Shown here one piece after another: positions 1 to 64,000 of a DNA stretch of 64,000 nt. Origin of the DNA: Granulosicoccus antarcticus IMCC3135 (GTDB lineage: Bacteria > Pseudomonadota > Gammaproteobacteria > Granulosicoccales > Granulosicoccaceae). The translations under genes and the position numbers were made by a program. Position 1 is the stretch's first letter; every line of letters begins with the position of its first letter. Under the pieces are notes generated by a model that saw only the letters and a list, made by a program, of their open reading frames with translations, ran no database searches and was not told where the DNA came from. The DNA lies in assembly GCF_002215215.1 (NCBI RefSeq), contig NZ_CP018632.1, positions 5,142,501-5,206,500 on the forward strand. The letters run 5' to 3'.

Positions 1-5
1 CCGAA

Positions 6-1636
6 CAGCAATTCCCGGTCTAACCCTCAATTCGTATAGGTATGGCTGACTCTTTGTTTACAGGCGCGCGGATCCTTTCCGCTGAATTGTCGGAATTAAC
101 TGTGCGCTTATGAGGTTGCTTTCTGAATGTCCAAGTTGAGTGTGCCGATGGTTTGGGGTGAATAGGATATATTCAACCAGACGTGGGGTCAGGCAGATCC
201 ATACGAAAGGCACTCGGATTAGCCAACGCTCTCATCAGCGATTCCCAGTTTTTAATATCGAATGTGAAAAACAGGGCTCGCAGCTTTTCCCATAGAACAA
301 TTCTCGCATGGTAGGTCCCACGGGCCGCCTGGAACAGGCGACAAGCCAACTCCTGAATCTCATCAATCAGAAAGGCCAGCAGCATCAATCCACCCAGTGT
401 ACTGCACAGATACTGCTTTCCATGACCGTAGGAATGTTCCAGGTTGTAGCCCTTGTTCTTTATGACGTTGAATAGCTCGTTTTCCACCTTCCAACGCGTA
501 CGTCCTGCGCGCGCAATCTCATAAGCGTTGTCGGCGCTGAGCGGCAAGTTCGTCACCCAGGCAAAGATGGTTTACTTGCCCTTCTTGTCAAACTCCCAAT
601 ACTCGATGAAATTAACTCGTAAATCTGGGTGAGTACCATTCAACCCGATATCGTTGGTGAATCGAAATCCACAACTTAAACCTTTCTCATTCAGATCATC
701 CGGTGCTGACTCTATGCACTCGGAGCGGTTGAGCCGCTCGGCTACCTCCTCGAACAACGCCGCACTGCTGCCCGGCTTCGCGCCGATGATAAAATCCATC
801 TTGTGGCGTAGCAGTTCCTGGATATGCGGCCCATTGGCAGCCAGCGCGTCTTCGAGTACAACGAACTTGCGATCCGGGTATTGTTGCTTGATGCTATTCA
901 GCAGACGTTTACCCGCGTTGCGTTCACAATCGTTCTTTGTGTTGCCGTCACGCAGCGTAATGGGTTCGAAGTCCAGTGGCAGTGCACGCTTGAGTTGCGG
1001 ATGCACGATGGCGGCAGCCAGGAGCTGGTGATAGAACTCGTCGCCACTTTTGCGCTTTTTCACGCAGCAGTGTTTGCAGCGGATTTTGCTGGAAGCAAAC
1101 AGGCCAGTGCCATCCATCGAGAGCAAAATTTTGTCATCGTTCCAGGCAAATTTCTTGAGCACATTGCCGCGCTGCAGGGCGCTATGCAAAGCGCGGAAAG
1201 CGGGTCGCAGTGCAGACGGATCGACTGGATCCAGAATGTCACGCATCTGACTATCACTCGGCGCCTGAGCGACGCCGAAGAGCGTTCTCAGATTGTGTTG
1301 CACGGTTCCTGCATCGGCTCGCACCTCGGTATCAAATTGCAATAGCGAGCTGTACTTGAGGCTGAACACGGCCAAGGCAGAGCTTAAGGTGTCACTCATG
1401 GTGAATTTCACACTCCCCGCTTGGCGAATGTCGGGAACGTTGTCGAAAGCCCCACGGACTTTGCTCAGCAGGCCCTCCATCGACAAATCCTTGCGTGGTT
1501 GTGGAGCGGGAGCAGCCATTGGGAGATTCCGGTAAGAAGCGATTGACCGGATAAGAATAGGCTACGAGGAGCTAAACACCAGTTGTGCGCTATCTTATTG
1601 ATTCTATTGGAGTCTCAAATCGACCGGGAATTGCTG
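6..1636 (-). mobile_element. IS4-like element, copy A (9-bp-TSD type)
   Basis: A complete insertion sequence bounded by the inverted ends CAGCAATTCCCGGTC (from position 6) and GACCGGGAATTGCTG (ending at 1636). The same ends bound the copies at 7195-8855 and 49944-51592, where 9-bp target duplications prove the boundaries. It carries one minus-strand transposase reading frame broken by a stop codon. Only 5 bp of left flank are present and they do not match the right flank, so no target duplication can be shown; the ends may have been separated by recombination. Its right end supplies the last codons of the serine recombinase gene next door. The exact IS family (IS4 or ISNCY-like) is uncertain. 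Confidence 0.85.
173..1519 (-). pseudogene. DDE transposase of IS4-like copy A, interrupted by in-frame TAA
   Basis: The reading frame starts at 1519 (MAAPAPQPRKDL) and runs 315 codons to a TAA at 572-574. It continues in the same frame through 127 more codons to 173. Seen: the N-terminal half has LSMDGTG and VLEDALAANGPH, which hold two of the catalytic acidic residues. The part after the stop has RTRWKVENELFN, which holds the third. The intact relative at 7367-8728 (453 aa) aligns end to end without a gap around the stop, so the lesion is one nonsense codon, not a frameshift. The homologous copy at 50065-51426 has a TAG at the same codon. It is either a dead transposase or one needing stop-codon readthrough. 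Confidence 0.85.
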
Positions 1637-3254
1637 GGCCACTGCTGACACTGTGTGATGGTGTTGGATCAATACGGAATATCACCACCACTTCCTCCTT
1701 GTAGATCTCAACTCGTTTGACTAGTGCTCGGATGGTATCGCGTTTGGTGATGAAGTCCGTAGTCGATAGATTCACGTTGATGGTTTTAGCAAATTCCTCC
1801 AAGTGGTTGATAACCAGAAACAGCTCACGCTGTGCGGATTGGGACTGATCCCCTTGCTCGATTTGCTCTTCGATTTCCGTGATACGTGCCTTTATCTGTT
1901 TGATCTTGGGCTCAAAATCCTGTTGATCTATGACATCACTGGCATAGCTGTCAATCAGGCGTGACGCACCCTTTTTCAATTGTGCTTTCTGCTGTTTCAG
2001 CGCCGTGATGTCGTGCCTCTCATGCTCCTTTTTCTCCAGAACATTCAAGCGCCGTTCGTACTCTTTTTTCAGCCTCTCAGGGTTCTCCAGTGCATTGATC
2101 ACCTCGGCCCACACCAACTCATCCAGCGTCTGAGTTCGCACCTGAGAATTGTCACAAATTCTTTGACCACCAAAGCGATAGGCATCCGTTCCGATACAAC
2201 GATAGTAGGCATATTGAAACTTTCCTTTAGCGGTTGATGGGCTGACTCTTTTGCCGTAGTAGGCGTAGTGACAATGCCCACATACCGTCAATCCTTGCAA
2301 TAAATGTTTAGCCCCACGCTCTCCAACTCGTGCTCGCTTTCGGTTCTCGTCCAGTTGAGCTTGTACCGCCTCGTACAACGGCTGACTTACGATCGGCGGA
2401 ACAGGAATCTCGATCCAATCCTTACGTTGCACTCGGTGCGTTGAGTGCGGCTTCTTGGGTGTCTCGGCACTGTGCTTCTGGGGTCGTACCCTCGGCATTA
2501 ATGCACCGGCCTTGGTCTTTCCAAAAGCGGCTTTGCCCATGTACGCCGGATTCTGCAGCATGCTCCAGACAACACTACGATCCCAGTGGCTTTTTCCTGT
2601 TTTTGTAGGGATATTCGCTTCACCAAGACGCCGGCATACCGCTCCAATACTGAGTCTGTCGACCCCTATCCAGTTGAATATCTGACGTACTGTTTTCGCC
2701 TGCTCAAGATCAATCACATACTGGGCAGGTTTACCGTCGAGTTGCTTGCGTGTATAGCGATAACCGTAGGGTGCTCCAGAGAGTACGTTAACGCTGCCCA
2801 CACGAGCGCGGTGAAGCTTCCCTCGACGATGACGCTCGATGATCTTAGCTCTCTCGTACTCGGCAAACATCCCTTGCATCTGCAATAACATTTCCTCTTC
2901 GGGTGAGGTGCCAACCTTGTGGTTTAGAAAGTTGACGACAACCCCTGCGCTGGCAAACTCCTCCATGAGCAAAGCCTGGTGGGCATACTTGCGCGAGAGT
3001 CGATCCGGGGAATGAATATACAGGTGATCAACGGCTCCGATAGAAATCGCATCACGCAACCTCTCCAATTCCGGACGGATCAGCGTAGCGCCACTCACTC
3101 CCGCATCACTGAAAACCATGTCATCGATAAGCTGCCCGCCGTCGCTGACAATCCTCTCTTTCAGCGCCTGGATCTGGCTATCGATGGTGCAATCCTTGGC
3201 CTGCTTTGGCGATGAGACTCGTGCGTAGAGTGCGCAGATGTTTTGATGGCTCAT
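1590..3254 (-). CDS. Large serine recombinase
   Basis: A 554-residue site-specific recombinase that would cut and rejoin DNA through a serine-phosphate intermediate. Seen: resolvase domain at about residues 5-150 with the YARVSS motif (nucleophile Ser14) and the SPDRLSRKY arginine motif; a recombinase domain at about 165-275; a zinc-ribbon (CGHCHYAYYGKR then YYRCIG) near 330-355; a long charged coiled-coil at about 390-480. Length fits the large serine recombinase family. Its start overlaps the stop of the 68-aa gene at 3251-3457 (ATGA), so the two are translationally coupled. The last 14 or so residues are encoded by the end of the IS at 6-1636, so the native C-terminus was cut off and replaced. 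The core domains are intact, so it may still work. Confidence 0.92.
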   Translation of the reverse strand: MSHQNICALYARVSSPKQAKDCTIDSQIQALKERIVSDGGQLIDDMVFSDAGVSGATLIRPELERLRDAISIGAVDHLYIHSPDRLSRKYAHQALLMEEFASAGVVVNFLNHKVGTSPEEEMLLQMQGMFAEYERAKIIERHRRGKLHRARVGSVNVLSGAPYGYRYTRKQLDGKPAQYVIDLEQAKTVRQIFNWIGVDRLSIGAVCRRLGEANIPTKTGKSHWDRSVVWSMLQNPAYMGKAAFGKTKAGALMPRVRPQKHSAETPKKPHSTHRVQRKDWIEIPVPPIVSQPLYEAVQAQLDENRKRARVGERGAKHLLQGLTVCGHCHYAYYGKRVSPSTAKGKFQYAYYRCIGTDAYRFGGQRICDNSQVRTQTLDELVWAEVINALENPERLKKEYERRLNVLEKKEHERHDITALKQQKAQLKKGASRLIDSYASDVIDQQDFEPKIKQIKARITEIEEQIEQGDQSQSAQRELFLVINHLEEFAKTINVNLSTTDFITKRDTIRALVKRVEIYKEEVVVIFRIDPTPSHSVSSGPAIPGRFETPIESIR

Positions 3255-3457
3255 TGCGGGCTCCTGGAAGGTCTCAGAATGTCAGGATCGGCTTGTTGGT
3301 CCGGCTCGGCCTCATCCGTGTTGAGTGGTGTAGAGAGGCTCACAGCCACTGTGGGGCTGAATCTCTGGTAGGCCTGCTGCAAACAATCGTGGGAGAAGCG
3401 GTTGGGTTCGAACTCGACCCTGACAGTCAGCACCTGGCGTCGTTTGCGCTTGGTCAT
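3251..3457 (-). CDS. Small hypothetical protein, coupled to serine recombinase
   Basis: A 68-residue basic protein (begins MTKRKRRQVLTV) that I do not recognise as a named domain family. It overlaps the recombinase start at 3251-3254 by 4 bp, and its own start overlaps the stop of the truncated gene upstream by ATGA at 3454-3457. This chain of overlaps is strong support that it is a real gene in a three-gene operon. Small genes in this position often accompany large serine recombinases in transposons and could be a directionality or DNA-binding factor. That role is inference from context only. Confidence 0.6.
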   Translation of the reverse strand: MTKRKRRQVLTVRVEFEPNRFSHDCLQQAYQRFSPTVAVSLSTPLNTDEAEPDQQADPDILRPSRSPQ

Positions 3458-3611
3458 GACGTTGCCCCTGTAGTCCTGGAGATCGACGGATCAATGGCTA
3501 CAAACAGCTCAATGTGCGCTTCTGTATTGCCTTTGAAATGACCGCTGAGACACGCTCTGCCAATGCGGATACCCCAGTGTACGCCGGTTTTTGCTCTTTT
3601 GTTGGTAGCGT
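3454..3611 (-). pseudogene. 5'-truncated gene of the recombinase operon
   Basis: The open frame ending at 3454 (last residues IDPSISRTTGATS) overlaps the start of the 68-aa gene by 4 bp, the spacing expected of an operon gene. Its upstream part is lost at about 3611, where the sequence switches abruptly to group II intron reverse transcriptase. Only about 50 codons remain. The product is unrecognised. Confidence 0.45.
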
Positions 3612-4283
3612 AAGGACGCCTCCCTGCGCGACTCCTTCGCTGGCCGCACAGAAAAGTCCGGCGTCTACGTGCCCCGCTTTGATGAACCTCCACAACAGGG
3701 ACATGAAACGAGTGTCCCGAATACGTTTGCGGACAGATTTCATCAAGAGCCTATGATGCACTGTATCAAAGTAACTGGCGAGGTCTCCCTCTATAACCCA
3801 CCGGCCACTTGTGTCAGCATTGTCCGTTAGCTGCAATTTCACAGTACGGATAGCATGGTGAACACTTCGTTCCGGTCGGAACCCGTATGAGAGACTGTGA
3901 AAATCATTCTCCCAGATAGGATCCATGGCCATTAGCATCGCCCGTTGCACAATCCGATCGCGCAACGTCGCGATGCCCAGTGGTCGTCGTTTGCCATTAG
4001 CCTTCGGGATATAGATCCTTCGTGCTGGGGCAGGTAGGTACTTCTCTGAGAGCAGATCCTCACGGATGTGCTCCAGAAAGTCAGGAAGTACATCTGGCCC
4101 CAGATGCTGCTTGGTCATGCCGTCCACGCCAGGCGTTTTAGAGCCAGATGATGACAGCGTGATTCTAGCCGCTTCTGTAAGCCAGTCGTGCTCTGCAATC
4201 AGGCGCAACAACCGATCAACTCGTCGAGTCGAATCCGTTGCTGTCCATGTAGCGAGTTTGCGTTGTAGGTCACCGATTATCAA
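3612..4283 (-). pseudogene. ltrA: Group II intron reverse transcriptase, 5' part only
   Basis: About 224 residues of an intron-encoded reverse transcriptase/maturase that would copy the intron RNA into DNA during retrohoming. Seen: the N-terminal RT blocks KTPGVDGM, RRIYIPKANGKRRPLG, LRDRIVQRA, LSYGFRPERSVHHAI and the palm motif start WVIEGDLASYFDTV. The frame then breaks just after VAQGGVL, where intact relatives continue SPLLSNI. Everything after this point, including the YADD catalytic motif and the maturase domain, is missing, because at about 3611 the sequence becomes the recombinase operon. It cannot be active. It is a different type from the RT remnant at 55038-56103. Confidence 0.9.
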
Positions 4284-4740
4284 AGGTCTTCACCTCACTG
4301 GGTCGATTAATGTAAAACACAAACATGCTTGAACTGCTTCCCTTTGCCATGTAGTGGGCTTTCCCCACCTCGGACTACTACGGAAGCTCCGCCACTCGGC
4401 AGGGCATCAGGGTCGTGCCCCCTTGGCATCCCATACCGAGCTTCCCTGGTTTGCTTGACTGGACTCAACATGTAGGGTCGGCTGTCCATCGCACTCTTTG
4501 TCCTTGCTTTCCGCAAGTCGGCAGGAAGCTGTGCTGCAATGTGTGTAGCAGACACAACACCGTGAGCGGCCAAATAACTTGGCCCCGTCATTCGCCTGAA
4601 CTGAGGCTGGCTGTAGCAGTTCAGAATTCCTGCACGGCGTAACAGATCATTTTCACCGTGGCGACGTTTCAACCCGCAGAGACGAATTAATGGATTCATG
4701 TTCTTCAACCTTTCTACACTTAGTCTCGAAAGTCATCTTG
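4284..4740 (-). ncRNA. Group II intron RNA, 5' domains (partial)
   Basis: Gene-free sequence immediately upstream of the intron RT. It has the G-rich, folded character of group II ribozyme domains upstream of the ORF, including the stretch reading GGTGGGGAAAGCCCACTAC and a short spacer before the RT start. An open frame of 133 codons crosses it but gives no recognisable protein. The 5' splice boundary cannot be placed by eye; about 4740 is a guess. The 3' domains (V and VI) are lost with the rest of the RT. Confidence 0.5.
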
Positions 4741-4974
4741 GCGTCATGATCTTTGCCTCAACCCCCTTTGTCAGCGGACTACATCACCCGATGGGCACAC
4801 CACCGGTCACTGCCGCTCAGACTCATCCTCGTTACACTCGAAGAGGCTGACATCGAGGGCTATCCTAGTTTTCAATGCCAACATTCCAGTCAAACTCGTG
4901 ATCCTGTTTGAGCATCCTGCTCGCCTCGGATTCCAGGCGTACGCCAGCTGACATCCCAACACCAGCACTGGTTA

Positions 4975-6303
4975 GGGTCTGTGCAAATATTAATATTCAA
5001 ATTATAAGAATATCTGCTACGCTCAGCACATGAGCAGAGAAGAATTGTCGCGCAAGCGTCTCGTAGATAAAATTGGTTTGAAATATTCGCAAATCCTTCT
5101 CTCACTCGACGAACGAGGCCGGCGCGAATGGGCTGCCACCGAGGCGATGGCATTGGGTCACGGCGGCATCACGATCGTTCACGAAGCAAGCGCCCTATCG
5201 ATGCCTACTATACGTAGCGGCATCGCCGAGCTGATGGAGCGCAACGGCGGCGCGATTGAGTCTCCGCGTCGAGTTCGTCGTCCGGGTGCCGGACGCCCCT
5301 CGAAACTTGCCGAAGACCCCGAACTGCTCGGTGCTCTGGAGTCGCTTGTGGAGCCGGGCACACGCGGCGATCCACAGTCGCCGCTGCGTTGGACGACCAA
5401 GAGCGTGCGGGTGCTCGCAAACGAGCTTGGCGCGGCAGGGCATTCAGTGAGTTTCCGGAGCGTGTCGACGCTGCTCAAACAGTTGGGCTACTCTTTGCAA
5501 GGCAACGCAAAAACGATCGAAGGAGCTCAGCATCCAGACCGCAACGCGCAATTTCTATATATCGCCAAACAGAGCAAGCGACACATAAAGGCTGCACAGC
5601 CTGCGCTGTCGGTAGACACGAAAAAGAAGGAGCTTGTCGGAGCCTTCAAGAACGGCGGCCAAGAATATCGCCCCAAAGGTGAGCCGGAGAAGGTCAAGAC
5701 CCACGATTTCAAGGGTGAGCTTGGCAGGGTGGCTCCGTACGGCGTTTACGACATCGCGGACAACGACGCCTGGGTGAACGTCGGGATCAGTGCGGACACG
5801 GCCGAGTTTGCGGTGCAAAGCATCCGCCGCTGGTGGCAGACATCCGGCAAGGCACGTTACGGATCGGCGCGCGAGATTTTTATCACCGCCGACTGCGGGG
5901 GCAGTAACGGTTACCGCAGCCGGCTCTGGAAGCTTGAACTTCAGGGGCTCAGTGACGAGCTGGGTCGATCAATCAGCGTCAGCCACTTTCCGCCGGGCAC
6001 GAGCAAATGGAATCGAATCGAGCACCGACTCTTCAGCTTTATCACCATGAACTGGCGCGGCAAGCCGTTGTACGATTATCGCACGGTAATCGAGCTGATC
6101 GGAGCGACGAAGACAGAACAAGGACTAGAAGTACGCTGTGAGCTTGACACAAACACCTACGAGAAAGGGCGCAAGGTAACGGACGAAGAAATGGAGTCAA
6201 TCAACCTGCACCCCCACAAATTCCATGGCGAGTGGAACTACACGATAAAACCACGGGAATAATGCAACTCTGTGTAATTGAATAGTTATTTATGCACAGG
6301 CCC
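4975..6303 (+). mobile_element. ISAzo13-family insertion sequence (1329 bp)
   Basis: Ends GGGTCTGTGCA (4975) and TGCACAGGCCC (6303) are imperfect inverted repeats. A 3-bp duplication TTA flanks it at 4972-4974 and 6304-6306. It sits inside orfB of the IS3 element: the frame reads RTTGP up to the right junction and resumes NQCWCWDVSW on the left. One intact transposase gene fills it. Confidence 0.88.
5030..6262 (+). CDS. ISAzo13-family transposase
   Basis: A 410-residue DDE transposase that cuts and joins the element's ends. Seen: an N-terminal helix-turn-helix region followed by the family-typical RRPGAGRPSK linker; then the acidic motifs ALSVDTKKKEL, IFITADCGGSNG and SKWNRIEHRLFSF that carry the DDE residues. 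The length is full for the family and there is no internal stop. With perfect TSDs around it, this is one of the best-preserved mobile genes in the window. Start chosen at the ATG at 5030, about 55 bp inside the left end. Confidence 0.93.
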   Translation: MSREELSRKRLVDKIGLKYSQILLSLDERGRREWAATEAMALGHGGITIVHEASALSMPTIRSGIAELMERNGGAIESPRRVRRPGAGRPSKLAEDPELLGALESLVEPGTRGDPQSPLRWTTKSVRVLANELGAAGHSVSFRSVSTLLKQLGYSLQGNAKTIEGAQHPDRNAQFLYIAKQSKRHIKAAQPALSVDTKKKELVGAFKNGGQEYRPKGEPEKVKTHDFKGELGRVAPYGVYDIADNDAWVNVGISADTAEFAVQSIRRWWQTSGKARYGSAREIFITADCGGSNGYRSRLWKLELQGLSDELGRSISVSHFPPGTSKWNRIEHRLFSFITMNWRGKPLYDYRTVIELIGATKTEQGLEVRCELDTNTYEKGRKVTDEEMESINLHPHKFHGEWNYTIKPRE

Positions 6304-6719
6304 TTAGGCCCGGTCGTACGATATTCCTCCGGCTTGGATCTCTTCTGACGAGGCTTTGCACGCCCGCGATCATGCTGACGGTTTGCATGACGCAGAAAGC
6401 GATAGAAGCTTGATTCACTGCCATAATACAACCCTTGATCTGCCAGTGTTGGTACGATCTGACTCGGTGGCAAACTCTGGAACTGGGGCAGGTCGCACGT
6501 CAGATAGATCCTTTCACGTTCGAACTCGCTGAACTTGTTGCTTGGCACGGGCCGCTCGGCCATTGCTCGGCGATCGCAAATCACTTGCCCATCGTGCTGC
6601 CATCGCCGGTAGGTGGCTGGGTGGATCTCCACTGTCTGACAAGACTCGTTCAAGCGAGCACCAGCGGCACGAGCCTCATCAATCAGGGTGATAGTCTTCT
6701 GACGTTGCTCGAGACTCAC
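6304..6719 (-). pseudogene. IS3 orfB, N-terminal part (continues at 4971-4890)
   Basis: About 139 codons starting at 6719 (MSLEQRQKTITL) and running to the ISAzo13 junction. The frame resumes exactly at 4971, beyond the TTA duplication, with NQCWCWDVSW. This matches the start of the IS3 integrase core (usual form NQVWSWDIT, first catalytic Asp). It then loses similarity and stops at 4890. The HTH_21-like N-terminal region is complete and the catalytic core is absent. Overlaps orfA by 4 bp, as usual for IS3 elements. Confidence 0.82.
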
Positions 6720-7194
6720 TTCCCGTCCTCGGGCTCCTCGAACAACGCATTGAACTTTTTTCGCAAAATCAGCAATGCCGCTGCCTCCGCCAGGGCTTTT
6801 TCCTTTCGGACAAGCTCCTTCTCTAGTTCTGCTACCTTCTTGCGATCCGCCTTAGTCGCGCTCTTGAGCTCCTTTTCACTGGCTTGACTCCAATCATTAG
6901 CCTGCTCACAAGCGGCGCGCCACTGCGTCAATTGCTCAACAAAGATGCCCTTCTCACGGCAGTAGCCAGCGATCTCAGCCTGGTTCATTGCAGCGGTTTC
7001 CATCACCACTGCAAACTTATCCCGCGATGTCCAACCGTTCGGTGTGTTATCCGAATCAGGCATCAGCCTTCCCTGTGCTCTGGCTTCCTTACGCCAGTTG
7101 TACAGTGTCGGCTCTGATATGCCTTCTTGCTTTGACAATGCTGTAATCGACATGTTGTCAGGTGGCAACATCTTCTTCAACACTGACTCTTTAC

Positions 7195-8855
7195 CAGCAA
7201 TTCCCGGCGAACAAGTACCGTAGTTGTATTGTAATGTAAAACTGGTTACCAATTTATTGCAGGCACCGATGGGCCTACCGCGAATTGGCATGAGTGATCA
7301 GATGTGGAGGAACGTGCGGTAGGCCTAAAGTTGGTGTGTGGAGTGTGGGCAGTAAGATGAGCCGACCTATGTTGGCCGATCAGAAGGTATCTCGAAGGCA
7401 AAGTCGCCTGGCTTATGCCAAAAACGCATGAACCCCTCCCATTCGGAGGCTTTGACGGTGGTAAAGGCGGCGCGCAGGCGTTCCCACAGGTTCCGGCGTG
7501 ATTTGTGATGTATGCGGATTTCGCCGAAAACCCGGCAGAAGCTCTCCTGGACCTGATCGATCAGAAAAGCCAGGAACATCAATCCACCGAGCACACTGGA
7601 GAGGTACTGCTTTCCGTGGCCGTAGGAATGCCCCATGTGATAGCCCTGGTTCTTGGCTGCGTTGAATGTCTCATTCTCGATCTTCCATCGCGCGCGTCCG
7701 GCGCGCATGATCTGCTCGGCGTTCTCAGGGGTGATCTGCAGGCTGCTGATCCACTGCCAGTTATGCTCCTTGCCCTGTCGATCAATCTCGTAGTACTCCA
7801 GACAATTGACCAGCAGCTCAGTGTGAGTGTTGTTCAAGGGAACTTGCTCGCAGATGCGATAACCACGAAGCAGGCCCGTCTTCTCATCCACTGTTTCCCA
7901 CGCCTGCAACTCCCCTTGCTTCATGCGCTGATCCAGCGTCTCGAAAAGTGCGGCGTTAGAGCCGGGTTTGGCAACGATGATAAAGTCCATCCGGTGTTCG
8001 ATCAATGTCTTTAAGTGCGGCCCGTTAGCAGCCAGTGCATCTTCGATCACAATGAAACCACGCTTGGGGTACTGAGCGGCAAGACTGGCAATCAGGCGCT
8101 TACCCGCATTGCGTTCGCAGTCATTCTTGTTCGAGCCATCGGCACGAGTGATAGGCTCGAAATCCAGTGGCAGCACCGTGCTGCGTTCGGGATGAACGAT
8201 CACGGCACCGAGCATCTGATGGTAGAACTCTGATCCTTCATCAGACTTCTGGTTGCGTTTGGGCTTTTTCACGCAGCAGTGCTTGCAGCTGATGCGAGTG
8301 GATGAGAAAGTGCCTGTGCCGTCTATCGAGAGCAACAATTTGCCGTTGAACAACTGGAAGTCCTTGAGCGAGTTGCTGCGCTGCAGGCCACTGTGAATGG
8401 CACGAAAGGCGCCTCGCAACTCGCTCGGATTGACCGGATCGAGAATCGCGCGCATCTGAGAATCACAGGGGACTTGGCTCAACCCGAACAAGGTGCGCAG
8501 ATTGTGGTTCGAGACAGGCTCGCTGGAACGGGCATGCTGATCGAACATCAATAAGGAGGGGTACTTGAGTGAAAAGATCGCCAGTCCAGCCATCAGCGAA
8601 TCGGACATCGAATACTGGACACTGGCCTGCCTGCGCTTATCATTGACTTTGTCAAAGGCGGTGCGAACAGTGGTCAACAAACCGGGCATTGAAACGTCCG
8701 GGCGGAAACGAGCAAACGGGGCTGCCATGGGCTACAACTCAACATCATCAACAAACAGATGTGAAAAGCGTAGTCGGCAGATTACGAAAAGCTAGTAGCC
8801 AAGGTCCGCTACAACGTTGATCTGGCGAGGTTTGTCAACTCGCCGGGAACTGCTG
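7195..8855 (-). mobile_element. IS4-like element, copy B (intact, 1661 bp)
   Basis: Ends CAGCAATTCCCGGCG and CGCCGGGAACTGCTG form a terminal inverted repeat. It is flanked by the perfect 9-bp duplication ACTCTTTAC at 7186-7194 and 8856-8864. It is inserted in IS3 orfA. It carries one uninterrupted transposase gene, so this is the reference copy for the broken versions at 6-1636, 37690-38120 and 49944-51592. Confidence 0.95.
7367..8728 (-). CDS. DDE transposase of IS4-like copy B
   Basis: A 453-residue transposase. Seen: LLSIDGTGTF, FIVIEDALAANGPH and RARWKIENETFN carry the three acidic residues of the RNase H-like core. A Cys pair near residue 175 (CKHCCVKK) and KNDCERNAGKRL are shared by all copies in this window. 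At the codon where copies A and D have a stop, this copy reads GGC AAG GAG (Glu). Full length, preceded by 127 bp of element end. Probably functional. The superfamily is clear, but assignment to IS4 rather than ISNCY is not. Confidence 0.92.
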   Translation of the reverse strand: MAAPFARFRPDVSMPGLLTTVRTAFDKVNDKRRQASVQYSMSDSLMAGLAIFSLKYPSLLMFDQHARSSEPVSNHNLRTLFGLSQVPCDSQMRAILDPVNPSELRGAFRAIHSGLQRSNSLKDFQLFNGKLLLSIDGTGTFSSTRISCKHCCVKKPKRNQKSDEGSEFYHQMLGAVIVHPERSTVLPLDFEPITRADGSNKNDCERNAGKRLIASLAAQYPKRGFIVIEDALAANGPHLKTLIEHRMDFIIVAKPGSNAALFETLDQRMKQGELQAWETVDEKTGLLRGYRICEQVPLNNTHTELLVNCLEYYEIDRQGKEHNWQWISSLQITPENAEQIMRAGRARWKIENETFNAAKNQGYHMGHSYGHGKQYLSSVLGGLMFLAFLIDQVQESFCRVFGEIRIHHKSRRNLWERLRAAFTTVKASEWEGFMRFWHKPGDFAFEIPSDRPT

Positions 8856-8960
8856 ACTCTTTACGTTCTTGGGAGTATCCCATCATTGACCTCTGTCTCG
8901 CCCTCTCTATAGTATAAGAATTCTCTCAGTGAGAGGCTGCAACAATCCTGACAGAGGGGG

Positions 8961-9380
8961 GAGCGTGGTCTGCGATGTATTCCCATGGGAAAGAAAAATT
9001 GGCTCTTCTGTTGGACAGAGCTAGGGGCAGAACACGTTGGATTGATCCAGAGCCTGATTGCAACCTGTCGTCTACAAGGCATCAACCCGTACACCTATCT
9101 GGTAGACGTGCTGCAGCGAGTCAGTATTCATCCGGCAAGTCGGGTGGAAGAGCTCACGCCACGATTGTGGAAGGAGCACTTTGCAGATAATCCGCTGAGA
9201 TCGGACATCTACGACTCCGGCTGAACCCCGCAGAAAGTCAAAAGCTACCCGCAATCGAATCCATGATGCTTATCCGGCAGAGTCGTCGTGCGCTGAATGA
9301 TCGTATCTGGCGAGGCTCAATTGCGCTTGCCGTACCAGAATACTCGCAAGAAGGCTATACGCCCTCAAATGACCGCTTAC
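8961..9380 (+). mobile_element. IS66 3'-end fragment
   Basis: 420 bp that match 36991-37410 base for base as far as I can compare. They hold the last 88 or so codons of an IS66 TnpC (stop near 9224) plus the right terminal repeat ending GACCGCTTAC. It abuts the IS3 terminal repeat on its left, with a few G bases between, so its 5' part was lost. It lies in the same orientation as the complete IS66 at 34786-37410. Confidence 0.93.
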
Positions 9381-9466
9381 GAATGATCGTATCTGGCGAG
9401 GCTCAATTGCGCTTGCCGTACCAGAATACTCGCAAGAAGGCTATACGCCCTCAAATGACCGCTTAC
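9295..9466. repeat. Tandem duplication of IS66 right end (2 x 86 bp)
   Basis: Two back-to-back 86-bp copies, 9295-9380 and 9381-9466, each starting GAATGATCGTATC and ending GACCGCTTAC. The complete IS66 at 37410 has only one copy. The second terminal repeat is therefore a local duplication, perhaps from slippage or an aborted transposition at the IS end. Confidence 0.9.
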
Positions 9467-9854
9467 CTACAGTCGGCCACGTGTAAGCAACGACAATGCT
9501 CTCTCCGAAGCGTTATTCAAGACCACGAAGTACCGTCCGGATTTTCCTTTTGATGGATTTGGAAGTCTGGAAGACGCACGGGAATGGTGTGCTCAATTCG
9601 TTCTTTGGTATAACGAGGAACACAAGCACAGCGCCATCAAGTTCGTCACGCCTGCCCAGCGACATCGTGGTGAAGATATCAAAATACTGGCAGAGCGTGA
9701 TGAAGTCTATCGCCGAGCCAAGGCAGCGAATCCATCACGCTGGAGTGGTGACACAAGGAACTGGGAGAGACCGGAAACCATGGTTCTCAACCCGGATAAA
9801 CCAGAGGATAAAATGAAAGAAGCAGCGTAGATAAATGCTGCAACTATCTTGACA
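9467..9854 (+). pseudogene. IS3 orfB 3' end and right terminal repeat (second IS3 copy)
   Basis: The frame from 9483 to the TAG at 9830 gives 115 residues of the C-terminus of an IS3 integrase-type transposase. It starts VSNDNALSEALFKTTKY, which holds the final catalytic Glu, then REWCAQFVLWYNEEHKHSAI. The element's right end follows, reading TGTCAAGATAGTTGCAGC inward from 9854. The gene is cut off on its 5' side at the IS66 fragment. It lies opposite to the IS3 element at 4890-8953, so it is a separate copy. Confidence 0.85.
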
Positions 9855-9860
9855 AACTCC

Positions 9861-10003
9861 GCTAGGCATAGAGCGATCAAAGCTGTCCATAAAGCTTGAA
9901 CGGGAACGGCAGAAGAGCGCGTCATGAGACGGTTGAATCACTCTGATTTCTGGCGGCTGTCTGGAACGGGAAACAGTGCTCAAACTTTCCACTCTTGAGA
10001 GAC
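9861..10003 (+). repeat. Right end of DUF6788-type transposon (copy of 60482-60618)
   Basis: About 140 bp nearly identical to the segment before 60618. They contain the last codons of a DUF6788-like gene (…KLERERQKSAS stop) and the downstream end finishing CCACTCTTGAGA. Only a few substitutions are visible. Both copies diverge straight after TTGAGA, which marks the transposon end. The two copies lie in direct orientation about 50 kb apart. Confidence 0.85.
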
Positions 10004-10019
10004 TATGTTTGGGCGCAAA

Positions 10020-10955
10020 TTAAATTGTATTTGCTACTTCCACTATTTTTTTGTAAGTTTCTGTTGATGCGGTCCAGGAAAAATCTGCTTCTGCTTTCTT
10101 AACTGACATAATTAGCGAATCATCCAGTTTTTTCATAACGTCTGAGACACGAGAAAATGGTCCTCCGATGAAAAGTAATTTCTTGGAAATATTGAATATT
10201 TTCAAGGGACGTCCAACTCCTTTTGCAATACCTTCGCATGTACGTACGAGAGATAAAGTATCAGCGGACGCTACGTTGTAAATACCACTAGGCCCGACAG
10301 ATTCTTGAAAGATACTTAAAAGTAAATTGTTTAAGTCATCTACATGCAAAAAAGTGCGCAGGCCATCTAAACCGGCAAATGGTAGAGGGAGGCCAAGCTT
10401 CACCAGTTTTACCAATCTCGGAAAATTTCCAGGGCAGTTGGTACCAAATATCATTGCCGGCCTAAGTATTACAATCTCCATAGACCCTGAATCCGCAAGT
10501 GTTGAGAGGGCGATTTCAGCCTTTCGCTTTGAAGCGCCATAGAAACCACTAGGACTTACTTCGGTTTCTTCATCAACAAGTCCGTGTCCGTTATTTGCAC
10601 CATAGACACTAGCAGAGCTTAGGAAAATAAATTTACGAATACCTGATTTAGACGCGGCATGCGCCATTTTCATAGTCGTTTCGAAATTCACTTGATTGTA
10701 GAAATTTTCAGCGTCGCCAGATGCTACGTTTTGAGAATGAACCGCACCAGCCGCGTGAACGATTACATCAACATTTCGGAGCAAATGACCCCAATCTTGT
10801 ATATCTACTAAATCACCAGTTTCAACATATAAAGGCGACATGGTAGTATCTTTTTGTTTCCTAACTGATCCTCTTGCTTCGTAACCAGCCTCAATAGCAG
10901 CCCTGAGAATACTCCCTCCAACAAACCCATCCGCGCCTGTAATTAGAATTCGCAA
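10020..10955 (-). CDS. NAD-dependent epimerase/dehydratase (surface polysaccharide)
   Basis: A 311-residue extended short-chain dehydrogenase that would act on a nucleotide sugar in the cytoplasm. Seen: the N-terminal Rossmann motif GADGFVGG at residues 7-14; DLVDIQDW and the VDVIVHAAGAVHS strand; the catalytic FYGASKRKAE (Tyr-x3-Lys); and a C-terminal substrate domain with FLHVDDLNNLLL. Length is typical for UDP-glucose 4-epimerase relatives. It is the most downstream gene of the minus-strand polysaccharide cluster, 319 bp beyond neuA. The substrate cannot be told from sequence; a UDP-HexNAc epimerase or reductase is likely. Confidence 0.88.
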   Translation of the reverse strand: MRILITGADGFVGGSILRAAIEAGYEARGSVRKQKDTTMSPLYVETGDLVDIQDWGHLLRNVDVIVHAAGAVHSQNVASGDAENFYNQVNFETTMKMAHAASKSGIRKFIFLSSASVYGANNGHGLVDEETEVSPSGFYGASKRKAEIALSTLADSGSMEIVILRPAMIFGTNCPGNFPRLVKLVKLGLPLPFAGLDGLRTFLHVDDLNNLLLSIFQESVGPSGIYNVASADTLSLVRTCEGIAKGVGRPLKIFNISKKLLFIGGPFSRVSDVMKKLDDSLIMSVKKAEADFSWTASTETYKKIVEVANTI

Positions 10956-11274
10956 TCGTTTAGCCTTTATTATTCCTAAATAATTTGATTTTGATAGCAG
11001 ATATTTTTGCCGAATACCAGAACCTTCTGAAAAATATTACCGCAAGCTTTTCAAACAGGCATTGTAGTAACTACATTTCCCTGTCCCAAATCTAAGCATT
11101 CAGAATACAACACTCTTCTGATTTCAACGTTTTACTACATCTCGAGATCGAGAGCCCCTTCTTTTGAGTCAAGATTGTTGATTTCCGCACTTAGGAATAT
11201 GAATTAAATTAAGACATTATAAGCCACACTCAAAATAGTTGAGAATCGATATAAATACTCTTCCATTTATTAGA
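10956..11274. other. Gene-free gap between neuA and epimerase
   Basis: 319 bp of AT-rich sequence with no supported gene. It could hold a promoter for the epimerase gene. I see no convincing hairpin or repeat. Confidence 0.5.
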
Positions 11275-12009
11275 TCAGCAAATCTTACTCAACAAATCCT
11301 CTGCGTGTTTGAAATCGTCAAAAGTATCAATATCAACCGAATCGGATTTCAGCATTGGATACGCGAGAGTATTAGGGCCAAAAAATGATTCACGCTCACG
11401 CAATACAGATATTTTAGAAACGTATATAGCGCCATTAAGACTATATTCATTGTTCCGACCATCCTGATCACAACCATAAGATACTATTTCTGAAAATCGA
11501 CCTGCATTCTTGAGCTCTACAAACCAGTGTGATCCAGGGTCACTCCTACATACAGAAACAATACTGTCTTTATTCGAATTTTTCAACATAGTGATAGCTT
11601 CATCAATATGCTCTGCACGCCTAAGTGGTGAGGTAGGCTGCAAAAGGCAACAATAGTCAAAATTGACACCAGATGAAGAAAGCTCGTCCAAGACACTCAG
11701 CACTACGCTCACACTAGAAGCACTATCTGTAGCTAAAGAAGTATCACGATTAATGAAAGGCATATTTCTATAATCGCAAATAGTTTTTACTTTTTCATCG
11801 TCAGATGAAATAATAGTCATACTCAAATATTTAGATTTCTGACTTTCATCAAAGGACCACTCAACCAGGGACTTTCCAAGTAGTTGCATCGTATTTTTCC
11901 CAGGCAGTCTTTTACTTCCTCCTCTAGCAGGAATGATTGCCAAAATTCTTATATTTCCAGAAAGTAACACATCAGACATTATATACAGAAGCCTTAATAT
12001 TTTTTTCAA
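11275..12009 (-). CDS. neuA: CMP-N-acetylneuraminate cytidylyltransferase
   Basis: Activates sialic acid: CTP + Neu5Ac gives CMP-Neu5Ac + PPi in the cytoplasm. Seen: the signature nucleotide-binding loop IIPARGGSKRLPGKN near residues 25-39, LLQPTSPLRRAEHIDEAI, and the late YSLNGAIYVSK and DSVDIDTFDDF motifs (metal-binding Asp pair). Length (244 aa; about 226 if the ATG of MSDVLLSG is used) is normal. It lies well downstream of neuC and neuB, separated from them by the flippase and dioxygenase genes. The enzyme could serve Neu5Ac, legionaminic or pseudaminic acid; the NeuC type in this cluster favours Neu5Ac or legionaminic acid. Confidence 0.92.
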   Translation of the reverse strand: MKKILRLLYIMSDVLLSGNIRILAIIPARGGSKRLPGKNTMQLLGKSLVEWSFDESQKSKYLSMTIISSDDEKVKTICDYRNMPFINRDTSLATDSASSVSVVLSVLDELSSSGVNFDYCCLLQPTSPLRRAEHIDEAITMLKNSNKDSIVSVCRSDPGSHWFVELKNAGRFSEIVSYGCDQDGRNNEYSLNGAIYVSKISVLRERESFFGPNTLAYPMLKSDSVDIDTFDDFKHAEDLLSKIC

Positions 12010-12856
12010 ATATATTCAAATAATTGGCAAAAAAAATCAATTATCAACGAACATATAAAAATTCGGTTTGTAAAAATTAAAATGCAAATGACCACCAGTC
12101 AAAACCACTGGATTCCGGCTTTGGCCAAACGCCGCATTAATATGCCGTTCTGCAGATTTTAATTTACTATAAATAACAAAGCAATCGTTATTCGACCTGG
12201 CGGCACTAATGATTTTTCATGTATTCCATTTACAATTTAATTCCTACATTTCCACAACCCATTACGCTAAATCATTAGAATTCATAGGTACAGGCTCTGA
12301 ACAACGCTTCTTCAAGCACTGAAAATTCACAAGCAACCTATGCGACGAATTTTTTCCCTTTAAAATATCGCCGCCCGTGATACTAAACGAGATCAGCGAT
12401 ATGGATCAGCGGTATAGAAATCACCATACAGTTATGACCACGACTAGCTGAACCCGCTTGTTACGGCTATACTTTACTAGCAATATTTATCGCAGAAGTT
12501 GCGAGCCTCGGAAAACAATACCACCTCCCTAGACCCAAGTATCTGGACCTCATCACCCATGTCAAATAGTATTTTAGCCCCCCCCCCCCGACTACACTAC
12601 CTCCAAGGTTGAGTCTTTCTATATTCTAAACCAGCATCCTGATGATACGCCGCTTAAAAGCATGGCATTAGTCCCTCATTGGGGACTGCTCAACATTATT
12701 TCTATGATCAGCATATGACATTGGTGAATTCTATTACTTTCCATGCATATATCTTAACTACAAACCGTTGAATATGACATATCAATCAATCTGCATATAC
12801 GCTAATCTAAAATACAACTACCACAATTCAATATATATCATGACATGCATTTAAGA
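12010..12856. other. Gene-free AT-rich gap with C12 tract
   Basis: 847 bp with no supported gene on either strand. It contains a run of twelve C at 12578-12589 and scattered fragments without reading frames. It may be decayed coding or IS sequence; nothing in it could be matched by eye except general AT richness. Start signals for neuA probably lie at its left edge. Confidence 0.6.
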
Positions 12857-13474
12857 TTATAAATCAGCAAATTTCTGTTTGCATTTAACTAATCGCCTAG
12901 AATCCAAATTGAAGGCATACAGAGTTGCAGCGTACCTTACCCCTTCCAATATAGGCCTACCTCGATGAATAACAGTAGTATCCATGGAAAACCCCTGACC
13001 AGCTTTCAACAGCACAGGAACACCCTCAATATTAGCTCCCGCCGCAACCCTCAGACTTCTACGATATTTCAAAATATCACAGCCCTTTCTAAGCAAAGAA
13101 TTAGATCCAGGTATGTATTCTAGCGGACCATTACTCTCTCCAACATCAGACAAAAAAGCAAAAACCTTACATTGATTAAACCAAGAGTCTCTATGCCACC
13201 CACCTCCAGAACCCAACCCACCTTGCTTTGGAACAACTCTATTTACTAACAAAAATGAATAGTCTGGTTCTGACCCAAAACTCTCAACGTATTCCGCCTT
13301 CAAGCTTTCATACAGTTTTTGAAATACGGGGATTTTTTTTTCTGCATGAAAAACTCTAACATCAGACTCCGACGTGTCGGTCCATATTTTGATATTACCA
13401 GAGCCTACATGGACGTCGAATTGTTCACGCAGACCTGCACACTCAATAGCAGATAAAAACTGCTTTTTATTCAT
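12857..13474 (-). CDS. Phytanoyl-CoA dioxygenase-like Fe(II)/2-oxoglutarate enzyme
   Basis: About 205 residues. Seen: GGWHRDSWFN provides the His-x-Asp of the iron-binding facial triad (His94, Asp96), and DTTVIHRGRP provides the distal His (His170). RYAATLYAF fits the final strand with the 2-oxoglutarate-binding Arg region. These are the marks of the PhyH family, which hydroxylates small substrates. Its place between neuA and a flippase suggests it modifies a sugar or lipid-linked intermediate, but that is inference. A TTG 18 bp upstream could also start the frame; I chose the ATG at 13474. It follows the flippase gene by 36 bp, so they are probably co-transcribed. Confidence 0.8.
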   Translation of the reverse strand: MNKKQFLSAIECAGLREQFDVHVGSGNIKIWTDTSESDVRVFHAEKKIPVFQKLYESLKAEYVESFGSEPDYSFLLVNRVVPKQGGLGSGGGWHRDSWFNQCKVFAFLSDVGESNGPLEYIPGSNSLLRKGCDILKYRRSLRVAAGANIEGVPVLLKAGQGFSMDTTVIHRGRPILEGVRYAATLYAFNLDSRRLVKCKQKFADL

Positions 13475-13510
13475 AATTAATTCACTCGCCAAAACGTCTA
13501 ATATAACGAC

Positions 13511-14785
13511 CTAACGGATTGCATTCAATTTTTCCAAATGTCGAAAGTAAAAAGAAAATACAACAAACCGTAACAAAACAGCAACAAAGACTGAAATCAC
13601 AATAGATAATATTTGAGTCGATAAATAATAACAGGATACCACTGGTACAACAACAACCAAACCGTCAATTACAACAAGATGCTCTCTTCTAATTCTCCAA
13701 AAAGCTAACTCTTTCGGCACAAATGAAATTGCATGAATATAATACAACATAACAAGCATAAAAACCACCTCATAATCAAATGTCACTATGCTCAATGAGA
13801 ATAAATTCAATACCAAATAACCAAACAATACTAAAATAGATAATAACAACGGGATAATCAAATTACGGGCTGAATACTGTGCCCTATACACATCCACCTC
13901 AAGTACGATCAACTTTGGTTTCATGAAAGAGACGTAGCCCATATTATGAAATGTAGCAATGATATTTGCCAAATTGACTATCAACAGGTATTCTGCATAC
14001 TTATCCGGCCAGGCATTACTCACCAAAAAACGGTCCACGTACATCACATTCGCAGTAATTACGATCCAAACCTGGGCCATAAAATACTCTTTCTGATATT
14101 TTTGCCAGTAACGCAAAATTGATAACCAAATACCACTTTTTCTAAAACAAACTATGCAAACCGTAAAAACGCGAACATATTGACGACGAAAAATGCCAAT
14201 ATAAACCAACAAGAACACCACGGAGACAATTGGATATATGTATACAGAATCAATATCAAACGTAACTATAAATATTATGAACAAAAGTGTCGGAAGGATT
14301 ACTCTCGCTGAAAAATTGGCTATCCATTCATAATATTTTTTTTTATAAACAAGAATCCTTTGATCTTCGTCAAAGTATTTCTCAGTAATCATCAGGACCA
14401 TTGAAGAAAGGAACAAATCCAACCTCTCCGTCCAAAAAAACAGAAATATACCGGCAACAGGTAAAAACACAACAATATGTATTATTGTTCCTTCAATATA
14501 TTCCTGTAATAAATACCGCCCCCCTAACCCCCTACCACCCTTCGATCTATTTGAAACTATGAAATACTGATATATTTCCCTAAAATTTTGGTTATTCAGA
14601 ATAACAAAACTTGAAGCAACAGATGTCACAATCAGAGCAAAATCAGTTGCAAGATCTTTATGATTGTACCTAAGAAGTAGGTAGATAATTACCGGCCTTA
14701 TTAACAATCCCAAAATCTTACTAAACGCGAATAACACTCTTTCCATCTTGACGAATTTAACACGAGGAAAATTAAACACTATCAC
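13511..14785 (-). CDS. Wzx-like polysaccharide flippase / membrane transporter
   Basis: A 424-residue integral membrane protein with about ten to twelve hydrophobic segments spread along its length and short charged loops. The topology and neighbourhood match O-antigen flippases (MATE/PST superfamily), which move undecaprenyl-PP-linked repeat units to the periplasmic face. Primary sequence is poorly conserved, as usual for Wzx, so the call rests mainly on topology and context. There is only one other polytopic candidate in the cluster, the polymerase-like protein at 23689-25035. Very low GC and many rare AT-rich codons suggest acquisition by transfer. Confidence 0.65.
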   Translation of the reverse strand: MIVFNFPRVKFVKMERVLFAFSKILGLLIRPVIIYLLLRYNHKDLATDFALIVTSVASSFVILNNQNFREIYQYFIVSNRSKGGRGLGGRYLLQEYIEGTIIHIVVFLPVAGIFLFFWTERLDLFLSSMVLMITEKYFDEDQRILVYKKKYYEWIANFSARVILPTLLFIIFIVTFDIDSVYIYPIVSVVFLLVYIGIFRRQYVRVFTVCIVCFRKSGIWLSILRYWQKYQKEYFMAQVWIVITANVMYVDRFLVSNAWPDKYAEYLLIVNLANIIATFHNMGYVSFMKPKLIVLEVDVYRAQYSARNLIIPLLLSILVLFGYLVLNLFSLSIVTFDYEVVFMLVMLYYIHAISFVPKELAFWRIRREHLVVIDGLVVVVPVVSCYYLSTQILSIVISVFVAVLLRFVVFSFYFRHLEKLNAIR

Positions 14786-14995
14786 CCACTATTTATTAAT
14801 AACCATTAAGTCGCTTGATCACAGACTTCATTACTAAAAACTAACAAGCGGTTGTAAAATGTGATCTCTATACTTACAAAAATCAAATTAGAAAAACGCT
14901 ACGCGGAAGCACAGAGGCTTGAGTCAGAGTAGCTTGATTATGCCTAATCTTCTTAATCGTTCAATTAACCAACACTTCAGCATATGAACGAACAC

Positions 14996-15580
14996 CGGCT
15001 AAAGCCTGTGGCTTCCTGTTAGGGTTGAAAGATGGGTTGATTCGCCCCTCAGCGGATGGTAGTTCTCTCCAGACAACATTGACATCGTCGTCCGACTCAG
15101 GGGGCTTCTGGCTCTAATGTACTCCATCCACATCTCGTCTATTTCATTTCCGATGCTGACGCCCCCTCCCCCCGAGCCCAAAGGTGCTGGCCCCCAACGC
15201 TTCTTCAAGTACCGGAACTCCGTGAGCAGCCTATGCTAACTCTTTCTCCTCAATAATTGCGCCATCTTTGAAACTGACACATTCGGTGGTATCGAGATCA
15301 ACGTATGGACATTGTCACGATTAATTGGACCCCGCATGTATCTCCATACTCTAGTTTATAGCAATCTCTCATAGAAGCTCCCGGCATCGGACCTCAACGT
15401 CACCTCCCAAGACGAACTGATATCTCTGTCTCCATCATCCATACCAAGTTGTATTTCAGATCTCAAGCCGTAAGGTTTCCACGCTTACAGTTACCCATAC
15501 TCAAAGGCTATTCTAACTCGCCAACCTGACAAACCGTCGCCTAAAAGGCGAGAGGGGGGGGGGGTAACGGATCACCCATT
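14996..15580 (-). pseudogene. Degenerate IS200/IS605-type element
   Basis: This stretch aligns along its whole length with the IS200-like element at 55212-55800: shared runs include GCTTCTTCAAGTNCCGGAACTC, CACGATTAATT, CATGTATCTCCATA and CGTCGCCTAAA. Its reading frame is destroyed by several frameshifts. A run of eleven G at 15554-15564 stands where the other copy has only four. It also keeps a trace of the terminal hairpin (CACCGGCTAAAGCC). It is dead and much older than the 55-kb copy. Confidence 0.8.
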
Positions 15581-16448
15581 GGGAGCTTTAAACTAAATGT
15601 CTAAACCTTGACGAGCTATGCGCTACCCTACATTGTCGACGCATTAATTCTGATACCAAACAAATGCCAAAATCTTATAAAATTTCTAACCCACTTTGTG
15701 AACCCAGCAACCTTTCTCCAGATATCGCTTTCTCCGTGCGCCTTGAAACGTTAAAGCTCTCTTAATTGACGTACGGAAGCCCACCGCTATTCCAATACAG
15801 AAAGCTTCGGGCAGAATCGCCATCTAATTTGCGTGCTCATGCTTGATATGAGCTATCAACTTCAGTACTTCACACCTACTTCTCAAAAACACACTGGTAA
15901 ATATGTATCTTGCACGCAAAATCGATAACAAACGAATATCTCGTCTGCCATTCCCTAGCTTAGCACCAGCCTCACCACATATATCTATTTCACACATCAA
16001 TACAGGTTATAGCTATCATGCAGCGCACATAGGTTTTAAATATTTACGTATCATCAAATACTGTTATTTCATCACTATGAACAACTCATAACGAACGAAC
16101 AATCCAACAAGTTACACAGAATATTTCGTATATGAGATATTACCAAAATATTATATATCGAACTATAAGCATATTCAATAATAATACTTTATACGTATAA
16201 AAACATGATACCTTAAAAATAACATTAGTTTATATTAGCTCTTTCAGAAAACAAACTCATCACCAAATATCAACATTACTTTATTTATTTATTATAAATA
16301 ACGCACACACATTTAAAAATATAGTCACATATCACACAATATTATCCTTACTTTATTGAACACCAGAAAAACATTCAGCCATCTTCATGAGGTCAATTTA
16401 TAATACTAATAGTTATATCGTGCGATGTTGTCATTTTTCATTCTTTCA
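15581..16448. other. Gene-free AT-rich gap downstream of neuB
   Basis: Over 800 bp between the IS200 relic and the neuB stop, extremely AT-rich from about 16080 to 16440, with no supported gene. With the relic and 14786-14995 it forms a 1.66-kb break between neuB and the flippase gene. The two halves of the cluster may therefore be separate transcripts. Confidence 0.6.
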
Positions 16449-17552
16449 TTAATCACTTGGTAAAATCAAATCACCATCGGTGTATTCTTTATTCGAATTT
16501 TTACCTACAACATTCCAATATTCAAACGGACTTATACCATTCCCAGGACGCTTCAGCGCTATATTACCTCTAGAGTATTTTTCACCTAATTGTATTATTC
16601 CATTTGCAACAATACTTCTTCGAGCAGCCGTAATATTACCAATCTCGCTCTTGGTCGGACCTTTTATTGAATTCCCCAATGCTAATTCTATCATTCTTAA
16701 GGATTTTACAAATTGTTTCAGCTGTATCGCATCCAGCGATGCAGCATGATCTGGGCCTTCCATATTTCTATCTAAAGTAAAGTGTTTTTCTATTACTTTT
16801 GCCCCTCTTGCAATAGCGCCGATAGAAGCAATATCATCTTCAGTGTGATCTGAGAAACCGACCTGCAAATCAAATGCATCTTGCATGGTGTTCATAGCTC
16901 GCAAGTTCACTTCGTTAATCGGCGAAGGGTATTCTGTTGTGCAATGCAGCAAACAGACCTTATCTCTCAGATACGCCTGCCCTTCATCCGACCAATACGC
17001 CTCATAGAAGGCAGATTGCGAAGGCACCGTATTTTTGCCGGCAACAAACCCGAATGCTATAACACCCAAAGCTCTTTCGACATCAGCGAGAGTAGCCATA
17101 CCAGTTGAGACATACATTTTTTCAATGGAATATTCCTCACACAGCAAAGCATGCTGAAGTAAAAGAGGTGCATTCGTTAAGTCTCCCGATGGTATTTTAA
17201 GGAATCTAACACCCAACTCCTTTACTAAAAACATCAGGTTATCTTCATCAAAGGCCGTAGATAAATAATCTATCCCAACCTCATCACAATAAGTTCTTAG
17301 CCTGCTATGCGACGCGGACGATAATTCTAGCTTTTTAAGCATTTCATATTGGCTAGGTTCTTCCGACCCTAAAGAGTTCTGATAGCGTGCTTTTGGAGCG
17401 CTGTACGTTACCAATTTAGTGGAAGAGAACAGCTGAAATTTGATTACATCCACATCGCACTGTTTTGCTGTATCAATCAACTCCATGGCTACGGATTCAT
17501 CACCATTGTGATTAACACCAGCTTCACCAATAATTTTGACTTTATATTCCAA
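16449..17552 (-). CDS. neuB: N-acetylneuraminate synthase (sialic acid synthase)
   Basis: Condenses N-acetylmannosamine with phosphoenolpyruvate to give Neu5Ac. Seen: the opening IIGEAGVNHNGD at residues 7-18, DVIKFQLF, the TIM-barrel motifs FLKIPSGDL, VSTGMATLADV, LLHCTTEYPSP and FSDHT, and the lysine motif KVIEKHFTLDRN. A C-terminal SAF/antifreeze-like domain runs from about 300 (RRSIVANGIIQLGE, ALKRPGNGISP). Length 367 is normal (family about 345-350). It starts 118 bp after neuC on the same strand. A legionaminic acid synthase cannot be excluded. Confidence 0.95.
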   Translation of the reverse strand: MEYKVKIIGEAGVNHNGDESVAMELIDTAKQCDVDVIKFQLFSSTKLVTYSAPKARYQNSLGSEEPSQYEMLKKLELSSASHSRLRTYCDEVGIDYLSTAFDEDNLMFLVKELGVRFLKIPSGDLTNAPLLLQHALLCEEYSIEKMYVSTGMATLADVERALGVIAFGFVAGKNTVPSQSAFYEAYWSDEGQAYLRDKVCLLHCTTEYPSPINEVNLRAMNTMQDAFDLQVGFSDHTEDDIASIGAIARGAKVIEKHFTLDRNMEGPDHAASLDAIQLKQFVKSLRMIELALGNSIKGPTKSEIGNITAARRSIVANGIIQLGEKYSRGNIALKRPGNGISPFEYWNVVGKNSNKEYTDGDLILPSD

Positions 17553-17669
17553 TTTTCCAACCCTATGACGTTCAAATATATTTATTGCGGATCATCAAAT
17601 ATGATGATAAATATCAATGTTGTACAGTGTGCTTTATAGATACAATTAACAGCCATCCGCTACATGTCT

Positions 17670-18833
17670 TTAATATGTCAAGCTTTTATTTAACATCCAA
17701 CTCGGCAAATCATGATTCATCAATATTTCACAAATTCGCTCATCTGCAAAACCATCCCCATATACATTAACGAAAGGTGGTTTTAAACACAATGCCTGAT
17801 CGATAACAACAGAGAGCGTCTCGATATCGCACCCTTCATATGAAATAGTATTCTCACTGATATCGCGCAATTTTTGCCTTATACCTATATTTACAACGGG
17901 TGTACCCAAGGTCGCTGCTTCGATTATGCCTGAGGATGAATTGCCAATCAATAAATCACTATTGTAAAGAACTTCAAGATACTGCTCACGCTCTAAATGT
18001 CGAATAATGTATAGATTTTCTATATCAGAAACACTATTCAAGTATTCATCCATTAAGGCACCACCAGAATCTGAATTGGGCCTCAGTATTATTACATTAA
18101 TATTTTTACTCGACAATGTAGTTAAAGTGACCTGCAACTCTAAAAGACTTTTTTCTGGAACCTGAAGAACAGGATGAAATACAAGAAGGGCGACGAGTCC
18201 AGTTTTACCTTCAAAGTATTGATCAGACAATATCGATCTACATTTAATATTATTTTTCACCAAATTAACCAAACCCGGCGCTCCTGCTACGAACACAGCT
18301 TCTTCCAACTCCCCCATTTTAATCAACCTCAATCGTGCCGCATCGTTTGAAGCTAAATGAATGTGACTCAGTTTCGATATTGCATGTCTTACACTTTCGT
18401 CAACAGTTCCAGAGCGCTCCCCTCCGTGAATATGACAAACGTGCAAATTCAAATGAACCGCAGCTATAGCTGCAGCAAGCATTTCACCTCGGTCCCCTAG
18501 CAAAACTACTACTTCAGGTCGATTTTTCTGCCAATACTCTGTCAAGCCCCTTATTTCAGTACCAATTGCTGAGGCCATCTCGGCTCCGCCGGATGAACCC
18601 GATAACCCGACATCAATAATGCACCCTACCTCAAGACCACTATCATATACTTCACTTAAAGTATTTCCGTATTCTGCACTAGTATGCTGACCCGTAACCA
18701 GCACACTTATCGATACACCAGATTTACTGTTTAGCAAAAGGAGAGTGCTTCTCATTAAACCAAAATCTGCCCGGCTCCCAGTTACGTAGTGTATTTTCCT
18801 ATTCTTGACATTTGTCACGCCCTCTCCAATCAA
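17670..18833 (-). CDS. neuC: UDP-N-acetylglucosamine 2-epimerase (hydrolysing)
   Basis: Converts UDP-GlcNAc to ManNAc + UDP, the first step of sialic acid synthesis. Seen: YVTGSRADFGLMRS near residue 16, VVLLGDRGEMLAAA, CHIHGGERSGTVDESVRHAISKLS, and the C-terminal UDP-binding GNSSSGIIEAATLGTPVVNIG. Length 387 fits the NeuC/NeuC-like group rather than the non-hydrolysing WecB group. Its start overlaps the stop of the upstream sugar transferase (ATGA at 18830-18833), so the two are translationally coupled. The GRM-type close relative acting on 6-deoxy sugars (legionaminic acid path) is the main alternative. Confidence 0.95.
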   Translation of the reverse strand: MIGEGVTNVKNRKIHYVTGSRADFGLMRSTLLLLNSKSGVSISVLVTGQHTSAEYGNTLSEVYDSGLEVGCIIDVGLSGSSGGAEMASAIGTEIRGLTEYWQKNRPEVVVLLGDRGEMLAAAIAAVHLNLHVCHIHGGERSGTVDESVRHAISKLSHIHLASNDAARLRLIKMGELEEAVFVAGAPGLVNLVKNNIKCRSILSDQYFEGKTGLVALLVFHPVLQVPEKSLLELQVTLTTLSSKNINVIILRPNSDSGGALMDEYLNSVSDIENLYIIRHLEREQYLEVLYNSDLLIGNSSSGIIEAATLGTPVVNIGIRQKLRDISENTISYEGCDIETLSVVIDQALCLKPPFVNVYGDGFADERICEILMNHDLPSWMLNKSLTY

Positions 18834-19402
18834 TGGCTTACGTTCTCCATAGCAACTGTTTTACGTATTGTAGCCAATATAATTTTAACATCGTTTAGCA
18901 TTGATGCCGATTTTTGATAGTCACTATCTAATTCAACTTTAGCCTCGTCTGATAATGTATCTCTACCAGATATTTGCGCTAAGCCAGTCAAACCGGGAAT
19001 CAGATGACTTACATTTTTATCGTCTCTGAGCTCTATAAGAGATATCTGATTATGCAAAGCAGGACGAGGTCCGACAAAACTCATATCGCCTTTTAGTATC
19101 GAATATAATTGAGGCAGTTCATCGATACTATATTTTCTCAAATAATGCCCACACCAAGTAACGTGAGCACTAGCGTCTTTTAATATATCAGTCGCAACCT
19201 CCGGAGTGCCGACATGCATTGTGCGAAACTTTGGCATGTAAAAAAACTTACCATTTTCACCAACGCGCTTCGACCAGTACAGCACGCTCCCTCGACTGGT
19301 TGCCTTAATTGCAACAGCAACAATTAACATCGGAAACAATAGGAACACCAGCACCAAAAATGCCACTACAAGATCAAAAAGTCTTTTAAATATTCTATAC
19401 AT
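18830..19402 (-). CDS. Priming sugar-phosphate transferase (PglC/WcaJ C-terminal type)
   Basis: Transfers a sugar phosphate from a UDP-sugar to undecaprenyl phosphate, starting the repeat unit at the inner membrane. Seen: RLFDLVVAFLVLVFLLFP, a re-entrant membrane helix, near the N-terminus; KRVGENGKFFYMPKFRTM with the basic motif; LRKYSIDELPQLYSILKGDMSFVGPRP with the catalytic region; and the GLTGLAQISGRDTL end. About 190 residues, the short single-helix form. I chose the ATG of MYRIFKRLF at 19402 rather than an upstream ATG at 19474 because homologues begin there. It overlaps neuC by 4 bp. Confidence 0.92.
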   Translation of the reverse strand: MYRIFKRLFDLVVAFLVLVFLLFPMLIVAVAIKATSRGSVLYWSKRVGENGKFFYMPKFRTMHVGTPEVATDILKDASAHVTWCGHYLRKYSIDELPQLYSILKGDMSFVGPRPALHNQISLIELRDDKNVSHLIPGLTGLAQISGRDTLSDEAKVELDSDYQKSASMLNDVKIILATIRKTVAMENVSH

Positions 19403-19485
19403 TTCAATATTTAATGAATAATAAATAATAAATAATACAAATATATTATTAATACATTTGTTACGAATTAACAATTATATGTAAA

Positions 19486-20619
19486 TTAAATCATTTCTGA
19501 TAATTTACATGTATTTTTCATCGATTTACTAAAAATATAATTTCGATCTTTCAGAGATTCAAATAGCAATGGATTTGAAACATCATCGACAATTACTTCC
19601 CTACCAAGCAGCCATGCCTGCAACAACACTGTAGAGTACTGAGCTACGATATATTGATAATCGCCAAATACTTCCAAAATATCTCGTGACACAGGCACGA
19701 CACTATACTGATTCACAAAATAAGAGTCAGTCTTGCGCCTTGGGTGCTCTTTTAGAAATATTGAATGCCCATTTTTTTTCATAGAATCTAAGACTATGCA
19801 AAGTTCTTCCAACTCTTCTTCCGATTCACCTCCTTTCAAGAAGTAACACACTGACATTTTAGTAAAATCACATCCTAAATCCAAACCTTCCCAGGGGTTT
19901 AGGACACTAATATTAGATTTACAATATAATTTCGACACTACATCAGCGTGATGATCTGTCCACACATAGTAATCATCAAATGAACAAAATGAATCTCGCG
20001 CTGTTAATACTTTTTCTCCATGCATAAAATTGACTATCTTTAGCCCTTCATTTTCTCCATATTTTTTTAGAATACCGCATGCTGCACTATACTCCATCGA
20101 CACCCACAATTCTGATACGCCATACCTTGCCATGGCATACCTAGCCTGAGCGATTCTAAACGTAGCAATAGCAATCAAACTAAAATCCAGTCTAACCATT
20201 ACCAAACAACGCATCAAAAACACAATATCGCGTAAATATAATGTGCCTTTGTCTAATTGCACATCCACCTTGCTCTTATTAGGCTCATAATCTTTATGGT
20301 ATATTTCTTTAGAATAATAATAAGCAACATCATAATCCTTCAACTTCCTACCTGATGATATTGATAAGTACTTGGCAATTAGAAAAAATGTTGCCAAAAA
20401 TGAAGTAAACCACAGAGCTATTTTCAACAACAAACTAGAGTTAAGCATCTGGGCCTTTTGTTGAAAAAAACTATCATAGACAGGATCAAGTGGATAGCGC
20501 GCCCTTAACATTGATAATTTTTCCAAACTATCAGACTCCTCCTTCCAACTTTTATTCCAATTAATTGAAACTAACTTATCTTTGATCTTCTTGTGGAGTT
20601 TCTGAATCGTCATACCCAT
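19486..20619 (-). CDS. Probable glycosyltransferase (candidate sialyltransferase)
   Basis: A 377-residue protein with no family I can name with certainty. Seen: one hydrophobic segment near residues 63-82 (LLLKIALWFTSFLATFFLIA); FMHGEKV near the middle; SIFLKEHPRRK (an HP motif); and QYSTVLLQAWLLGREV near the C-terminus. A His-Pro pair followed by a Ser/Thr-rich helix is the pattern of bacterial GT-B sialyltransferases and related capsule transferases, where it binds the CMP or UDP donor. With neuA, neuB and neuC present and no other sialyltransferase visible, that role is a reasonable inference. The frame ends in an early TAA next to an AT-rich gap and may have lost some C-terminus. Confidence 0.55.
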   Translation of the reverse strand: MGMTIQKLHKKIKDKLVSINWNKSWKEESDSLEKLSMLRARYPLDPVYDSFFQQKAQMLNSSLLLKIALWFTSFLATFFLIAKYLSISSGRKLKDYDVAYYYSKEIYHKDYEPNKSKVDVQLDKGTLYLRDIVFLMRCLVMVRLDFSLIAIATFRIAQARYAMARYGVSELWVSMEYSAACGILKKYGENEGLKIVNFMHGEKVLTARDSFCSFDDYYVWTDHHADVVSKLYCKSNISVLNPWEGLDLGCDFTKMSVCYFLKGGESEEELEELCIVLDSMKKNGHSIFLKEHPRRKTDSYFVNQYSVVPVSRDILEVFGDYQYIVAQYSTVLLQAWLLGREVIVDDVSNPLLFESLKDRNYIFSKSMKNTCKLSEMI

Positions 20620-20711
20620 ATTATTTCTACGTCTCTATCTCAGCCTTGATAAAACTTACACATAACATTAAATATATGTGCATTTACATTAACTTGCTCT
20701 CCGCAGCGATA

Positions 20712-21890
20712 TCATTCAAATATTATTTTGTCTATTTCTTTTATTGCATCACATGTAATGGCTACCTGCTTTTCAGTCAAGGTAGGGTGAACGAGAAACA
20801 TTAGACTGGTTTTACCTAACTTATCGGCATTTACTAAAGGTGCTTTAGGAACTGACTGAGTATTTTCAAACAGTTTTTCTTTGTATATCTCCGGACATCC
20901 CCCACTGGAAACAGGGACTCGTCGCTTTACAAATTCATCAATTATTTGACTGCGATTCCATTCACTCGGCAACGCTTCAAAGTCGATAAAAGCATATGCT
21001 TTGTATGCCGCATGCTCAGCGTAATTTGGGACTTTAGGTATTTCTAACCAACGAGTTTCGGAACATGCACTCCATATTGCATTTGCATTATCTAATCTTT
21101 TTTTATGCCAACTCTGCATTCGACCTAATTGTATTATACCTATTGCGGCTTGCATCTCACTCATTCGATAGTTACTGCCAACAGATTCATGCAGCCAACG
21201 AAATTCATTTTCCTTTTTCCTAGGCTCCATTACTGCATCCAAGCTTTTTCCATGGTCTTTGTAAGCCCACATAGATTTCCAATATTGTTCGTTATCTGTA
21301 GTAACCATCCCACCTTCGCCGCCCGTAGTAATTATTTTATCTTGGCAGAATGACCAGGCGGCAATATCACCCGATTTCCCTACAGGTTTACCCTTATATT
21401 GAGCTCCGTGAGCTTGAGCACAATCTTCTATTATTCTAATATTATTTTTCTTAGCTAAAGTTACAATTTCATCCATCTCTGCAGGGTGACCCGCAAGATG
21501 CACTACGATTATAGCTTTTGTTTTATTTGATATTTTTTCGGCAATTGTGTCAGCAGATATGTTTTGGGAATTTAGATCAATATCTGCAAATATAGGGCTT
21601 GCGCCTACAGTGAATACTGGCGTCACCGACGCAACGTAAGAGCGGGGTGTCACTATCACCTCGTCACCTTCTCCAATATCGAGTGCACGCAATGCCAATT
21701 CGATGGCTACCGTGCCATTCGATAACGAAATCGCGTATTTGGATTGTGCGAACTCAGCATATTGCTCTTCGAACCGACGACATTTCTCACCAGTCCAGTA
21801 GTTCACGCGATTCGATTTGAGCACACTAACTACAGAATCACACTCCTCTTGTGTATACAGCGGCCAATCAGCAAAATCAGTGTTTAACAT
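20712..21890 (-). CDS. DegT/DnrJ/EryC1/StrS-family sugar aminotransferase
   Basis: A 392-residue PLP enzyme that would aminate a keto nucleotide sugar. Seen: the SNGTVAIELALRAL cofactor-phosphate loop at about residue 58, EDCAQAHGAQYKGKPVG with the PLP-ring Asp, and SFCQDKIITTGGEGGM with the Schiff-base Lys. Length is typical. With the 4,6-dehydratase at 26859-28850 it could produce a 4-amino-4,6-dideoxy sugar such as UDP-Bac4N precursors or a perosamine/fucosamine-type sugar. Which one cannot be read from sequence. It is 92 bp upstream of the candidate glycosyltransferase. Confidence 0.93.
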   Translation of the reverse strand: MLNTDFADWPLYTQEECDSVVSVLKSNRVNYWTGEKCRRFEEQYAEFAQSKYAISLSNGTVAIELALRALDIGEGDEVIVTPRSYVASVTPVFTVGASPIFADIDLNSQNISADTIAEKISNKTKAIIVVHLAGHPAEMDEIVTLAKKNNIRIIEDCAQAHGAQYKGKPVGKSGDIAAWSFCQDKIITTGGEGGMVTTDNEQYWKSMWAYKDHGKSLDAVMEPRKKENEFRWLHESVGSNYRMSEMQAAIGIIQLGRMQSWHKKRLDNANAIWSACSETRWLEIPKVPNYAEHAAYKAYAFIDFEALPSEWNRSQIIDEFVKRRVPVSSGGCPEIYKEKLFENTQSVPKAPLVNADKLGKTSLMFLVHPTLTEKQVAITCDAIKEIDKIIFE

Positions 21891-22210
21891 ATTTCTCTAT
21901 ATTCCCTAACTTTTAATTTAAATTAGATTTCAATATTATTAATATTGCATCTTATGGATAGACACAGCCACCAATTAAGATATATTTATTTCGCTTGCCA
22001 CATCCCTCCAAAAAATAATAAATATTTTGATAATCATAATAAATATAATTTTAATTTAAAAGTATAGAGGTATCGCTGTAGAATCGCTTAATAAACACCA
22101 CGAACATTGTCACATCAATTTGCATCATTCAATTAGGAAGTTGTCGACAAAATTAGCTTCAATAAACGTGATTCTCAACTAGTATTTTTAATTGTAAATA
22201 CTCTAAATAC

Positions 22211-22346
22211 AACTTATAAACTTATAAACTTATAAACTTATAAACTTATAAACTTATAAACTTATAAACTTATAAACTTATAAACTTATAAACTTATAAA
22301 CTTATAAACTTATAAACTTATAAACTTATAAACTTATAAACTTATA
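22211..22346. repeat. Tandem 8-bp repeat, about 17 copies
   Basis: Perfect repeats of CTTATAAA over about 136 bp, within the 524-bp gene-free gap (21891-22414) between the GT4 gene and the aminotransferase gene. An 8-bp unit is a classic slip-prone length. It lies between genes, 320 bp upstream of the aminotransferase start, so copy number could change promoter spacing or transcript read-through rather than a reading frame. The rest of the gap is AT-rich with nothing recognisable. Confidence 0.97.
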
Positions 22347-22414
22347 GCACAATGTCCGAACACACCATTAGCTTTTACAATTAAGTACCACTAACCGTAT
22401 AAATTAGTAATAAT

Positions 22415-23692
22415 TTACTTCGTAGATGTCATATCTTTATGCTTGATTAATAGATTGTCAATTGCTTTTAACATAATTCGTTCTTGAGTATCTGCATCGA
22501 AATTATTAACAAATATGGTTGCTGCTTTCTCTTTCATACTTATTAGCTTCGTTTTATCTTTTGAAAGCTGATGTAATTGAACAGCCAAAGATTTGGCATC
22601 GCTGTATACGATTCCGCCTCCATTATCAATTATAATATTTTTTACTTTCCCCCCCTGCAAGCTTGTCGCGACTATAATCCCACCACACAAATATTCAACT
22701 GGTTTATTTGGCATATTGTCAACATAATTAGATGCTTGAACATAAGGCGCCAATCCTACATCCGACCTCTCCATTCCAGCCTGCAACTCTTTAGCATTTA
22801 ACCATCCCGTGTAATCGCAACTCTCAAGCCTCTTACACTCACTCACAACATAATCTGATTGCGTCCCAGTACCACAAAATACAAATTTTACGTCTGAGCC
22901 CCATGACTCCAATAATGATGCAGCTTCAAAGATGGTTTCAAAATTAAAACTGTCGGAAAGCGTACCAATAAAGATGCAATTCAAAGAAGTGGGTGTTAAC
23001 AATGATTTATTCGCCCAGTATTCAGTAGCTTCCATTTTTTCAACTTCTTGGAATTTTCGGTATCTATACGCCATCGGAAGCGCCACATCAAAGCTTGTTT
23101 TCTGCCGACAAGCTATTTCAATTCCCCAGTCCACGAAATTCTCTGTGATCCCCCAAATGGCGCTACAACCTCTTAAGGCGCCTTTAACTTTTAGACGCAT
23201 TGGAAGTGTTAATAATGGCATAAATGGCCGAGCAAACTTAGGCACAAGCCATGTGAATACATCTGGATGCTGGTCCCTTACGTCGATAACAACCGGAATA
23301 CCTCTCTCTTTACCAAACTTTACCGATTCAAGCGCTAGATCAGCTGATGGCATAGAAGCAATAATTAAATCAGGCATGTCGCTATATGATTCAGCTAACC
23401 TACGGAAGCGTGCTCCCACATTCCTATCGTAACGAAGTCGAGTCAATGAAAACGATTTGGTGTAACCAGTCACATCAAGGTATTGAATAGAATAATTATC
23501 ATTAACAATGATATTTTCATCTCCAAACTTTCTTTGATTTTGACCATAATGGTCATAATCGCCAGTCCACCAAATTATATTGTGGCCGCTTCGAGACAAA
23601 GATTCCGCCATCTGACCAGTCCGCATGTACCGCCGACTAGAACCCTCATCATGCGGTGTTGATTCTGCTCTTTGGGTTAGCCAAATATTCAT
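22415..23692 (-). CDS. Glycosyltransferase family 4 (WbuB/WcaI-like)
   Basis: A 425-residue GT-B glycosyltransferase adding a sugar to the growing lipid-linked unit at the cytoplasmic face. Seen: the N-terminal acceptor domain starting MNIWLTQRAEST with SSRRYMRTGQMAESL; DLIIASMPSADLAL and VIDVRDQHPDVF; the donor-domain strand LNCIFIGTLSDSFNFETIFEAA; VKFVFCGTGTQ; and MPNKPVEYLCGGIIVATSLQGG, the E-x7-E-like region. Its start overlaps the stop of the upstream polymerase gene by 4 bp (23689-23692). The donor and acceptor are unknown. Confidence 0.9.
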   Translation of the reverse strand: MNIWLTQRAESTPHDEGSSRRYMRTGQMAESLSRSGHNIIWWTGDYDHYGQNQRKFGDENIIVNDNYSIQYLDVTGYTKSFSLTRLRYDRNVGARFRRLAESYSDMPDLIIASMPSADLALESVKFGKERGIPVVIDVRDQHPDVFTWLVPKFARPFMPLLTLPMRLKVKGALRGCSAIWGITENFVDWGIEIACRQKTSFDVALPMAYRYRKFQEVEKMEATEYWANKSLLTPTSLNCIFIGTLSDSFNFETIFEAASLLESWGSDVKFVFCGTGTQSDYVVSECKRLESCDYTGWLNAKELQAGMERSDVGLAPYVQASNYVDNMPNKPVEYLCGGIIVATSLQGGKVKNIIIDNGGGIVYSDAKSLAVQLHQLSKDKTKLISMKEKAATIFVNNFDADTQERIMLKAIDNLLIKHKDMTSTK

Positions 23693-25035
23693 TTATGTGC
23701 GTTTTTTCTATCGATGTTTCGTAAATTAGATGCTCTTTGTTGCATCACCAAATTACTAGTGTTACTAAATCGACGCATTATATAATTACCACCAAGTATA
23801 AGAAATAATATCCTCATAAAACCTACACTCAATGGGTTCAATGCATCCAACGAAGAGTCAACCGCTGCTGTCATTACTAAAATTGCTAGTATTGTGAACA
23901 ACCAGGAATTTTGAAGCTCTCCCATAATACGCCAGAAAAGATAAATAATGAAGCGTATAAAATAGGTGTAATAGACAATTGCTATTCCAGCACCTGGGAA
24001 ATAGAATATTGAACCTAACATTGATGGAGAAGTACCTATTCGGTCTACATAGAAGCCTGAAAATTGCATAAAATTCATCCTAGCAATAGTTCCAAGCTCA
24101 GGCCTTTCAACAGACATACCGACTAAGGACCCAAACCTAAATAGTAAGACAGAGAAAACCTCTCGAATCGCCTCAAAGGATAGTGTGAAATTGAACATAT
24201 TTTCAGTGACATGAGTCGAGACGCTATAAAAATGATAACCAAGGCGAGTTACAAAATTTTCAGCTAATAAGTCAATATCCGTGACTATATACATAGTCTC
24301 TTCGAATCCAATTTTGTTTGACTTTCCTGCAATGAATACTGCTAACACGAGTATTGGAGCCAGAATTAAACTAGCCTTTTTGACTAATCTTCGACTGACA
24401 GGTAGTTTTCTTCGGAATGAATGAGTACAAGCAACGAAAGCACCGGCTGCGAGAATCACATCTATCGCTGCTTGTGTATTTACTGAGAAAGATAAAGCTA
24501 TAAGTGCGAGTGCTAGCGAGCGGGGAAAAACTTCCGATCTCTCAATTACACATCTATAGTTGACTAAAATAGCGACACCACCATACATTTTACCTATAAC
24601 AAGCAAATACCCTAATAGGCCGACTTCTGATAGAGCCTGTCCAACCTGCCTGAAGCTCGAACCAAGATATATTGCAGACCAACATGAGATCGCAAAAAAT
24701 GCTCCTGCAAAAATTAGAGAACCATGTACACCAAAGAGTATACTTTTAGCCTTTTTATATTTGACCTTTAATTCTACCCTAGATATATTTCGGGTAATAT
24801 AGAAAATCAATCCACAGAACAATACATAAGCGATTCCAGCCATATATGATGGTCTCGACCCAAAATACCTTTCTAGCGGGTTCCCCATCATTGAAAAAAT
24901 GAGAAATGGCATAAAGTAAAATATTGTGCAATATCCGAAGAACAACTTCATCTCAAATATTTTTTGAGCTTGCTGAACTGAAGTATGTTTTATAATTAAT
25001 TTCATTGTTTTAATTTTATCAACATGGTCGGACAA
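23689..25035 (-). CDS. Wzy-like repeat-unit polymerase
   Basis: A 448-residue polytopic membrane protein with about ten to twelve hydrophobic segments and one large loop in the second half (about residues 235-340). That is the layout of O-antigen and capsule polymerases, which join repeat units in the periplasm. A long hydrophilic loop with charged residues (FVTRLGYHFYSVSTHV) is where the catalytic arginines of Wzy enzymes usually lie. Sequence conservation in this family is weak, so topology and context carry the call. Coupled to the GT4 gene by a 4-bp overlap. Confidence 0.72.
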   Translation of the reverse strand: MSDHVDKIKTMKLIIKHTSVQQAQKIFEMKLFFGYCTIFYFMPFLIFSMMGNPLERYFGSRPSYMAGIAYVLFCGLIFYITRNISRVELKVKYKKAKSILFGVHGSLIFAGAFFAISCWSAIYLGSSFRQVGQALSEVGLLGYLLVIGKMYGGVAILVNYRCVIERSEVFPRSLALALIALSFSVNTQAAIDVILAAGAFVACTHSFRRKLPVSRRLVKKASLILAPILVLAVFIAGKSNKIGFEETMYIVTDIDLLAENFVTRLGYHFYSVSTHVTENMFNFTLSFEAIREVFSVLLFRFGSLVGMSVERPELGTIARMNFMQFSGFYVDRIGTSPSMLGSIFYFPGAGIAIVYYTYFIRFIIYLFWRIMGELQNSWLFTILAILVMTAAVDSSLDALNPLSVGFMRILFLILGGNYIMRRFSNTSNLVMQQRASNLRNIDRKNAHK

Positions 25036-25061
25036 ATTCGATTAGTCAGTTTTGACTATGT

Positions 25062-25406
25062 TTATACAACTGCCAACTGTTTTTCACTGTAAATTGTGAC
25101 TGACAGTCCCTGGCCATCCATGTCAAATAAAATCGACCACACCATGCCAAAGTTTAACGTTCCCGCAAACAATAGCAATGCGAAAATTGCAATTAAAAAT
25201 CTAAATTCACTCTGTCGTGCGACATAAGTGAAAATGCTAGTAGATAAAAAAAATGTCATAGATATTTTTAATAAATACCTATGTAATCTCACATTGGAAG
25301 AGCGCATAGAAAATCGATAAATACACAAACCACTAAATACATGAGCAGAGTGACTTGGCAGTGTGGTAAATAGACGCTGTGTGGATCGAAAGCATTTCAA
25401 AGACAC
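25062..25406 (-). pseudogene. Relic of a CapD/WbpM-type membrane domain
   Basis: Residues of this 114-codon frame align with the membrane part of the intact protein at 26859-28850. HVFSGLCIYRFSMRSSNVRLHRYL pairs with the GLGIYRWVIRSSNQRLYKQL segment, and FRFLIAIFALLLFAGTLNF pairs with the SLFVIYALLLIGGTIGM segment. The relic keeps helices three and four and the start of the first Rossmann fold (TIYSEKQLA). The rest, including both catalytic folds, is missing. It is a decayed second copy, too diverged to be a recent duplication. Confidence 0.8.
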
Positions 25407-26858
25407 TTAATCGCACAATTTATATGCCAACCATATCTAGGCGAGAACCATACTCATATCCACTTATGCAAACTGTCTGATTACGAACACCGCTGATGTT
25501 CGACATGTTCTAAACACAACATGTGTAAAGATTTGGAAAAAGAACGATTGGTTCATATGTTATTTTATCTTGATTTTCATGTGCTATACAATTGCCTTCA
25601 ATCGTAAACACAGCACTAGCCCTCACTTAAATTGTTTGCAGCTTTTTCATTGAACCAAACTGCCAAGTGCGTGCATTATACGACCCGGACAGAATCAATT
25701 GATGAAACCAGACTAAATTTGACAATGCGAAAAACCTGTTGTTTACTACAGACCTCTGGGAGAGGTAAGTTCCTGGCACACTAATTGCTTCCCGTAGTCG
25801 TATTGCGAACATAGCTATCAAAATCTTGAGCTTCTTTCTTTTATGCTAGATAAGCACAACTCATATTCTTGCCAGGCCCGTCTAATTTATAGCTCCATGC
25901 GATAACACAACAAAGAACATGACCTCGTGTGCATATCACATAAGTAGGTATGAGAATCAGTCAAAAAAACTCCTAACTCTTGCTTAGATAATGATCTCTA
26001 TATTTTGCGCAACTCAAAAAGTGCTTGAGCATTTTCTCCACTATCCTAGCGAGGAGCTCTAGGAAATTAGGATATCAGAATTGATTAGTGATAGACGAAG
26101 AGGGGACTAACTAAAACATCTCTCACACATCACATTAGACCTCGCTCTCAGAATACGAGAACTCCCAATCCTTCCACCATCTTTGCCTAGTGACTTGGTG
26201 CAGTTAGTATTACTTAACTGGCCACTCAGCGATTACCTCATCGGCCGTTCTCGTCCACTTGGAAGACATGGCAGCGTCTCTGCTGTTAGGCGTCTTGATT
26301 ACCTTTCTTAATTAAATATTTAGTCAGTTACACTGATGCAAATGCTTCCACGCTGATTTAAGAATCGTTGTGCCCACAGTTAAGTGACACGGCGCTCCTG
26401 CTTAAGTTGAGGACCGGCTCCTATTATATACAAAGCCATCAAAAAATCCGGTTGCTCGTTACGCAACTGCGGCTAAATCTGGTGCCGAACCACACCTACC
26501 ATAAATTTTACCCGACTACTACCGGGCCTGCACTCTCAGACGTCAAGTCTCGTCTGTTCGACCCCCTCCAGCCGGTTGGCTGTTCACTACTTAATACTGT
26601 CTCTGACTCATGCTTCCTCACGCCTATAAATTTCCAAAGGATTATAAATTGTTCCAGCGTCTATACTGGAACGACATCGTCTGTTAAATGTCAGTTACAC
26701 CTTCAGCCCCCGCCCTCCGAACTCGGGCGGAAGAAGTGTCATAAATCTCTATCATTCGATTTATGTATGCCCCCCTTTTTTCCATTCTTTCATTAATCTA
26801 CAACCACCTGACTCACCTTGCTGATCTTCTAGGTAAATACGAATTAGATTTCTTTAAG
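25407..26858. other. Gene-free gap upstream of the polymerase gene
   Basis: 1.45 kb without a supported gene. The open frame at 26368-26796 (plus strand) has no recognisable motif and an unnatural composition. Parts of 25407-25900 may be further decay products of the CapD relic. The region separates the dehydratase gene from the rest of the cluster. Confidence 0.6.
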
Positions 26859-28850
26859 TTATACTGAGGTAGAGAATGAATTTTCAAAATCAGACTCTAC
26901 AGACGTCTCGACAGGGATAGCAGAATAAGCGTCATCTAGAAATGCCAGAGACATGATCAAACTCTTGATTATCTTTGCATCTTGCTTAAGAGTTACGGCT
27001 GCCAACTCATCCAATACCGGCTTGAGCTTGTCCCAACTCAACCAGTCTTCATTAGCTGTGGATATTTTGGCTACCTCAGTTTCGCTGCAGCTGTCCGTAA
27101 GAAACAGCTCCTCATACATCTTCTCACCAGGCCTTAAGCCTTCAACTACAATTTCAATATCGGCTGGATCACCTGTATCTCGCTGCAACTTTCTGCCGTA
27201 CAGGCGAACCATGGTAGTCGCCAACGCTTCAATTCGCACAGGCTCTCCCATATCCAGAACAAAAACATCGCCACCTTGAGCAATCGCACTGGCTTGCAAT
27301 ACTAATTGCGCAGCCTCAGGTATCGTCATGAAGTAGCGAGTGATATCGGTGTGTGTCAAGGTAATTGGTCCACCACCTTTTATCTGCTTCTTGAATTTAG
27401 GTACAACCGATCCAGATGAACCCAGAACATTGCCAAAACGCACCATGGAGATATTCGTACTACTCTGTAAGCGAGCCTTTGCTTGAAGTATAAGCTCTGC
27501 CACTCGCTTGGTGCCCCCCATGGCATTGGTGGGTCGCACTGCTTTATCTGTCGAGATTAGTACAAAACTTCCAGCACCCGATTCAATGGCGGCATTGAGC
27601 ACCGTCAATGTGCCAAATACATTTACATCAACACCTTGATCTGGCTGGGCTTCTACAATAGGTACATGTTTATAGGCAGCCGCATGGTAAACAGTATCTA
27701 TCTTAAATTTGGCAAACAGACGCTTGACGCGCTCGGCATCAGTTACCGATCCAATCAAAGGTACAAATGACACCACTTCGCCTGGCTCCGCCTTGGCTAT
27801 TAATGCGTTGAACTCTTCAGTGATGTGGTAAAGGTTCGCCTCACAATTATCTAGAATCAAAAGTTGGGCCGGTGCTAATTTCATTATCTGGCGACACAAC
27901 TCAGAGCCTATTGACCCACCCCCACCGGTCACTAATACAGTTTTGCCGGCTACCTTTCTTCCCATTAAACTAATATTAGGTGCAACCTCCAGCCGTCCGA
28001 GAATGTCGGTGATAGAGACATCACGTATCTCATCAGCCCGAATCTTGCCACTAATTAGCTCCCCTACACTAGGCATGGTTAATACACGAAATCCCAACTC
28101 ATCTATCTGTGCCACCTTTTGCTGATAGCCCGAGCTTGAGATACTGGGCATCGCTAGAACAACGCTTTCAGTATCCAACCTTTTCAGAGCCGCTCGGAGC
28201 TGCGAATCATCTCCGGCGATAACAGGTAATCCAGACAATGTAGACCTTATGAAGTTAGGATTATCGTCAATGAACGCCACCGGTCGAAATTCCCCACCTT
28301 CTCGTAGCAATCCAGCCAACTGCCTACCGCCAGCACCTGCTCCATAGATCGCTACTGGCTCACCCTGATTGCCACTGTCAAAAATGCTTTTCCATAGCAT
28401 ACGCATGCCAATGGTTCCGCCAATGAGCAACAACGCATAAATGACGAACAAGGAACGTGGATTGGCTCTGTCGGGCGGAACCAGTGAAAATACGACAAGC
28501 AACGACAGCGCTGAAACGATACTTCCCTTAACCAACTGCTTGTATAAACGCTGGTTGGAAGAACGGATGACCCAACGATAAATGCCCAAACCGCTAAAGA
28601 CCACGGCAGTCAAGATCGGCAACGCGACAAACAGATACCATGTGGATCTAAAGTCACTGAACGCCATTCCGTGCCTCAGCGTGTAAGCCAACCACAAACA
28701 GATGGCAGCCATCCCCATGTCCGCAGTGATACTAACTGCCTGTTTTCGTCCACGGCCCGTATCAGCCATATTCCTGATCAAGTTATCCAGAGACGTAGAA
28801 AACGAGTTATTACGCGTATTTTTCTTGTTGATATGGTGTCTTTCTGTCAT
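26859..28850 (-). CDS. CapD/WbpM-type nucleotide-sugar 4,6-dehydratase
   Basis: A 663-residue membrane enzyme that removes water from UDP-HexNAc (usually UDP-GlcNAc) to give the 4-keto-6-deoxy sugar. Seen: four transmembrane helices at about residues 45-165; a first Rossmann fold with YGAGAGGRQLAGLL near 180; a second, catalytic fold with VTGGGGSIGSELCRQI near 308; VYHAAAYKHVPIVE; and the ISTDKAVRPTNAMGGTKR motif that gives the Ser-Met-Lys triad of large dehydratases. Length is right for WbpM/PglF. First gene of the minus-strand cluster. The product could feed the DegT aminotransferase. Confidence 0.95.
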   Translation of the reverse strand: MTERHHINKKNTRNNSFSTSLDNLIRNMADTGRGRKQAVSITADMGMAAICLWLAYTLRHGMAFSDFRSTWYLFVALPILTAVVFSGLGIYRWVIRSSNQRLYKQLVKGSIVSALSLLVVFSLVPPDRANPRSLFVIYALLLIGGTIGMRMLWKSIFDSGNQGEPVAIYGAGAGGRQLAGLLREGGEFRPVAFIDDNPNFIRSTLSGLPVIAGDDSQLRAALKRLDTESVVLAMPSISSSGYQQKVAQIDELGFRVLTMPSVGELISGKIRADEIRDVSITDILGRLEVAPNISLMGRKVAGKTVLVTGGGGSIGSELCRQIMKLAPAQLLILDNCEANLYHITEEFNALIAKAEPGEVVSFVPLIGSVTDAERVKRLFAKFKIDTVYHAAAYKHVPIVEAQPDQGVDVNVFGTLTVLNAAIESGAGSFVLISTDKAVRPTNAMGGTKRVAELILQAKARLQSSTNISMVRFGNVLGSSGSVVPKFKKQIKGGGPITLTHTDITRYFMTIPEAAQLVLQASAIAQGGDVFVLDMGEPVRIEALATTMVRLYGRKLQRDTGDPADIEIVVEGLRPGEKMYEELFLTDSCSETEVAKISTANEDWLSWDKLKPVLDELAAVTLKQDAKIIKSLIMSLAFLDDAYSAIPVETSVESDFENSFSTSV

Positions 28851-29302
28851 GAAATACTCATCTGGTCTGAACGCATTGCGAAACTTCTTGGCACCGAAAG
28901 GTACATGCTCCGTGAAGAAGCAACATTATACGATCCTGAGTGGGCCAATAGTTTTAACTGGTTATCATTGTTTCCGAACTTACGGGTAGTAGTTGACCGC
29001 CTTTTCACAGTACAACTGTGATTTTCTGCACTTCGGTATACATCGGGCTATGTCAAGCTAGACTAGTGATTGGATAGGCACCATGGCGATCGGTTTCAAT
29101 GAACTCCTACGTGATTGAAGAATCTTACACGCCCTTCTTCGCAGGAATAGAATGGCAATTGTGAACTTACTTTACTTCACTCTACCGACTCATCACATAT
29201 ACTGCCCCACCGGCCGATAAACACTGTTGTGTGGCAAATGCAAATTGAGACGTTGGCGACAAGCAGCTCACTACATCTGTGTAAAAAAGTACTAGTAGGT
29301 TA
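28851..29302. other. Upstream region of the polysaccharide cluster
   Basis: About 450 bp between the dehydratase start and the IS630 left end, with no supported gene. It should hold the main promoter of the minus-strand cluster. I do not see a clear consensus promoter or JUMPstart-like element. Confidence 0.5.
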
Positions 29303-29974
29303 ACTGCATGATACTTTCGGGTAAAGCCTTTTGAGTTTGATACGAGCATCGTCGGTTGTAAAGCGCCAGTCGGCAGGCTTGGCGTTCTCGTTGCGATGGG
29401 TCTGCCATGCGGCTATCTCCTTGGTCAGCGTAGGCACGTCGGCAATGCGTCGATCCAAACATTGCCTGGCCAGAACGCTGAACTCACATTCAGCCATATT
29501 CAACCAACTGCCATGCTTGGGTGTAAAGACAAACTCAAGCTTCTGCATAAGCGCATGTGCCACGGCGGGTTCGAACGTTCTGTATAGGGAGGCTCCGCTA
29601 TGAGTGCTCAGGTTGTCCATAACCAGCGTGATCTTTTTCGCGTGGGGGTATTGATTCTCCACCAGGTCACGGACGCCTTCGGCCCATTCGCCCGACGCAT
29701 GATTGTCGGCAATACGCACCGTGCGTCGACTCTCCAATGGCGTATAGAACACCATCAGGTGGGCAACTCCATTGCGCTCGTACTCTCCGTCGTAGCGCTC
29801 ACTTTGGCCAGGCGATGCCGGGATCGGTTTTTGTACCTCACGCGTGCATTGTTTGGTTGTCTCGTCCATACAAACCACAGGATACTCTGCATCAAAAGGT
29901 CTTTTATACACATCCAGTACAGCCTCCATCTGGCAGACAAACCCCGCGTCCTCTTTAGGCGCTATGCACCACAT
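29300..29974 (-). CDS. IS630 transposase, catalytic frame
   Basis: 224 codons of the DDE half: VVCMDETTKQ (first Asp), KITLVMDNLSTHSGASLY (second Asp) and SWLNMAECEFSVLARQCL (Glu). The usual initiator is absent. In the genome it would be made by frameshifting from the upstream frame at the A7 run, or it is simply the broken second half of an inactivated gene. The sequence cannot decide between these. Confidence 0.85.
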   Translation of the reverse strand: MWCIAPKEDAGFVCQMEAVLDVYKRPFDAEYPVVCMDETTKQCTREVQKPIPASPGQSERYDGEYERNGVAHLMVFYTPLESRRTVRIADNHASGEWAEGVRDLVENQYPHAKKITLVMDNLSTHSGASLYRTFEPAVAHALMQKLEFVFTPKHGSWLNMAECEFSVLARQCLDRRIADVPTLTKEIAAWQTHRNENAKPADWRFTTDDARIKLKRLYPKVSCS

Positions 29975-30478
29975 GCGTTTCTGCCAAGGTTTTATGATGT
30001 TTTTTTAAAACTTGACGCACCGTTTCATAAGCCACGCTTTCGACAATTTCCAGCTCAATCAGACGCTCGCTCAACAGCTTCAACGTCCAACGCACCTGGC
30101 CTTCTGGCGCATCACTGCAAGCCAGGCTTACTAGCCTGGCCTCCGCATCGCCATCCAATCTTGCCGTTCGCTCTCGACTGCGTCTCTTACGCTGCAGCGC
30201 CAGTTCCAATCCTTCTTCCACACATCGCTGGCGTGTCTTTGCGATGCAACGGGTGGTCAGTTCCATTCGCTCAGCAACCTCGGCATCGGTCATCGAAGGA
30301 CCATGCTCTCCTTGATCAACCAGTAACAAAATCTGTGCATGTCGTCGCTTCTGCGCCGCTATGCGTCCCGTTTTACAGATCTGCTCCAGAGCATGGCGCT
30401 CTTCTTCGGACAACTTAACCACATGACGCTTAGGCATTCTCAATCACTTCAACAGGTTGCAAAGTACTATTATGAAGT
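29303..30478 (-). mobile_element. IS630-family insertion sequence
   Basis: About 1176 bp with imperfect inverted ends (ACTGCATGATACTTTC at the left; ACTTCATAATAGTACTTT inward from the right), flanked by TA on both sides as expected for IS630 target duplication. The stop codon of its second reading frame is completed by the flanking TA. It carries two overlapping frames of one transposase. It lies between the dehydratase promoter region and the DnaJ-like gene. Confidence 0.8.
29955..30443 (-). CDS. IS630 transposase, N-terminal frame
   Basis: 162 codons of the DNA-binding half. Seen: repeated helix-turn-helix signatures with MTDAEVAERMELTTRCIAKTR and the SRERTARLDGDAEARL linker, then LLSERLIELEIVESVAYETV. 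It ends out of frame after a run of seven A near 30001-30007. The downstream frame, at 29300-29974, resumes the homology at KPWQKRMWCIAPK. A net shift of +1 (or loss of one A) is needed to fuse them. The two frames overlap by 20 bp. Confidence 0.85.
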   Translation of the reverse strand: MRMPKRHVVKLSEEERHALEQICKTGRIAAQKRRHAQILLLVDQGEHGPSMTDAEVAERMELTTRCIAKTRQRCVEEGLELALQRKRRSRERTARLDGDAEARLVSLACSDAPEGQVRWTLKLLSERLIELEIVESVAYETVRQVLKKHHKTLAETHVVHSA

Positions 30479-30523
30479 TAGACTATAACTGGAATTTATC
30501 AAGCGGTTACACCACTAGAAGCT

Positions 30524-31336
30524 GTGTCACTGGTTAACAAAGACAGGAGTGCTACTCTTGACTCTCCCCCATCCAGAGCAAATAACGAAGTGACCCCACT
30601 GTTCTTCATAGCCCTACTAACAGTAGGCTGGTTGCTATACCACCTATACCTAAAGAACCTCCTTCAACAAGGACAACCCGGCAAGATAAAGCTTGCGTTG
30701 ATCGTTTTGGGCGTCATCTTTCTCTTCATGGCTGCGACAGGGCGGGCTCCCGCACTTTTTGCCATCCTTGGAGCCGCCATGACGCAAATTTTCAGGATTG
30801 CACCACTGCTCATCCGCTTCGCACCCTCTTTACGCCGCATTCTGGGCTCAGCAATGCCCGGCGCTGCGGCCTCTGGGCAGCAAGCAGGCGTATCCAGAGT
30901 TTCTACCGCAACAATAGACATGACTCTGGATCAAAGCTCAGGTGAAATAGACGGTCTCGTTAAAATGGGACCGTATGTGGGAAAGCAGCTCAGCCAGCTG
31001 AACTTGTCAGAATTGAAGTCGGTCTATACCTACTGCCAGCAGAATGACATGGAGGCACTCCGACTTATTCAGACCTACGCATCACGTGCGCGACCTGACG
31101 AATGGAGTGAACCTGACAACTCTGACAGCGGAAGCTCCAGACAGCCCACGTCCGATACGGTCATGACGGTTGACGAAGCTCGGCAAATCCTGGGATTAGA
31201 GACATCTGCCCGTAAACAAGACATTGTCCAGGCACACCGCTCTTTGATGAGTCGCCTGCACCCGGACAAGGGCGGCAGCAACTATCTGGCGGCTAAGATC
31301 AATGCAGCCAAACAATGCTTACTTGATGCGCTGTAG
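30524..31336 (+). CDS. Membrane-anchored DnaJ-domain protein
   Basis: 270 residues. Seen: two N-terminal transmembrane segments (PLFFIALLTVGWLLYHLYL at about 25-43; LALIVLGVIFLFMAATG near 55-71), a third hydrophobic stretch, and a C-terminal J-domain from about residue 205 (VDEARQILGLETSARKQDIV) with the essential HPD in RLHPDKGG. J-domain proteins stimulate DnaK ATPase; a membrane form would recruit DnaK to the inner membrane. The start is a GTG just downstream of the IS630, so the native promoter or N-terminus may have been altered by that insertion. It is convergent with the split membrane-protein gene at 31354-33093. Confidence 0.88.
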   Translation: MSLVNKDRSATLDSPPSRANNEVTPLFFIALLTVGWLLYHLYLKNLLQQGQPGKIKLALIVLGVIFLFMAATGRAPALFAILGAAMTQIFRIAPLLIRFAPSLRRILGSAMPGAAASGQQAGVSRVSTATIDMTLDQSSGEIDGLVKMGPYVGKQLSQLNLSELKSVYTYCQQNDMEALRLIQTYASRARPDEWSEPDNSDSGSSRQPTSDTVMTVDEARQILGLETSARKQDIVQAHRSLMSRLHPDKGGSNYLAAKINAAKQCLLDAL

Positions 31337-31420
31337 GCGGGATCGGATTGAAACTATCGCCGCAACGCGTATCCTATTTTCTTTGCTGAAAAGCACAAGG
31401 CCAGTGTCAAGGCTATAGCC

Positions 31421-32866
31421 CACCTCCTTATACATAAGTCCGCGCTAAGGATTGGCAACAGCTCGCATTTCTTCTATGTTTAATACCATCAAGGGCGATG
31501 TTGATGTGAGGATATGGGCTGGGCAAGCGAGGAATTGGGAGGCATCGACCTGGGAGATGCCCGGCTGAACAAGCGGGCTGCTTTATTGGCCGAGCGACTG
31601 GCTGAATCACCTGCAGATAGCATTCCCCACGCCTGTCAGGGTTGGGCTGAGATACAAGCTGCCTATCGACTGTTCAATCATGAGTGCGTGGATTTCTGGT
31701 CGATCATGAACCCACACATACAGTGCACGATGCAACGCATGTCCGCGAACCCCGTCGTGTTGTGTTTGCAGGACACCACAACACTGGATTTCCAGGGTCA
31801 GGATATAGATGGACTGGGCCCGCTTCAGTTCGAGTCGCAGAAAGGGATGTTGCTGCATCCGACCTATGTCGTGACCCCGGGGCGTGAACCACTAGGGCTG
31901 ATTGATAGCTGGAACTGGGCGCGCGAACCCAAGCAGAAAAATGGAAAGCGTCCAGAGACGATCAACGAAAGCGAGCGTTGGGTAGAAGGATACGAGAGAA
32001 TCTGCGAGAGCGCAGCTCAATTGCCGGATACGAGATGCATCTATGTGGGCGATCGTGAGTCTGACATGTTGGCACTGATGCGTCGCGCTGTGGCGCTTGA
32101 TCATCCAGCGGATTGGTTGGTACGAGCTCGGCATGATAGAGCCTTACCCGATGGCAGAAAACTGTTTGCATCAGTCGCAGAGCAGAAGCCGTCCGGGACT
32201 GTGAATTTCCGTTTTCGCCCTCGCCGAGGCGTGAAAGAGCGTGATGTCGTGCAGCATGTCTATGTTCAGCGAGTCACGATATCCGACAAAAATGGCGATG
32301 CGGTAGAAGCAAGCTGTGTCATCGCCAGAGAGCAGAATCCGCCGGAGGGAATGAAGCCCGTTGAGTGGCGTTTGCTAAGCAATCGTGCCGTTGAGGATTT
32401 GGATCAAGCCGCAGAGTTAATCAATTGGTACCGTGCGCGCTGGGAGATCGAAATGTATTTCGACATTCTGAAAAATGGCTGCAAGGTTGAGTCATTGCAA
32501 TTGAAAAGACTGGCCTCGCTGGAAGTTGCTTTGGCCATATTCATGATCGTGGCTTGGCGGATCAATCGACTGATGCGATTGGGTCGTCAGTGTCCAGGCA
32601 TGGAGGCGTCACTGGTATTCGAAGCCGACGAAATCCGAGCAGCCTATGCCATGAATCGAAAAAAAGTGCCAAAAGACACAGTGCCGACGATAAACGAAGT
32701 CGTTCGGTTAGTTGCCATGGCGGGAGGCTTTATCGGGCGCAAGAGCGACGGAGAGCCTGGTGCAAAAACGTTGTGGCGTGGCCTCGAGAAAATAATGAGC
32801 TTCGCTGACGGGCTACGTTATGCACGTGCCAACCCTGAGACGGGATGACTTATGTATAACGAGGTG
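31421..32866 (+). mobile_element. IS4-family element, IS50 group (1446 bp)
   Basis: 19-bp ends CACCTCCTTATACATAAGT and, inverted, CACCTCGTTATACATAAGT resemble the Tn5/IS50 outer end (CTGACTCTTATACACAAGT). It is flanked by a perfect 9-bp duplication GCTATAGCC at 31412-31420 and 32867-32875. The target is itself a near-palindrome (GGCTATAGCC). One intact transposase gene fills the element. Confidence 0.94.
31514..32848 (+). CDS. IS4-family transposase (IS50/Tn5 type)
   Basis: 444 residues. Seen: N-terminal ELGGIDLGDARLNKRA DNA-binding region; LCLQDTTTLDF (Asp87); YVGDRESDML (Asp180); and the complete YREK signature Y306-R309-E313-K320 in WYRARWEIEMYFDILK. No interruption and full family length, so it is probably active. 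Its insertion broke the small membrane protein gene around it. Confidence 0.95.
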   Translation: MGWASEELGGIDLGDARLNKRAALLAERLAESPADSIPHACQGWAEIQAAYRLFNHECVDFWSIMNPHIQCTMQRMSANPVVLCLQDTTTLDFQGQDIDGLGPLQFESQKGMLLHPTYVVTPGREPLGLIDSWNWAREPKQKNGKRPETINESERWVEGYERICESAAQLPDTRCIYVGDRESDMLALMRRAVALDHPADWLVRARHDRALPDGRKLFASVAEQKPSGTVNFRFRPRRGVKERDVVQHVYVQRVTISDKNGDAVEASCVIAREQNPPEGMKPVEWRLLSNRAVEDLDQAAELINWYRARWEIEMYFDILKNGCKVESLQLKRLASLEVALAIFMIVAWRINRLMRLGRQCPGMEASLVFEADEIRAAYAMNRKKVPKDTVPTINEVVRLVAMAGGFIGRKSDGEPGAKTLWRGLEKIMSFADGLRYARANPETG

Positions 32867-33197
32867 GCTATAGCCCCACCAACTGCAACGGCAGAGTGCA
32901 GCTCCGCAGAGCCAATTTCAAGCAAGAATATCGTACATACACCACCAATAAACACTGCCAATGCCATAAGGCGGCCATATCGCCACTGGGAACGATTCAA
33001 TTGCAATTTTGGCTTCGCAAATGGGTTCATGCTTTCAGAAAAAAAAACGAAAGCCAGATAAGTCAAGATAACTAGCGTGACTATAGACAACATCCGATCA
33101 GTAACTCCAATATCGTGAACAATATCACACAATACTCTCTGCCGATGCTGCCTGTCAGGCACTCCTATCAAAGTAACTACTTCGCAAGGTTGTTCTA

Positions 33198-34061
33198 GGG
33201 CCTGTCATCAATTAAGCCATTCAATGGCGGCAACCAAGTGAATCGCTCCCTGAAAATTGCATGCTCGCTTGTCGTAGCGCGTCGCAATCGCACGGTACTG
33301 CTTGATTTTAGCGAAGAAATTTTCGATCAGATGTCGAGCTTTGTACAAATCACGGTCATGTTCGATCTTTACAAGGCGAGACTTCTTACTGGGAATAACG
33401 GCCTCAGTGTTCGCCTCTCGCAATCGCTTACGCACGCGTTCCTCGACATCATAAGCTCGATCGGCCAGCAGCGCACCGGCCGTGAGTCCTGGCAGCAGTG
33501 CGTCAGCGCCCTCTAGATCCGATGCTTGTCCGGGTGTGAGCTTGAAGCTGATCGGATTTCCCAATGCATCGCACAGTGCATGAATTTTGGTACTTATTCC
33601 CCCTCGCGACAACCCGAGGCACTCTATTTTTTTTCGCTCCCAGCCGCCCCAGCGCTGTGCTGATGTGCTCTTACAATCGTACTGTCAAGCATCACGTATT
33701 CATTGTCTACGTCTTCGCTTAATACCTTGAAAACAAGCTCCCATATCCCTTTTTTCGACCACCGACAATGGCGAGTATGGATGACACGAAAGTCACCAAA
33801 ACGAGCTGGCAGATCCCGCCAGGGAATACCGGCACGGTAGCGATAAAGTACGGCATCGACAAATAGTCGGTTGTCCTTGGCAGTGACACCGACCGTGTCA
33901 GCACGACCAGGTAACAACGGGCCAAGTTGCTGCCATTGTCTGTCGGAAAGCCCGTATCGTCCAACCATGGTTTGGAGCCCCATCGACGCCTGTTCTCTGT
34001 AGGCGTCAACTATAACGGGTCGACAAGTCAAAATATCTATCTTTTAATTGATGACAAACCC
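33198..34061 (-). mobile_element. IS5-family element, IS427 group (864 bp)
   Basis: Inverted ends GGGCCTGTCATCAATTAA and GGGTTTGTCATCAATTAA, flanked by TA on each side. Size, TA target and two overlapping reading frames are characteristic of the IS427 group. It lies 105 bp upstream of the split membrane protein gene and may have changed its promoter. Confidence 0.9.
33208..34031 (-). CDS. IS427-type transposase, two frames joined by -1 frameshift
   Basis: The first frame (34031-33624) holds the DUF4096-like N-terminus (GLSDRQWQQLGPLLPG, DAVLYRYRAGIPWRDLP) and the first catalytic Asp (MLDSTIVRAHQHS). It ends at a TAG just after a run of eight A. Shifting -1 on the A8 run restores KKIECLGLSRGGISTKIHA and the DDE half in 33612-33208 (LLADRAYD for the second Asp; LIENFFAKIKQYRAIATRYDK for the Glu region). 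This A8 site is the normal programmed frameshift site of the group, so the gene is probably functional. Start may be an internal ATG (MGLQTMVGRYG). Confidence 0.9.
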
Positions 34062-34438
34062 TAGGAGACCTGCCTTTTACCTCTTGGCTAACCCACCGGC
34101 TTCGACGTTTGACCCACAGACATAGAGGTCGTCCCGCAAGCATCTGTGACGCGATTCAAATGATAGGTTCGGCGCATTTCAAGCGGATGAAATCTCGCCC
34201 TTGCATCTGTACTTGCCCGAATAAATGGCGAGCTGTTATTCCACGCAAGCATGGATAAAAGGTAAGTTTTAAACATGCGTCGCTGCATATTCACGCCTCA
34301 CAGGCGGCTCGACGAATTCTGAGGTCTACCGACCCTGGGTGACGCAGCATCTAAACAGGCCGTCAGAATCAGAGCATCTCTACTGTTGATGACCCATTCT
34401 TGCAGTGACCTGTAGATGGACATTATTCGGAGAGAAGG
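34062..34438. other. Gap between IS427 and the Cys-rich gene
   Basis: 377 bp with two short minus-strand frames (34088-34294 and 34298-34492) that I do not recognise. The first could be a remnant of another mobile gene, but nothing supports it beyond an open frame. Confidence 0.4.
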
Positions 34439-34870
34439 TTGGGCGTTAATTGCACTACAGAGGCGGAGCAGTGCCTGTACGATGCTGGGCACTCTGAGAG
34501 CTCCTCAGCACGCCTGTTTCAATGTGCTCGATGCTACGCTCAGACTATGATTTGCAGATGCTGTGATAGAGGCAACAGGTACTGCTCGAATTGCACTATA
34601 CCTGCACATAAAGAAGCCAGGCAACGTGCCGCAAACCGCTACCAACAAAGCCTGCAAGGACGCTCGAAGCATGCAGATCGGCAACGCCGATATAGAGCAA
34701 GACAAAGAGTGTTAGCGGTAAAAGTGACGCACCAGGGTAGCTCTGAAACGATTGACGTGGTAGCCGTGGCGAAGAAGCCTCTAGCGTAACCGGTCATCTA
34801 GAGGCGTCCTTCCGCATGGAGCATTGCCTCGCTACTCTGACAGCCTCACCAACACCAAGAGGCAATCGAG

Positions 34871-35191
34871 ATGGCAACACGGCGCAACCAGGCTCAATGG
34901 CAGAAACTGATAGAGCAACAAGCTCGTAGTGGGCTAAGTGCGGCAGCCTTTTGTCGCCATGAGGATATCGGCTACCCCAGTTTTATGGCGTGGCGTAATC
35001 GACTTCGGGTGCCTGAGCGCGAGACGATTCCACAGCCTGTACCGGAGAGGTTTATTGAACTGACGCCGGCCTTGCACGAAAGCAATGAGAAGTTTCCAGG
35101 CATGCCTGCCAATGCCACGCCGACTAGCTCAACTTTCTGCGTCGAGCTATCACTCGGTGATGGTATCAATCTGCGTATCAGCCGGAGCTAA
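34871..35191 (+). CDS. tnpA: IS66 TnpA (Orf1)
   Basis: 106 residues. Seen: a helix-turn-helix-like N-terminus (QWQKLIEQQARSGLSAAAFCRHEDIGY split as QARSGLSAAAFCRHE) followed by a FCVELSLGDGINLRI end, the usual Orf1 pattern. It is thought to bind IS66 ends; TnpA is needed for transposition. It precedes tnpB by 2 bp and is therefore co-translated. Confidence 0.88.
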   Translation: MATRRNQAQWQKLIEQQARSGLSAAAFCRHEDIGYPSFMAWRNRLRVPERETIPQPVPERFIELTPALHESNEKFPGMPANATPTSSTFCVELSLGDGINLRISRS

Positions 35192-35193
35192 CA

Positions 35194-35553
35194 ATGCTCA
35201 ACCCTCATGGCAATGTGCGCGTCTGGTTGTGCACCACTGCCACCGATATGCGAAAGTCCTACAATGGACTCTCTGCCATGGTCAAACGCGACCTGGGTGC
35301 CAACCCTTTGTCAGGCGAGATGTTCGTGTTCGTGAATCGCAAGAAAACGCAGATGAAAATCCTGTACTTCGATGGTGATGGTTACGCCGTGTGGTGCAAG
35401 CGGCTTGAACAAGGCACGTTTGTTACTCCCGATGCGACATCGATCAAGAAGCCTATGAGCTACGGCGAATTGCAGTGTCTGCTGTACGGTATTGATTGGC
35501 AGAATGCCAAACGCTTCAAGCGCTTTTCCCTGTCCGACTCAAAGGTTGCTTGA
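35194..35553 (+). CDS. tnpB: IS66 TnpB (Orf2)
   Basis: 119 residues of the IS66 Orf2 family. Seen: RVWLCTTATDMRKSYNGLSAM, then NPLSGEMFVFVNRKKTQMKIL and WCKRLEQGTF, all hallmarks. Accessory transposition protein of unknown biochemical role. Starts 2 bp after tnpA. Confidence 0.93.
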   Translation: MLNPHGNVRVWLCTTATDMRKSYNGLSAMVKRDLGANPLSGEMFVFVNRKKTQMKILYFDGDGYAVWCKRLEQGTFVTPDATSIKKPMSYGELQCLLYGIDWQNAKRFKRFSLSDSKVA

Positions 35554-35670
35554 ATATGTCAGAGGCCAGGCACTCAGTGGTATCAGTGAAGCTGTCAATA
35601 CACTACTATACAAGGCATAAATGCATTCACGGAGATTCTCGCACTGCAACTGTAGGGTATAATCAATATC

Positions 35671-37254
35671 ATGGTTGATACCAACACATCACAGACTCAT
35701 TCCGATCCTTACCAGGATCAGTCTCGCGAAGAATTGTTGGTGACGGTCAACAAGCTTGCACAGGAGCTCAATCAATCCAATCATCAGCTGAACTGGTTCA
35801 AACGACAGCTGTTTGGCGAGAAGAGCGAAAAGCGCTTTATCGACAGCCCGAATCAGTTGAGCTTTGGTATCGGTATTTTGGGTGCATTGCCAGACGAGGA
35901 TACTCGCCCCGAACAGACGATCAATTACACACGCAAGAAAGGTCCGAAGCAACGTCCGGAAGACTGTGTCACCGACAGCGGCCTTCGTTTCGATGCCTCA
36001 GTGCCGCTCAAGACCATCCGGCTCACACCGCATGAGATCGAAGGCCTGGATGAAGACCAGTACGAGATCATCGACATTGATAAAACCTACCGCCTGGCGC
36101 AACGTCCAGCCAGTAGCGTTGTGCTGTGTTATGAACGACCGGTGGTCAAGCTCAAACAGAACGGTTCATTGTGCCGGGCTCTGGTACCGGTCGGTGTTAT
36201 CGAGCGCAGTGTAGTTGATGTCTCCTTTATTGGCGGCATGCTGGTGGACAAGTTCGAATACCATATTCCGCTGTACCGTCAGCACCAGAGGCTGGGCCAT
36301 GCCGGTATCACACTGTCGCGCACAACATTAACCAATGTGGCCAAGAAATCTATCGAGCTGTTGCGTCCCATCGTGGCTGCGCAGCTTGTATCTGTACTGG
36401 AGAGTCAAACGTTGGCCATGGACGAGACGCCCGTTAAGGCGGGGCCCAGCAAGAAACGCCCGGGAAAGATGCAGCAAGGCTACTTCTGGCCAATGTACGG
36501 CGACAAGGACGAGCTATGTTTTCCCTTTGCCGCCAGCCGGGGCATGAAAGTCATCGAAGAGCTGCTCGGTGTGCATTTCTCGGGCACTCTGATTGCCGAC
36601 GGTTACGCAGCCTACGCTGCCTGGGTGAAGGGCAATTCGCAGGTCACGTTGGCACAGTGCTGGACGCATTCAAGACGCCAGTTCGTTGAGGCGCGTGATG
36701 GAGAAGAACAGCCGGTGGATCAGGCACTAGAGATCATAGGCAGGCTTTATCGGATCGAGGCAGATGCTCGTGAGGCGGCATTGCAGGATGAGGCATTACG
36801 CACCCATCGTCTGACGCATGCCAAGCCGGTAGTCGACGAACTGTATGCGTGGCGTCGGTGGCAATGCACACGGCAGGATCTTCTGCCAAGCGATCCGTTC
36901 ACCTTGGCGTTGAAATACATTGGTGAGCGTGAGCCCGCCTTGCGCGTATTCCTGGCAGATCCGCAAGTTCCACTGGATACGAATCACGTAGAGCGTGGTC
37001 TGCGATGTATTCCCATGGGAAAGAAAAATTGGCTCTTCTGTTGGACAGAGCTAGGGGCAGAACACGTTGGATTGATCCAGAGCCTGATTGCAACCTGTCG
37101 TCTACAAGGCATCAACCCGTACACCTATCTGGTAGACGTGCTGCAGCGAGTCAGTATTCATCCGGCAAGTCGGGTGGAAGAGCTCACGCCACGATTGTGG
37201 AAGGAGCACTTTGCAGATAATCCGCTGAGATCGGACATCTACGACTCCGGCTGA
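35671..37254 (+). CDS. tnpC: IS66 TnpC transposase
   Basis: 527 residues. Seen: N-terminal coiled coil (residues 15-50) with FKRQLFGEKSEKRF; zinc-finger-like region replaced by a short linker; central DDE domain with LAMDETPVKAG, LIADGYAAY and CWTHSRRQF; C-terminal NHVERGLRCIPMGKKNWLF (Glu and IS66 signature) and the IS66_C tail. Complete and likely functional. A 117-bp gap separates it from tnpB. Confidence 0.96.
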   Translation: MVDTNTSQTHSDPYQDQSREELLVTVNKLAQELNQSNHQLNWFKRQLFGEKSEKRFIDSPNQLSFGIGILGALPDEDTRPEQTINYTRKKGPKQRPEDCVTDSGLRFDASVPLKTIRLTPHEIEGLDEDQYEIIDIDKTYRLAQRPASSVVLCYERPVVKLKQNGSLCRALVPVGVIERSVVDVSFIGGMLVDKFEYHIPLYRQHQRLGHAGITLSRTTLTNVAKKSIELLRPIVAAQLVSVLESQTLAMDETPVKAGPSKKRPGKMQQGYFWPMYGDKDELCFPFAASRGMKVIEELLGVHFSGTLIADGYAAYAAWVKGNSQVTLAQCWTHSRRQFVEARDGEEQPVDQALEIIGRLYRIEADAREAALQDEALRTHRLTHAKPVVDELYAWRRWQCTRQDLLPSDPFTLALKYIGEREPALRVFLADPQVPLDTNHVERGLRCIPMGKKNWLFCWTELGAEHVGLIQSLIATCRLQGINPYTYLVDVLQRVSIHPASRVEELTPRLWKEHFADNPLRSDIYDSG

Positions 37255-37689
37255 ACCCCGCAGAAAGTCAAAAGCTACCCGCAATCGAATCCATGATGCT
37301 TATCCGGCAGAGTCGTCGTGCGCTGAATGATCGTATCTGGCGAGGCTCAATTGCGCTTGCCGTACCAGAATACTCGCAAGAAGGCTATACGCCCTCAAAT
37401 GACCGCTTACCCTCTAGCGACTCCATTGCGCCAGAAAAGAACAGAGCACTACAGCAATTTCACCATCGTTTGCGACTACTGCGAAGGGATATGCTTGCAA
37501 TTCTTGCGTAGTGATTTTCTTTCATTGACTGACCGTTCACGTCAACACTGAAACTTGAAACGCCAGAAACAATCTGTGCCCAGAAAGTGTGTTTCGAGCA
37601 ATAAAGAGAATGATTCATTCAGCCCAGGCATGGGTCACCCTCAACTCCGCGGCAATTACCCGCGCTTTTACACCGGCACTAACACGCGG

Positions 37690-38120
37690 TGATGGTGCAC
37701 CCAGTGAAGACGGTACTCCCCATCGCTTATGAACCGATTACCAAAAAAGACGGAGATAACAAGAACGATTGTGAACGTAATGCGGGCAAACGGCTGCTGG
37801 TGTACTTGGCCGACGCGTTCTCACAGCGCAACTTTCTCGTAATCGAAGATGCCCTGGCATCAAACGGACCGCATATCGAACTACTCAACGAGCTGGGAAT
37901 GGCCTTCATACTAGGCGTAAAGCCTGAGGGTAACAAGAACTGTTCGAACAGGTATCCCGGCGCCAGTGCGACGGGACGCTCTTGGAGTGGCAGAGCCCGG
38001 TAGCCGCCGATGGCAGCTGTCATGGCTATCGTTTCGCTAACGATCTTTCACTAAACGATTCGCATCCCGATCTGATCGGTCAACTATATCGAGTACTGGC
38101 AGGTGGACAAATTGGAATAA
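37690..38120 (+). pseudogene. Internal fragment of IS4-like transposase (copy C)
   Basis: Starts at VHPVKTVLPIAYEPITKKDG and runs through NKNDCERNAGKRL and VIEDALASNGPHIELL, closest to the copy at 50065-51426. It has a frameshift near 37940 and more changes after it, ending near ALNDSHPD-like sequence. Both IS ends are missing. It borders the H-NS gene. Confidence 0.85.
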
Positions 38121-38122
38121 CT

Positions 38123-38152
38123 GTCGCTCTGCCAGACCACTAACAGAGCGAC
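38123..38152 (-). terminator. Hairpin downstream of H-NS gene
   Basis: GTCGCTCTG pairs with CAGAGCGAC (9-bp stem, about 12-nt loop), 10 bp after the H-NS stop. No strong T run follows on the minus strand, so it may be a weak or factor-assisted terminator. Confidence 0.45.
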
Positions 38153-38161
38153 AAGTCAGTA

Positions 38162-38548
38162 CTAGATAGTGATGGATTCCAATGTTCCACCAGCGGCCAG
38201 ATAGTCCCTGACCCAGATCGGTTGCTTTCCCCGCCCAGTCCAGGTCATGTCTGAATCTTCAGGGTTGCGATATTTAGGAGCTACCTTGCCGCGCTTGGCA
38301 GCTACTTTTTTCTTCTTGCGGGCAGCAGGAGCGGCTTTTTCTGCAGGAGCAGAAATTGCTTTTTTGACAGCTCTCGTTGTATTTCCGACAAGCTCAGCCA
38401 GATCAAAGCCTGACTCTTTGGCAATTGCCACAACCTTGGCCATTGCTGCTTTCTTTTCTTTCGCCTCCATGGCTGTAATGGCCTTTTCGATCTTGGCCTT
38501 TTCTCGCTTCAGTTTATCGAGACTCATTGTTGAGTAATTTTCTGACAT
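38162..38548 (-). CDS. H-NS-family nucleoid protein
   Basis: About 128 residues. Seen: an N-terminal coiled-coil oligomerisation part (SLDKLKREKAKIEKAITAME), a long basic Ala/Lys linker (KKKKVAAKRGKVAPKYRNP), and a C-terminal DNA-binding motif TWTGRGKQPIWVRDYL, the H-NS AT-hook-like signature. It silences AT-rich DNA such as horizontally acquired islands. I chose the ATG of MSENYSTM at 38548; an upstream ATG at 38584 would add 12 residues that homologues lack. It has its own transcription unit. Confidence 0.92.
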   Translation of the reverse strand: MSENYSTMSLDKLKREKAKIEKAITAMEAKEKKAAMAKVVAIAKESGFDLAELVGNTTRAVKKAISAPAEKAAPAARKKKKVAAKRGKVAPKYRNPEDSDMTWTGRGKQPIWVRDYLAAGGTLESITI

Positions 38549-38807
38549 AATTTTTAAGGGTAAATCCAGGTTGAAACAATTCAAATAGGCTAGTGCGCAA
38601 AACTTGGACTAGCACGTTTTACATTATAGATAAAACGGCTGAATTTCAATACGTTTTAACTAATTTGCAATCATATTATTCAATAATAATGCGACTTGCA
38701 ACGCAGCTAGAAAAATCGCATGGGCGTTTCACAGCTGTATATTTATCGAGTCAAAAATACTGCAGCCTCTATAACTCGCAGAACTTAACAAAAGCCCCCA
38801 CCCGCTC

Positions 38808-39089
38808 ATGCGTCTGATTCTATCGGTACCTTTATTCTTGTACATCGTTTTAGCTGCAAATCTGATCATGTGGTCTGGCACCGATGAGTCTTCCCTGCTC
38901 AACGTCATACTGATGGAGTTAACGCTACCATCTACCCGTACATTGATCCTGACGGTAAGCGATCTGCTTATTCTGACAAGCTTTTTAGCCTTGTATATAG
39001 AGACTTTCAAGGCAACCCGGACATCCAACCACGTCATTATCGATCACGCACTATCCTTGTGCGTTTTCATTATCAGTTTTGGTAACTAA
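38808..39089 (+). CDS. Small membrane protein, possibly C-truncated
   Basis: 93 residues with a hydrophobic N-terminus (LILSVPLFLYIVLAANLIMW), a second helix (LILTVSDLLILTSFLALYIE) and a conserved-looking IETFKATRT..HVIIDHALS. I recognise the pattern from gammaproteobacterial hypothetical proteins that run about 25 residues longer with another helix. This copy ends at FIISFGN, so it may be truncated. Function unknown. Convergent with rimO. Confidence 0.6.
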   Translation: MRLILSVPLFLYIVLAANLIMWSGTDESSLLNVILMELTLPSTRTLILTVSDLLILTSFLALYIETFKATRTSNHVIIDHALSLCVFIISFGN

Positions 39090-39108
39090 TTAAAAGCATC
39101 GACTGACT

Positions 39109-39156
39109 GAACAACCCGGTGCAATCTATCAGGTTACATTACGCACCGGGTTGTTC
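39109..39156. terminator. Bidirectional hairpin between membrane gene and rimO
   Basis: GAACAACCCGGTGC pairs with GCACCGGGTTGTTC: a perfect 14-bp stem with a 20-nt loop, between two convergent genes. T-rich stretches follow at a short distance on both sides. A shared terminator is the simplest reading. Confidence 0.65.
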
Positions 39157-39168
39157 TGGACTGACTGT

Positions 39169-40497
39169 TTATTCGCCGACAATTTTTCCGAACAGATCAT
39201 GCTCATCCGCACTGACAATATCCACTTCTATAAAGTCACCGGCTTCAATTTCATAATCGTCAACGGCAATATGCACAACACCATCTATCTCGGGAGCATC
39301 ACTGTAACTACGAGCAATGGCCTGCTGTTCGCCCACTGAGTCCAACAGAACGATCTGTCGAGTGCCGACCTTGGACTGTAAACGCTGCGCACTGATAGCG
39401 GCCTGTTTTTCCATAAAACGCTGCAGGCGCTCCTGTTTCAATTCTTCAGGCACCTGGTTTTCCAGCTGATTGGCCTTGGCGCCATCCACGGGAGAATAAG
39501 CAAAGCAACCCACCCGGTCGAGTTGAGCTTCATCAAGAAAATCAAGCAACTGCTCGAAATCATCATCAGTCTCACCGGGGAAGCCTGCAATAAAGGTGCT
39601 TCTGATGGTGAGCTCTGGGCAGATTTCTCGCCACGCTTTAATACGTGTCAGATTGTTTTCAGACGCCGCCGGGCGCTTCATGCTTTTCAGTATTTTAGGG
39701 CTGGCATGCTGGAAGGGTATATCCAGGTAAGGCAGAATTTTGCCTTCCGCCATCAGGGGAATGATGTTATCGACATGCGGGTAAGGATAAACATAATGCA
39801 ATCGTACCCAGATCCCCAACTCACCCAAAGCTTCGCACAGCTCCTTCATGCGTGTCTTGATGGGACGACCATTCCAGAATGCCGTGCGATACCGGATATC
39901 CACACCATAAGCACTGGTGTCCTGCGAGATAATCAGCAGCTCTCGGACGCCTGCTGCTTTCAAACGCTCGGCCTCGGCCATCACATCACCGATATCACGA
40001 CTGACCAGATCCCCTCGCATGGACGGGATAATGCAGAAACTACAGCGATGGTTGCAGCCTTCGGATATCTTCAAATAAGCGTAATGCCGGGGCGTAAGCT
40101 TGATGCCTTGGGGTGGCACCAGATCGATAAATGGATCGTGCGTGTAGCTGTGCGGAAGATGCTGGTGAACAGCCCCAACCACTTCCTCGTAAGCCTGAGG
40201 TCCGGTCACTGCGAGCACTTTGGGGTATTTAGCCTGAATATCTTCAGCTTTGACACCCAAACAACCGGTGACGATAACGCGCCCATTTTCATCCAGAGCC
40301 TCGCCGATGGCTTCCATGGACTCAGCCACGGCACTATCAATAAAACCACAGGTATTAACAACAACAAGATCAGCCGACTGATAGTCAGGCACGACATCGT
40401 AGCCATCGGTGCGCAGTTGGGTAAGAATGCGTTCGGAGTCAACCAGTGCCTTGGGGCAACCTAGACTGACGAAGCCGACCTTCGGATTTGTGGACAT
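39169..40497 (-). CDS. rimO: Ribosomal protein S12 methylthiotransferase RimO
   Basis: Adds a methylthio group to the beta-carbon of the conserved Asp of ribosomal protein S12, using two 4Fe-4S clusters and SAM. Seen: N-terminal MTTase domain with Cys14, Cys50 and Cys79; radical-SAM motif GCNHRCSFC (Cys148, Cys152, Cys155); [28 protein letters not shown]; and a C-terminal TRAM domain ending near [10 protein letters not shown]. Length 442 is right. It is a single gene, convergent with 38808-39089. This is a core gene and marks normal chromosome here. Confidence 0.97.
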
Positions 40498-40584
40498 AGC
40501 AAGGGAACAGCTGAAGGGAAGCAGCGCATTATACGGTGCTTACCAAATTTTGGAGTGCAATACCACTTGTTTTTTCCGATTTAC

Positions 40585-41451
40585 TTACGCAGCGACAATC
40601 GACTCTACCGATTTACCCATCAACTCGGTGCTGACAGCACTCGATAATGTTGATTGATTCAAAGTATATAGGTGAAATTCATTCACACCTTCTTGACGTA
40701 ATCGCTGGCAAAGGTTCACACATTGCTCCACAGCAGCGCTATAGCGTGATTCTTCTGTCGTTGCGCGTCCAAATCGTTCAATCAGATGATCAGGGACTGT
40801 TGCACCACAACGACTGCTGAAATCGGCCACTTTCTGAATATCATGAATCGGAAGAATGCCCGGCACCAGTGTTTGGGTAATGCCCGTGGCTACCGCTTTA
40901 TCGCGAAAACGCAAAAAAGTATCAGCTTCAAAGAAAAACTGGGTAATCGCCCGCTTGGCACCCGCATCCAGCTTATGTTTCAGCCACTTCATATCCGACT
41001 CTGCAGACGCGGATTCAGGATGAACTTCCGGGTAGGCCGCCACACTGATGTCACGCCTCGGGTCTTGAGCCAGCAAAGAGACTAGATGTGAGGCATGCGA
41101 CAGAGTCGCATCATGTCCACTGGCCTCAGCCGGCACATCACCGCGAAGTGCAAGAAAGCGCGTAATACCCAAGGCTTCCAGCTTCTCGATCATGGGTTTC
41201 ATCTGCGCTTCTGTCTGTCCAGAGCAGCTGAGATGGGCAGTGACAGGTACTGTTGCATCCTTGACCAGGTGCTCCAGAATCTCAAGACTTGCCGCTGAGG
41301 TTGACCCTAAAGCTCCCCATGTCATTGATATATAAGCAGGATTCAGCGTCTGCAGGCAACCCAGCGTACACCAGAAACGGCGCTGCTGAGCCTCACTGCG
41401 AGGCGGGAAGAATTCGTAAGACAGAGAGAGCTGAGACATAGATTTCGACAT
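40585..41451 (-). CDS. metF: Methylenetetrahydrofolate reductase
   Basis: Flavin enzyme that reduces 5,10-methylene-THF to 5-methyl-THF for methionine synthesis. Seen: YEFFPPRSEAQ at residue 12, the catalytic Glu; YISMTWGALGST; VTAHLSCSG; FLALRGDVP; VAAYPEVHPES; and FFFEADTFLRF, all classic MetF barrel motifs. Length 288 is typical. No SAM-binding regulatory domain, as expected in bacteria. It lies 88 bp upstream of rimO on the same strand and could be co-transcribed with it, or it may have its own promoter. Confidence 0.97.
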   Translation of the reverse strand: MSKSMSQLSLSYEFFPPRSEAQQRRFWCTLGCLQTLNPAYISMTWGALGSTSAASLEILEHLVKDATVPVTAHLSCSGQTEAQMKPMIEKLEALGITRFLALRGDVPAEASGHDATLSHASHLVSLLAQDPRRDISVAAYPEVHPESASAESDMKWLKHKLDAGAKRAITQFFFEADTFLRFRDKAVATGITQTLVPGILPIHDIQKVADFSSRCGATVPDHLIERFGRATTEESRYSAAVEQCVNLCQRLRQEGVNEFHLYTLNQSTLSSAVSTELMGKSVESIVAA

Positions 41452-41622
41452 ATAAGCATATGTTTATATATCGGAATATTGCATCAAAAACCTGAGCAGC
41501 ACAAGCAGTAATGAGTTTTTTCTTGCGCAAAGGTCTGCCAAGAGCCAGCGGGATGAAGATTCACGGCCCTGTTAATCACTAATGCGATGGAACCTGACTA
41601 CCGGCAAGGCCTCAACTCCTAA

Positions 41623-44600
41623 TCAGTTTCCAAGGGGAAGCAACAAGTCCATGTTGCCGGCATTAGCGGCAGGCAATGTGTTGAACCATACCCCCTGCCA
41701 TGGCGACACTGAATCAGTTGGTGCCAAATCGGTATAGTCTGCGTTTTCAGAGACGTACGCCCATACAAACCCCGTGGTCAACTGATCGTTGACAGCATCA
41801 GCCACGGTGCAACCATCTATACAAACACTGCCATCGATATCTGACACGATGCGAAAGTCGGAAAACGGTACGTTGTAACGAGAAGGCGACCCTACCATTG
41901 CCCAGGTAACTATCTGATCGCTGGTTGGCAGACGCTTGTCTATGCACCCCACGCTACTGGCACACGCTACATTTCCATCCGGGAGAGCTGCAGGCACAAA
42001 CGAGGGTAATTCAATCTCTACCGTATCAGCCACTATCTGAATAATCCACATACCCTCCCCTGTCGAAGGTATGTAGTCCAGATCAGGCGTTCGGTAGTCT
42101 TGCACATCGTTGTCAAAGGTATAAACGGTCCATGTGCTGTCGAACGTATCCATCGGTAGGGCATCTTCAAAAAGGTCTTGGATGCTGTAAGCGCCGGTTT
42201 CTCCAGGTACCACGATGAGTTCCCACACGTTATCTCTAAGCGTGAGCGGAATAATCGGATCACAAATAACAGCGGCATCGCCAACATCACGCCCATTGCC
42301 ATAGGCCCCAATCTCTCCACCCTTGCTACCAGCGGTTTTCGACGGTGATCCACAGGCTATACGTCGATTACCTGTTGATAGATCCACATATACCGGATCG
42401 CTTGACAGATGGCTTTCGGGGATCGTGCCTGGACTTTGATAGTCCTCTGCGTTTCTCCACACGTTGTTATAACCGCTCGACACTTTGGCTCCGAAGTACC
42501 AACCTGTCAGTGCATTTCGGCTGATGATATTGTTCTCAACAATCGTTGAATCACTCAAACCTCCGTTAAAACGCAAACCATAGCCACCGTTGGCATCGAT
42601 GGTATTGTAGGTGATAGAGGCGCCTGTCGCATCCAGTTGGATACCGGTACCCGGGTTATCCACGATACGATTGTTGGCTATCTCCGGCGCCCCGCCACCA
42701 ATATAGACCCCGTAGTCAATACAGCCATTGAGCAGACTATCCTGGATTACCTGCTTGCCGCCACTAATGGCTATGCACGTATTCGCACCACTAAAGACGG
42801 CGTGACTGATGAAACTACCACCGCTTGAGCTGCCAAATTGCAAGCCGCTCCAGAGAGCTCCGCCCGCACCTTCGAAAACAATCGGTGAGTCTGCACTGCC
42901 TACGCTGCTCAAGCGACTATTGACAAGCAACGATTCATTGGCTGGCACCTGCACCACGGTACCGGGCGCTATCTCCAGCTGCCAGGGCCAGTCCACGCTG
43001 ACACTTCCCGTCAACGTCACCGTACCGGACCAATGCTCATTTCTCGTCAACGCACCCGAAGTGGTGGCCTCGTTTGTAAACTCTGGCCTGTAATCTGACG
43101 ATGTGCCACCGTCACCGTAAGCGCCAATCTCGCCACCTTCACTGCTGGCTGTTTTAGATGCAGAATCAGCTTGCAGACGTCGATTACCTGTTGATAAATC
43201 CAGATACAGCGGATCGCTGGACAGATGGCTTTCGGGGATCGTGCCTGGACTTTGATAGTCCTCTGTGTTTCCCCACACGTTGTTATAACCGCTCGACACT
43301 TTGGCTCCGAAGTACCAACCTGTCAGTGCATTTCGGCTGATGATATTGTTCTCAACAATCGTTGAATCACTCAAACCTCCGTTAAAACGCAAACCATAGC
43401 CACCGTTGGTATCGATGGTATTGTAGGTGATAGAGGCGCCTGTCGCATCCAGTTGGATACCGGTACCCGGGTTATCCACGATGCGATTGTTGGCTATCTC
43501 CGGCGCCCCGCCACCAATATTGATCCCGTAGTCAATACAGCCATTGAGCAGACTATCCTGGATTACCTGCACACCGCCACTAATGGCTATGCAAGTGCTC
43601 GCACCACTAAAGACGGCGTGACTGATGAAACTACTACCGCTCGAGCTGCCAAATTGCAAGCCGCTCCAGAGACCACCACCCGCGCCTTCGAAAACAATCG
43701 GTGAATCTGCACTGCCTATACTGTTCAAGCGGGCATTGATAAGCAACGATTCACTGGCTGGCACTTGTACCACCGTGCCGGGCGCGATCTCCAGCTGCCA
43801 GGGCCAGTCCACGCTGACACTTCCCGTCAACGTCACCGTACCGGACCAATGCTCATTTCTCGTCAACGCACCCGAAGTGGTGGCCTCGTTTGTAAACTCT
43901 GGCCTGTAATCTGGCGATGTGCCACCGTCACCGTAAGCGCCAATCTCGCCACCTTCACTGCTGGCTGTTTTAGATGCAGAATCAGCTTGCAGACGTCGAT
44001 TACCTGTTGACAAATCCAGATACAGCGGATCGCTGGACAGATGGCTTTCGGGGATCGTGCCTGGACTTTGATAGTCCTCTGTGTTTCCCCACACGTTGTT
44101 ATAACCGCTCGACACTTTGGCTCCGAAGTACCAACCTGTCAGTGCATTTCGGCTGATGATATTGTTCTCAACAATCGTTGAATCACTCAAACCTCCGTTA
44201 AAACGCAAACCATAGCCACCGTTGGCATCGATGGTATTGTAGGTGATAGAGGCGCCTGTCGCATCCAGTTGGATACCGGTACCCGGGTTATCCACGATGC
44301 GATTGTTGGCTATCTCCGGCGCCCCGCCACCAATATAGATCCCGTAGTCAATACAGCCATTGAGCAGACTATCCTGGATTACCTGCACACCGCCACTAAT
44401 GGCTATGCAAGTGCTCGCACCACTAAAGACGGCGTGACTGATGAAACTACTACTGCTAGAGCTGCCAAATTGCAAGCCGCTCCAGAGACCACCACCCGCG
44501 CCTTCGAAAACAATCGGTGAATCTGCACTGCCTATACTGTTCAAGCGGGCATTGATAAGCAACGATTCACTGGCTGGCACTTGTACCACCGTGCCGGGCG

Positions 44601-45615
44601 CGATCTCCAGCTGCCAGGGCCAGTCCACGCTGACACTTCCCGTCAACGTCACCGTACCGGACCAACGCTCATTTCTCGTCAACGCACCCGAAGTGGTGGC
44701 CTCGTTTGTAAACTCTGGCCTGTAATCTGGCGATGTGCCACCGTCACCGTAAGCGCCAATCTCGCCACCTTCACTGCTGGCTGTTTTAGATGCAGAATCA
44801 GCTTGCAGACGTCGATTACCTGTTGATAAATCCAGATACAGCGGATCGCTTGACAGATGGCTTTCGGGGATCGTGCCTGGACTTTGATAGTCCTCTGTGT
44901 TTCCCCACACGTTGTTATAACCGCTCGACACTTTGGCTCCGAAGTACCAACCTGTCAGTGCATTTCGGCTGATGATATTGTTCTCAATAATCGTTGAATC
45001 ACTCAAACCTCCGTTAAAACGCAAACCATAGCCACCGTTGGCATCGATGGTATTGTAGGTGATAGAGGCGCCTGTCGCATCCAGTTGGATACCGGTACCC
45101 GGGTTATCCACGATGCGATTGTTGGCTATCTCCGGCGCCCCGCCACCAATATAGATCCCGTAGTCAATACAGCCATTGAGCAGACTATCCTGGATTACCT
45201 GCACACCGCCACTAATGGCTATGCAAGTGCTCGCACCACTAAAGACGGCGTGACTGATGAAACTACTACTGCTAGAGCTGCCAAATTGCAAGCCGCTCCA
45301 TGGGGCATTTCCTGAACCTTCAAATACAATCGGCAAATCTTCACTACCGATGATATTTGCCTGACTGTTGATGCTTAACGATTCATTTGGTGGCACTTGC
45401 ACAATCGTGCCAGGGGCGATATCCAGCTGCCACGGCGGATCCACGGAAACGCTTCCTGTCAACACCACCGTGCCGGACCATTGTTCATCACTGGTAAGTG
45501 CCCCTGAAGTGGTGATCGTATTTTCGCTTTGGGCCACTGCAGTGTTTAGGGTCAGCAAGACACTAGCTACCACGAGTAATTTCAAAAAGATCGACACTGC
45601 GCGAATAATCAGCAT
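41623..45615 (-). CDS. Secreted right-handed beta-helix protein with four 272-aa repeats
   Basis: About 1330 residues. Seen: a signal peptide (LLVVASVLLTLNTAVAQ) then four repeats. Each has an N-terminal part TTSGALTRNEHWSGTVTLTG and LEIAPGTVVQVPASESL, then a parallel beta-helix run (GGAPEIANNRIVDNPGTGIQL, the NosD/PbH1 pattern), ending LSSDPLYLDLSTGNRRLQ. Repeats 2 and 3 are nearly identical in DNA. A C-terminal region of about 210 residues follows (WELIVVPGETGAYS… WQGVWFNTLPA), resembling that of the metalloprotease at 51658-54834. Probable role: a cell-surface or released carbohydrate-binding or polysaccharide-active protein; no catalytic motif can be named. I chose the ATG at 45615 with AGGTG 7 bp upstream over a GTG at 45624. 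Confidence 0.88.
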   Translation of the reverse strand: MLIIRAVSIFLKLLVVASVLLTLNTAVAQSENTITTSGALTSDEQWSGTVVLTGSVSVDPPWQLDIAPGTIVQVPPNESLSINSQANIIGSEDLPIVFEGSGNAPWSGLQFGSSSSSSFISHAVFSGASTCIAISGGVQVIQDSLLNGCIDYGIYIGGGAPEIANNRIVDNPGTGIQLDATGASITYNTIDANGGYGLRFNGGLSDSTIIENNIISRNALTGWYFGAKVSSGYNNVWGNTEDYQSPGTIPESHLSSDPLYLDLSTGNRRLQADSASKTASSEGGEIGAYGDGGTSPDYRPEFTNEATTSGALTRNERWSGTVTLTGSVSVDWPWQLEIAPGTVVQVPASESLLINARLNSIGSADSPIVFEGAGGGLWSGLQFGSSSSSSFISHAVFSGASTCIAISGGVQVIQDSLLNGCIDYGIYIGGGAPEIANNRIVDNPGTGIQLDATGASITYNTIDANGGYGLRFNGGLSDSTIVENNIISRNALTGWYFGAKVSSGYNNVWGNTEDYQSPGTIPESHLSSDPLYLDLSTGNRRLQADSASKTASSEGGEIGAYGDGGTSPDYRPEFTNEATTSGALTRNEHWSGTVTLTGSVSVDWPWQLEIAPGTVVQVPASESLLINARLNSIGSADSPIVFEGAGGGLWSGLQFGSSSGSSFISHAVFSGASTCIAISGGVQVIQDSLLNGCIDYGINIGGGAPEIANNRIVDNPGTGIQLDATGASITYNTIDTNGGYGLRFNGGLSDSTIVENNIISRNALTGWYFGAKVSSGYNNVWGNTEDYQSPGTIPESHLSSDPLYLDLSTGNRRLQADSASKTASSEGGEIGAYGDGGTSSDYRPEFTNEATTSGALTRNEHWSGTVTLTGSVSVDWPWQLEIAPGTVVQVPANESLLVNSRLSSVGSADSPIVFEGAGGALWSGLQFGSSSGGSFISHAVFSGANTCIAISGGKQVIQDSLLNGCIDYGVYIGGGAPEIANNRIVDNPGTGIQLDATGASITYNTIDANGGYGLRFNGGLSDSTIVENNIISRNALTGWYFGAKVSSGYNNVWRNAEDYQSPGTIPESHLSSDPVYVDLSTGNRRIACGSPSKTAGSKGGEIGAYGNGRDVGDAAVICDPIIPLTLRDNVWELIVVPGETGAYSIQDLFEDALPMDTFDSTWTVYTFDNDVQDYRTPDLDYIPSTGEGMWIIQIVADTVEIELPSFVPAALPDGNVACASSVGCIDKRLPTSDQIVTWAMVGSPSRYNVPFSDFRIVSDIDGSVCIDGCTVADAVNDQLTTGFVWAYVSENADYTDLAPTDSVSPWQGVWFNTLPAANAGNMDLLLPLGN
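42278..45530. repeat. 816-bp tandem repeats inside the beta-helix gene
   Basis: Four units in register at 816 bp: about 44726-45530, 43910-44725, 43094-43909 and 42278-43093. Units 2 and 3 differ by only a handful of bases over most of their length. Units 1 and 4 carry more changes at their outer edges. The exact multiple of 3 keeps the reading frame, so unit number can change without breaking the protein. Confidence 0.95.
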
Positions 45616-45845
45616 AGCAATCACCTGTTTTCTCTGAATATAATTTTGGCAAGTACAGTCACAGCCCGATTATCAATGCCACAGGCTACAGAATGTTCTT
45701 TGAATGAATACCGATATTATTATCACTTATATTATTGTTAGGCAACTTAACAATTTCAATTAGCACCTATTCAAAAGTCTAGCATTTGAATATTCAGGCG
45801 ATACTTCATCGAATCAGCAGTGAACGTATATGGACTCCTCCTCTT

Positions 45846-46107
45846 TTGCAAGCATCTCGCTTTTCGGCGTCAAAGTACGACTGCCTACGTATATCCGGTC
45901 TCATTGTTGATGCCGTTCTCGTAGGCATCGGACCCTGATGGGCTATTCGCGCGTCGGCTTCCAAACGCTTACACGAGCTTTTAAGCTCTTCGTTCACGAG
46001 GATTTCACCAACACCGGTTCGACCTGTACGCCATCAAGCGCTTTGCTTTGCAATCGTTGTGATAGGGTTTTCTTCTTTATATGCTTTGAACTACTAGTGT
46101 GGCTTTT
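45846..46107 (-). ncRNA. Candidate bridge-RNA region of the IS1111-like element
   Basis: In IS110-family elements the gene-free end of the element encodes a structured guide ('bridge') RNA that pairs with donor and target DNA; in the IS1111 group it lies downstream of the recombinase. This 262-bp stretch is in that place, has no gene, and contains hairpin-forming sequences (for example GAGCTTTTAAGCTC near 45974). The loops and guides cannot be assigned by eye. Confidence 0.4.
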
Positions 46108-47148
46108 TTAGCCTGCTGCCAGTGCAGGGTCATACTCAGTACCACCGTGGACGATAGCCCAGGCCATGCGTGCCGTCTTGTTTGCAAGCGCAACCGTTGC
46201 AACGTTTACGTGTTTACGCGCTGTCAAGTCATTGACCCAGCGACTCAAGCTATCGTCACGATTCTTAGCAAATCTAATCACTGCGCGTGCGCCGTGCACA
46301 AGTAGCTTCCTCAGGTACGAATCACCTCGTTTACTGATTCCCAGTAGTCGATCCTTGCCTCCCGTACTGTGTTGGCGCGGTGTTAATCCCAACGATGCTG
46401 CAAAATCGCGCCCCTTGCTGAACGCGCCCCCATCGCCAAGCGCACCAGCCAAGGCTGTGGCGGTCAGTGGCCCAACACCTCGAAGCTTGAGTAATCGTTT
46501 GGCAACAGGATTTTCTTTTGCCTGCTGCGCAATGCGTTTATCCAAGACGTCGACACGCTCGTCCTCGTCCAGTCGAACAAGATCCTCATGAAGCTCAGCA
46601 AGTTCAATTCGGAACTGGAAACTCAGTGCGTTCTCTGCGTCTTCGAGCCAACACGGTAGCGCTCGACGAAGCTGGGCAATTCCTACAGGTGCAATCACGC
46701 CATATTCGCCGACCAGACCACGAATCTGGTTTGCTAACGCAGTTCGTTGTTTGACCAATTCGGAGCGGATACGGTGGGTCGCCTGAGCATCTTGTTGTTT
46801 GATTGATTTTACGGCGACAAATCGCATGGAGGGTCGAACGGCCGCCTCGCAAATAGCTTCCGCGTCCACCCGGTCATTTTTATTACTCTTCACATAAGGT
46901 TTGACGAACTGAGCCGCGATGAGCTGAACATGATAGCCACGTCGTTGTAATTCACGCCCCCAATGGTGAGCCGATGCTGCGCAAGCTTCCATCACCACGG
47001 TTGTGCCCTCTGGCACCTGCTCACACAACTCATCCACCCATTCACGGCGTTTAAGTTTCTTCTGCCACTGGCACTGACCATGCCGGTCAACCGCATGGAG
47101 GTGAAAAACGGATTTAGCAATATCAACGCCGGTCAGAGTAATCTTCAT
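46108..47148 (-). CDS. IS110-family transposase (DEDD recombinase)
   Basis: 346 residues. Seen: N-terminal RuvC-like DEDD domain with TGVDIAKSVFHLHAVD (Asp9), VVMEACAASAHHWGREL (Glu), KNDRVDAEAIC (Asp), then a coiled-coil middle; the C-terminal Tnp_20 domain with LLKLRGVGPLTATALAGAL, ASLGLTPRQHSTGGKDRLLGIS and KRGDSYLRKLLVHGARA, which carries the catalytic Ser. Full length and uninterrupted, probably functional. The enzyme works as a guide-RNA-directed recombinase in characterised members. Confidence 0.95.
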   Translation of the reverse strand: MKITLTGVDIAKSVFHLHAVDRHGQCQWQKKLKRREWVDELCEQVPEGTTVVMEACAASAHHWGRELQRRGYHVQLIAAQFVKPYVKSNKNDRVDAEAICEAAVRPSMRFVAVKSIKQQDAQATHRIRSELVKQRTALANQIRGLVGEYGVIAPVGIAQLRRALPCWLEDAENALSFQFRIELAELHEDLVRLDEDERVDVLDKRIAQQAKENPVAKRLLKLRGVGPLTATALAGALGDGGAFSKGRDFAASLGLTPRQHSTGGKDRLLGISKRGDSYLRKLLVHGARAVIRFAKNRDDSLSRWVNDLTARKHVNVATVALANKTARMAWAIVHGGTEYDPALAAG

Positions 47149-47347
47149 AGGGATCTCCTCGTGTAGTTAACGAATAGCGGACCTGAGCTTGCTATTCTGC
47201 CGCCTCAGCGCCGAAATGTTAAGGCGAGGAGGAGTCCATCCCATTGGTTACCAGCAATGCAGAATTTTTCAGGTTGCTAAACTACCTGAGGACCCTGGAA
47301 GCAGGCGTTCTTGCCATATCGCCGACGGGATGCTTATGCGAAAACCT

Positions 47348-47369
47348 CAGCACTTCCCGGCCAGTACAA
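47348..47369 (+). repeat. Orphan end of IS4-like element
   Basis: CAGCACTTCCCGGCCAGTACAA differs by a single base from the left end of the IS4-like element at 49944. Nothing else of the element follows; an IS66 remnant begins about 35 bp later. It is a solo end left by deletion or by one-ended rearrangement. Confidence 0.75.
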
Positions 47370-47526
47370 CAATGCTAAATATATCAAGAGGTTGAAATAG
47401 TCTGACAACAGTGAGTGACCTGGTCGTTGACTTGCCCGATGGGACACGCCTTGTTGCCAGAGGTCGTGCTTGCGCCGAACAGCTCCTGACACACTTGTCG
47501 CTTGGTGCTGTGCCAGGAGCCGTCCG

Positions 47527-47856
47527 ATGATTCGCCTGACTCACGAGTCCCGTATCCTTCTGGCTATTGCTCCTGCCGATTTTCGCTCTGGCATCGATGG
47601 CCTGAGCGCCCGTTGCCGGCAGGTGCTGGAGCACGATCCGAGTAGTGGAGCGATTGTCGTATTCATCAACCGGGCACACACCATGATTCGTGCTTTGAGC
47701 TATGACGGTAACGGATATTGGTTAATGACGAAGCGGTTGAGCCGCGGCACTTTTCAACATTGGCCACGTAGCGCTGGGGCATTGTCATGCGTCAGTGCAC
47801 GCCAGTTGACTCAACATTATCCAATGTGGAGCTTCGCAACACGACAACAAGGCTGA
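47527..47856 (+). CDS. tnpB: IS66 TnpB (decayed element)
   Basis: 109 residues from the ATG at 47527, which overlaps the tnpA stop (ATGA). Seen: RILLAIAPADFRSGIDGLSARC, SGAIVVFINRAHTMIRALSYDGNGYW and TKRLSRGTFQHWP, the Orf2 signature with a gap-free frame. It is intact as a gene, but its partners are not. Confidence 0.85.
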   Translation: MIRLTHESRILLAIAPADFRSGIDGLSARCRQVLEHDPSSGAIVVFINRAHTMIRALSYDGNGYWLMTKRLSRGTFQHWPRSAGALSCVSARQLTQHYPMWSFATRQQG

Positions 47857-47964
47857 CGAGGTGGCGCAGACCATGCACATGACGCCCGCGACGAGCTCGT
47901 TCAAGGCGCAGCCGGTATCCGTTCAAAAACCGCTTGCATCGGCTCAGCGGGAAACATACGATTA

Positions 47965-49772
47965 ATGCACACCTCAGCCAGTATTCCAGCCTCCTTTGAT
48001 AATCATGACTGCCCAGTGAGTAGGACCCGCGCCAAAGCCTGTGATGGACGTCGATTCATCGATATTAGCGAGGCTGAACTGGGCGCACTGATCCAGCGCA
48101 TCGAGGATGCCATCACGTTCAATCTGGCGCTCAATCCGGATGACTACCGCTTGCTGATCAGCGCCTTGGGGACACTGGCCACGATGCAAGATCAGCTTAG
48201 CCGTGATGATCTGACACTGCGCAAGCTGCGAAAGCTTCTGGGCCTGATCAATGCCTCTGAGAAGCTGAAGAACTTGAAAGGTGGCAATGCCAAGGACAAG
48301 GACAAGCCAGGCGCCGATGACAAGGGTGCAGCCGAAGAGGACAACGGTACTCCAAGTCCGCCCCGGCCCGGCCCAAGCCAAAACGCCCTCCTAAACCCCC
48401 ACCAGCCCCACCGGTGGAACCAGAAAATGTACGTCACTCATTCGACTCGATGAGCAAGGGCGATCAATGCCCGGACTGCCCACGAGGCAAGGTCTATAAG
48501 TATGAGCCAGCGGTGATGGTACGTGTCACCGGCCAGGCCCCCTACAGCGCCAAACGTCACATCCGTGACAGGTTGAGATGTAGTGCCTGTGGAGCGGTAT
48601 TCAGCGCCGATCTGCCTGCTGAGGTGTTGGCTGATGGAGAGCCGGGGCAGCTCTACGGCAACTCGGCCCGCTCGGTCATGGCCATTAGCAAGTGCCTGGC
48701 TGGAGAGCCCTACTATCGTCAACAAAGCGTGCAGAGTCTCTATGGCATCAAGCTCAGCGCCTCCACCATCTTTGATCAATGTGAATATGCGGCCAACGAT
48801 CTACAGCCGGTATGGCGCGAGGTGTTGAAACTGGCTGCCAACGCGCAAGTGTTCTACATCGACGACACCACCAACCGCATCAGCGATCAGAATGGAATGT
48901 ACAAGCCCAAGCGTGGCACAGACAAACTACAGTGGCGTACCGGGGTATATAGCTCGGCGATGCTGGCCGTGTATGATGATGTTGATGAGACAGGGATGGG
49001 CTGTAAACGACGCTTGGTGTTGTATCAAACCAGTATCGGTCATGCCGGCGAATGGGCCGATGAGGTGCTTGGCCCACGCGATAGCTCATTGCCGCCACCG
49101 ACCGTTATTAGCGATGCACTGAGCAGCAACCGGGTCAGCGTTGTGGAGGTGCTGGACGCCAAATGCAATGTTCACTCAAGAAGGAATTTTGTAGAGGTCC
49201 GCTCGCACTTCCCCAGTGGCATGGACGCCATACTGGAGCTGTATCGCCAGATATGGGTCAATGACGCGCATTGTCGCAACGAACAGCACAGTGACGAGCA
49301 GCGTCAGCAATACCATCACACCCATTCTCTGCCGGTGATGCAAACACTGCAGGGCTGGTTTGAGTATGCCTTGAGTGAAAAGACCCAAGACGCCGTCTTG
49401 CCACCACTGGATAGCACCGTGCCTGAGAGTCTGCACCATATAGAACCCAACAGCAGTCTGGGAGCGGCAATGAGCTACTTGCTCAATCACTACGATAAAT
49501 TGACCCAGTACTGCCATTATCCTGGAATTCCGATCGACAATAATGAGATCGAGCGCCTGATCAAATTGGTGGTGCGTAACCGGAAGAATGCCGGGTACTT
49601 CAGAACACAGGCCGGTGCCTGGGTGGGCGACATGCTGACGTCGATGATCGCCATCTGCCAGGAAAATGGAGTCAATGCCTTCGAATACCTCACCGCTATT
49701 CAATGCAACCGAGTAGCGGTAAGAGCGAATCCGGGGGCCTGGTTGCCGTGGAACTACACCCAAAGCGTTTGA
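47965..49772 (+). pseudogene. tnpC: IS66 TnpC, frameshifted
   Basis: N-terminal frame 47965-48345 (about) has a long helix region ending KDKDKPGADDKGAAEEDNG. The rest is in another frame: KPKRPPKPPPAPPVEPENVRHSF leads into the frame used by 48414-49772. That frame holds the zinc finger CPDCPRGKVYKYEP, the DDE motifs FYIDDTTNRI, ISDALSSN and the C-terminal DNNEIERLIKLVVRNRKN. A single frameshift in 48345-48360 separates them. Either decay or a frameshifting site; the Pro-rich stretch reads naturally in the second frame. Confidence 0.82.
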
Positions 49773-49943
49773 GTCACGTCTCAGGAAAATAGTCACCAGT
49801 GTGGCTGAAGCTGCCTGCCTGATGACTTCCCACTATCGCTGATTGTCAGTGAAGCATCTTTGCACCGTCCTGTCACGCAGGCTGGCCGTAAACTCACTTT
49901 AGATCAGAGTCTTGGATCTAACCGAGTGCCATTGGCGTATGGG

Positions 49944-51592
49944 CAGCAGTTCCCGGCCAGTACAAGAAGTCGCCTAGAATCAGTAAGTTGATGTTGTGCA
50001 GCAAAGTAGCTCTTCGTACGCTACCTTTAACAGGCAAGCCCACCGACTTTTGTACCTGTTACTCATGGCTGCTCCCGCCGCACGATTTCGACAGACGCTC
50101 TCCGCTCCGGGTTTGATCCAGAAGCTGCGCGACACCTTCTCGCAGGTACAGGACAAACGCCGCGCAAAGAGTGTGCGTCATTCAATGCCTGACGCTCTGA
50201 TGGCAGCTTTCGCCATGTTCAATCTGAAGTATCCTTCGATGCTGCGTTTTGATACCGAAGCCCATGCTGATCCGCGGCTGATACATAATCTGAAGAGCCT
50301 GTTCGGACTCGACGAGGTACCCGGCGATACACAGATGCGCGAAATTCTCGACCGGGTGAAACCCGAGGCTCTGCGTCCGTGTTTCGAAGCCCTACATCAC
50401 GAGCTTCAGCGTGGCAAGGTGCTTGAGGATTTCATTGTGTTGGGTAAATATTATTTACTGGCTATTGACGGTACCGGACAATTTGCCTCTAACAAGGTCT
50501 CCTGCCCACACTGTTGCGTGAAGAACCGCTCGAACGGCACCAAGGAGTTCTACCATCAGGTTCTGGCTGCGGTGATGGTGCATCCCGAACTGAAGACAGT
50601 GCTGCCACTGGCAGTCGAGCCAATCACCAAACGCGACGGAGATAACAAGAACGACTGTGAGCGTAATGCTTCGAAAAGACTGTTGGCGTACCTGGACAGC
50701 GCATTCCCACACAGAAAGTTTCTCGTCGTCGAGGATGCTCTGGCATCAAACGGGCCACATGTCGAGCTGTTAGGAAAGCTCGGAATGGACTTCATACTCG
50801 GTGTAAAACCAGATGGCAACCAGAAACTGTTTGAGCAAGTGCTACGACGACAGTGCGATAAGACACTGGGGGAGTGGAACAGCGAAGTTGCTGCTAACGG
50901 CAGCTGTCACGGTTATCGATTTACTAACCGGCTGTCTTTAAATGACTCTCACCCCGATCTGATGGTCAATTACGTCGAGTATTGGGAGGTGGACAAGAGG
51001 GATAAGGAGGGCAACGATGGCAAGTAGCATATATTCTCATGGGCAACCAGCCTTGAGGTGAGCATCGAGAATGTTCAGGCTATCGGACGAGCGGGCCGGA
51101 CTCGATGGCGTGTGGAGAATGAGACTTTTAATGTGCTCAAGAATCAGGGCTACGAGTTCGAACACAATTACGGACACGGCAAACAGAATCTATCCAGCAC
51201 ACTGGCTGTATTGATGATGCTAGCGTTCCTAGTTGATCAGATTCAGGAACACTCGTGTCGTGTATTCCAGCAAGCAAGAAAGAGTCGCGGAACCAAGAAG
51301 ACACTATGGATGCAAATGCGGGTCATGATGACCACATTCCGAATACCGGACTGGCAAACCTATATGGCGCTGCTGATTGATCCGGATTCTGTGTCAATGC
51401 AGACCGGACAGGTTGATAGCGGATAATCAGCAAACGATGACGACGCAACCCTCGGCCCACTCTGCAGGAAACCCTTGAGCACTATTAAAAACCGAATTGG
51501 CTAAAGCGCACTAAACTGGCGAGGCTGTGCCATGGCCGCAGAATTTGTGAGAACTGCGGCGGTCAGATTGCCCAACTCAGCGGGAATTGCTG
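49944..51592 (+). mobile_element. IS4-like element, copy D (1649 bp)
   Basis: Ends CAGCAGTTCCCGGC and the inverted GCGGGAATTGCTG pattern match the other copies. The perfect 9-bp duplication GCGTATGGG flanks it at 49935-49943 and 51593-51601. It carries a transposase frame with one in-frame TAG. The intact duplication indicates that this copy arrived by transposition and has not rearranged since. Confidence 0.95.
50065..51426 (+). pseudogene. DDE transposase of copy D, interrupted by in-frame TAG
   Basis: Reads from MAAPAARFRQTLSA to a TAG at 51025-51027, then on in the same frame through HIFSWATSLEV and RTRWRVENETFN to the stop at 51424. Catalytic motifs LAIDGTGQF, VVEDALASNGPH and WRVENETFN are all kept. 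The stop is at the codon aligned with the TAA of copy A (both follow GGC AAG). There is also a six-residue insertion just before it (KRDKEGND). The frame appears to start at 49996, but the MAAP start matches copies A and B. Confidence 0.85.
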
Positions 51593-51657
51593 GCGTATGG
51601 GAGACTTTCACCCCACTGAAAAGAGGCGCCTATGCACGGCGCACTGATTCATTCAGG

Positions 51658-54600
51658 TTAGAACCTTGCACCAACATTTGTAACAGATGGATTAACTGTT
51701 GGCTTAAATCCCACCCAACCACCGACCCAAGGTGGCAAAGACTCGCCCGTACCATACTGACGATAATCACTAATTGATTCATCATAAGAAAAAACGACCT
51801 CTGACGTTAGTCCGTCTGTGCCACCATCCACCAACGATCGCTCTTGCCACTGCCCTTCCAATTCATACACGAAATCGATGTTATCCACTTTGATAAAATC
51901 AATGAAAGGATTTCCGATCATGGCCCACTGTGTTCCACTTGTTGGTTTGGAAGTGAACAAATTGTCTGTTAAAACACAATCATTCTGGTCGCCGCAAGCT
52001 GCACTTTCAATGACTTCTGGAACGCTCAAGGAAGGTGGCAGTTGCAGCTCGACATCTGAGCCTGTCAATTGAGTAAACCAGTAGCCCTTACCTTCAGAAA
52101 GAACACTACCGAGAGGTACAATAGTATATTTTTCAGCTTCAGTAAGGTAATCGAACAATACCCATGTGTTGTTGTATGTTGAGGTATCCAAAACAGAGCC
52201 AAATACTTCAGCAACTGTCGAGCCATACACATCAGCTGGCAGCGAAATCTGAACCCAACTATTAGATGGAACAATTAGGGAGGGTGCCAACGGTGCCGGA
52301 TCGCAAACATCATTCAAACCATCCAGATCTAGATCAGCTTGTGCAGAGTCAGAAAAAGCTGCACAACTGTCGCAAGCGTCACCGAATCCATCACCATCAC
52401 TATCCAGCTGCTCAGGGTTTGAATCAATGGCACAATTGTCCAGCTCGTATATGACACCATCGCCATCAACATCAGAACCCGCTATGGTCGAAAGTAACTC
52501 GTTGTGCTCTAACCCTCTTTCGAGAACATATTTGTTGCTGCTGTCGACATCTTGTGCCAATCTGTTTTTTATGAAACTCCAATCGTCATGATCCTTAAGA
52601 GTATCTTTACGCAAAATGTTTGATGGAGCGCATAAAGCACCTATCCAATAATTGTAATCCATTGGATACCCATCACGTGAAATTCCGTCACCATCCCAAT
52701 CAACACCAAAATCTGGAGAATAATTTCTTTCTCCCATGAGGAAAGTACCCGCAATTTCAGAATATTTCAAGGGAATCACAGGAAAGCCACCGAAGCTAAA
52801 ACCCATTGACTCAATAACATTTGATTCATCGAATACAGGGGCTAAACCGTTAGAATATCGAAGCGGTCGATCACCTGATAAGTAGGCTGTTTGGTACAGG
52901 TAGTTCATCACACTCGGGTAATTCGGCTTGCAATGAATACTATTGCTGCCTCCGTGCAGCAAACCTAATGTATGTCCTAACTCATGCATCAACGTACCTG
53001 CATCTGACGATACCAGTTGCCGTGCACTTAGCTGCGATCGTCGCAGTCTACTTATCGACCGTGGTCCTGTTATCAGGTTGAAAGCGAGGAAGGGCCCTCC
53101 AATTAAAGCTGCTCCAGTACGCCCGTTATCATCTATATTCTCGGCAAATAGTGCCAGTTTGTATACTTCGCCCTTGGCTCCCAGAAAAGCTTCGCAGTCA
53201 GCTCTAGCACGTTCAACAGCAGAACCGAAAGTACCTAAACAGTTGCCATTACCGTTATCTATATCCGAGTTATTCGCGAAACCAAAGAAAAGATTTGCAA
53301 ATACCTGGCCAGCATCGGTGTCTACCGCGGCGTCATAACCGGACATACCTGATTCGATGATCTCCGCTGGAATCTCATCTGCTGCATCCCAATCTACAAT
53401 AAGTTGTATGCCATTCTTTAAATATGCCAGTTTGACTGCCAGCAACATATCCCTTGGAAAATCCCGTGGAAAAACAACTGTGTTATCCCTAAGGCCTCTT
53501 TCCTCAAGAGCGCTCAGGCGATCTTCTAACTCGAGAAGTTTGATATCTTGCTGGAAATTATACTCAAGGAATACGGTTGGTATCGTAAGGCTGGCGCCTT
53601 CTGCTGCGGGCTCAAAGTCGTAAATACCGTCACTATTCCCATCTACACCTCGACCCGGCGACTCCATTTCATTAGTTAGCCCATCTAAATCACAATCGTC
53701 ATTAGTTGCTTGTGAGTTCGAGCCCGTTGGACAGGTTGCACTGAAGTGCCCTCGGTGAAGCCAAAATTCATTACCGATTTCAATTCCCACCGTGAATATC
53801 CCTCCTGCAATTGGGTAGTTAGCCTGAACAACAGAGAGCTCCTGAGGCCCGACCCCTGAAATCGCGTAGTCGCTCGCCACATTTGTATTAAGAAATCGCA
53901 AAGTCCAAGGTTCTCCCGAGGGAATCTGCGGCTCAGTTCTAAAATCTATATCTTCTCCAACATCTAGTCTGTATACAGCCAATGTAGGGGCGGCGTCCGA
54001 AAACCGAGACAGAAGATCATATTGTGGAGTCTCGTTAGTAATTCGCATCCTCACATTGTCCAACGCGACTGGACCACCAGCTTCGCCGCCTCCTAAACTA
54101 AAGCTTGGTTGATGATAGTAAGTACCAGATGTTGGCAGAGATGCATTTACGTATTCATGAACCAGTACCCCCCCAACTTCCAGTGAGGTTCTACCGGTAT
54201 TTAGATCAATACTAAATTTATAGTGAACAAATCCACTGGCTTTCACTCTCACAGGCTCCCTTGTTTCATATGTGCGACCCTCCATTCGTGAGTCAACCTC
54301 GATAAATGAACCAATTTTACTAACACTTACTAAGAGATCTAAGTCGCTGGTCTGTGCCTCTTCTCCTTCCAGAAAGTATCGGTCACTAAAAGTTATAACA
54401 TAGCCCATAAAATCATAGAAGGGCGGCAGTAATTCCATGTCAAATGACAACTCAATCTTCGATATTTTTGCAAGATCAAAGGCCACTAGCCTGTCGCGCT
54501 TGAAATAAACATTCGCTCCCAAACCACTTTTAACGAGCGCTTTACCACCAGTTTTCTGATCGAGCACTAGAGTCTCCATGGCAAATGAATCCTTACTCCA

Positions 54601-54834
54601 GTCAGCACTGCTAGTAGTTACATCAGTTCCATTGTCGTAGCCTTCAAAATCATCACAAAAACTCGCGCCAAGACAAGGGTCCTGTTCTTGGGCATGTAAA
54701 ACCGGAACGCAAATACAACTGACAAGAACAACCAGTAGCATACTTCGGAGATAGACAACTTTTACTAGAAATATTCGCACCACATGAGCTTTTGCAAAAC
54801 TAGCGTGTGTAGGATCTCCAAACATATCAATCAT
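51658..54834 (-). CDS. Secreted zinc metalloprotease with thrombospondin-type-3 repeats
   Basis: 1058 residues. Seen: a long signal region (MLLVVLVSCICVPVLHAQ); a beta-rich N-terminal part, perhaps a lectin or CBM-like fold; the metzincin motif HELGHTLGLLHGG (zinc His617, His621, His627, catalytic Glu618) with a following Met-turn PSVMNY; Asp-rich calcium repeats DVDGDGVIYELDNC, DSDGDGFGDACDSC and DLDLDGLNDVCDP at about 790-855; and a C-terminal part that resembles the beta-helix protein's. It would act outside the cell, cleaving proteins. Expression is by its own transcript; no neighbour is in operon. The true start may be the ATG nine bases in (MFGDPTH). Confidence 0.88.
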   Translation of the reverse strand: MIDMFGDPTHASFAKAHVVRIFLVKVVYLRSMLLVVLVSCICVPVLHAQEQDPCLGASFCDDFEGYDNGTDVTTSSADWSKDSFAMETLVLDQKTGGKALVKSGLGANVYFKRDRLVAFDLAKISKIELSFDMELLPPFYDFMGYVITFSDRYFLEGEEAQTSDLDLLVSVSKIGSFIEVDSRMEGRTYETREPVRVKASGFVHYKFSIDLNTGRTSLEVGGVLVHEYVNASLPTSGTYYHQPSFSLGGGEAGGPVALDNVRMRITNETPQYDLLSRFSDAAPTLAVYRLDVGEDIDFRTEPQIPSGEPWTLRFLNTNVASDYAISGVGPQELSVVQANYPIAGGIFTVGIEIGNEFWLHRGHFSATCPTGSNSQATNDDCDLDGLTNEMESPGRGVDGNSDGIYDFEPAAEGASLTIPTVFLEYNFQQDIKLLELEDRLSALEERGLRDNTVVFPRDFPRDMLLAVKLAYLKNGIQLIVDWDAADEIPAEIIESGMSGYDAAVDTDAGQVFANLFFGFANNSDIDNGNGNCLGTFGSAVERARADCEAFLGAKGEVYKLALFAENIDDNGRTGAALIGGPFLAFNLITGPRSISRLRRSQLSARQLVSSDAGTLMHELGHTLGLLHGGSNSIHCKPNYPSVMNYLYQTAYLSGDRPLRYSNGLAPVFDESNVIESMGFSFGGFPVIPLKYSEIAGTFLMGERNYSPDFGVDWDGDGISRDGYPMDYNYWIGALCAPSNILRKDTLKDHDDWSFIKNRLAQDVDSSNKYVLERGLEHNELLSTIAGSDVDGDGVIYELDNCAIDSNPEQLDSDGDGFGDACDSCAAFSDSAQADLDLDGLNDVCDPAPLAPSLIVPSNSWVQISLPADVYGSTVAEVFGSVLDTSTYNNTWVLFDYLTEAEKYTIVPLGSVLSEGKGYWFTQLTGSDVELQLPPSLSVPEVIESAACGDQNDCVLTDNLFTSKPTSGTQWAMIGNPFIDFIKVDNIDFVYELEGQWQERSLVDGGTDGLTSEVVFSYDESISDYRQYGTGESLPPWVGGWVGFKPTVNPSVTNVGARF

Positions 54835-54840
54835 CCTTTC

Positions 54841-55037
54841 AAGTTGTTGGACTTTCGCCCCATTAAACTGCTACGGATGAGTAGACCGGAGGAATCTCAC
54901 CTCCAGACTCTCGCAGGTAGGGTCGAGGACTGGCGTGTAACCCAATGGCACGTTTCCAGCCCCCGCCACGTCCAACGCAGCAGGCGGTTTTCCCGCACTA
55001 CGCTGTCCTAATGACTTCTTGTAAAAGCTTATGGGAC
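54841..55037 (-). other. Gap between metalloprotease and RT remnant
   Basis: About 200 bp, probably 3' sequence of the group II intron or flanking DNA. I cannot fold a clear domain V by eye. Confidence 0.3.
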
Positions 55038-55210
55038 TCATCGATTGGCAGCACTTTCGGAAACAGGATAGCGCACATGATAGTCAGAGAACAATCCCAG
55101 ATCGCTGTACAACCAGCTCCTACTCCATCTGTCCCAACCGAAACCTCGGTAACCTCGGGCTTTCATCAAATGACTCCAAGCCTTCTTTTCAACCCAGTCC
55201 TTGATGTATC

Positions 55211-55720
55211 TCAACAACCACCGGCTAAAGCCGGTCGGTTGTGGTTACGGCTGAAGCCGGATCGATCGGCCATTCGGCCGATTCTTGCTCTCTCAAACAA
55301 CAGTGAGGTCGTCGTCCGGCTCGGGGGCTTCTGATTTTTGATGTACTCCTTCCAAGCCTCATCTGTCACGTTTCCGCTACTCACAACCCAGTACCCCCGA
55401 GCCCAAAGATGCTGGCCCCAATAACGCTTCTTCAAGTGCCGGAACTCCGAGAGCAATCTATGCGAACTCTTTCCCTTCAAGAATTGAACTCCCCGCGATA
55501 TCGACAAATTCGGTGGGATCGAGATCAGCATATGGACATGGTCACGATTAATTCAACCCGCATGTATCTCCATATCCTGACTCATCGCTATCTCCCGCAG
55601 TAGTTCCCGACATCGAACCCCGACGTCACCTCCCAAGACCTGATATCGATATTTCGTCGTCCATACCAGGTGGTATTTCAGATCCCAGACCGTATGGCTT
55701 CCACGTTTGTAGTTCTCCAT
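55211..55720 (-). pseudogene. tnpA: IS200 TnpA (Y1 HUH transposase), in-frame TGA
   Basis: Starts MENYKRGSHTVWDLKYHLVWTTKYR at 55720, written here as MENYKRGSHT then YHLVWTTKYR. It has a TGA at 55553-55555 after MEIHAG and continues in the same frame INRDHVHMLISIPP (the HUH metal motif His-x-His) to QFLKGKSSHRLL and WKEYIKNQ (catalytic Tyr). Intact relatives have a Ser or Val where the TGA lies. One base change explains it, so this is probably a recent nonsense mutation. The older relic at 14996-15580 is related. Confidence 0.82.
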
Positions 55721-55800
55721 ACCCCAAGGCTGCACTAACCCGCTAACCTGATGATCCGTCGCCTAAAGGCGAGGGGTTTACGGATCCCCTACCGGGAACT
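55212..55800 (-). mobile_element. IS200/IS605-type element inside group II RT
   Basis: Inserted in the RT frame between SSRCF and RYIKDW. Ends carry imperfect hairpins: GGCTAAAGCC on the left (55223 region) and CGCCTAAAGGCG on the right (55759 region), the kind of subterminal structures TnpA binds. No inverted terminal repeats or target duplication, as expected for single-strand transposition. Confidence 0.82.
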
Positions 55801-57200
55801 CCAAAACACCGGCTCGACATACCCACACGAAAATAGTTGACCCAGCCACGCAGTATCGGGTTGATGATACCGATAATCCGACTGATTGGCTGAGGCTGGA
55901 AACGCCTGAAAATTCCTTTCAGCTTCTGTGTCAGCGACTTCCTAGACTTCATTGTTGGCATGAACTGCACACCAACCTTGCCATTGCGCGTCATAGCGCG
56001 ACGGAAGTGAAAACCAAGAAAGCTGAACACACCGCCAGCAGACAAATCCACCACTTTCGTTTTTTCAGTATTGAGTTCAACACCCACTTTCTGAAATTCC
56101 TGACCTGACCGGAATGAGTGATGAATTTCGCCAAGGCATGCCTTTCACCACTGCCCAGCAGAAATTCAGGCAGCGCACATCGCAGCGCCATACCAACCAC
56201 ACGTTCGGAAGGTGCGACGTGTGTTCGTACTGTGCGCAGCCAAGAGCCAGAGCCTCGCCACACCCGCTGCTCCTCGGTGACTGACAGATACTGCATCAGG
56301 CCTTGAGCAATGAGACCGGCCTGCACTTGTACGTGATAAGCCTTGACTTTGCGATGCACATGATCTCGATAAACCTTCGGTTTTTTGTGTAAATACTGAT
56401 CACCCTGGCGACGACGTAGGGGTTGCATGTCCTGCATCCAGAGGTGATAGCTGTAAGTGCCAACCACGCCTTTGGCTTGCTTGAAGCCATGCTCGATTTT
56501 GAAGCGCAGTCCATAGAGCTCAATAATCTCCAGTGCGTTCAAGCTCAGATCCGTGGACATCAGCAGGCAATGACCGCGCTTGGGATATTCCACAATGACG
56601 AAGCGGACTAATCGCCCCGCAGGCTTCCAGAGCAAATCGCGCGTACGGTACTTGATCATGACTTCATGGTCGCCATAAACGGGACTGGGTGCCCTTGTGG
56701 AATGGACCCGGTTTGTGACGTATCGAGGCCAATGGCATCCGCTCGCCGTACTTGGCTGGACGGCCACGTTTTCGACGCTGGCAGGGTTTGGGTATTTTGT
56801 AACCGACCGCGTTGTTCTTGATCCGAGTCACCAGATGATTGCCCTCGTTAACCAGACCTTTGATGATCTTCTGGTTGGCGTAAAAGGCATCGGCGACAAA
56901 GTAGAACGATGAGGCCATGTCGATGCTCTGCAGCAGGCTGATCATCTTGTCATGCTGGGTTCGGGTGTCTCGGTTGGAGGTCACGATACCTTCATGAATG
57001 CGACTGACCAAAGGGTAAGCGTCCTTAAATCAGCGTTATTGACTAGCGGTCTCGCGCGCGCGACCCTGTGCGCACTATCAGAAAGAGCCAGAACCCGATG
57101 CTCACTATCGATTTCATTGCCCTCCAGCGCCAACCAGGTAAAAGGGATTCATAGCGTGTGACGGCAGCAGACTCAACAAGCCTTGCTGACTACCTGCTGG

Positions 57201-58667
57201 CTACGGCAGTTGCGCTTTGACGTTCCAGGGCAGCAAGGCTTCGATGTCTTCGACCGTCTGCGCTGTGGCAATGTGTCTGCACAAATGCAGCACGTAGCCG
57301 TAAGGGTCCAAGCTGTTGGCCTTGGCACTCTCCACCAGGGTATAAAAGGTGGCACATGCATTTGCCCCTCCAGGTGTGTTACAGAACAGGAAGGCCTTGC
57401 GCCCAATCACGTAGGGTCGTATGGCATTCTCTGCCAGCACATTGCTGATGTGCAGTTGCCCATGCTCGCAGTAGACGATCAGCTTGTCCCACTGGTTGAG
57501 CGTGTAGCGGATAGCCTTGCCGGTCAGCGATTTGCGGGGCACCGTCGAGACATTGTCCTGCAACCACTCATGCAAGGCGTCCAGTTGTGGCACGGCATGC
57601 AGCTGTCGAAAGACTTTACGCTGTTCGTCGTTGAGCGCCTGTTCCTTCATCTGGCGCTCGAGCCTGTACAGCGTATTGATCATGCTGAGCGCCTCAGTAC
57701 ACTTGGGCACCTTGCCGGATTTTTTCGCCTTGTCGCTCAGCGCTTTCTCTGCCTCTTTGAACTTGCGCCGCGCATGGTCAAAGCAGCCCAGTAGCTTTAC
57801 CTGGGTACCGCGCACAGCATACGGATAGGCAGAGTAGCCATCGCACTGCAAATAGCGACCTTCGAAGCCATCGAGCAACGACTTGGCGACCTCACCGTTT
57901 CGGGATTTGTCGTAGCGAAAAAGCACCACCGGTTTGTCCGGTGGTCCGCCTCGCAGCAACCACATCCATTTGTGGCCCTGCGGCTTCATACCAGGCTCTC
58001 TGAGCACCTGTAATCGCGTCTCATCGCATTGCAGATAGAAAGCGCTGAGCTGTGTCTCGTGCAACAGGTTGATCACGGGCTGGAGCTGCACGGCCAATCT
58101 GATAAGCCAGGCGGCCATAGTGGAGCGACCGATGCCGCCCCCATGGCGCCTGAGAATGCCTTCCAGACGATACAGCGGCAGGCCATCAGCGAACTTGGCA
58201 ATGATGATATAGGCCAGCAAGCCGATACTGGTGATGCACTTGCCCAGCGGGTGGGGTACACGTTCTGCGGCAACGATTTGGCGCTTACCGTGATCGTCCA
58301 GGTAGACCGCCTTCTCTTGCAGGTATTCGATCACGCGCACCCTGGCAGGCGTGATGTCCAGCTCTTCCTTGACCGACTCGAAGAAGGTCGACACGGCCCC
58401 CTCGCGTTGCTCATCGCTCAGGTAGGTGCGATGTTGCTCGCGAGGGATGGCCGGGTTGAGCCCCTTTTTGCGATTGGACCGTTTCTTGGGTTTGATCGGG
58501 GCCGGGTCTTCTTCCGGAGCATCCGTCATCTCGTCAATCGAATCGGGATCGATGAATAAATCAGGTTGCAACGGATTAGTTTCGCTGCTGGGACCAAAAC
58601 GCTGCACCCGGCTGAGCCGTAGCTGCTCTTCCAGAACAGCGATACGTGCCTGCTGCGAACTGATCAC
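57201..58667 (-). CDS. tnpC: IS66 TnpC transposase
   Basis: 488 residues from a GTG. Seen: an N-terminal coil with LEEQLRLSRVQRFGPSSE; a Lys/Arg linker KPKKRSNRKKG; DDE core with FYLQCDETRLQVL, YLQCDGYSAYPY and GCFDHARRKFKEAE; and C-terminal LAENAIRPYVIGRKAFLF (IS66 Glu) plus the short IS66_C tail ending ALLPWNVKAQLP. The open frame extends about 48 codons further up with no ATG, GTG or TTG, so the start is unusual: the GTG at 58667, or a CTG upstream. Confidence 0.93.
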   Translation of the reverse strand: MISSQQARIAVLEEQLRLSRVQRFGPSSETNPLQPDLFIDPDSIDEMTDAPEEDPAPIKPKKRSNRKKGLNPAIPREQHRTYLSDEQREGAVSTFFESVKEELDITPARVRVIEYLQEKAVYLDDHGKRQIVAAERVPHPLGKCITSIGLLAYIIIAKFADGLPLYRLEGILRRHGGGIGRSTMAAWLIRLAVQLQPVINLLHETQLSAFYLQCDETRLQVLREPGMKPQGHKWMWLLRGGPPDKPVVLFRYDKSRNGEVAKSLLDGFEGRYLQCDGYSAYPYAVRGTQVKLLGCFDHARRKFKEAEKALSDKAKKSGKVPKCTEALSMINTLYRLERQMKEQALNDEQRKVFRQLHAVPQLDALHEWLQDNVSTVPRKSLTGKAIRYTLNQWDKLIVYCEHGQLHISNVLAENAIRPYVIGRKAFLFCNTPGGANACATFYTLVESAKANSLDPYGYVLHLCRHIATAQTVEDIEALLPWNVKAQLP

Positions 58668-58918
58668 CTGCTGGTGCTTGTTGATCAGATCCTGTTGTTC
58701 AACAAGCGAGTCACTTTGCTGTGTCAGTTGGTTTTGCAGGGCAATGAAGCGCTCGACACGCAGCTCGCCGACGGGTAAAACCTCGTCACCGTGCTGTGCA
58801 TTCTGCGCTGATTAAAAGCCCCATATCATGGCTTGTATTTTACCATAAGGAGTTATTAAAACGCTGTAAATACAGTATAAAACGGGAGTTCATCCGCCTA
58901 TTTTTTCATTCGAAAGAC

Positions 58919-59287
58919 TCATGCCACTGACTCGTATTGCAGGACGCTGTGTGGCTTCATCAGTGTCAGGTTATACCCACTGAGCAACCAGTTAAGCTGC
59001 TCACCGGTGAGCGTGATCAAGGTGTCCTCATCACTCGGCCAGTGAAACTTCTCACTCTCCAATGCCTTGTAATAGAGCACAAAGCCGTTGTCCTCCCAGA
59101 ACAGGCATTTGATCTTGTCACACTGGCGGTTGCGGAATACAAATAAACTGCCACTGAAAGGGTTGATCCCCAGCTCGTGTTCGACCAGCACACTTAAGCC
59201 ACGGTACCCGAGTCTGAAATCTACGGGATCACGATAGACATAGACGCATTCAAGCTGCACATCGGGCCGTAAGCTGTAACGCTTCAT
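58919..59287 (-). CDS. tnpB: IS66 TnpB (Orf2)
   Basis: 122 residues. Seen: VYVYRDPVDFRLGYRGLSVLVE, NPFSGSLFVFRNRQCDKIKCL and LYYKALESEKFHWP, the IS66 Orf2 signature. Its start overlaps the tnpA stop by ATGA at 59284-59287. Confidence 0.93.
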   Translation of the reverse strand: MKRYSLRPDVQLECVYVYRDPVDFRLGYRGLSVLVEHELGINPFSGSLFVFRNRQCDKIKCLFWEDNGFVLYYKALESEKFHWPSDEDTLITLTGEQLNWLLSGYNLTLMKPHSVLQYESVA

Positions 59288-59634
59288 AGCTGCTTGAGCA
59301 ACTGAAGTGCCACGGGCACATGCTGTTCGGTGATGCCGGTAATGACGACCCCGCTGGGCAATGTGATTTGAAGGCCGGTCGGCGTCTCCTGGTAATCACG
59401 GAGCACAACCGGCAACAATCGTGAGGTTCTGTTGCTGGGTATCGAGCGTGGCTCCGGGTCAGCACAGGCTGCGGGCTGTGAATCAAACTGGGAAAGCCAG
59501 TAGATCAACTGATGGTAGGTCAGTTGATGTTCGCGCAATAACGGGCCTTGCTTAACCCGCTATTGTTGCAGTCAATGACGTGCTGCTTCCAGAAAGATCG
59601 GCGTTCGGCAAGGGGCTTGAATGTAGACATGCTG
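59284..59634 (-). pseudogene. tnpA: IS66 TnpA, 1-bp frameshift
   Basis: The ATG near 59631 starts MSTFKPLAERRSFWKQHV and SGLSKARYC. The next residues needed, REHQLTYHQLIYW, are in a different frame that runs to 59284. Reading TGC CGC GAA would restore it, but the sequence has TGC GCG AA, so one C has been lost. The C-terminal frame GVVITGITEQHVPVALQLL is normal. If real, this copy lacks a functional TnpA. Confidence 0.82.
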
Positions 59635-60220
59635 TGGTGCTCCTGTTGTCGGTGCACACAGCTTCGCGCGTAGGGAAAGGGGAATCAATAACGCTGATTT
59701 GAAGTCGCTTACACCAAAGGGACCGCAAAGGCACTGGATCCGGCGTTAACCAGCAGTGATATCGCCTGATGCGAGTGGCCCATTATATAGTCAGCCTTGG
59801 TGTTCGAATCGCTGGATTGATGAAGCAATTTTACCGCTGGCATCCTGCGACCCTGCTTGGCAATCTTGATCCCATCGCCGAGCAGTACCAGCCGGTCATT
59901 GAAGCGAACCGGGTCAGGGAACAGCTCGCAGGCGCTGCGTGTCCATAACGAACTGAGCTGATCCAGGTCGATGGCTGTACTATGAATCGTGTGCAGCAGG
60001 TTAGAGTAAAGGGCGGGCTTCAACCCCAGTGCTCGTACAATACTGGTCACGCCCAGCAGGTCCCTGCGCACACACAGACCCGCTACGATCAGGGCGAACC
60101 AGAGGAACGGGCCTTGTAGGAGAAAGCAGGACGGAGCCGATAGAGGGCATCCCACCAGAGAGTCCAAAGTTCCATAGCACGCCTAAGCTTATATTGTCCT
60201 ATAAGCGGCTATAGACCATA

Positions 60221-60553
60221 GTGAGCAGAATGCAAAGAATCAAACAGATTGACAAGCGAATTGAAAGAATCAAACGGGATCTGGAGCAGATCGATGAAAT
60301 GCGCCCTGGTTCAATCTCAGTGCAGTATCGGTGCGCTGAGACCAAGAGCTACCCCTATCATCAGTTGAATTGGGTGATCGGTGCAAAAAAGCAATCCGAG
60401 TACGTGAGCAGAAAAAACCTGAAAACGTTAACGAGGCAAACCGAGAACTACAAAACCTTCAAAGCACTGTGTGCCGAATGGGTAGAGCTGGGCATCGAGC
60501 GATCAAAGCTGTCCATAAAGCTTGAACGGGAACGGCAGAAGAGCGCGTCATGA
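60221..60553 (+). CDS. DUF6788-like accessory protein of a transposon
   Basis: 110 residues. Seen: an N-terminal coiled coil (RIKQIDKRIERIKRDLEQID), then MRPGSISVQY and a YPYHQLNW strand region typical of the small partner of certain DDE transposases, and a basic helical C-terminus KLERERQKSAS. It is divergent from the broken transposase whose start is at 60175, 45 bp away, so the two share a promoter region. Its 3' end and the following 65 bp are duplicated at 9861-10003. Role unknown. Confidence 0.7.
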   Translation: MSRMQRIKQIDKRIERIKRDLEQIDEMRPGSISVQYRCAETKSYPYHQLNWVIGAKKQSEYVSRKNLKTLTRQTENYKTFKALCAEWVELGIERSKLSIKLERERQKSAS

Positions 60554-60620
60554 GAGGGTTGAATCACTCTGATTTCTGGCGGCTGTCTGGAACGGGAAAC
60601 AGCGCTCAAACTTTCCACTC

Positions 60621-60878
60621 TTGAGATATCTTACTTACGTATTCTTTTCAGGGTCACTGAATCCGTTAGCGAACCCCACGACGCCGATGCTGCGCTCGCG
60701 CCGGCGATACGGGAAAAACATGGCCCTATCAGTACTTCTAGGTACGGTATTTGTGGTCGCGCTGCTGGTAGAAGGGCAAATGACAACACCGGGTGCAATC
60801 GCGTTTGGTGGCAGTATTGGTCTTGTTCCAGGGGCATACTTCTTCGGGCAACGAATCTTTAGTAAGTTGAGGCGCTGA
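60621..60878 (+). pseudogene. Small membrane protein, 5' end cut by transposon
   Basis: 85 codons homologous to the gene split at 31354-33093: VFFSGSLNPLANP, RYGKNMALSVLLGTV, AIAFGGSIGL and an end FSKLRR. The frame is open up to the transposon end (…CTTGAGA at about 60618), exactly where homology with the paralogue's first helix (VTLVILTYLA) is lost. Therefore the insertion removed the native start. The two transmembrane helices remain. Could still be translated from an internal start. Confidence 0.72.
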
Positions 60879-60949
60879 TTCGAATTGTTTGTCAGACAGT
60901 GTTTGATATAAGCAGCGGTACCCTTAGCCGAGCGCATCGTCATAGCTTA

Positions 60950-61876
60950 TCAAGTACCACACCCGCCCTCCACATCCCCCACTCCATCAAATATCGAACT
61001 CCCTCCCGAACATTCATTCGGATCATAATCCGACGCATCAATCAGCACCGGACTCATACCCAACCCAGACTCCCCTTCCTCACATTCACCCAATACCGCC
61101 CCATCATCCTCAGATTCGCCCGGTACGCTCTGAGACCCATCAACCGGAACAGTAGTCGGGTCATCTTCTGTATCCGCCACCGGTGGCAAGTTAGCCATGA
61201 CTATCTGCTCCTCCCACGCCTCTGACTGCATACGCACCGTGGCAACCGATTTGAGGGGAAATTGATTACGCAAGTAATAGCTGGCGTTATCAGGGTCTAC
61301 CAACAGCATGGCTTTACTGATTAACGTATTGACAAAGGGCACCTTCAGATCAACGCCGTGGGTCACCTCGATTTTCAGCAGATTGGCGTCCCGCAGACTT
61401 AATCCGGATTCTGTGCCGACGGTGTGTTCTCGATGCCGCAAATGAGTATTGGGCAATACTCGCTGATTAAACTCCTGGCTGTCGATTCCCCAGTCTTCGA
61501 AGGCGGCACTGGTCGGGTTCAGCACTTTCATCCGCGTACTGCTTTTATCGAGCACCGCCAGTGATGATTTGGCCATCGCCACCATGGCACTCTGCGCACT
61601 GCCGTCACCGCCTTCAATGGGCGCAAGACGGATACCGAGCTCTTTTCGCATCAGCTCCAGTTGCGCATGGTTGGTGGCACCGGTACGTGCCGCTTCAAAC
61701 GTTGCATAGTTCAACGTGGTTTTACCGTGATAGACCAGTGCGGCCTGCACCGTGGTCATGCCAATGAACATGACAATCGGCGCAATGATCACAAACTCTG
61801 CCAAGATCGCACCGTTCTGATGCTGCCGGAACCCTCTGGGGCTGTTAATGCTGGGTGAATGTGTGTGCAATTTCAT
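60950..61876 (-). CDS. TadE/TadG-like pilus assembly protein
   Basis: 308 residues. Seen: the N-terminal pseudopilin-type leader and helix NGAILAEFVIIAPIVMFIGMTTVQAALVYHG, given here in part as GAILAEFVIIAPIVMF, with the Glu typical of TadE; then a long extracytoplasmic region and an acidic C-terminal tail (ESEDDGAVLGECEEGES) rich in Gly, Asp and Cys. TadE/F minor pseudopilins build the Flp pilus with TadB/C. Last gene of the visible Tad operon, 66 bp after the TPR gene. Confidence 0.85.
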   Translation of the reverse strand: MKLHTHSPSINSPRGFRQHQNGAILAEFVIIAPIVMFIGMTTVQAALVYHGKTTLNYATFEAARTGATNHAQLELMRKELGIRLAPIEGGDGSAQSAMVAMAKSSLAVLDKSSTRMKVLNPTSAAFEDWGIDSQEFNQRVLPNTHLRHREHTVGTESGLSLRDANLLKIEVTHGVDLKVPFVNTLISKAMLLVDPDNASYYLRNQFPLKSVATVRMQSEAWEEQIVMANLPPVADTEDDPTTVPVDGSQSVPGESEDDGAVLGECEEGESGLGMSPVLIDASDYDPNECSGGSSIFDGVGDVEGGCGT

Positions 61877-61942
61877 ATCGTATCCTTCCCTGGATTATTC
61901 AATTAGAGGCTGTGTACTTGTTGCTCCGCAAGCCTTTGCCGC

Positions 61943-62464
61943 CTACTGCAGCAGTTGTGTCAAAGTTTCAAGGCGATCCTCGACGGCCTGTCTGGACGGC
62001 TCGTTCCTGGCTAACGCTTCCAGTGCTTTCAAAGTGGCCAGCTGTGCACCCAGCAGATGTGCGGTGGATAAATTCAACCAGGGTTTGGACTGCCGAGCTT
62101 CATGCTGCAGGGAAGTTTCAAAAGCCTGTATGGCATGACTGTACTGTCCCTGCCGGGTCAGCGTATTCCCTAATCTGAACCAGGCATAGGCATCATTGGG
62201 CACTTGCTCGAGAACAACCCGATAGTGTGCCGATGCGCGCCCCCAGCGGCCAGCGGCATAAGCGGCATCGGCTTCATTCAACTCATTAACAAGCTGCTGA
62301 GACTGTGCATGGGTATTTGATTTGTTGTGCGCCGGAGTCAATACATCATCACTACCGAATGAAATAGCACAGGACTGCAGAGCCAAGATTGCCATCAGAG
62401 TGATCAAGCAGACAAACTGGCGATGCCAATAGAGGGCCTCAATACGGCTTATCCGGCTCACACC
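61943..62464 (-). CDS. TPR lipoprotein, TadD-like
   Basis: About 173 residues if started at the GTG at 62464, which overlaps the DUF192 stop by 7 bp. Seen: a lipoprotein signal ITLMAILALQSCAISFG (Cys lipobox); then three tetratricopeptide-like repeats (AAGRWGRASAHYRVVLEQVPN, DAYAWFRLGNTLTRQGQYSH, and a third with ETSLQHEARQSKPWLNL), written here partly as AAGRWGRASAHYRVVLEQ. TadD is the outer-membrane pilotin of Tad secretion, stabilising the secretin. A longer frame to 62563 exists but adds a non-homologous Arg-rich start. Confidence 0.82.
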   Translation of the reverse strand, partial: GVSRISRIEALYWHRQFVCLITLMAILALQSCAISFGSDDVLTPAHNKSNTHAQSQQLVNELNEADAAYAAGRWGRASAHYRVVLEQVPNDAYAWFRLGNTLTRQGQYSHAIQAFETSLQHEARQSKPWLNLSTAHLLGAQLATLKALEALARNEPSRQAVEDRLETLTQLLQ

Positions 62465-62853
62465 CACAGACCCTTGCTCGGAACAAATTTCTGCCCCACC
62501 TCCAGTCCGATTCGCACGGCAGTCCCGGCGGCCATCTCTACGGCAACCACGCCTTTCAAACATGACAGGCCACTGCGTGGACTGACGGTTGCCAGCTTGA
62601 GGATGATGCCGCTACTATCCATGAAAATCACATCAATGGGCTTGTTCAAGCCGAACGTATGAATGGCCTTGCAGGGACGAATAATCAAGGCATCAGTCGG
62701 ACCCAGTGGCGGTACGCCATGCAGGCCCCGCAGGCGTCTGACAAAGGTATTGGCATCATAGGCATACAGCAAAGGGGCGCTGAGTCGTCGCAGTATGACT
62801 TTGTTTTCAAGAAACTGATTCTCCCATTTCGTCAGGTATCTACCTATCATCAT
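62458..62853 (-). CDS. DUF192 family protein
   Basis: 131 residues. Seen: LRGLHGVPPLGPTDALII, RPCKAIHTFGLNKPIDVIFMD, then VAVEMAAGTAVRIGLEVGQ, the usual DUF192 pattern with its conserved Cys-x-x-x-H region. The usual copy has a signal peptide; this one is short and starts MMIGRYL. Its start overlaps the upstream lipoprotein stop (ATGATG). Members of this family lie in Tad operons; function is unknown. Confidence 0.88.
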   Translation of the reverse strand: MMIGRYLTKWENQFLENKVILRRLSAPLLYAYDANTFVRRLRGLHGVPPLGPTDALIIRPCKAIHTFGLNKPIDVIFMDSSGIILKLATVSPRSGLSCLKGVVAVEMAAGTAVRIGLEVGQKFVPSKGLWV

Positions 62854-63476
62854 GTTTTCTCATCCGTTGGTTCATCGATTGTCACTTCGGGCTGAATAAT
62901 GTCATCGGCCACCACTTCAATACTTGAACGGGCACTGACGCCGCCGGTGAACGCAAAGACTTCACCTTGAAACGAGCACGACAGATTGACGCGCATCAAT
63001 AACATGCGCGATCCGGTCCATTGATCTGTTTTCACTCGGGCAATATCCGCATCAAAACCACTGATATATTCGGACTCCTCATCGACGACACCATTGCTAT
63101 TCAGGTCGTCATAAAGCTCAAGCGTTGACAGGCCCGTATAGGTATTTTCAGCAAAGTCGACATAGATGCTTAGTTCAGCATCACCGATGGGGGAACCATT
63201 ACTGGTGCTCAATTGCAGGAGGATGGGAATATCCAGGTGATACTCTGAGTCGAACAGACACTGTCCTTCGGCATTACGCCGTTCGGTAATCTGGGTGGAA
63301 TGTGTTTCCGGTGTCAGAGTGAGGTTGGCATCCACGGGAACCGTATCGTTGCTGCAACTGCTCAGCAATAAGGTTCCGCTCAGAAGCAAGGTAGTGCTCA
63401 GCCCCCGGAAACCCGACGCTCTCCAACCGCGCTTTGACGCTGTATTCTCTGACTTTTCACGGGGTTCGGTCTGCAT
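62850..63476 (-). CDS. Lipoprotein of the Tad operon
   Basis: 208 residues with a signal TTLLLSGTLLLSSCSN (lipobox LSSC) after a basic N-terminus. The rest has beta-strand-rich sequence with an Asp-rich DDLNSNGVVDEESE (calcium-loop-like). I do not recognise a domain. Overlaps DUF192 by ATGA. A pilus or secretion accessory role is inferred from position. Confidence 0.72.
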   Translation of the reverse strand: MQTEPREKSENTASKRGWRASGFRGLSTTLLLSGTLLLSSCSNDTVPVDANLTLTPETHSTQITERRNAEGQCLFDSEYHLDIPILLQLSTSNGSPIGDAELSIYVDFAENTYTGLSTLELYDDLNSNGVVDEESEYISGFDADIARVKTDQWTGSRMLLMRVNLSCSFQGEVFAFTGGVSARSSIEVVADDIIQPEVTIDEPTDEKT

Positions 63477-63550
63477 GATTCCTGTCCTTGGAGTTGCGTC
63501 GGGTTTGAGGCTTGCGGTGCGGCCTGCTCAAATAGTGATGAATTGAAAAT

Positions 63551-64000
63551 TCAATTAGGCCAAGAATAGGCCCATACCAGTGGTGCCCAGGTCACAATGC
63601 CTTCCTGCAAAGCCTTGCTGAGCAGGATGAAACCGATGACAAACCCGGTTGTCGGAAAGATGAACATGACCAAGGGCGCAAGCAACTTGACCGGGGCTTC
63701 CATGGCTTTCTTTTCAGCCAACTGAAAACGCTGGCTGCGTAGCTGCTGGGCTTGCGCTCTTAAAATGGGACCCAGACTGGAGCCGGTTTTCTCCGCCTGA
63801 ATCAAGCCTGTCACTACATTGCCCACGGCAGAGTGCCCGGTTCGCTCCGCCAGATCACGCAAGGCATCCGCCCGTGTCTTGCCTGAGCGAATATCACGCA
63901 GCACTCGACTGAACTCGCGGCGCAGCGGTGTGTCGCTGGTTTTCTGTACAGCCTGAGTCAAGCCACCCGTCAGGTTGGTACCCGCCTCCACCGCCAGTGT
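63551..64000 (-). CDS. tadC: Type II secretion F-domain protein TadC (partial)
   Basis: The C-terminal about 150 residues of an inner-membrane protein. The 5' end lies beyond the window. Seen: EAGTNLTGGLTQAV, LRDLAERTGHSAVGNVVTGLI and EKTGSSLGPILRAQAQQLR (T2SSF domain), followed by the pair of helices LLAPLVMFIFPTTGFVIGFILL. TadC with TadB makes the platform for Flp pilus assembly. Lies 74 bp upstream of the lipoprotein gene. Confidence 0.88.
   Translation of the reverse strand, partial: TLAVEAGTNLTGGLTQAVQKTSDTPLRREFSRVLRDIRSGKTRADALRDLAERTGHSAVGNVVTGLIQAEKTGSSLGPILRAQAQQLRSQRFQLAEKKAMEAPVKLLAPLVMFIFPTTGFVIGFILLSKALQEGIVTWAPLVWAYSWPN

Follow-up and report, generated by a model that had tools for sequence, protein, structure and literature searches.

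Carbohydrate-binding modules (CBMs) can occupy either end of a protein and are rich in aromatic residues, while the C-terminal domains of type IX secretion (Por_Secre_tail, CHU_C) are beta-rich and occur on many unrelated secreted proteins. To our knowledge, Pfam contains many CBM families. CBMs are discrete extracellular modules on secreted carbohydrate-active enzymes; one example is CBM92 (PMC11039641). The PEP-CTERM/exosortase system has a tail composed of a short PEP motif, a transmembrane helix, and a basic end; this tail is common to several unrelated secreted proteins and is associated with exopolysaccharide genes (PMC1569441). A module of about 195 residues encoded by Granulosicoccus antarcticus IMCC3135 bears a partial likeness to each of these. 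Like CBMs it is a discrete extracellular unit found on carbohydrate-active enzymes, like the type IX domains it forms the end of many unrelated secreted proteins, and like PEP-CTERM tails it is associated, in this genome, with exopolysaccharide genes.

The window, a stretch of 64,000 nucleotides (contig NZ_CP018632.1, positions 5,142,501 to 5,206,500), contains both of the open reading frames from which the initial annotation had started (Table 1). Protein A consists of a signal peptide (by eye), four right-handed beta-helix repeats of 272 residues, and a C-terminal module; the repeats share 81–98% amino acid identity, and the DNA of repeats 2 and 3 is 99.1% identical. Protein B consists of a signal peptide (by eye), a metzincin-type metalloprotease, a TSP3-like linker (TSP_3 21.1 bits against a cut-off of 25), and a C-terminal module. 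Its protease carries the HExxHxxGxxH signature of metzincins, and the matches to M10/M12 profiles (residues 604–645) fall under the curated cut-offs. That the two proteins end in about 210 residues of the same layout, and that their N-terminal parts are unrelated, had been noted by inspection, and both points held. The last 214 residues of A and B share 27% identity over 209 residues (BLASTP, 77.4 bits, E 3e-22), and their Smith-Waterman score is 219, compared with a mean of 36, a standard deviation of 6.2, and a maximum of 73 among 2000 shuffles. The motifs named at the outset fall into register, i.e. W, W(T/V), Y, G-x-G-x-W, C-x5-C, WAM(V/I)G, and PW-x-G-x-W, while a second, CxxxC pair is present in A and absent from B. 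The N-terminal remainders, in a single comparison, gave a best E of 3.9. The C-terminal ends of the beta-helix protein and the metzincin are homologous.

Table 1. Features of the window discussed in the text, in window coordinates.
Feature	Position	Strand	Basis
CMP-sugar (PseF/NeuA-like) cytidylyltransferase	11275..12009	-	TIGR03584 119.5 bits, below cut-off 205.7
NeuB (N-acetylneuraminate synthase)	16449..17552	-	TIGR03569 419 bits, over cut-off
NeuC (UDP-GlcNAc 2-epimerase)	17670..18833	-	TIGR03568 336 bits, over cut-off
Secreted protein A, 1333 aa, GTG start	41623..45624	-	ORF; PF13229 E 3e-40 in 4 stretches
Module A, last 214 aa + stop	41623..42267 (profile-matched core 41668-42246)	-	
Module A, second half-repeat (WAMVGSP...PWQGVWF)	41674..41904, approximate, limits by eye	-	hhalign
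Module A, first half-repeat (LTLRDNVW...)	42013..42246, approximate, limits by eye	-	hhalign, half 1 vs half 2
Protein A, four tandem 272-residue beta-helix repeats	42274..45513, lower end approximate	-	
Secreted protein B, 1058 aa	51658..54834	-	ORF
Module B, last 214 aa + stop	51658..52302 (profile-matched core 51700-52281)	-	
Module B, second half-repeat	51700..51927, approximate, limits by eye	-	alignment, hhalign
Module B, first half-repeat	52045..52281, approximate, limits by eye	-	alignment, hhalign
TSP3-like Asp-rich linker preceding module B, residues 787-825	52360..52476	-	NF047638, NF045500 partial, below cut-offs
Protein B metzincin zinc motif HELGHTLGLLH, residues 617-627	52954..52986	-	read in sequence

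The module is built of two diverged half-repeats (hhalign of half 1 against half 2: probability 95%, P 2.3e-8, 34 columns) and is rich in Trp and Cys. Tryptophan makes up 3.6% of the residues in the modules and 1.4% elsewhere in these proteins, W or Y fills 7 of the 13 positions that are invariant or nearly so, and the Cys pair C98 and C104 is invariant, with a second pair in many members. Searches of Pfam, NCBIfam, and PDB sequences returned nothing above chance: 24 members compared with Pfam touched four families, one member each, at E 0.12–0.24, none of them a CBM, and PDB sequences gave no match at E ≤ 10. The AlphaFold models (pLDDT 85) have no convincing PDB counterpart; comparison of their folds gave no PDB match at E ≤ 0.001 and none among predicted viral proteins. 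The best fold-search results (Z 3.3, rmsd 3.2, 92 residues aligned; and Z 2.9, rmsd 3.3, 83 aligned) come from comparisons that exclude no fold family. The sialic-acid-binding protein HA70, at Z 3.3 the highest for a window module, was set aside, this being the level of common beta arrangements. We found no description of the module in the literature surveyed and, as judged against Pfam, NCBIfam, and PDB sequences, it appears to be a new domain family of a familiar kind.

Secreted enzymes that carry the module occur in some Granulosicoccaceae and in a few Gammaproteobacteria outside that family. The module is C-terminal in 20 of 32 full copies, N-terminal in 10, and internal in 2, a set from which partial or condensed copies (L060/L083, L068:4819, L069, L077, L082, L084) and copies known as search rows only (G030:C221, G034:C538) were left out. 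The N-terminal copies, among them 2 of the 7 in the Granulosicoccus genome, follow an apparent signal peptide (by eye), and the starred branches of the module tree require no fewer than four switches between an N-terminal and another location. A signal-peptide heuristic is passed by 26 of 35 complete carriers (one record, L060 and L083, being counted twice) versus 105 of 222 other ORFs, a comparison of little force. The Pfam scan of 36 module proteins found a partner domain over cut-off in 23 and none in 13. Four of the 36 have plainly carbohydrate-directed partners (GH16, alginate lyase, apiosidase, and a sialic-acid-specific acetylesterase). Of the others, three are beta-helix/DUF1565 proteins, two have Laminin-G-like domains, and two are GDSL esterases, one with a ricin lectin domain; DUF1800, cytochrome peroxidase, FG-GAP, and Ig/fn3 partners have no evident tie to sugars. 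One further candidate carrier, G069 (E 1.1e-8), was left uncounted; hmmsearch of its ORFs did not list it at E ≤ 0.01. Among 72,556 plasmid records, none matched the single query module used at E ≤ 1, and of viral contigs eight stretches fit the one pattern used, none of which was confirmed.

The profile search of the whole genome proposed with the initial annotation yielded five more carriers, all beyond the window, and others in relatives. The seven genomic copies lie within 94 kb, an arrangement with a chance of about 2e-11 if they were placed independently at random; an eighth site, at E 0.71 in the first profile search, was not confirmed by the larger profile. The cluster lies partly within a polysaccharide-synthesis region, which carries GMP_PMI, WecB, FnlA-like, NeuB, NeuC, and EpsE-like genes, and partly just past it. 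Of the four Poly_export genes in the genome, one is 13 kb away from the first module copy. Also reminiscent of PEP-CTERM loci are HprK-related kinase A-like and EpsE/PEP-CTERM-export-like genes in the region, both below cut-off. Genes A and B lie about 13 and 23 kb past the last polysaccharide-type gene, with transposases and rimO/metF-like genes between (names by eye). In other genomes, 15 loci read by eye from ORF beginnings place module genes mostly among transporters and housekeeping genes. Local tandem duplication was considered as a source of the cluster and ruled out by the tree, on which the seven rows require seven changes and a single clade has a p-AU of 0.006, with the rows 14752 and 109159 (joined region) on long branches and unsure in their places. 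As the seven copies do not form one clade, their clustering is not the product of simple local duplication, and it is an instance of unrelated carriers brought together in a single part of the chromosome. A shared promoter, as in PEP-CTERM genes, was also rejected: no exact 10-mer is common to three or more of the 300-bp upstream stretches, and the best sigma-54 matches have 2, 3, 3, 3, 2, 3, and 4 mismatches (two or fewer in 46 of 500 random stretches), the start of the broken gene 28 being approximate in this comparison and its upstream stretch lying inside the neighbouring gene.

We consider it an even prospect that the module is a mobile, extracellular, and probably carbohydrate-binding unit that concentrates attached secreted enzymes on polysaccharide. 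The carrier enzymes and repeat proteins would be exported by Sec and most likely released by the type II secretion system, whose secretin GspD is encoded in the genome (606.7 bits, cut-off 351). The module itself, presumably non-catalytic, would most likely bind exopolysaccharide or capsule made by the organism itself, polysaccharide from algae, or both, so that a hydrolase or lyase, an esterase, a metalloprotease, or a beta-helix protein would be concentrated on the matrix. Because some polysaccharide-cutting enzymes carry it at their N-terminal end, the module more probably serves for attachment, likely to sugars, than as an export tag. In favour of carbohydrate binding are the placement at either end, the carbohydrate-directed partners, the Trp enrichment, the clustering, and the presence of GspD with no exosortase found; against it count the lack of a Pfam or solved-fold match, the 13 of 36 carriers without a partner, the non-sugar partners, the loci elsewhere, and the distance of the window genes from the polysaccharide genes. 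Set beside CBMs, the module has no Pfam match above chance and no matching solved fold, its binding is putative, and its carriers include proteases and DUF1800 proteins. If polysaccharide binding is correct, the module would help in tracing enzymes that are directed to the matrix, the catalytic domains of which often go unrecognized. A more specific proposal, which we regard as unlikely, is that this double-repeat module of unrecorded fold addresses proteases, a GH16 hydrolase, and beta-helix proteins to the cell's own exopolysaccharide, the unrelated carriers having been recruited singly into and around the locus so that the matrix and its remodelling enzymes are co-inherited.

The module might instead dock to a protein partner at the surface, an outer-membrane or matrix scaffold, in the manner of dockerins or S-layer-homology domains. 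One common module at either end of diverse carriers would be expected of such a system, the clustering of all seven genes would suit a partner encoded nearby, and in two genomes module genes adjoin genes for small proteins that look membrane-anchored or lipoprotein-like and repeatedly end in a PPA(A/P)PG-type tail. However, a reading of 15 neighbourhoods by eye brought up no receptor, the genes are scattered in relatives, and the modules have diverged strongly for members that would all have to fit one receptor (median of 0.94 changes per column on end branches), leaving protein docking a somewhat unlikely alternative. Quite improbable, in our estimate, is a ligand-free folding or stability module, i.e. 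a disulphide-stapled cap or chaperone-like unit spread by domain shuffling. The cysteine pairs, the location at the ends of long proteins, and carriers without a common substrate are in keeping with such a unit, but on general reasoning a cap is not expected to keep many invariant aromatics or to sit at both termini of GH16, beta-helix, and metzincin folds, and the Trp enrichment also speaks against it.

That the module acts at the C-terminus as a signal for secretion or sorting, or as a covalent anchor, much as type IX or PEP-CTERM tails do, is strongly disfavoured and in our judgement very improbable: this reading would accommodate the C-terminal majority, both window proteins, and the several copies per genome, but it is rejected because of the N-terminal and internal placements and because no exosortase was found (PF09721, no match at E ≤ 0.001 in this genome, the control being positive in 1 of 14). 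SprA likewise had no match in the genome, in a search that was positive in no control genome. By eye, the ends of A and B show no PEP motif, transmembrane helix, or basic cluster; the module differs from the PEP-CTERM tail also in its length and predicted folding, its occurrence at either end, and the lack of a shared upstream element, and from type IX domains in that it is not confined to the C-terminus, CHU_C being touched by only 1 of 24 members at a chance-level E of 0.17. Of the functions first suggested for the shared ends, then, a module common to otherwise unrelated secreted proteins stands while a C-terminal export signal does not, and a cell-surface anchor survives as the best reading in the loose sense that binding keeps enzymes at a surface or matrix. 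With respect to the putative ligand, the modules are acidic (677 D+E versus 243 K+R), as is, to a lesser degree, the rest of the same proteins; this acidity lends no favour to a polyanionic ligand unless metal bridges are involved.

Protein A, a beta-helix protein, and protein B, a metzincin, both encoded by intact ORFs, are homologous over their last 214 residues, as the initial annotation had proposed from the DNA alone. BLASTP aligned the two ends at 27% identity over 209 aa (77.4 bits, E 3e-22), and their Smith-Waterman score is 219, where the best of 2000 shuffles reached 73. Outside this Trp-rich module of ~195 residues the proteins showed no relation (best E 3.9), again in line with that annotation, and the residues it had listed for the shared ends recur among the module's invariant columns. 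The body of protein A consists of four 272-residue right-handed beta-helix repeats (PF13229, E 3e-40) with mutual identities of 81-98%; the corresponding 816-bp repeats (window 42274-45513) are 82-99% similar in DNA, so that repeat number could change by recombination. Protein B bears the metzincin motif HELGHTLGLLH at residues 617-627 and an Asp-rich TSP3-like linker, the latter from partial matches below cut-offs. Many genes of several types, judged transposase-like by eye, stand between A and B (window 46108-51426) and on the far side of B (window 55743-59287).

A profile of the two ends retrieved six strong copies and one weak copy (E 2.3e-4) from the 7.78-Mb genome, with an eighth place at E 0.71 unconfirmed; a 24-member profile recovered the same seven and nothing further at E<=10. 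The expectation that other secreted proteins would share the module was thus borne out by five more carriers beyond A and B. All seven copies fall within contig positions 5,100,036-5,194,781; this range opens 42 kb ahead of the window and closes at window position 52,281, and copies placed independently at random would be grouped this tightly with a probability of ~2e-11. The 903-aa carrier contains HG and SC motifs (THGAVDKDG, YNGSCSS), which we take to resemble those of clan CD cysteine peptidases. The propeller-like gene (5125806-5127400) is seemingly broken upstream: stops and frame changes interrupt the matching frames, and the start of the protein, signal peptide included, is encoded in different frames separated by stops.

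Carriers of the module in the Granulosicoccus antarcticus genome (window positions for A and B, contig NZ_CP018632.1 positions for the others)
Carrier	Position	Strand	Remark
Protein A	window 41623-45624	-	1333 aa
Protein B	window 51658-54834	-	1058 aa
M10-like metzincin	5099751-5101469	-	
Reprolysin-type metzincin	5102438-5105065	+	
903-aa protein	5105273-5107984	+	no Pfam match
Double GH16 protein	5111153-5113576	-	
Propeller-like protein	5125806-5126897	-	fold guessed by eye

Across the 24-member family alignment, numbered by locus L009, residues W11, W42, Y54, W70, P84, C98, C104 and W188 are invariant, and P17, G66, G122, Y172 and W184 nearly so. The module is built by internal duplication: hhalign related its two halves at 95% probability (P 2.3e-8, 34 columns) and, in a global run, at 85% over 77 columns, each half following the approximate pattern W..(I/L)..P ... 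W.(V/I)(F/Y).YD....Y....L..G.GYW. A condensed module in genome G410 lacks the middle, profile positions 3-81 being joined to 139-193; it sits on a DUF4838 protein (L060:7887-9080, equal to L083:522-1715) and is perhaps a minimal form. Modules contain 3.6% Trp vs 1.4% in the remainder of the same proteins, and are acidic (D+E 677 vs K+R 243). The ends of A and B matched Pfam and NCBIfam at chance level only, each known family listed for the 24 members was touched by one member at E 0.12 or weaker, and the profile found no PDB chain sequence at E<=10. The module is absent from the libraries searched and represents a new family, probably of the mobile accessory binding module kind. AlphaFold2 predicted beta-rich structures with one short helix per half for both the window module (pLDDT 85.3, pTM 0.81) and a consensus-like relative (pLDDT 85.2, pTM 0.80), the five models per job spreading widely (lowest mean pLDDT 53 and 67, respectively). 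Foldseek searches of both predictions against the PDB gave nothing at E<=0.001, and the best VIA-align results (Z 3.3, rmsd 3.2, 92 aligned for the window module; Z 2.9, rmsd 3.3, 83 aligned for the relative) were background; the predicted fold may be new.

Partner domains were scanned with Pfam in 36 module proteins, seven from this genome (one entered without its last 21 residues) and 29 from others; four of the 36 have a partial or condensed module (L060, L068:4819, L069, L082). A partner exceeded the curated cut-off in 23 and none did in the other 13. The partners comprise beta-helix or DUF1565 (three carriers), fn3/Big_9 (three), Laminin-G-like (two), GDSL (two, one with an added ricin lectin) and DUF1800 (two), with single carriers of GH16, alginate lyase, sialic-acid-specific acetylesterase, apiosidase, reprolysin, DUF4838, DUF7948/SBBP, FG-GAP, CCP_MauG, EGF/TSP3, and GSDH/PKD with cytochrome matches. 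Carbohydrate-binding modules are usually pictured as discrete, aromatic-rich units attached N- or C-terminally to hydrolases, lyases and esterases, and the present module is like them in being discrete, aromatic-rich and found at either end. The most plausible reading is that it binds a glycan, and it would then keep its carrier on the polysaccharide made by neighbouring genes or on an algal polymer; caution is due mainly because some carriers have no evident tie to sugars. Docking to a common protein receptor is a less likely alternative, and a bare folding unit is less likely still.

Glycan binding by the module would also suit its freedom of placement. Placement was compared for 32 full-length modules from 12 sources, each with 150 or more residues aligned: 10 start before residue 115 (N-terminal), 20 have <40 residues after them (C-terminal) and 2 are internal. 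The GH16 and 903-aa carriers have theirs from residues 31 and 45, behind what resemble, by eye, signal peptides. Mapping the N-terminal/other label onto the tree takes six changes, and at least four follow from the starred branches alone; one genome holds two modules, 69% identical, of which L062 is C-terminal and L063 N-terminal, and the module of protein A groups with an N-terminal module of another genome (96/82). Either-end placement and the tree changes strongly disfavour a position-dependent export or sorting tag, so the C-terminal signal of the initial annotation did not hold, and a secretion signal is very improbable. Exosortase (PF09721) was not found in this genome, and a type II secretin scored over cut-off (606.7 bits). 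Folded Sec cargo with disulphides would probably cross the outer membrane by type II secretion, and the carriers would be exported by Sec and then by this system.

In counts that include this genome wherever it belongs to the set, the two-row profile found the module in 7 of 95 relatives (G069 only at E 0.005). Among Granulosicoccaceae, 7 of 48 genomes have it, at 1 to 12 copies each (the G034 copy partial). At most eight candidates were scored per genome in the class and phylum samples, where weak copies may be missed; these gave at least 7 of 369 (G128, G252 and G355 as one divergent group, G069 doubtful) and at least 1 of 398, this genome. Relatives of G410 gave 3 of 144, G069 and G128 again included. 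Named records (9 loci) belong to Granulosicoccaceae, Thiotrichaceae, Methylococcales and one unclassified gammaproteobacterium. One study describes Granulosicoccus members as abundant on kelp and reports Granulosicoccaceae genomes with alginate lyase genes (PMC9238374).

A polysaccharide stretch (5,086-5,171 kb) contains five of the seven module genes and encodes WecB, GMP_PMI, NeuB and NeuC, all over NCBIfam cut-offs, EpsE-like export, FnlA-like, PseF/NeuA-like and HprK-related kinase A-like proteins, all below them, and a heparinase II/III-like protein and a Polysacc_synt_2 epimerase; its upper end is gene 5169359-5171350, epimerase-like by eye only. Only one of four Poly_export matches in the genome, at 5,086,832, is near module genes. 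A and B lie ~13 and ~23 kb beyond the stretch, past transposases and rimO- and metF-like genes named by eye. The seven modules do not form a single clade: they require seven changes on the tree, and holding them in one group was rejected (p-AU 0.006), so the cluster most likely reflects the gathering of separate carriers rather than local duplication.

The module genes of other genomes stand mostly amid unrelated genes (15 loci, judged by eye from ORF beginnings). L079 is one exception, its N-terminal carrier belonging to a series of GH5, GDSL and beta-helix proteins; adjoining it, five proteins (G001:C452, 3-1496, 2029-3594, 3661-5106, 5662-7737 and 10982-12700; GH5, beta-helix, GDSL, DUF11 and one unknown) have in common a C-terminal tail of a different kind, resembling YLVRSGSTIVDSGxVTVDCD. 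A C-terminal proline motif (TPPAPPGG, SPPAAPGN, TPPPAPG, APAAPGQ) recurs next to module genes on small proteins that seem to be secreted or membrane-anchored, at 5098815-5099747 (+) and 5110495-5111142 (-) outside the window in this genome and at 11012-12247 and 14156-14731 in L073, and is possibly a partner or sorting motif; the neighbour at 5108599-5110299 has PFAPPPAPGG near its N-terminus.
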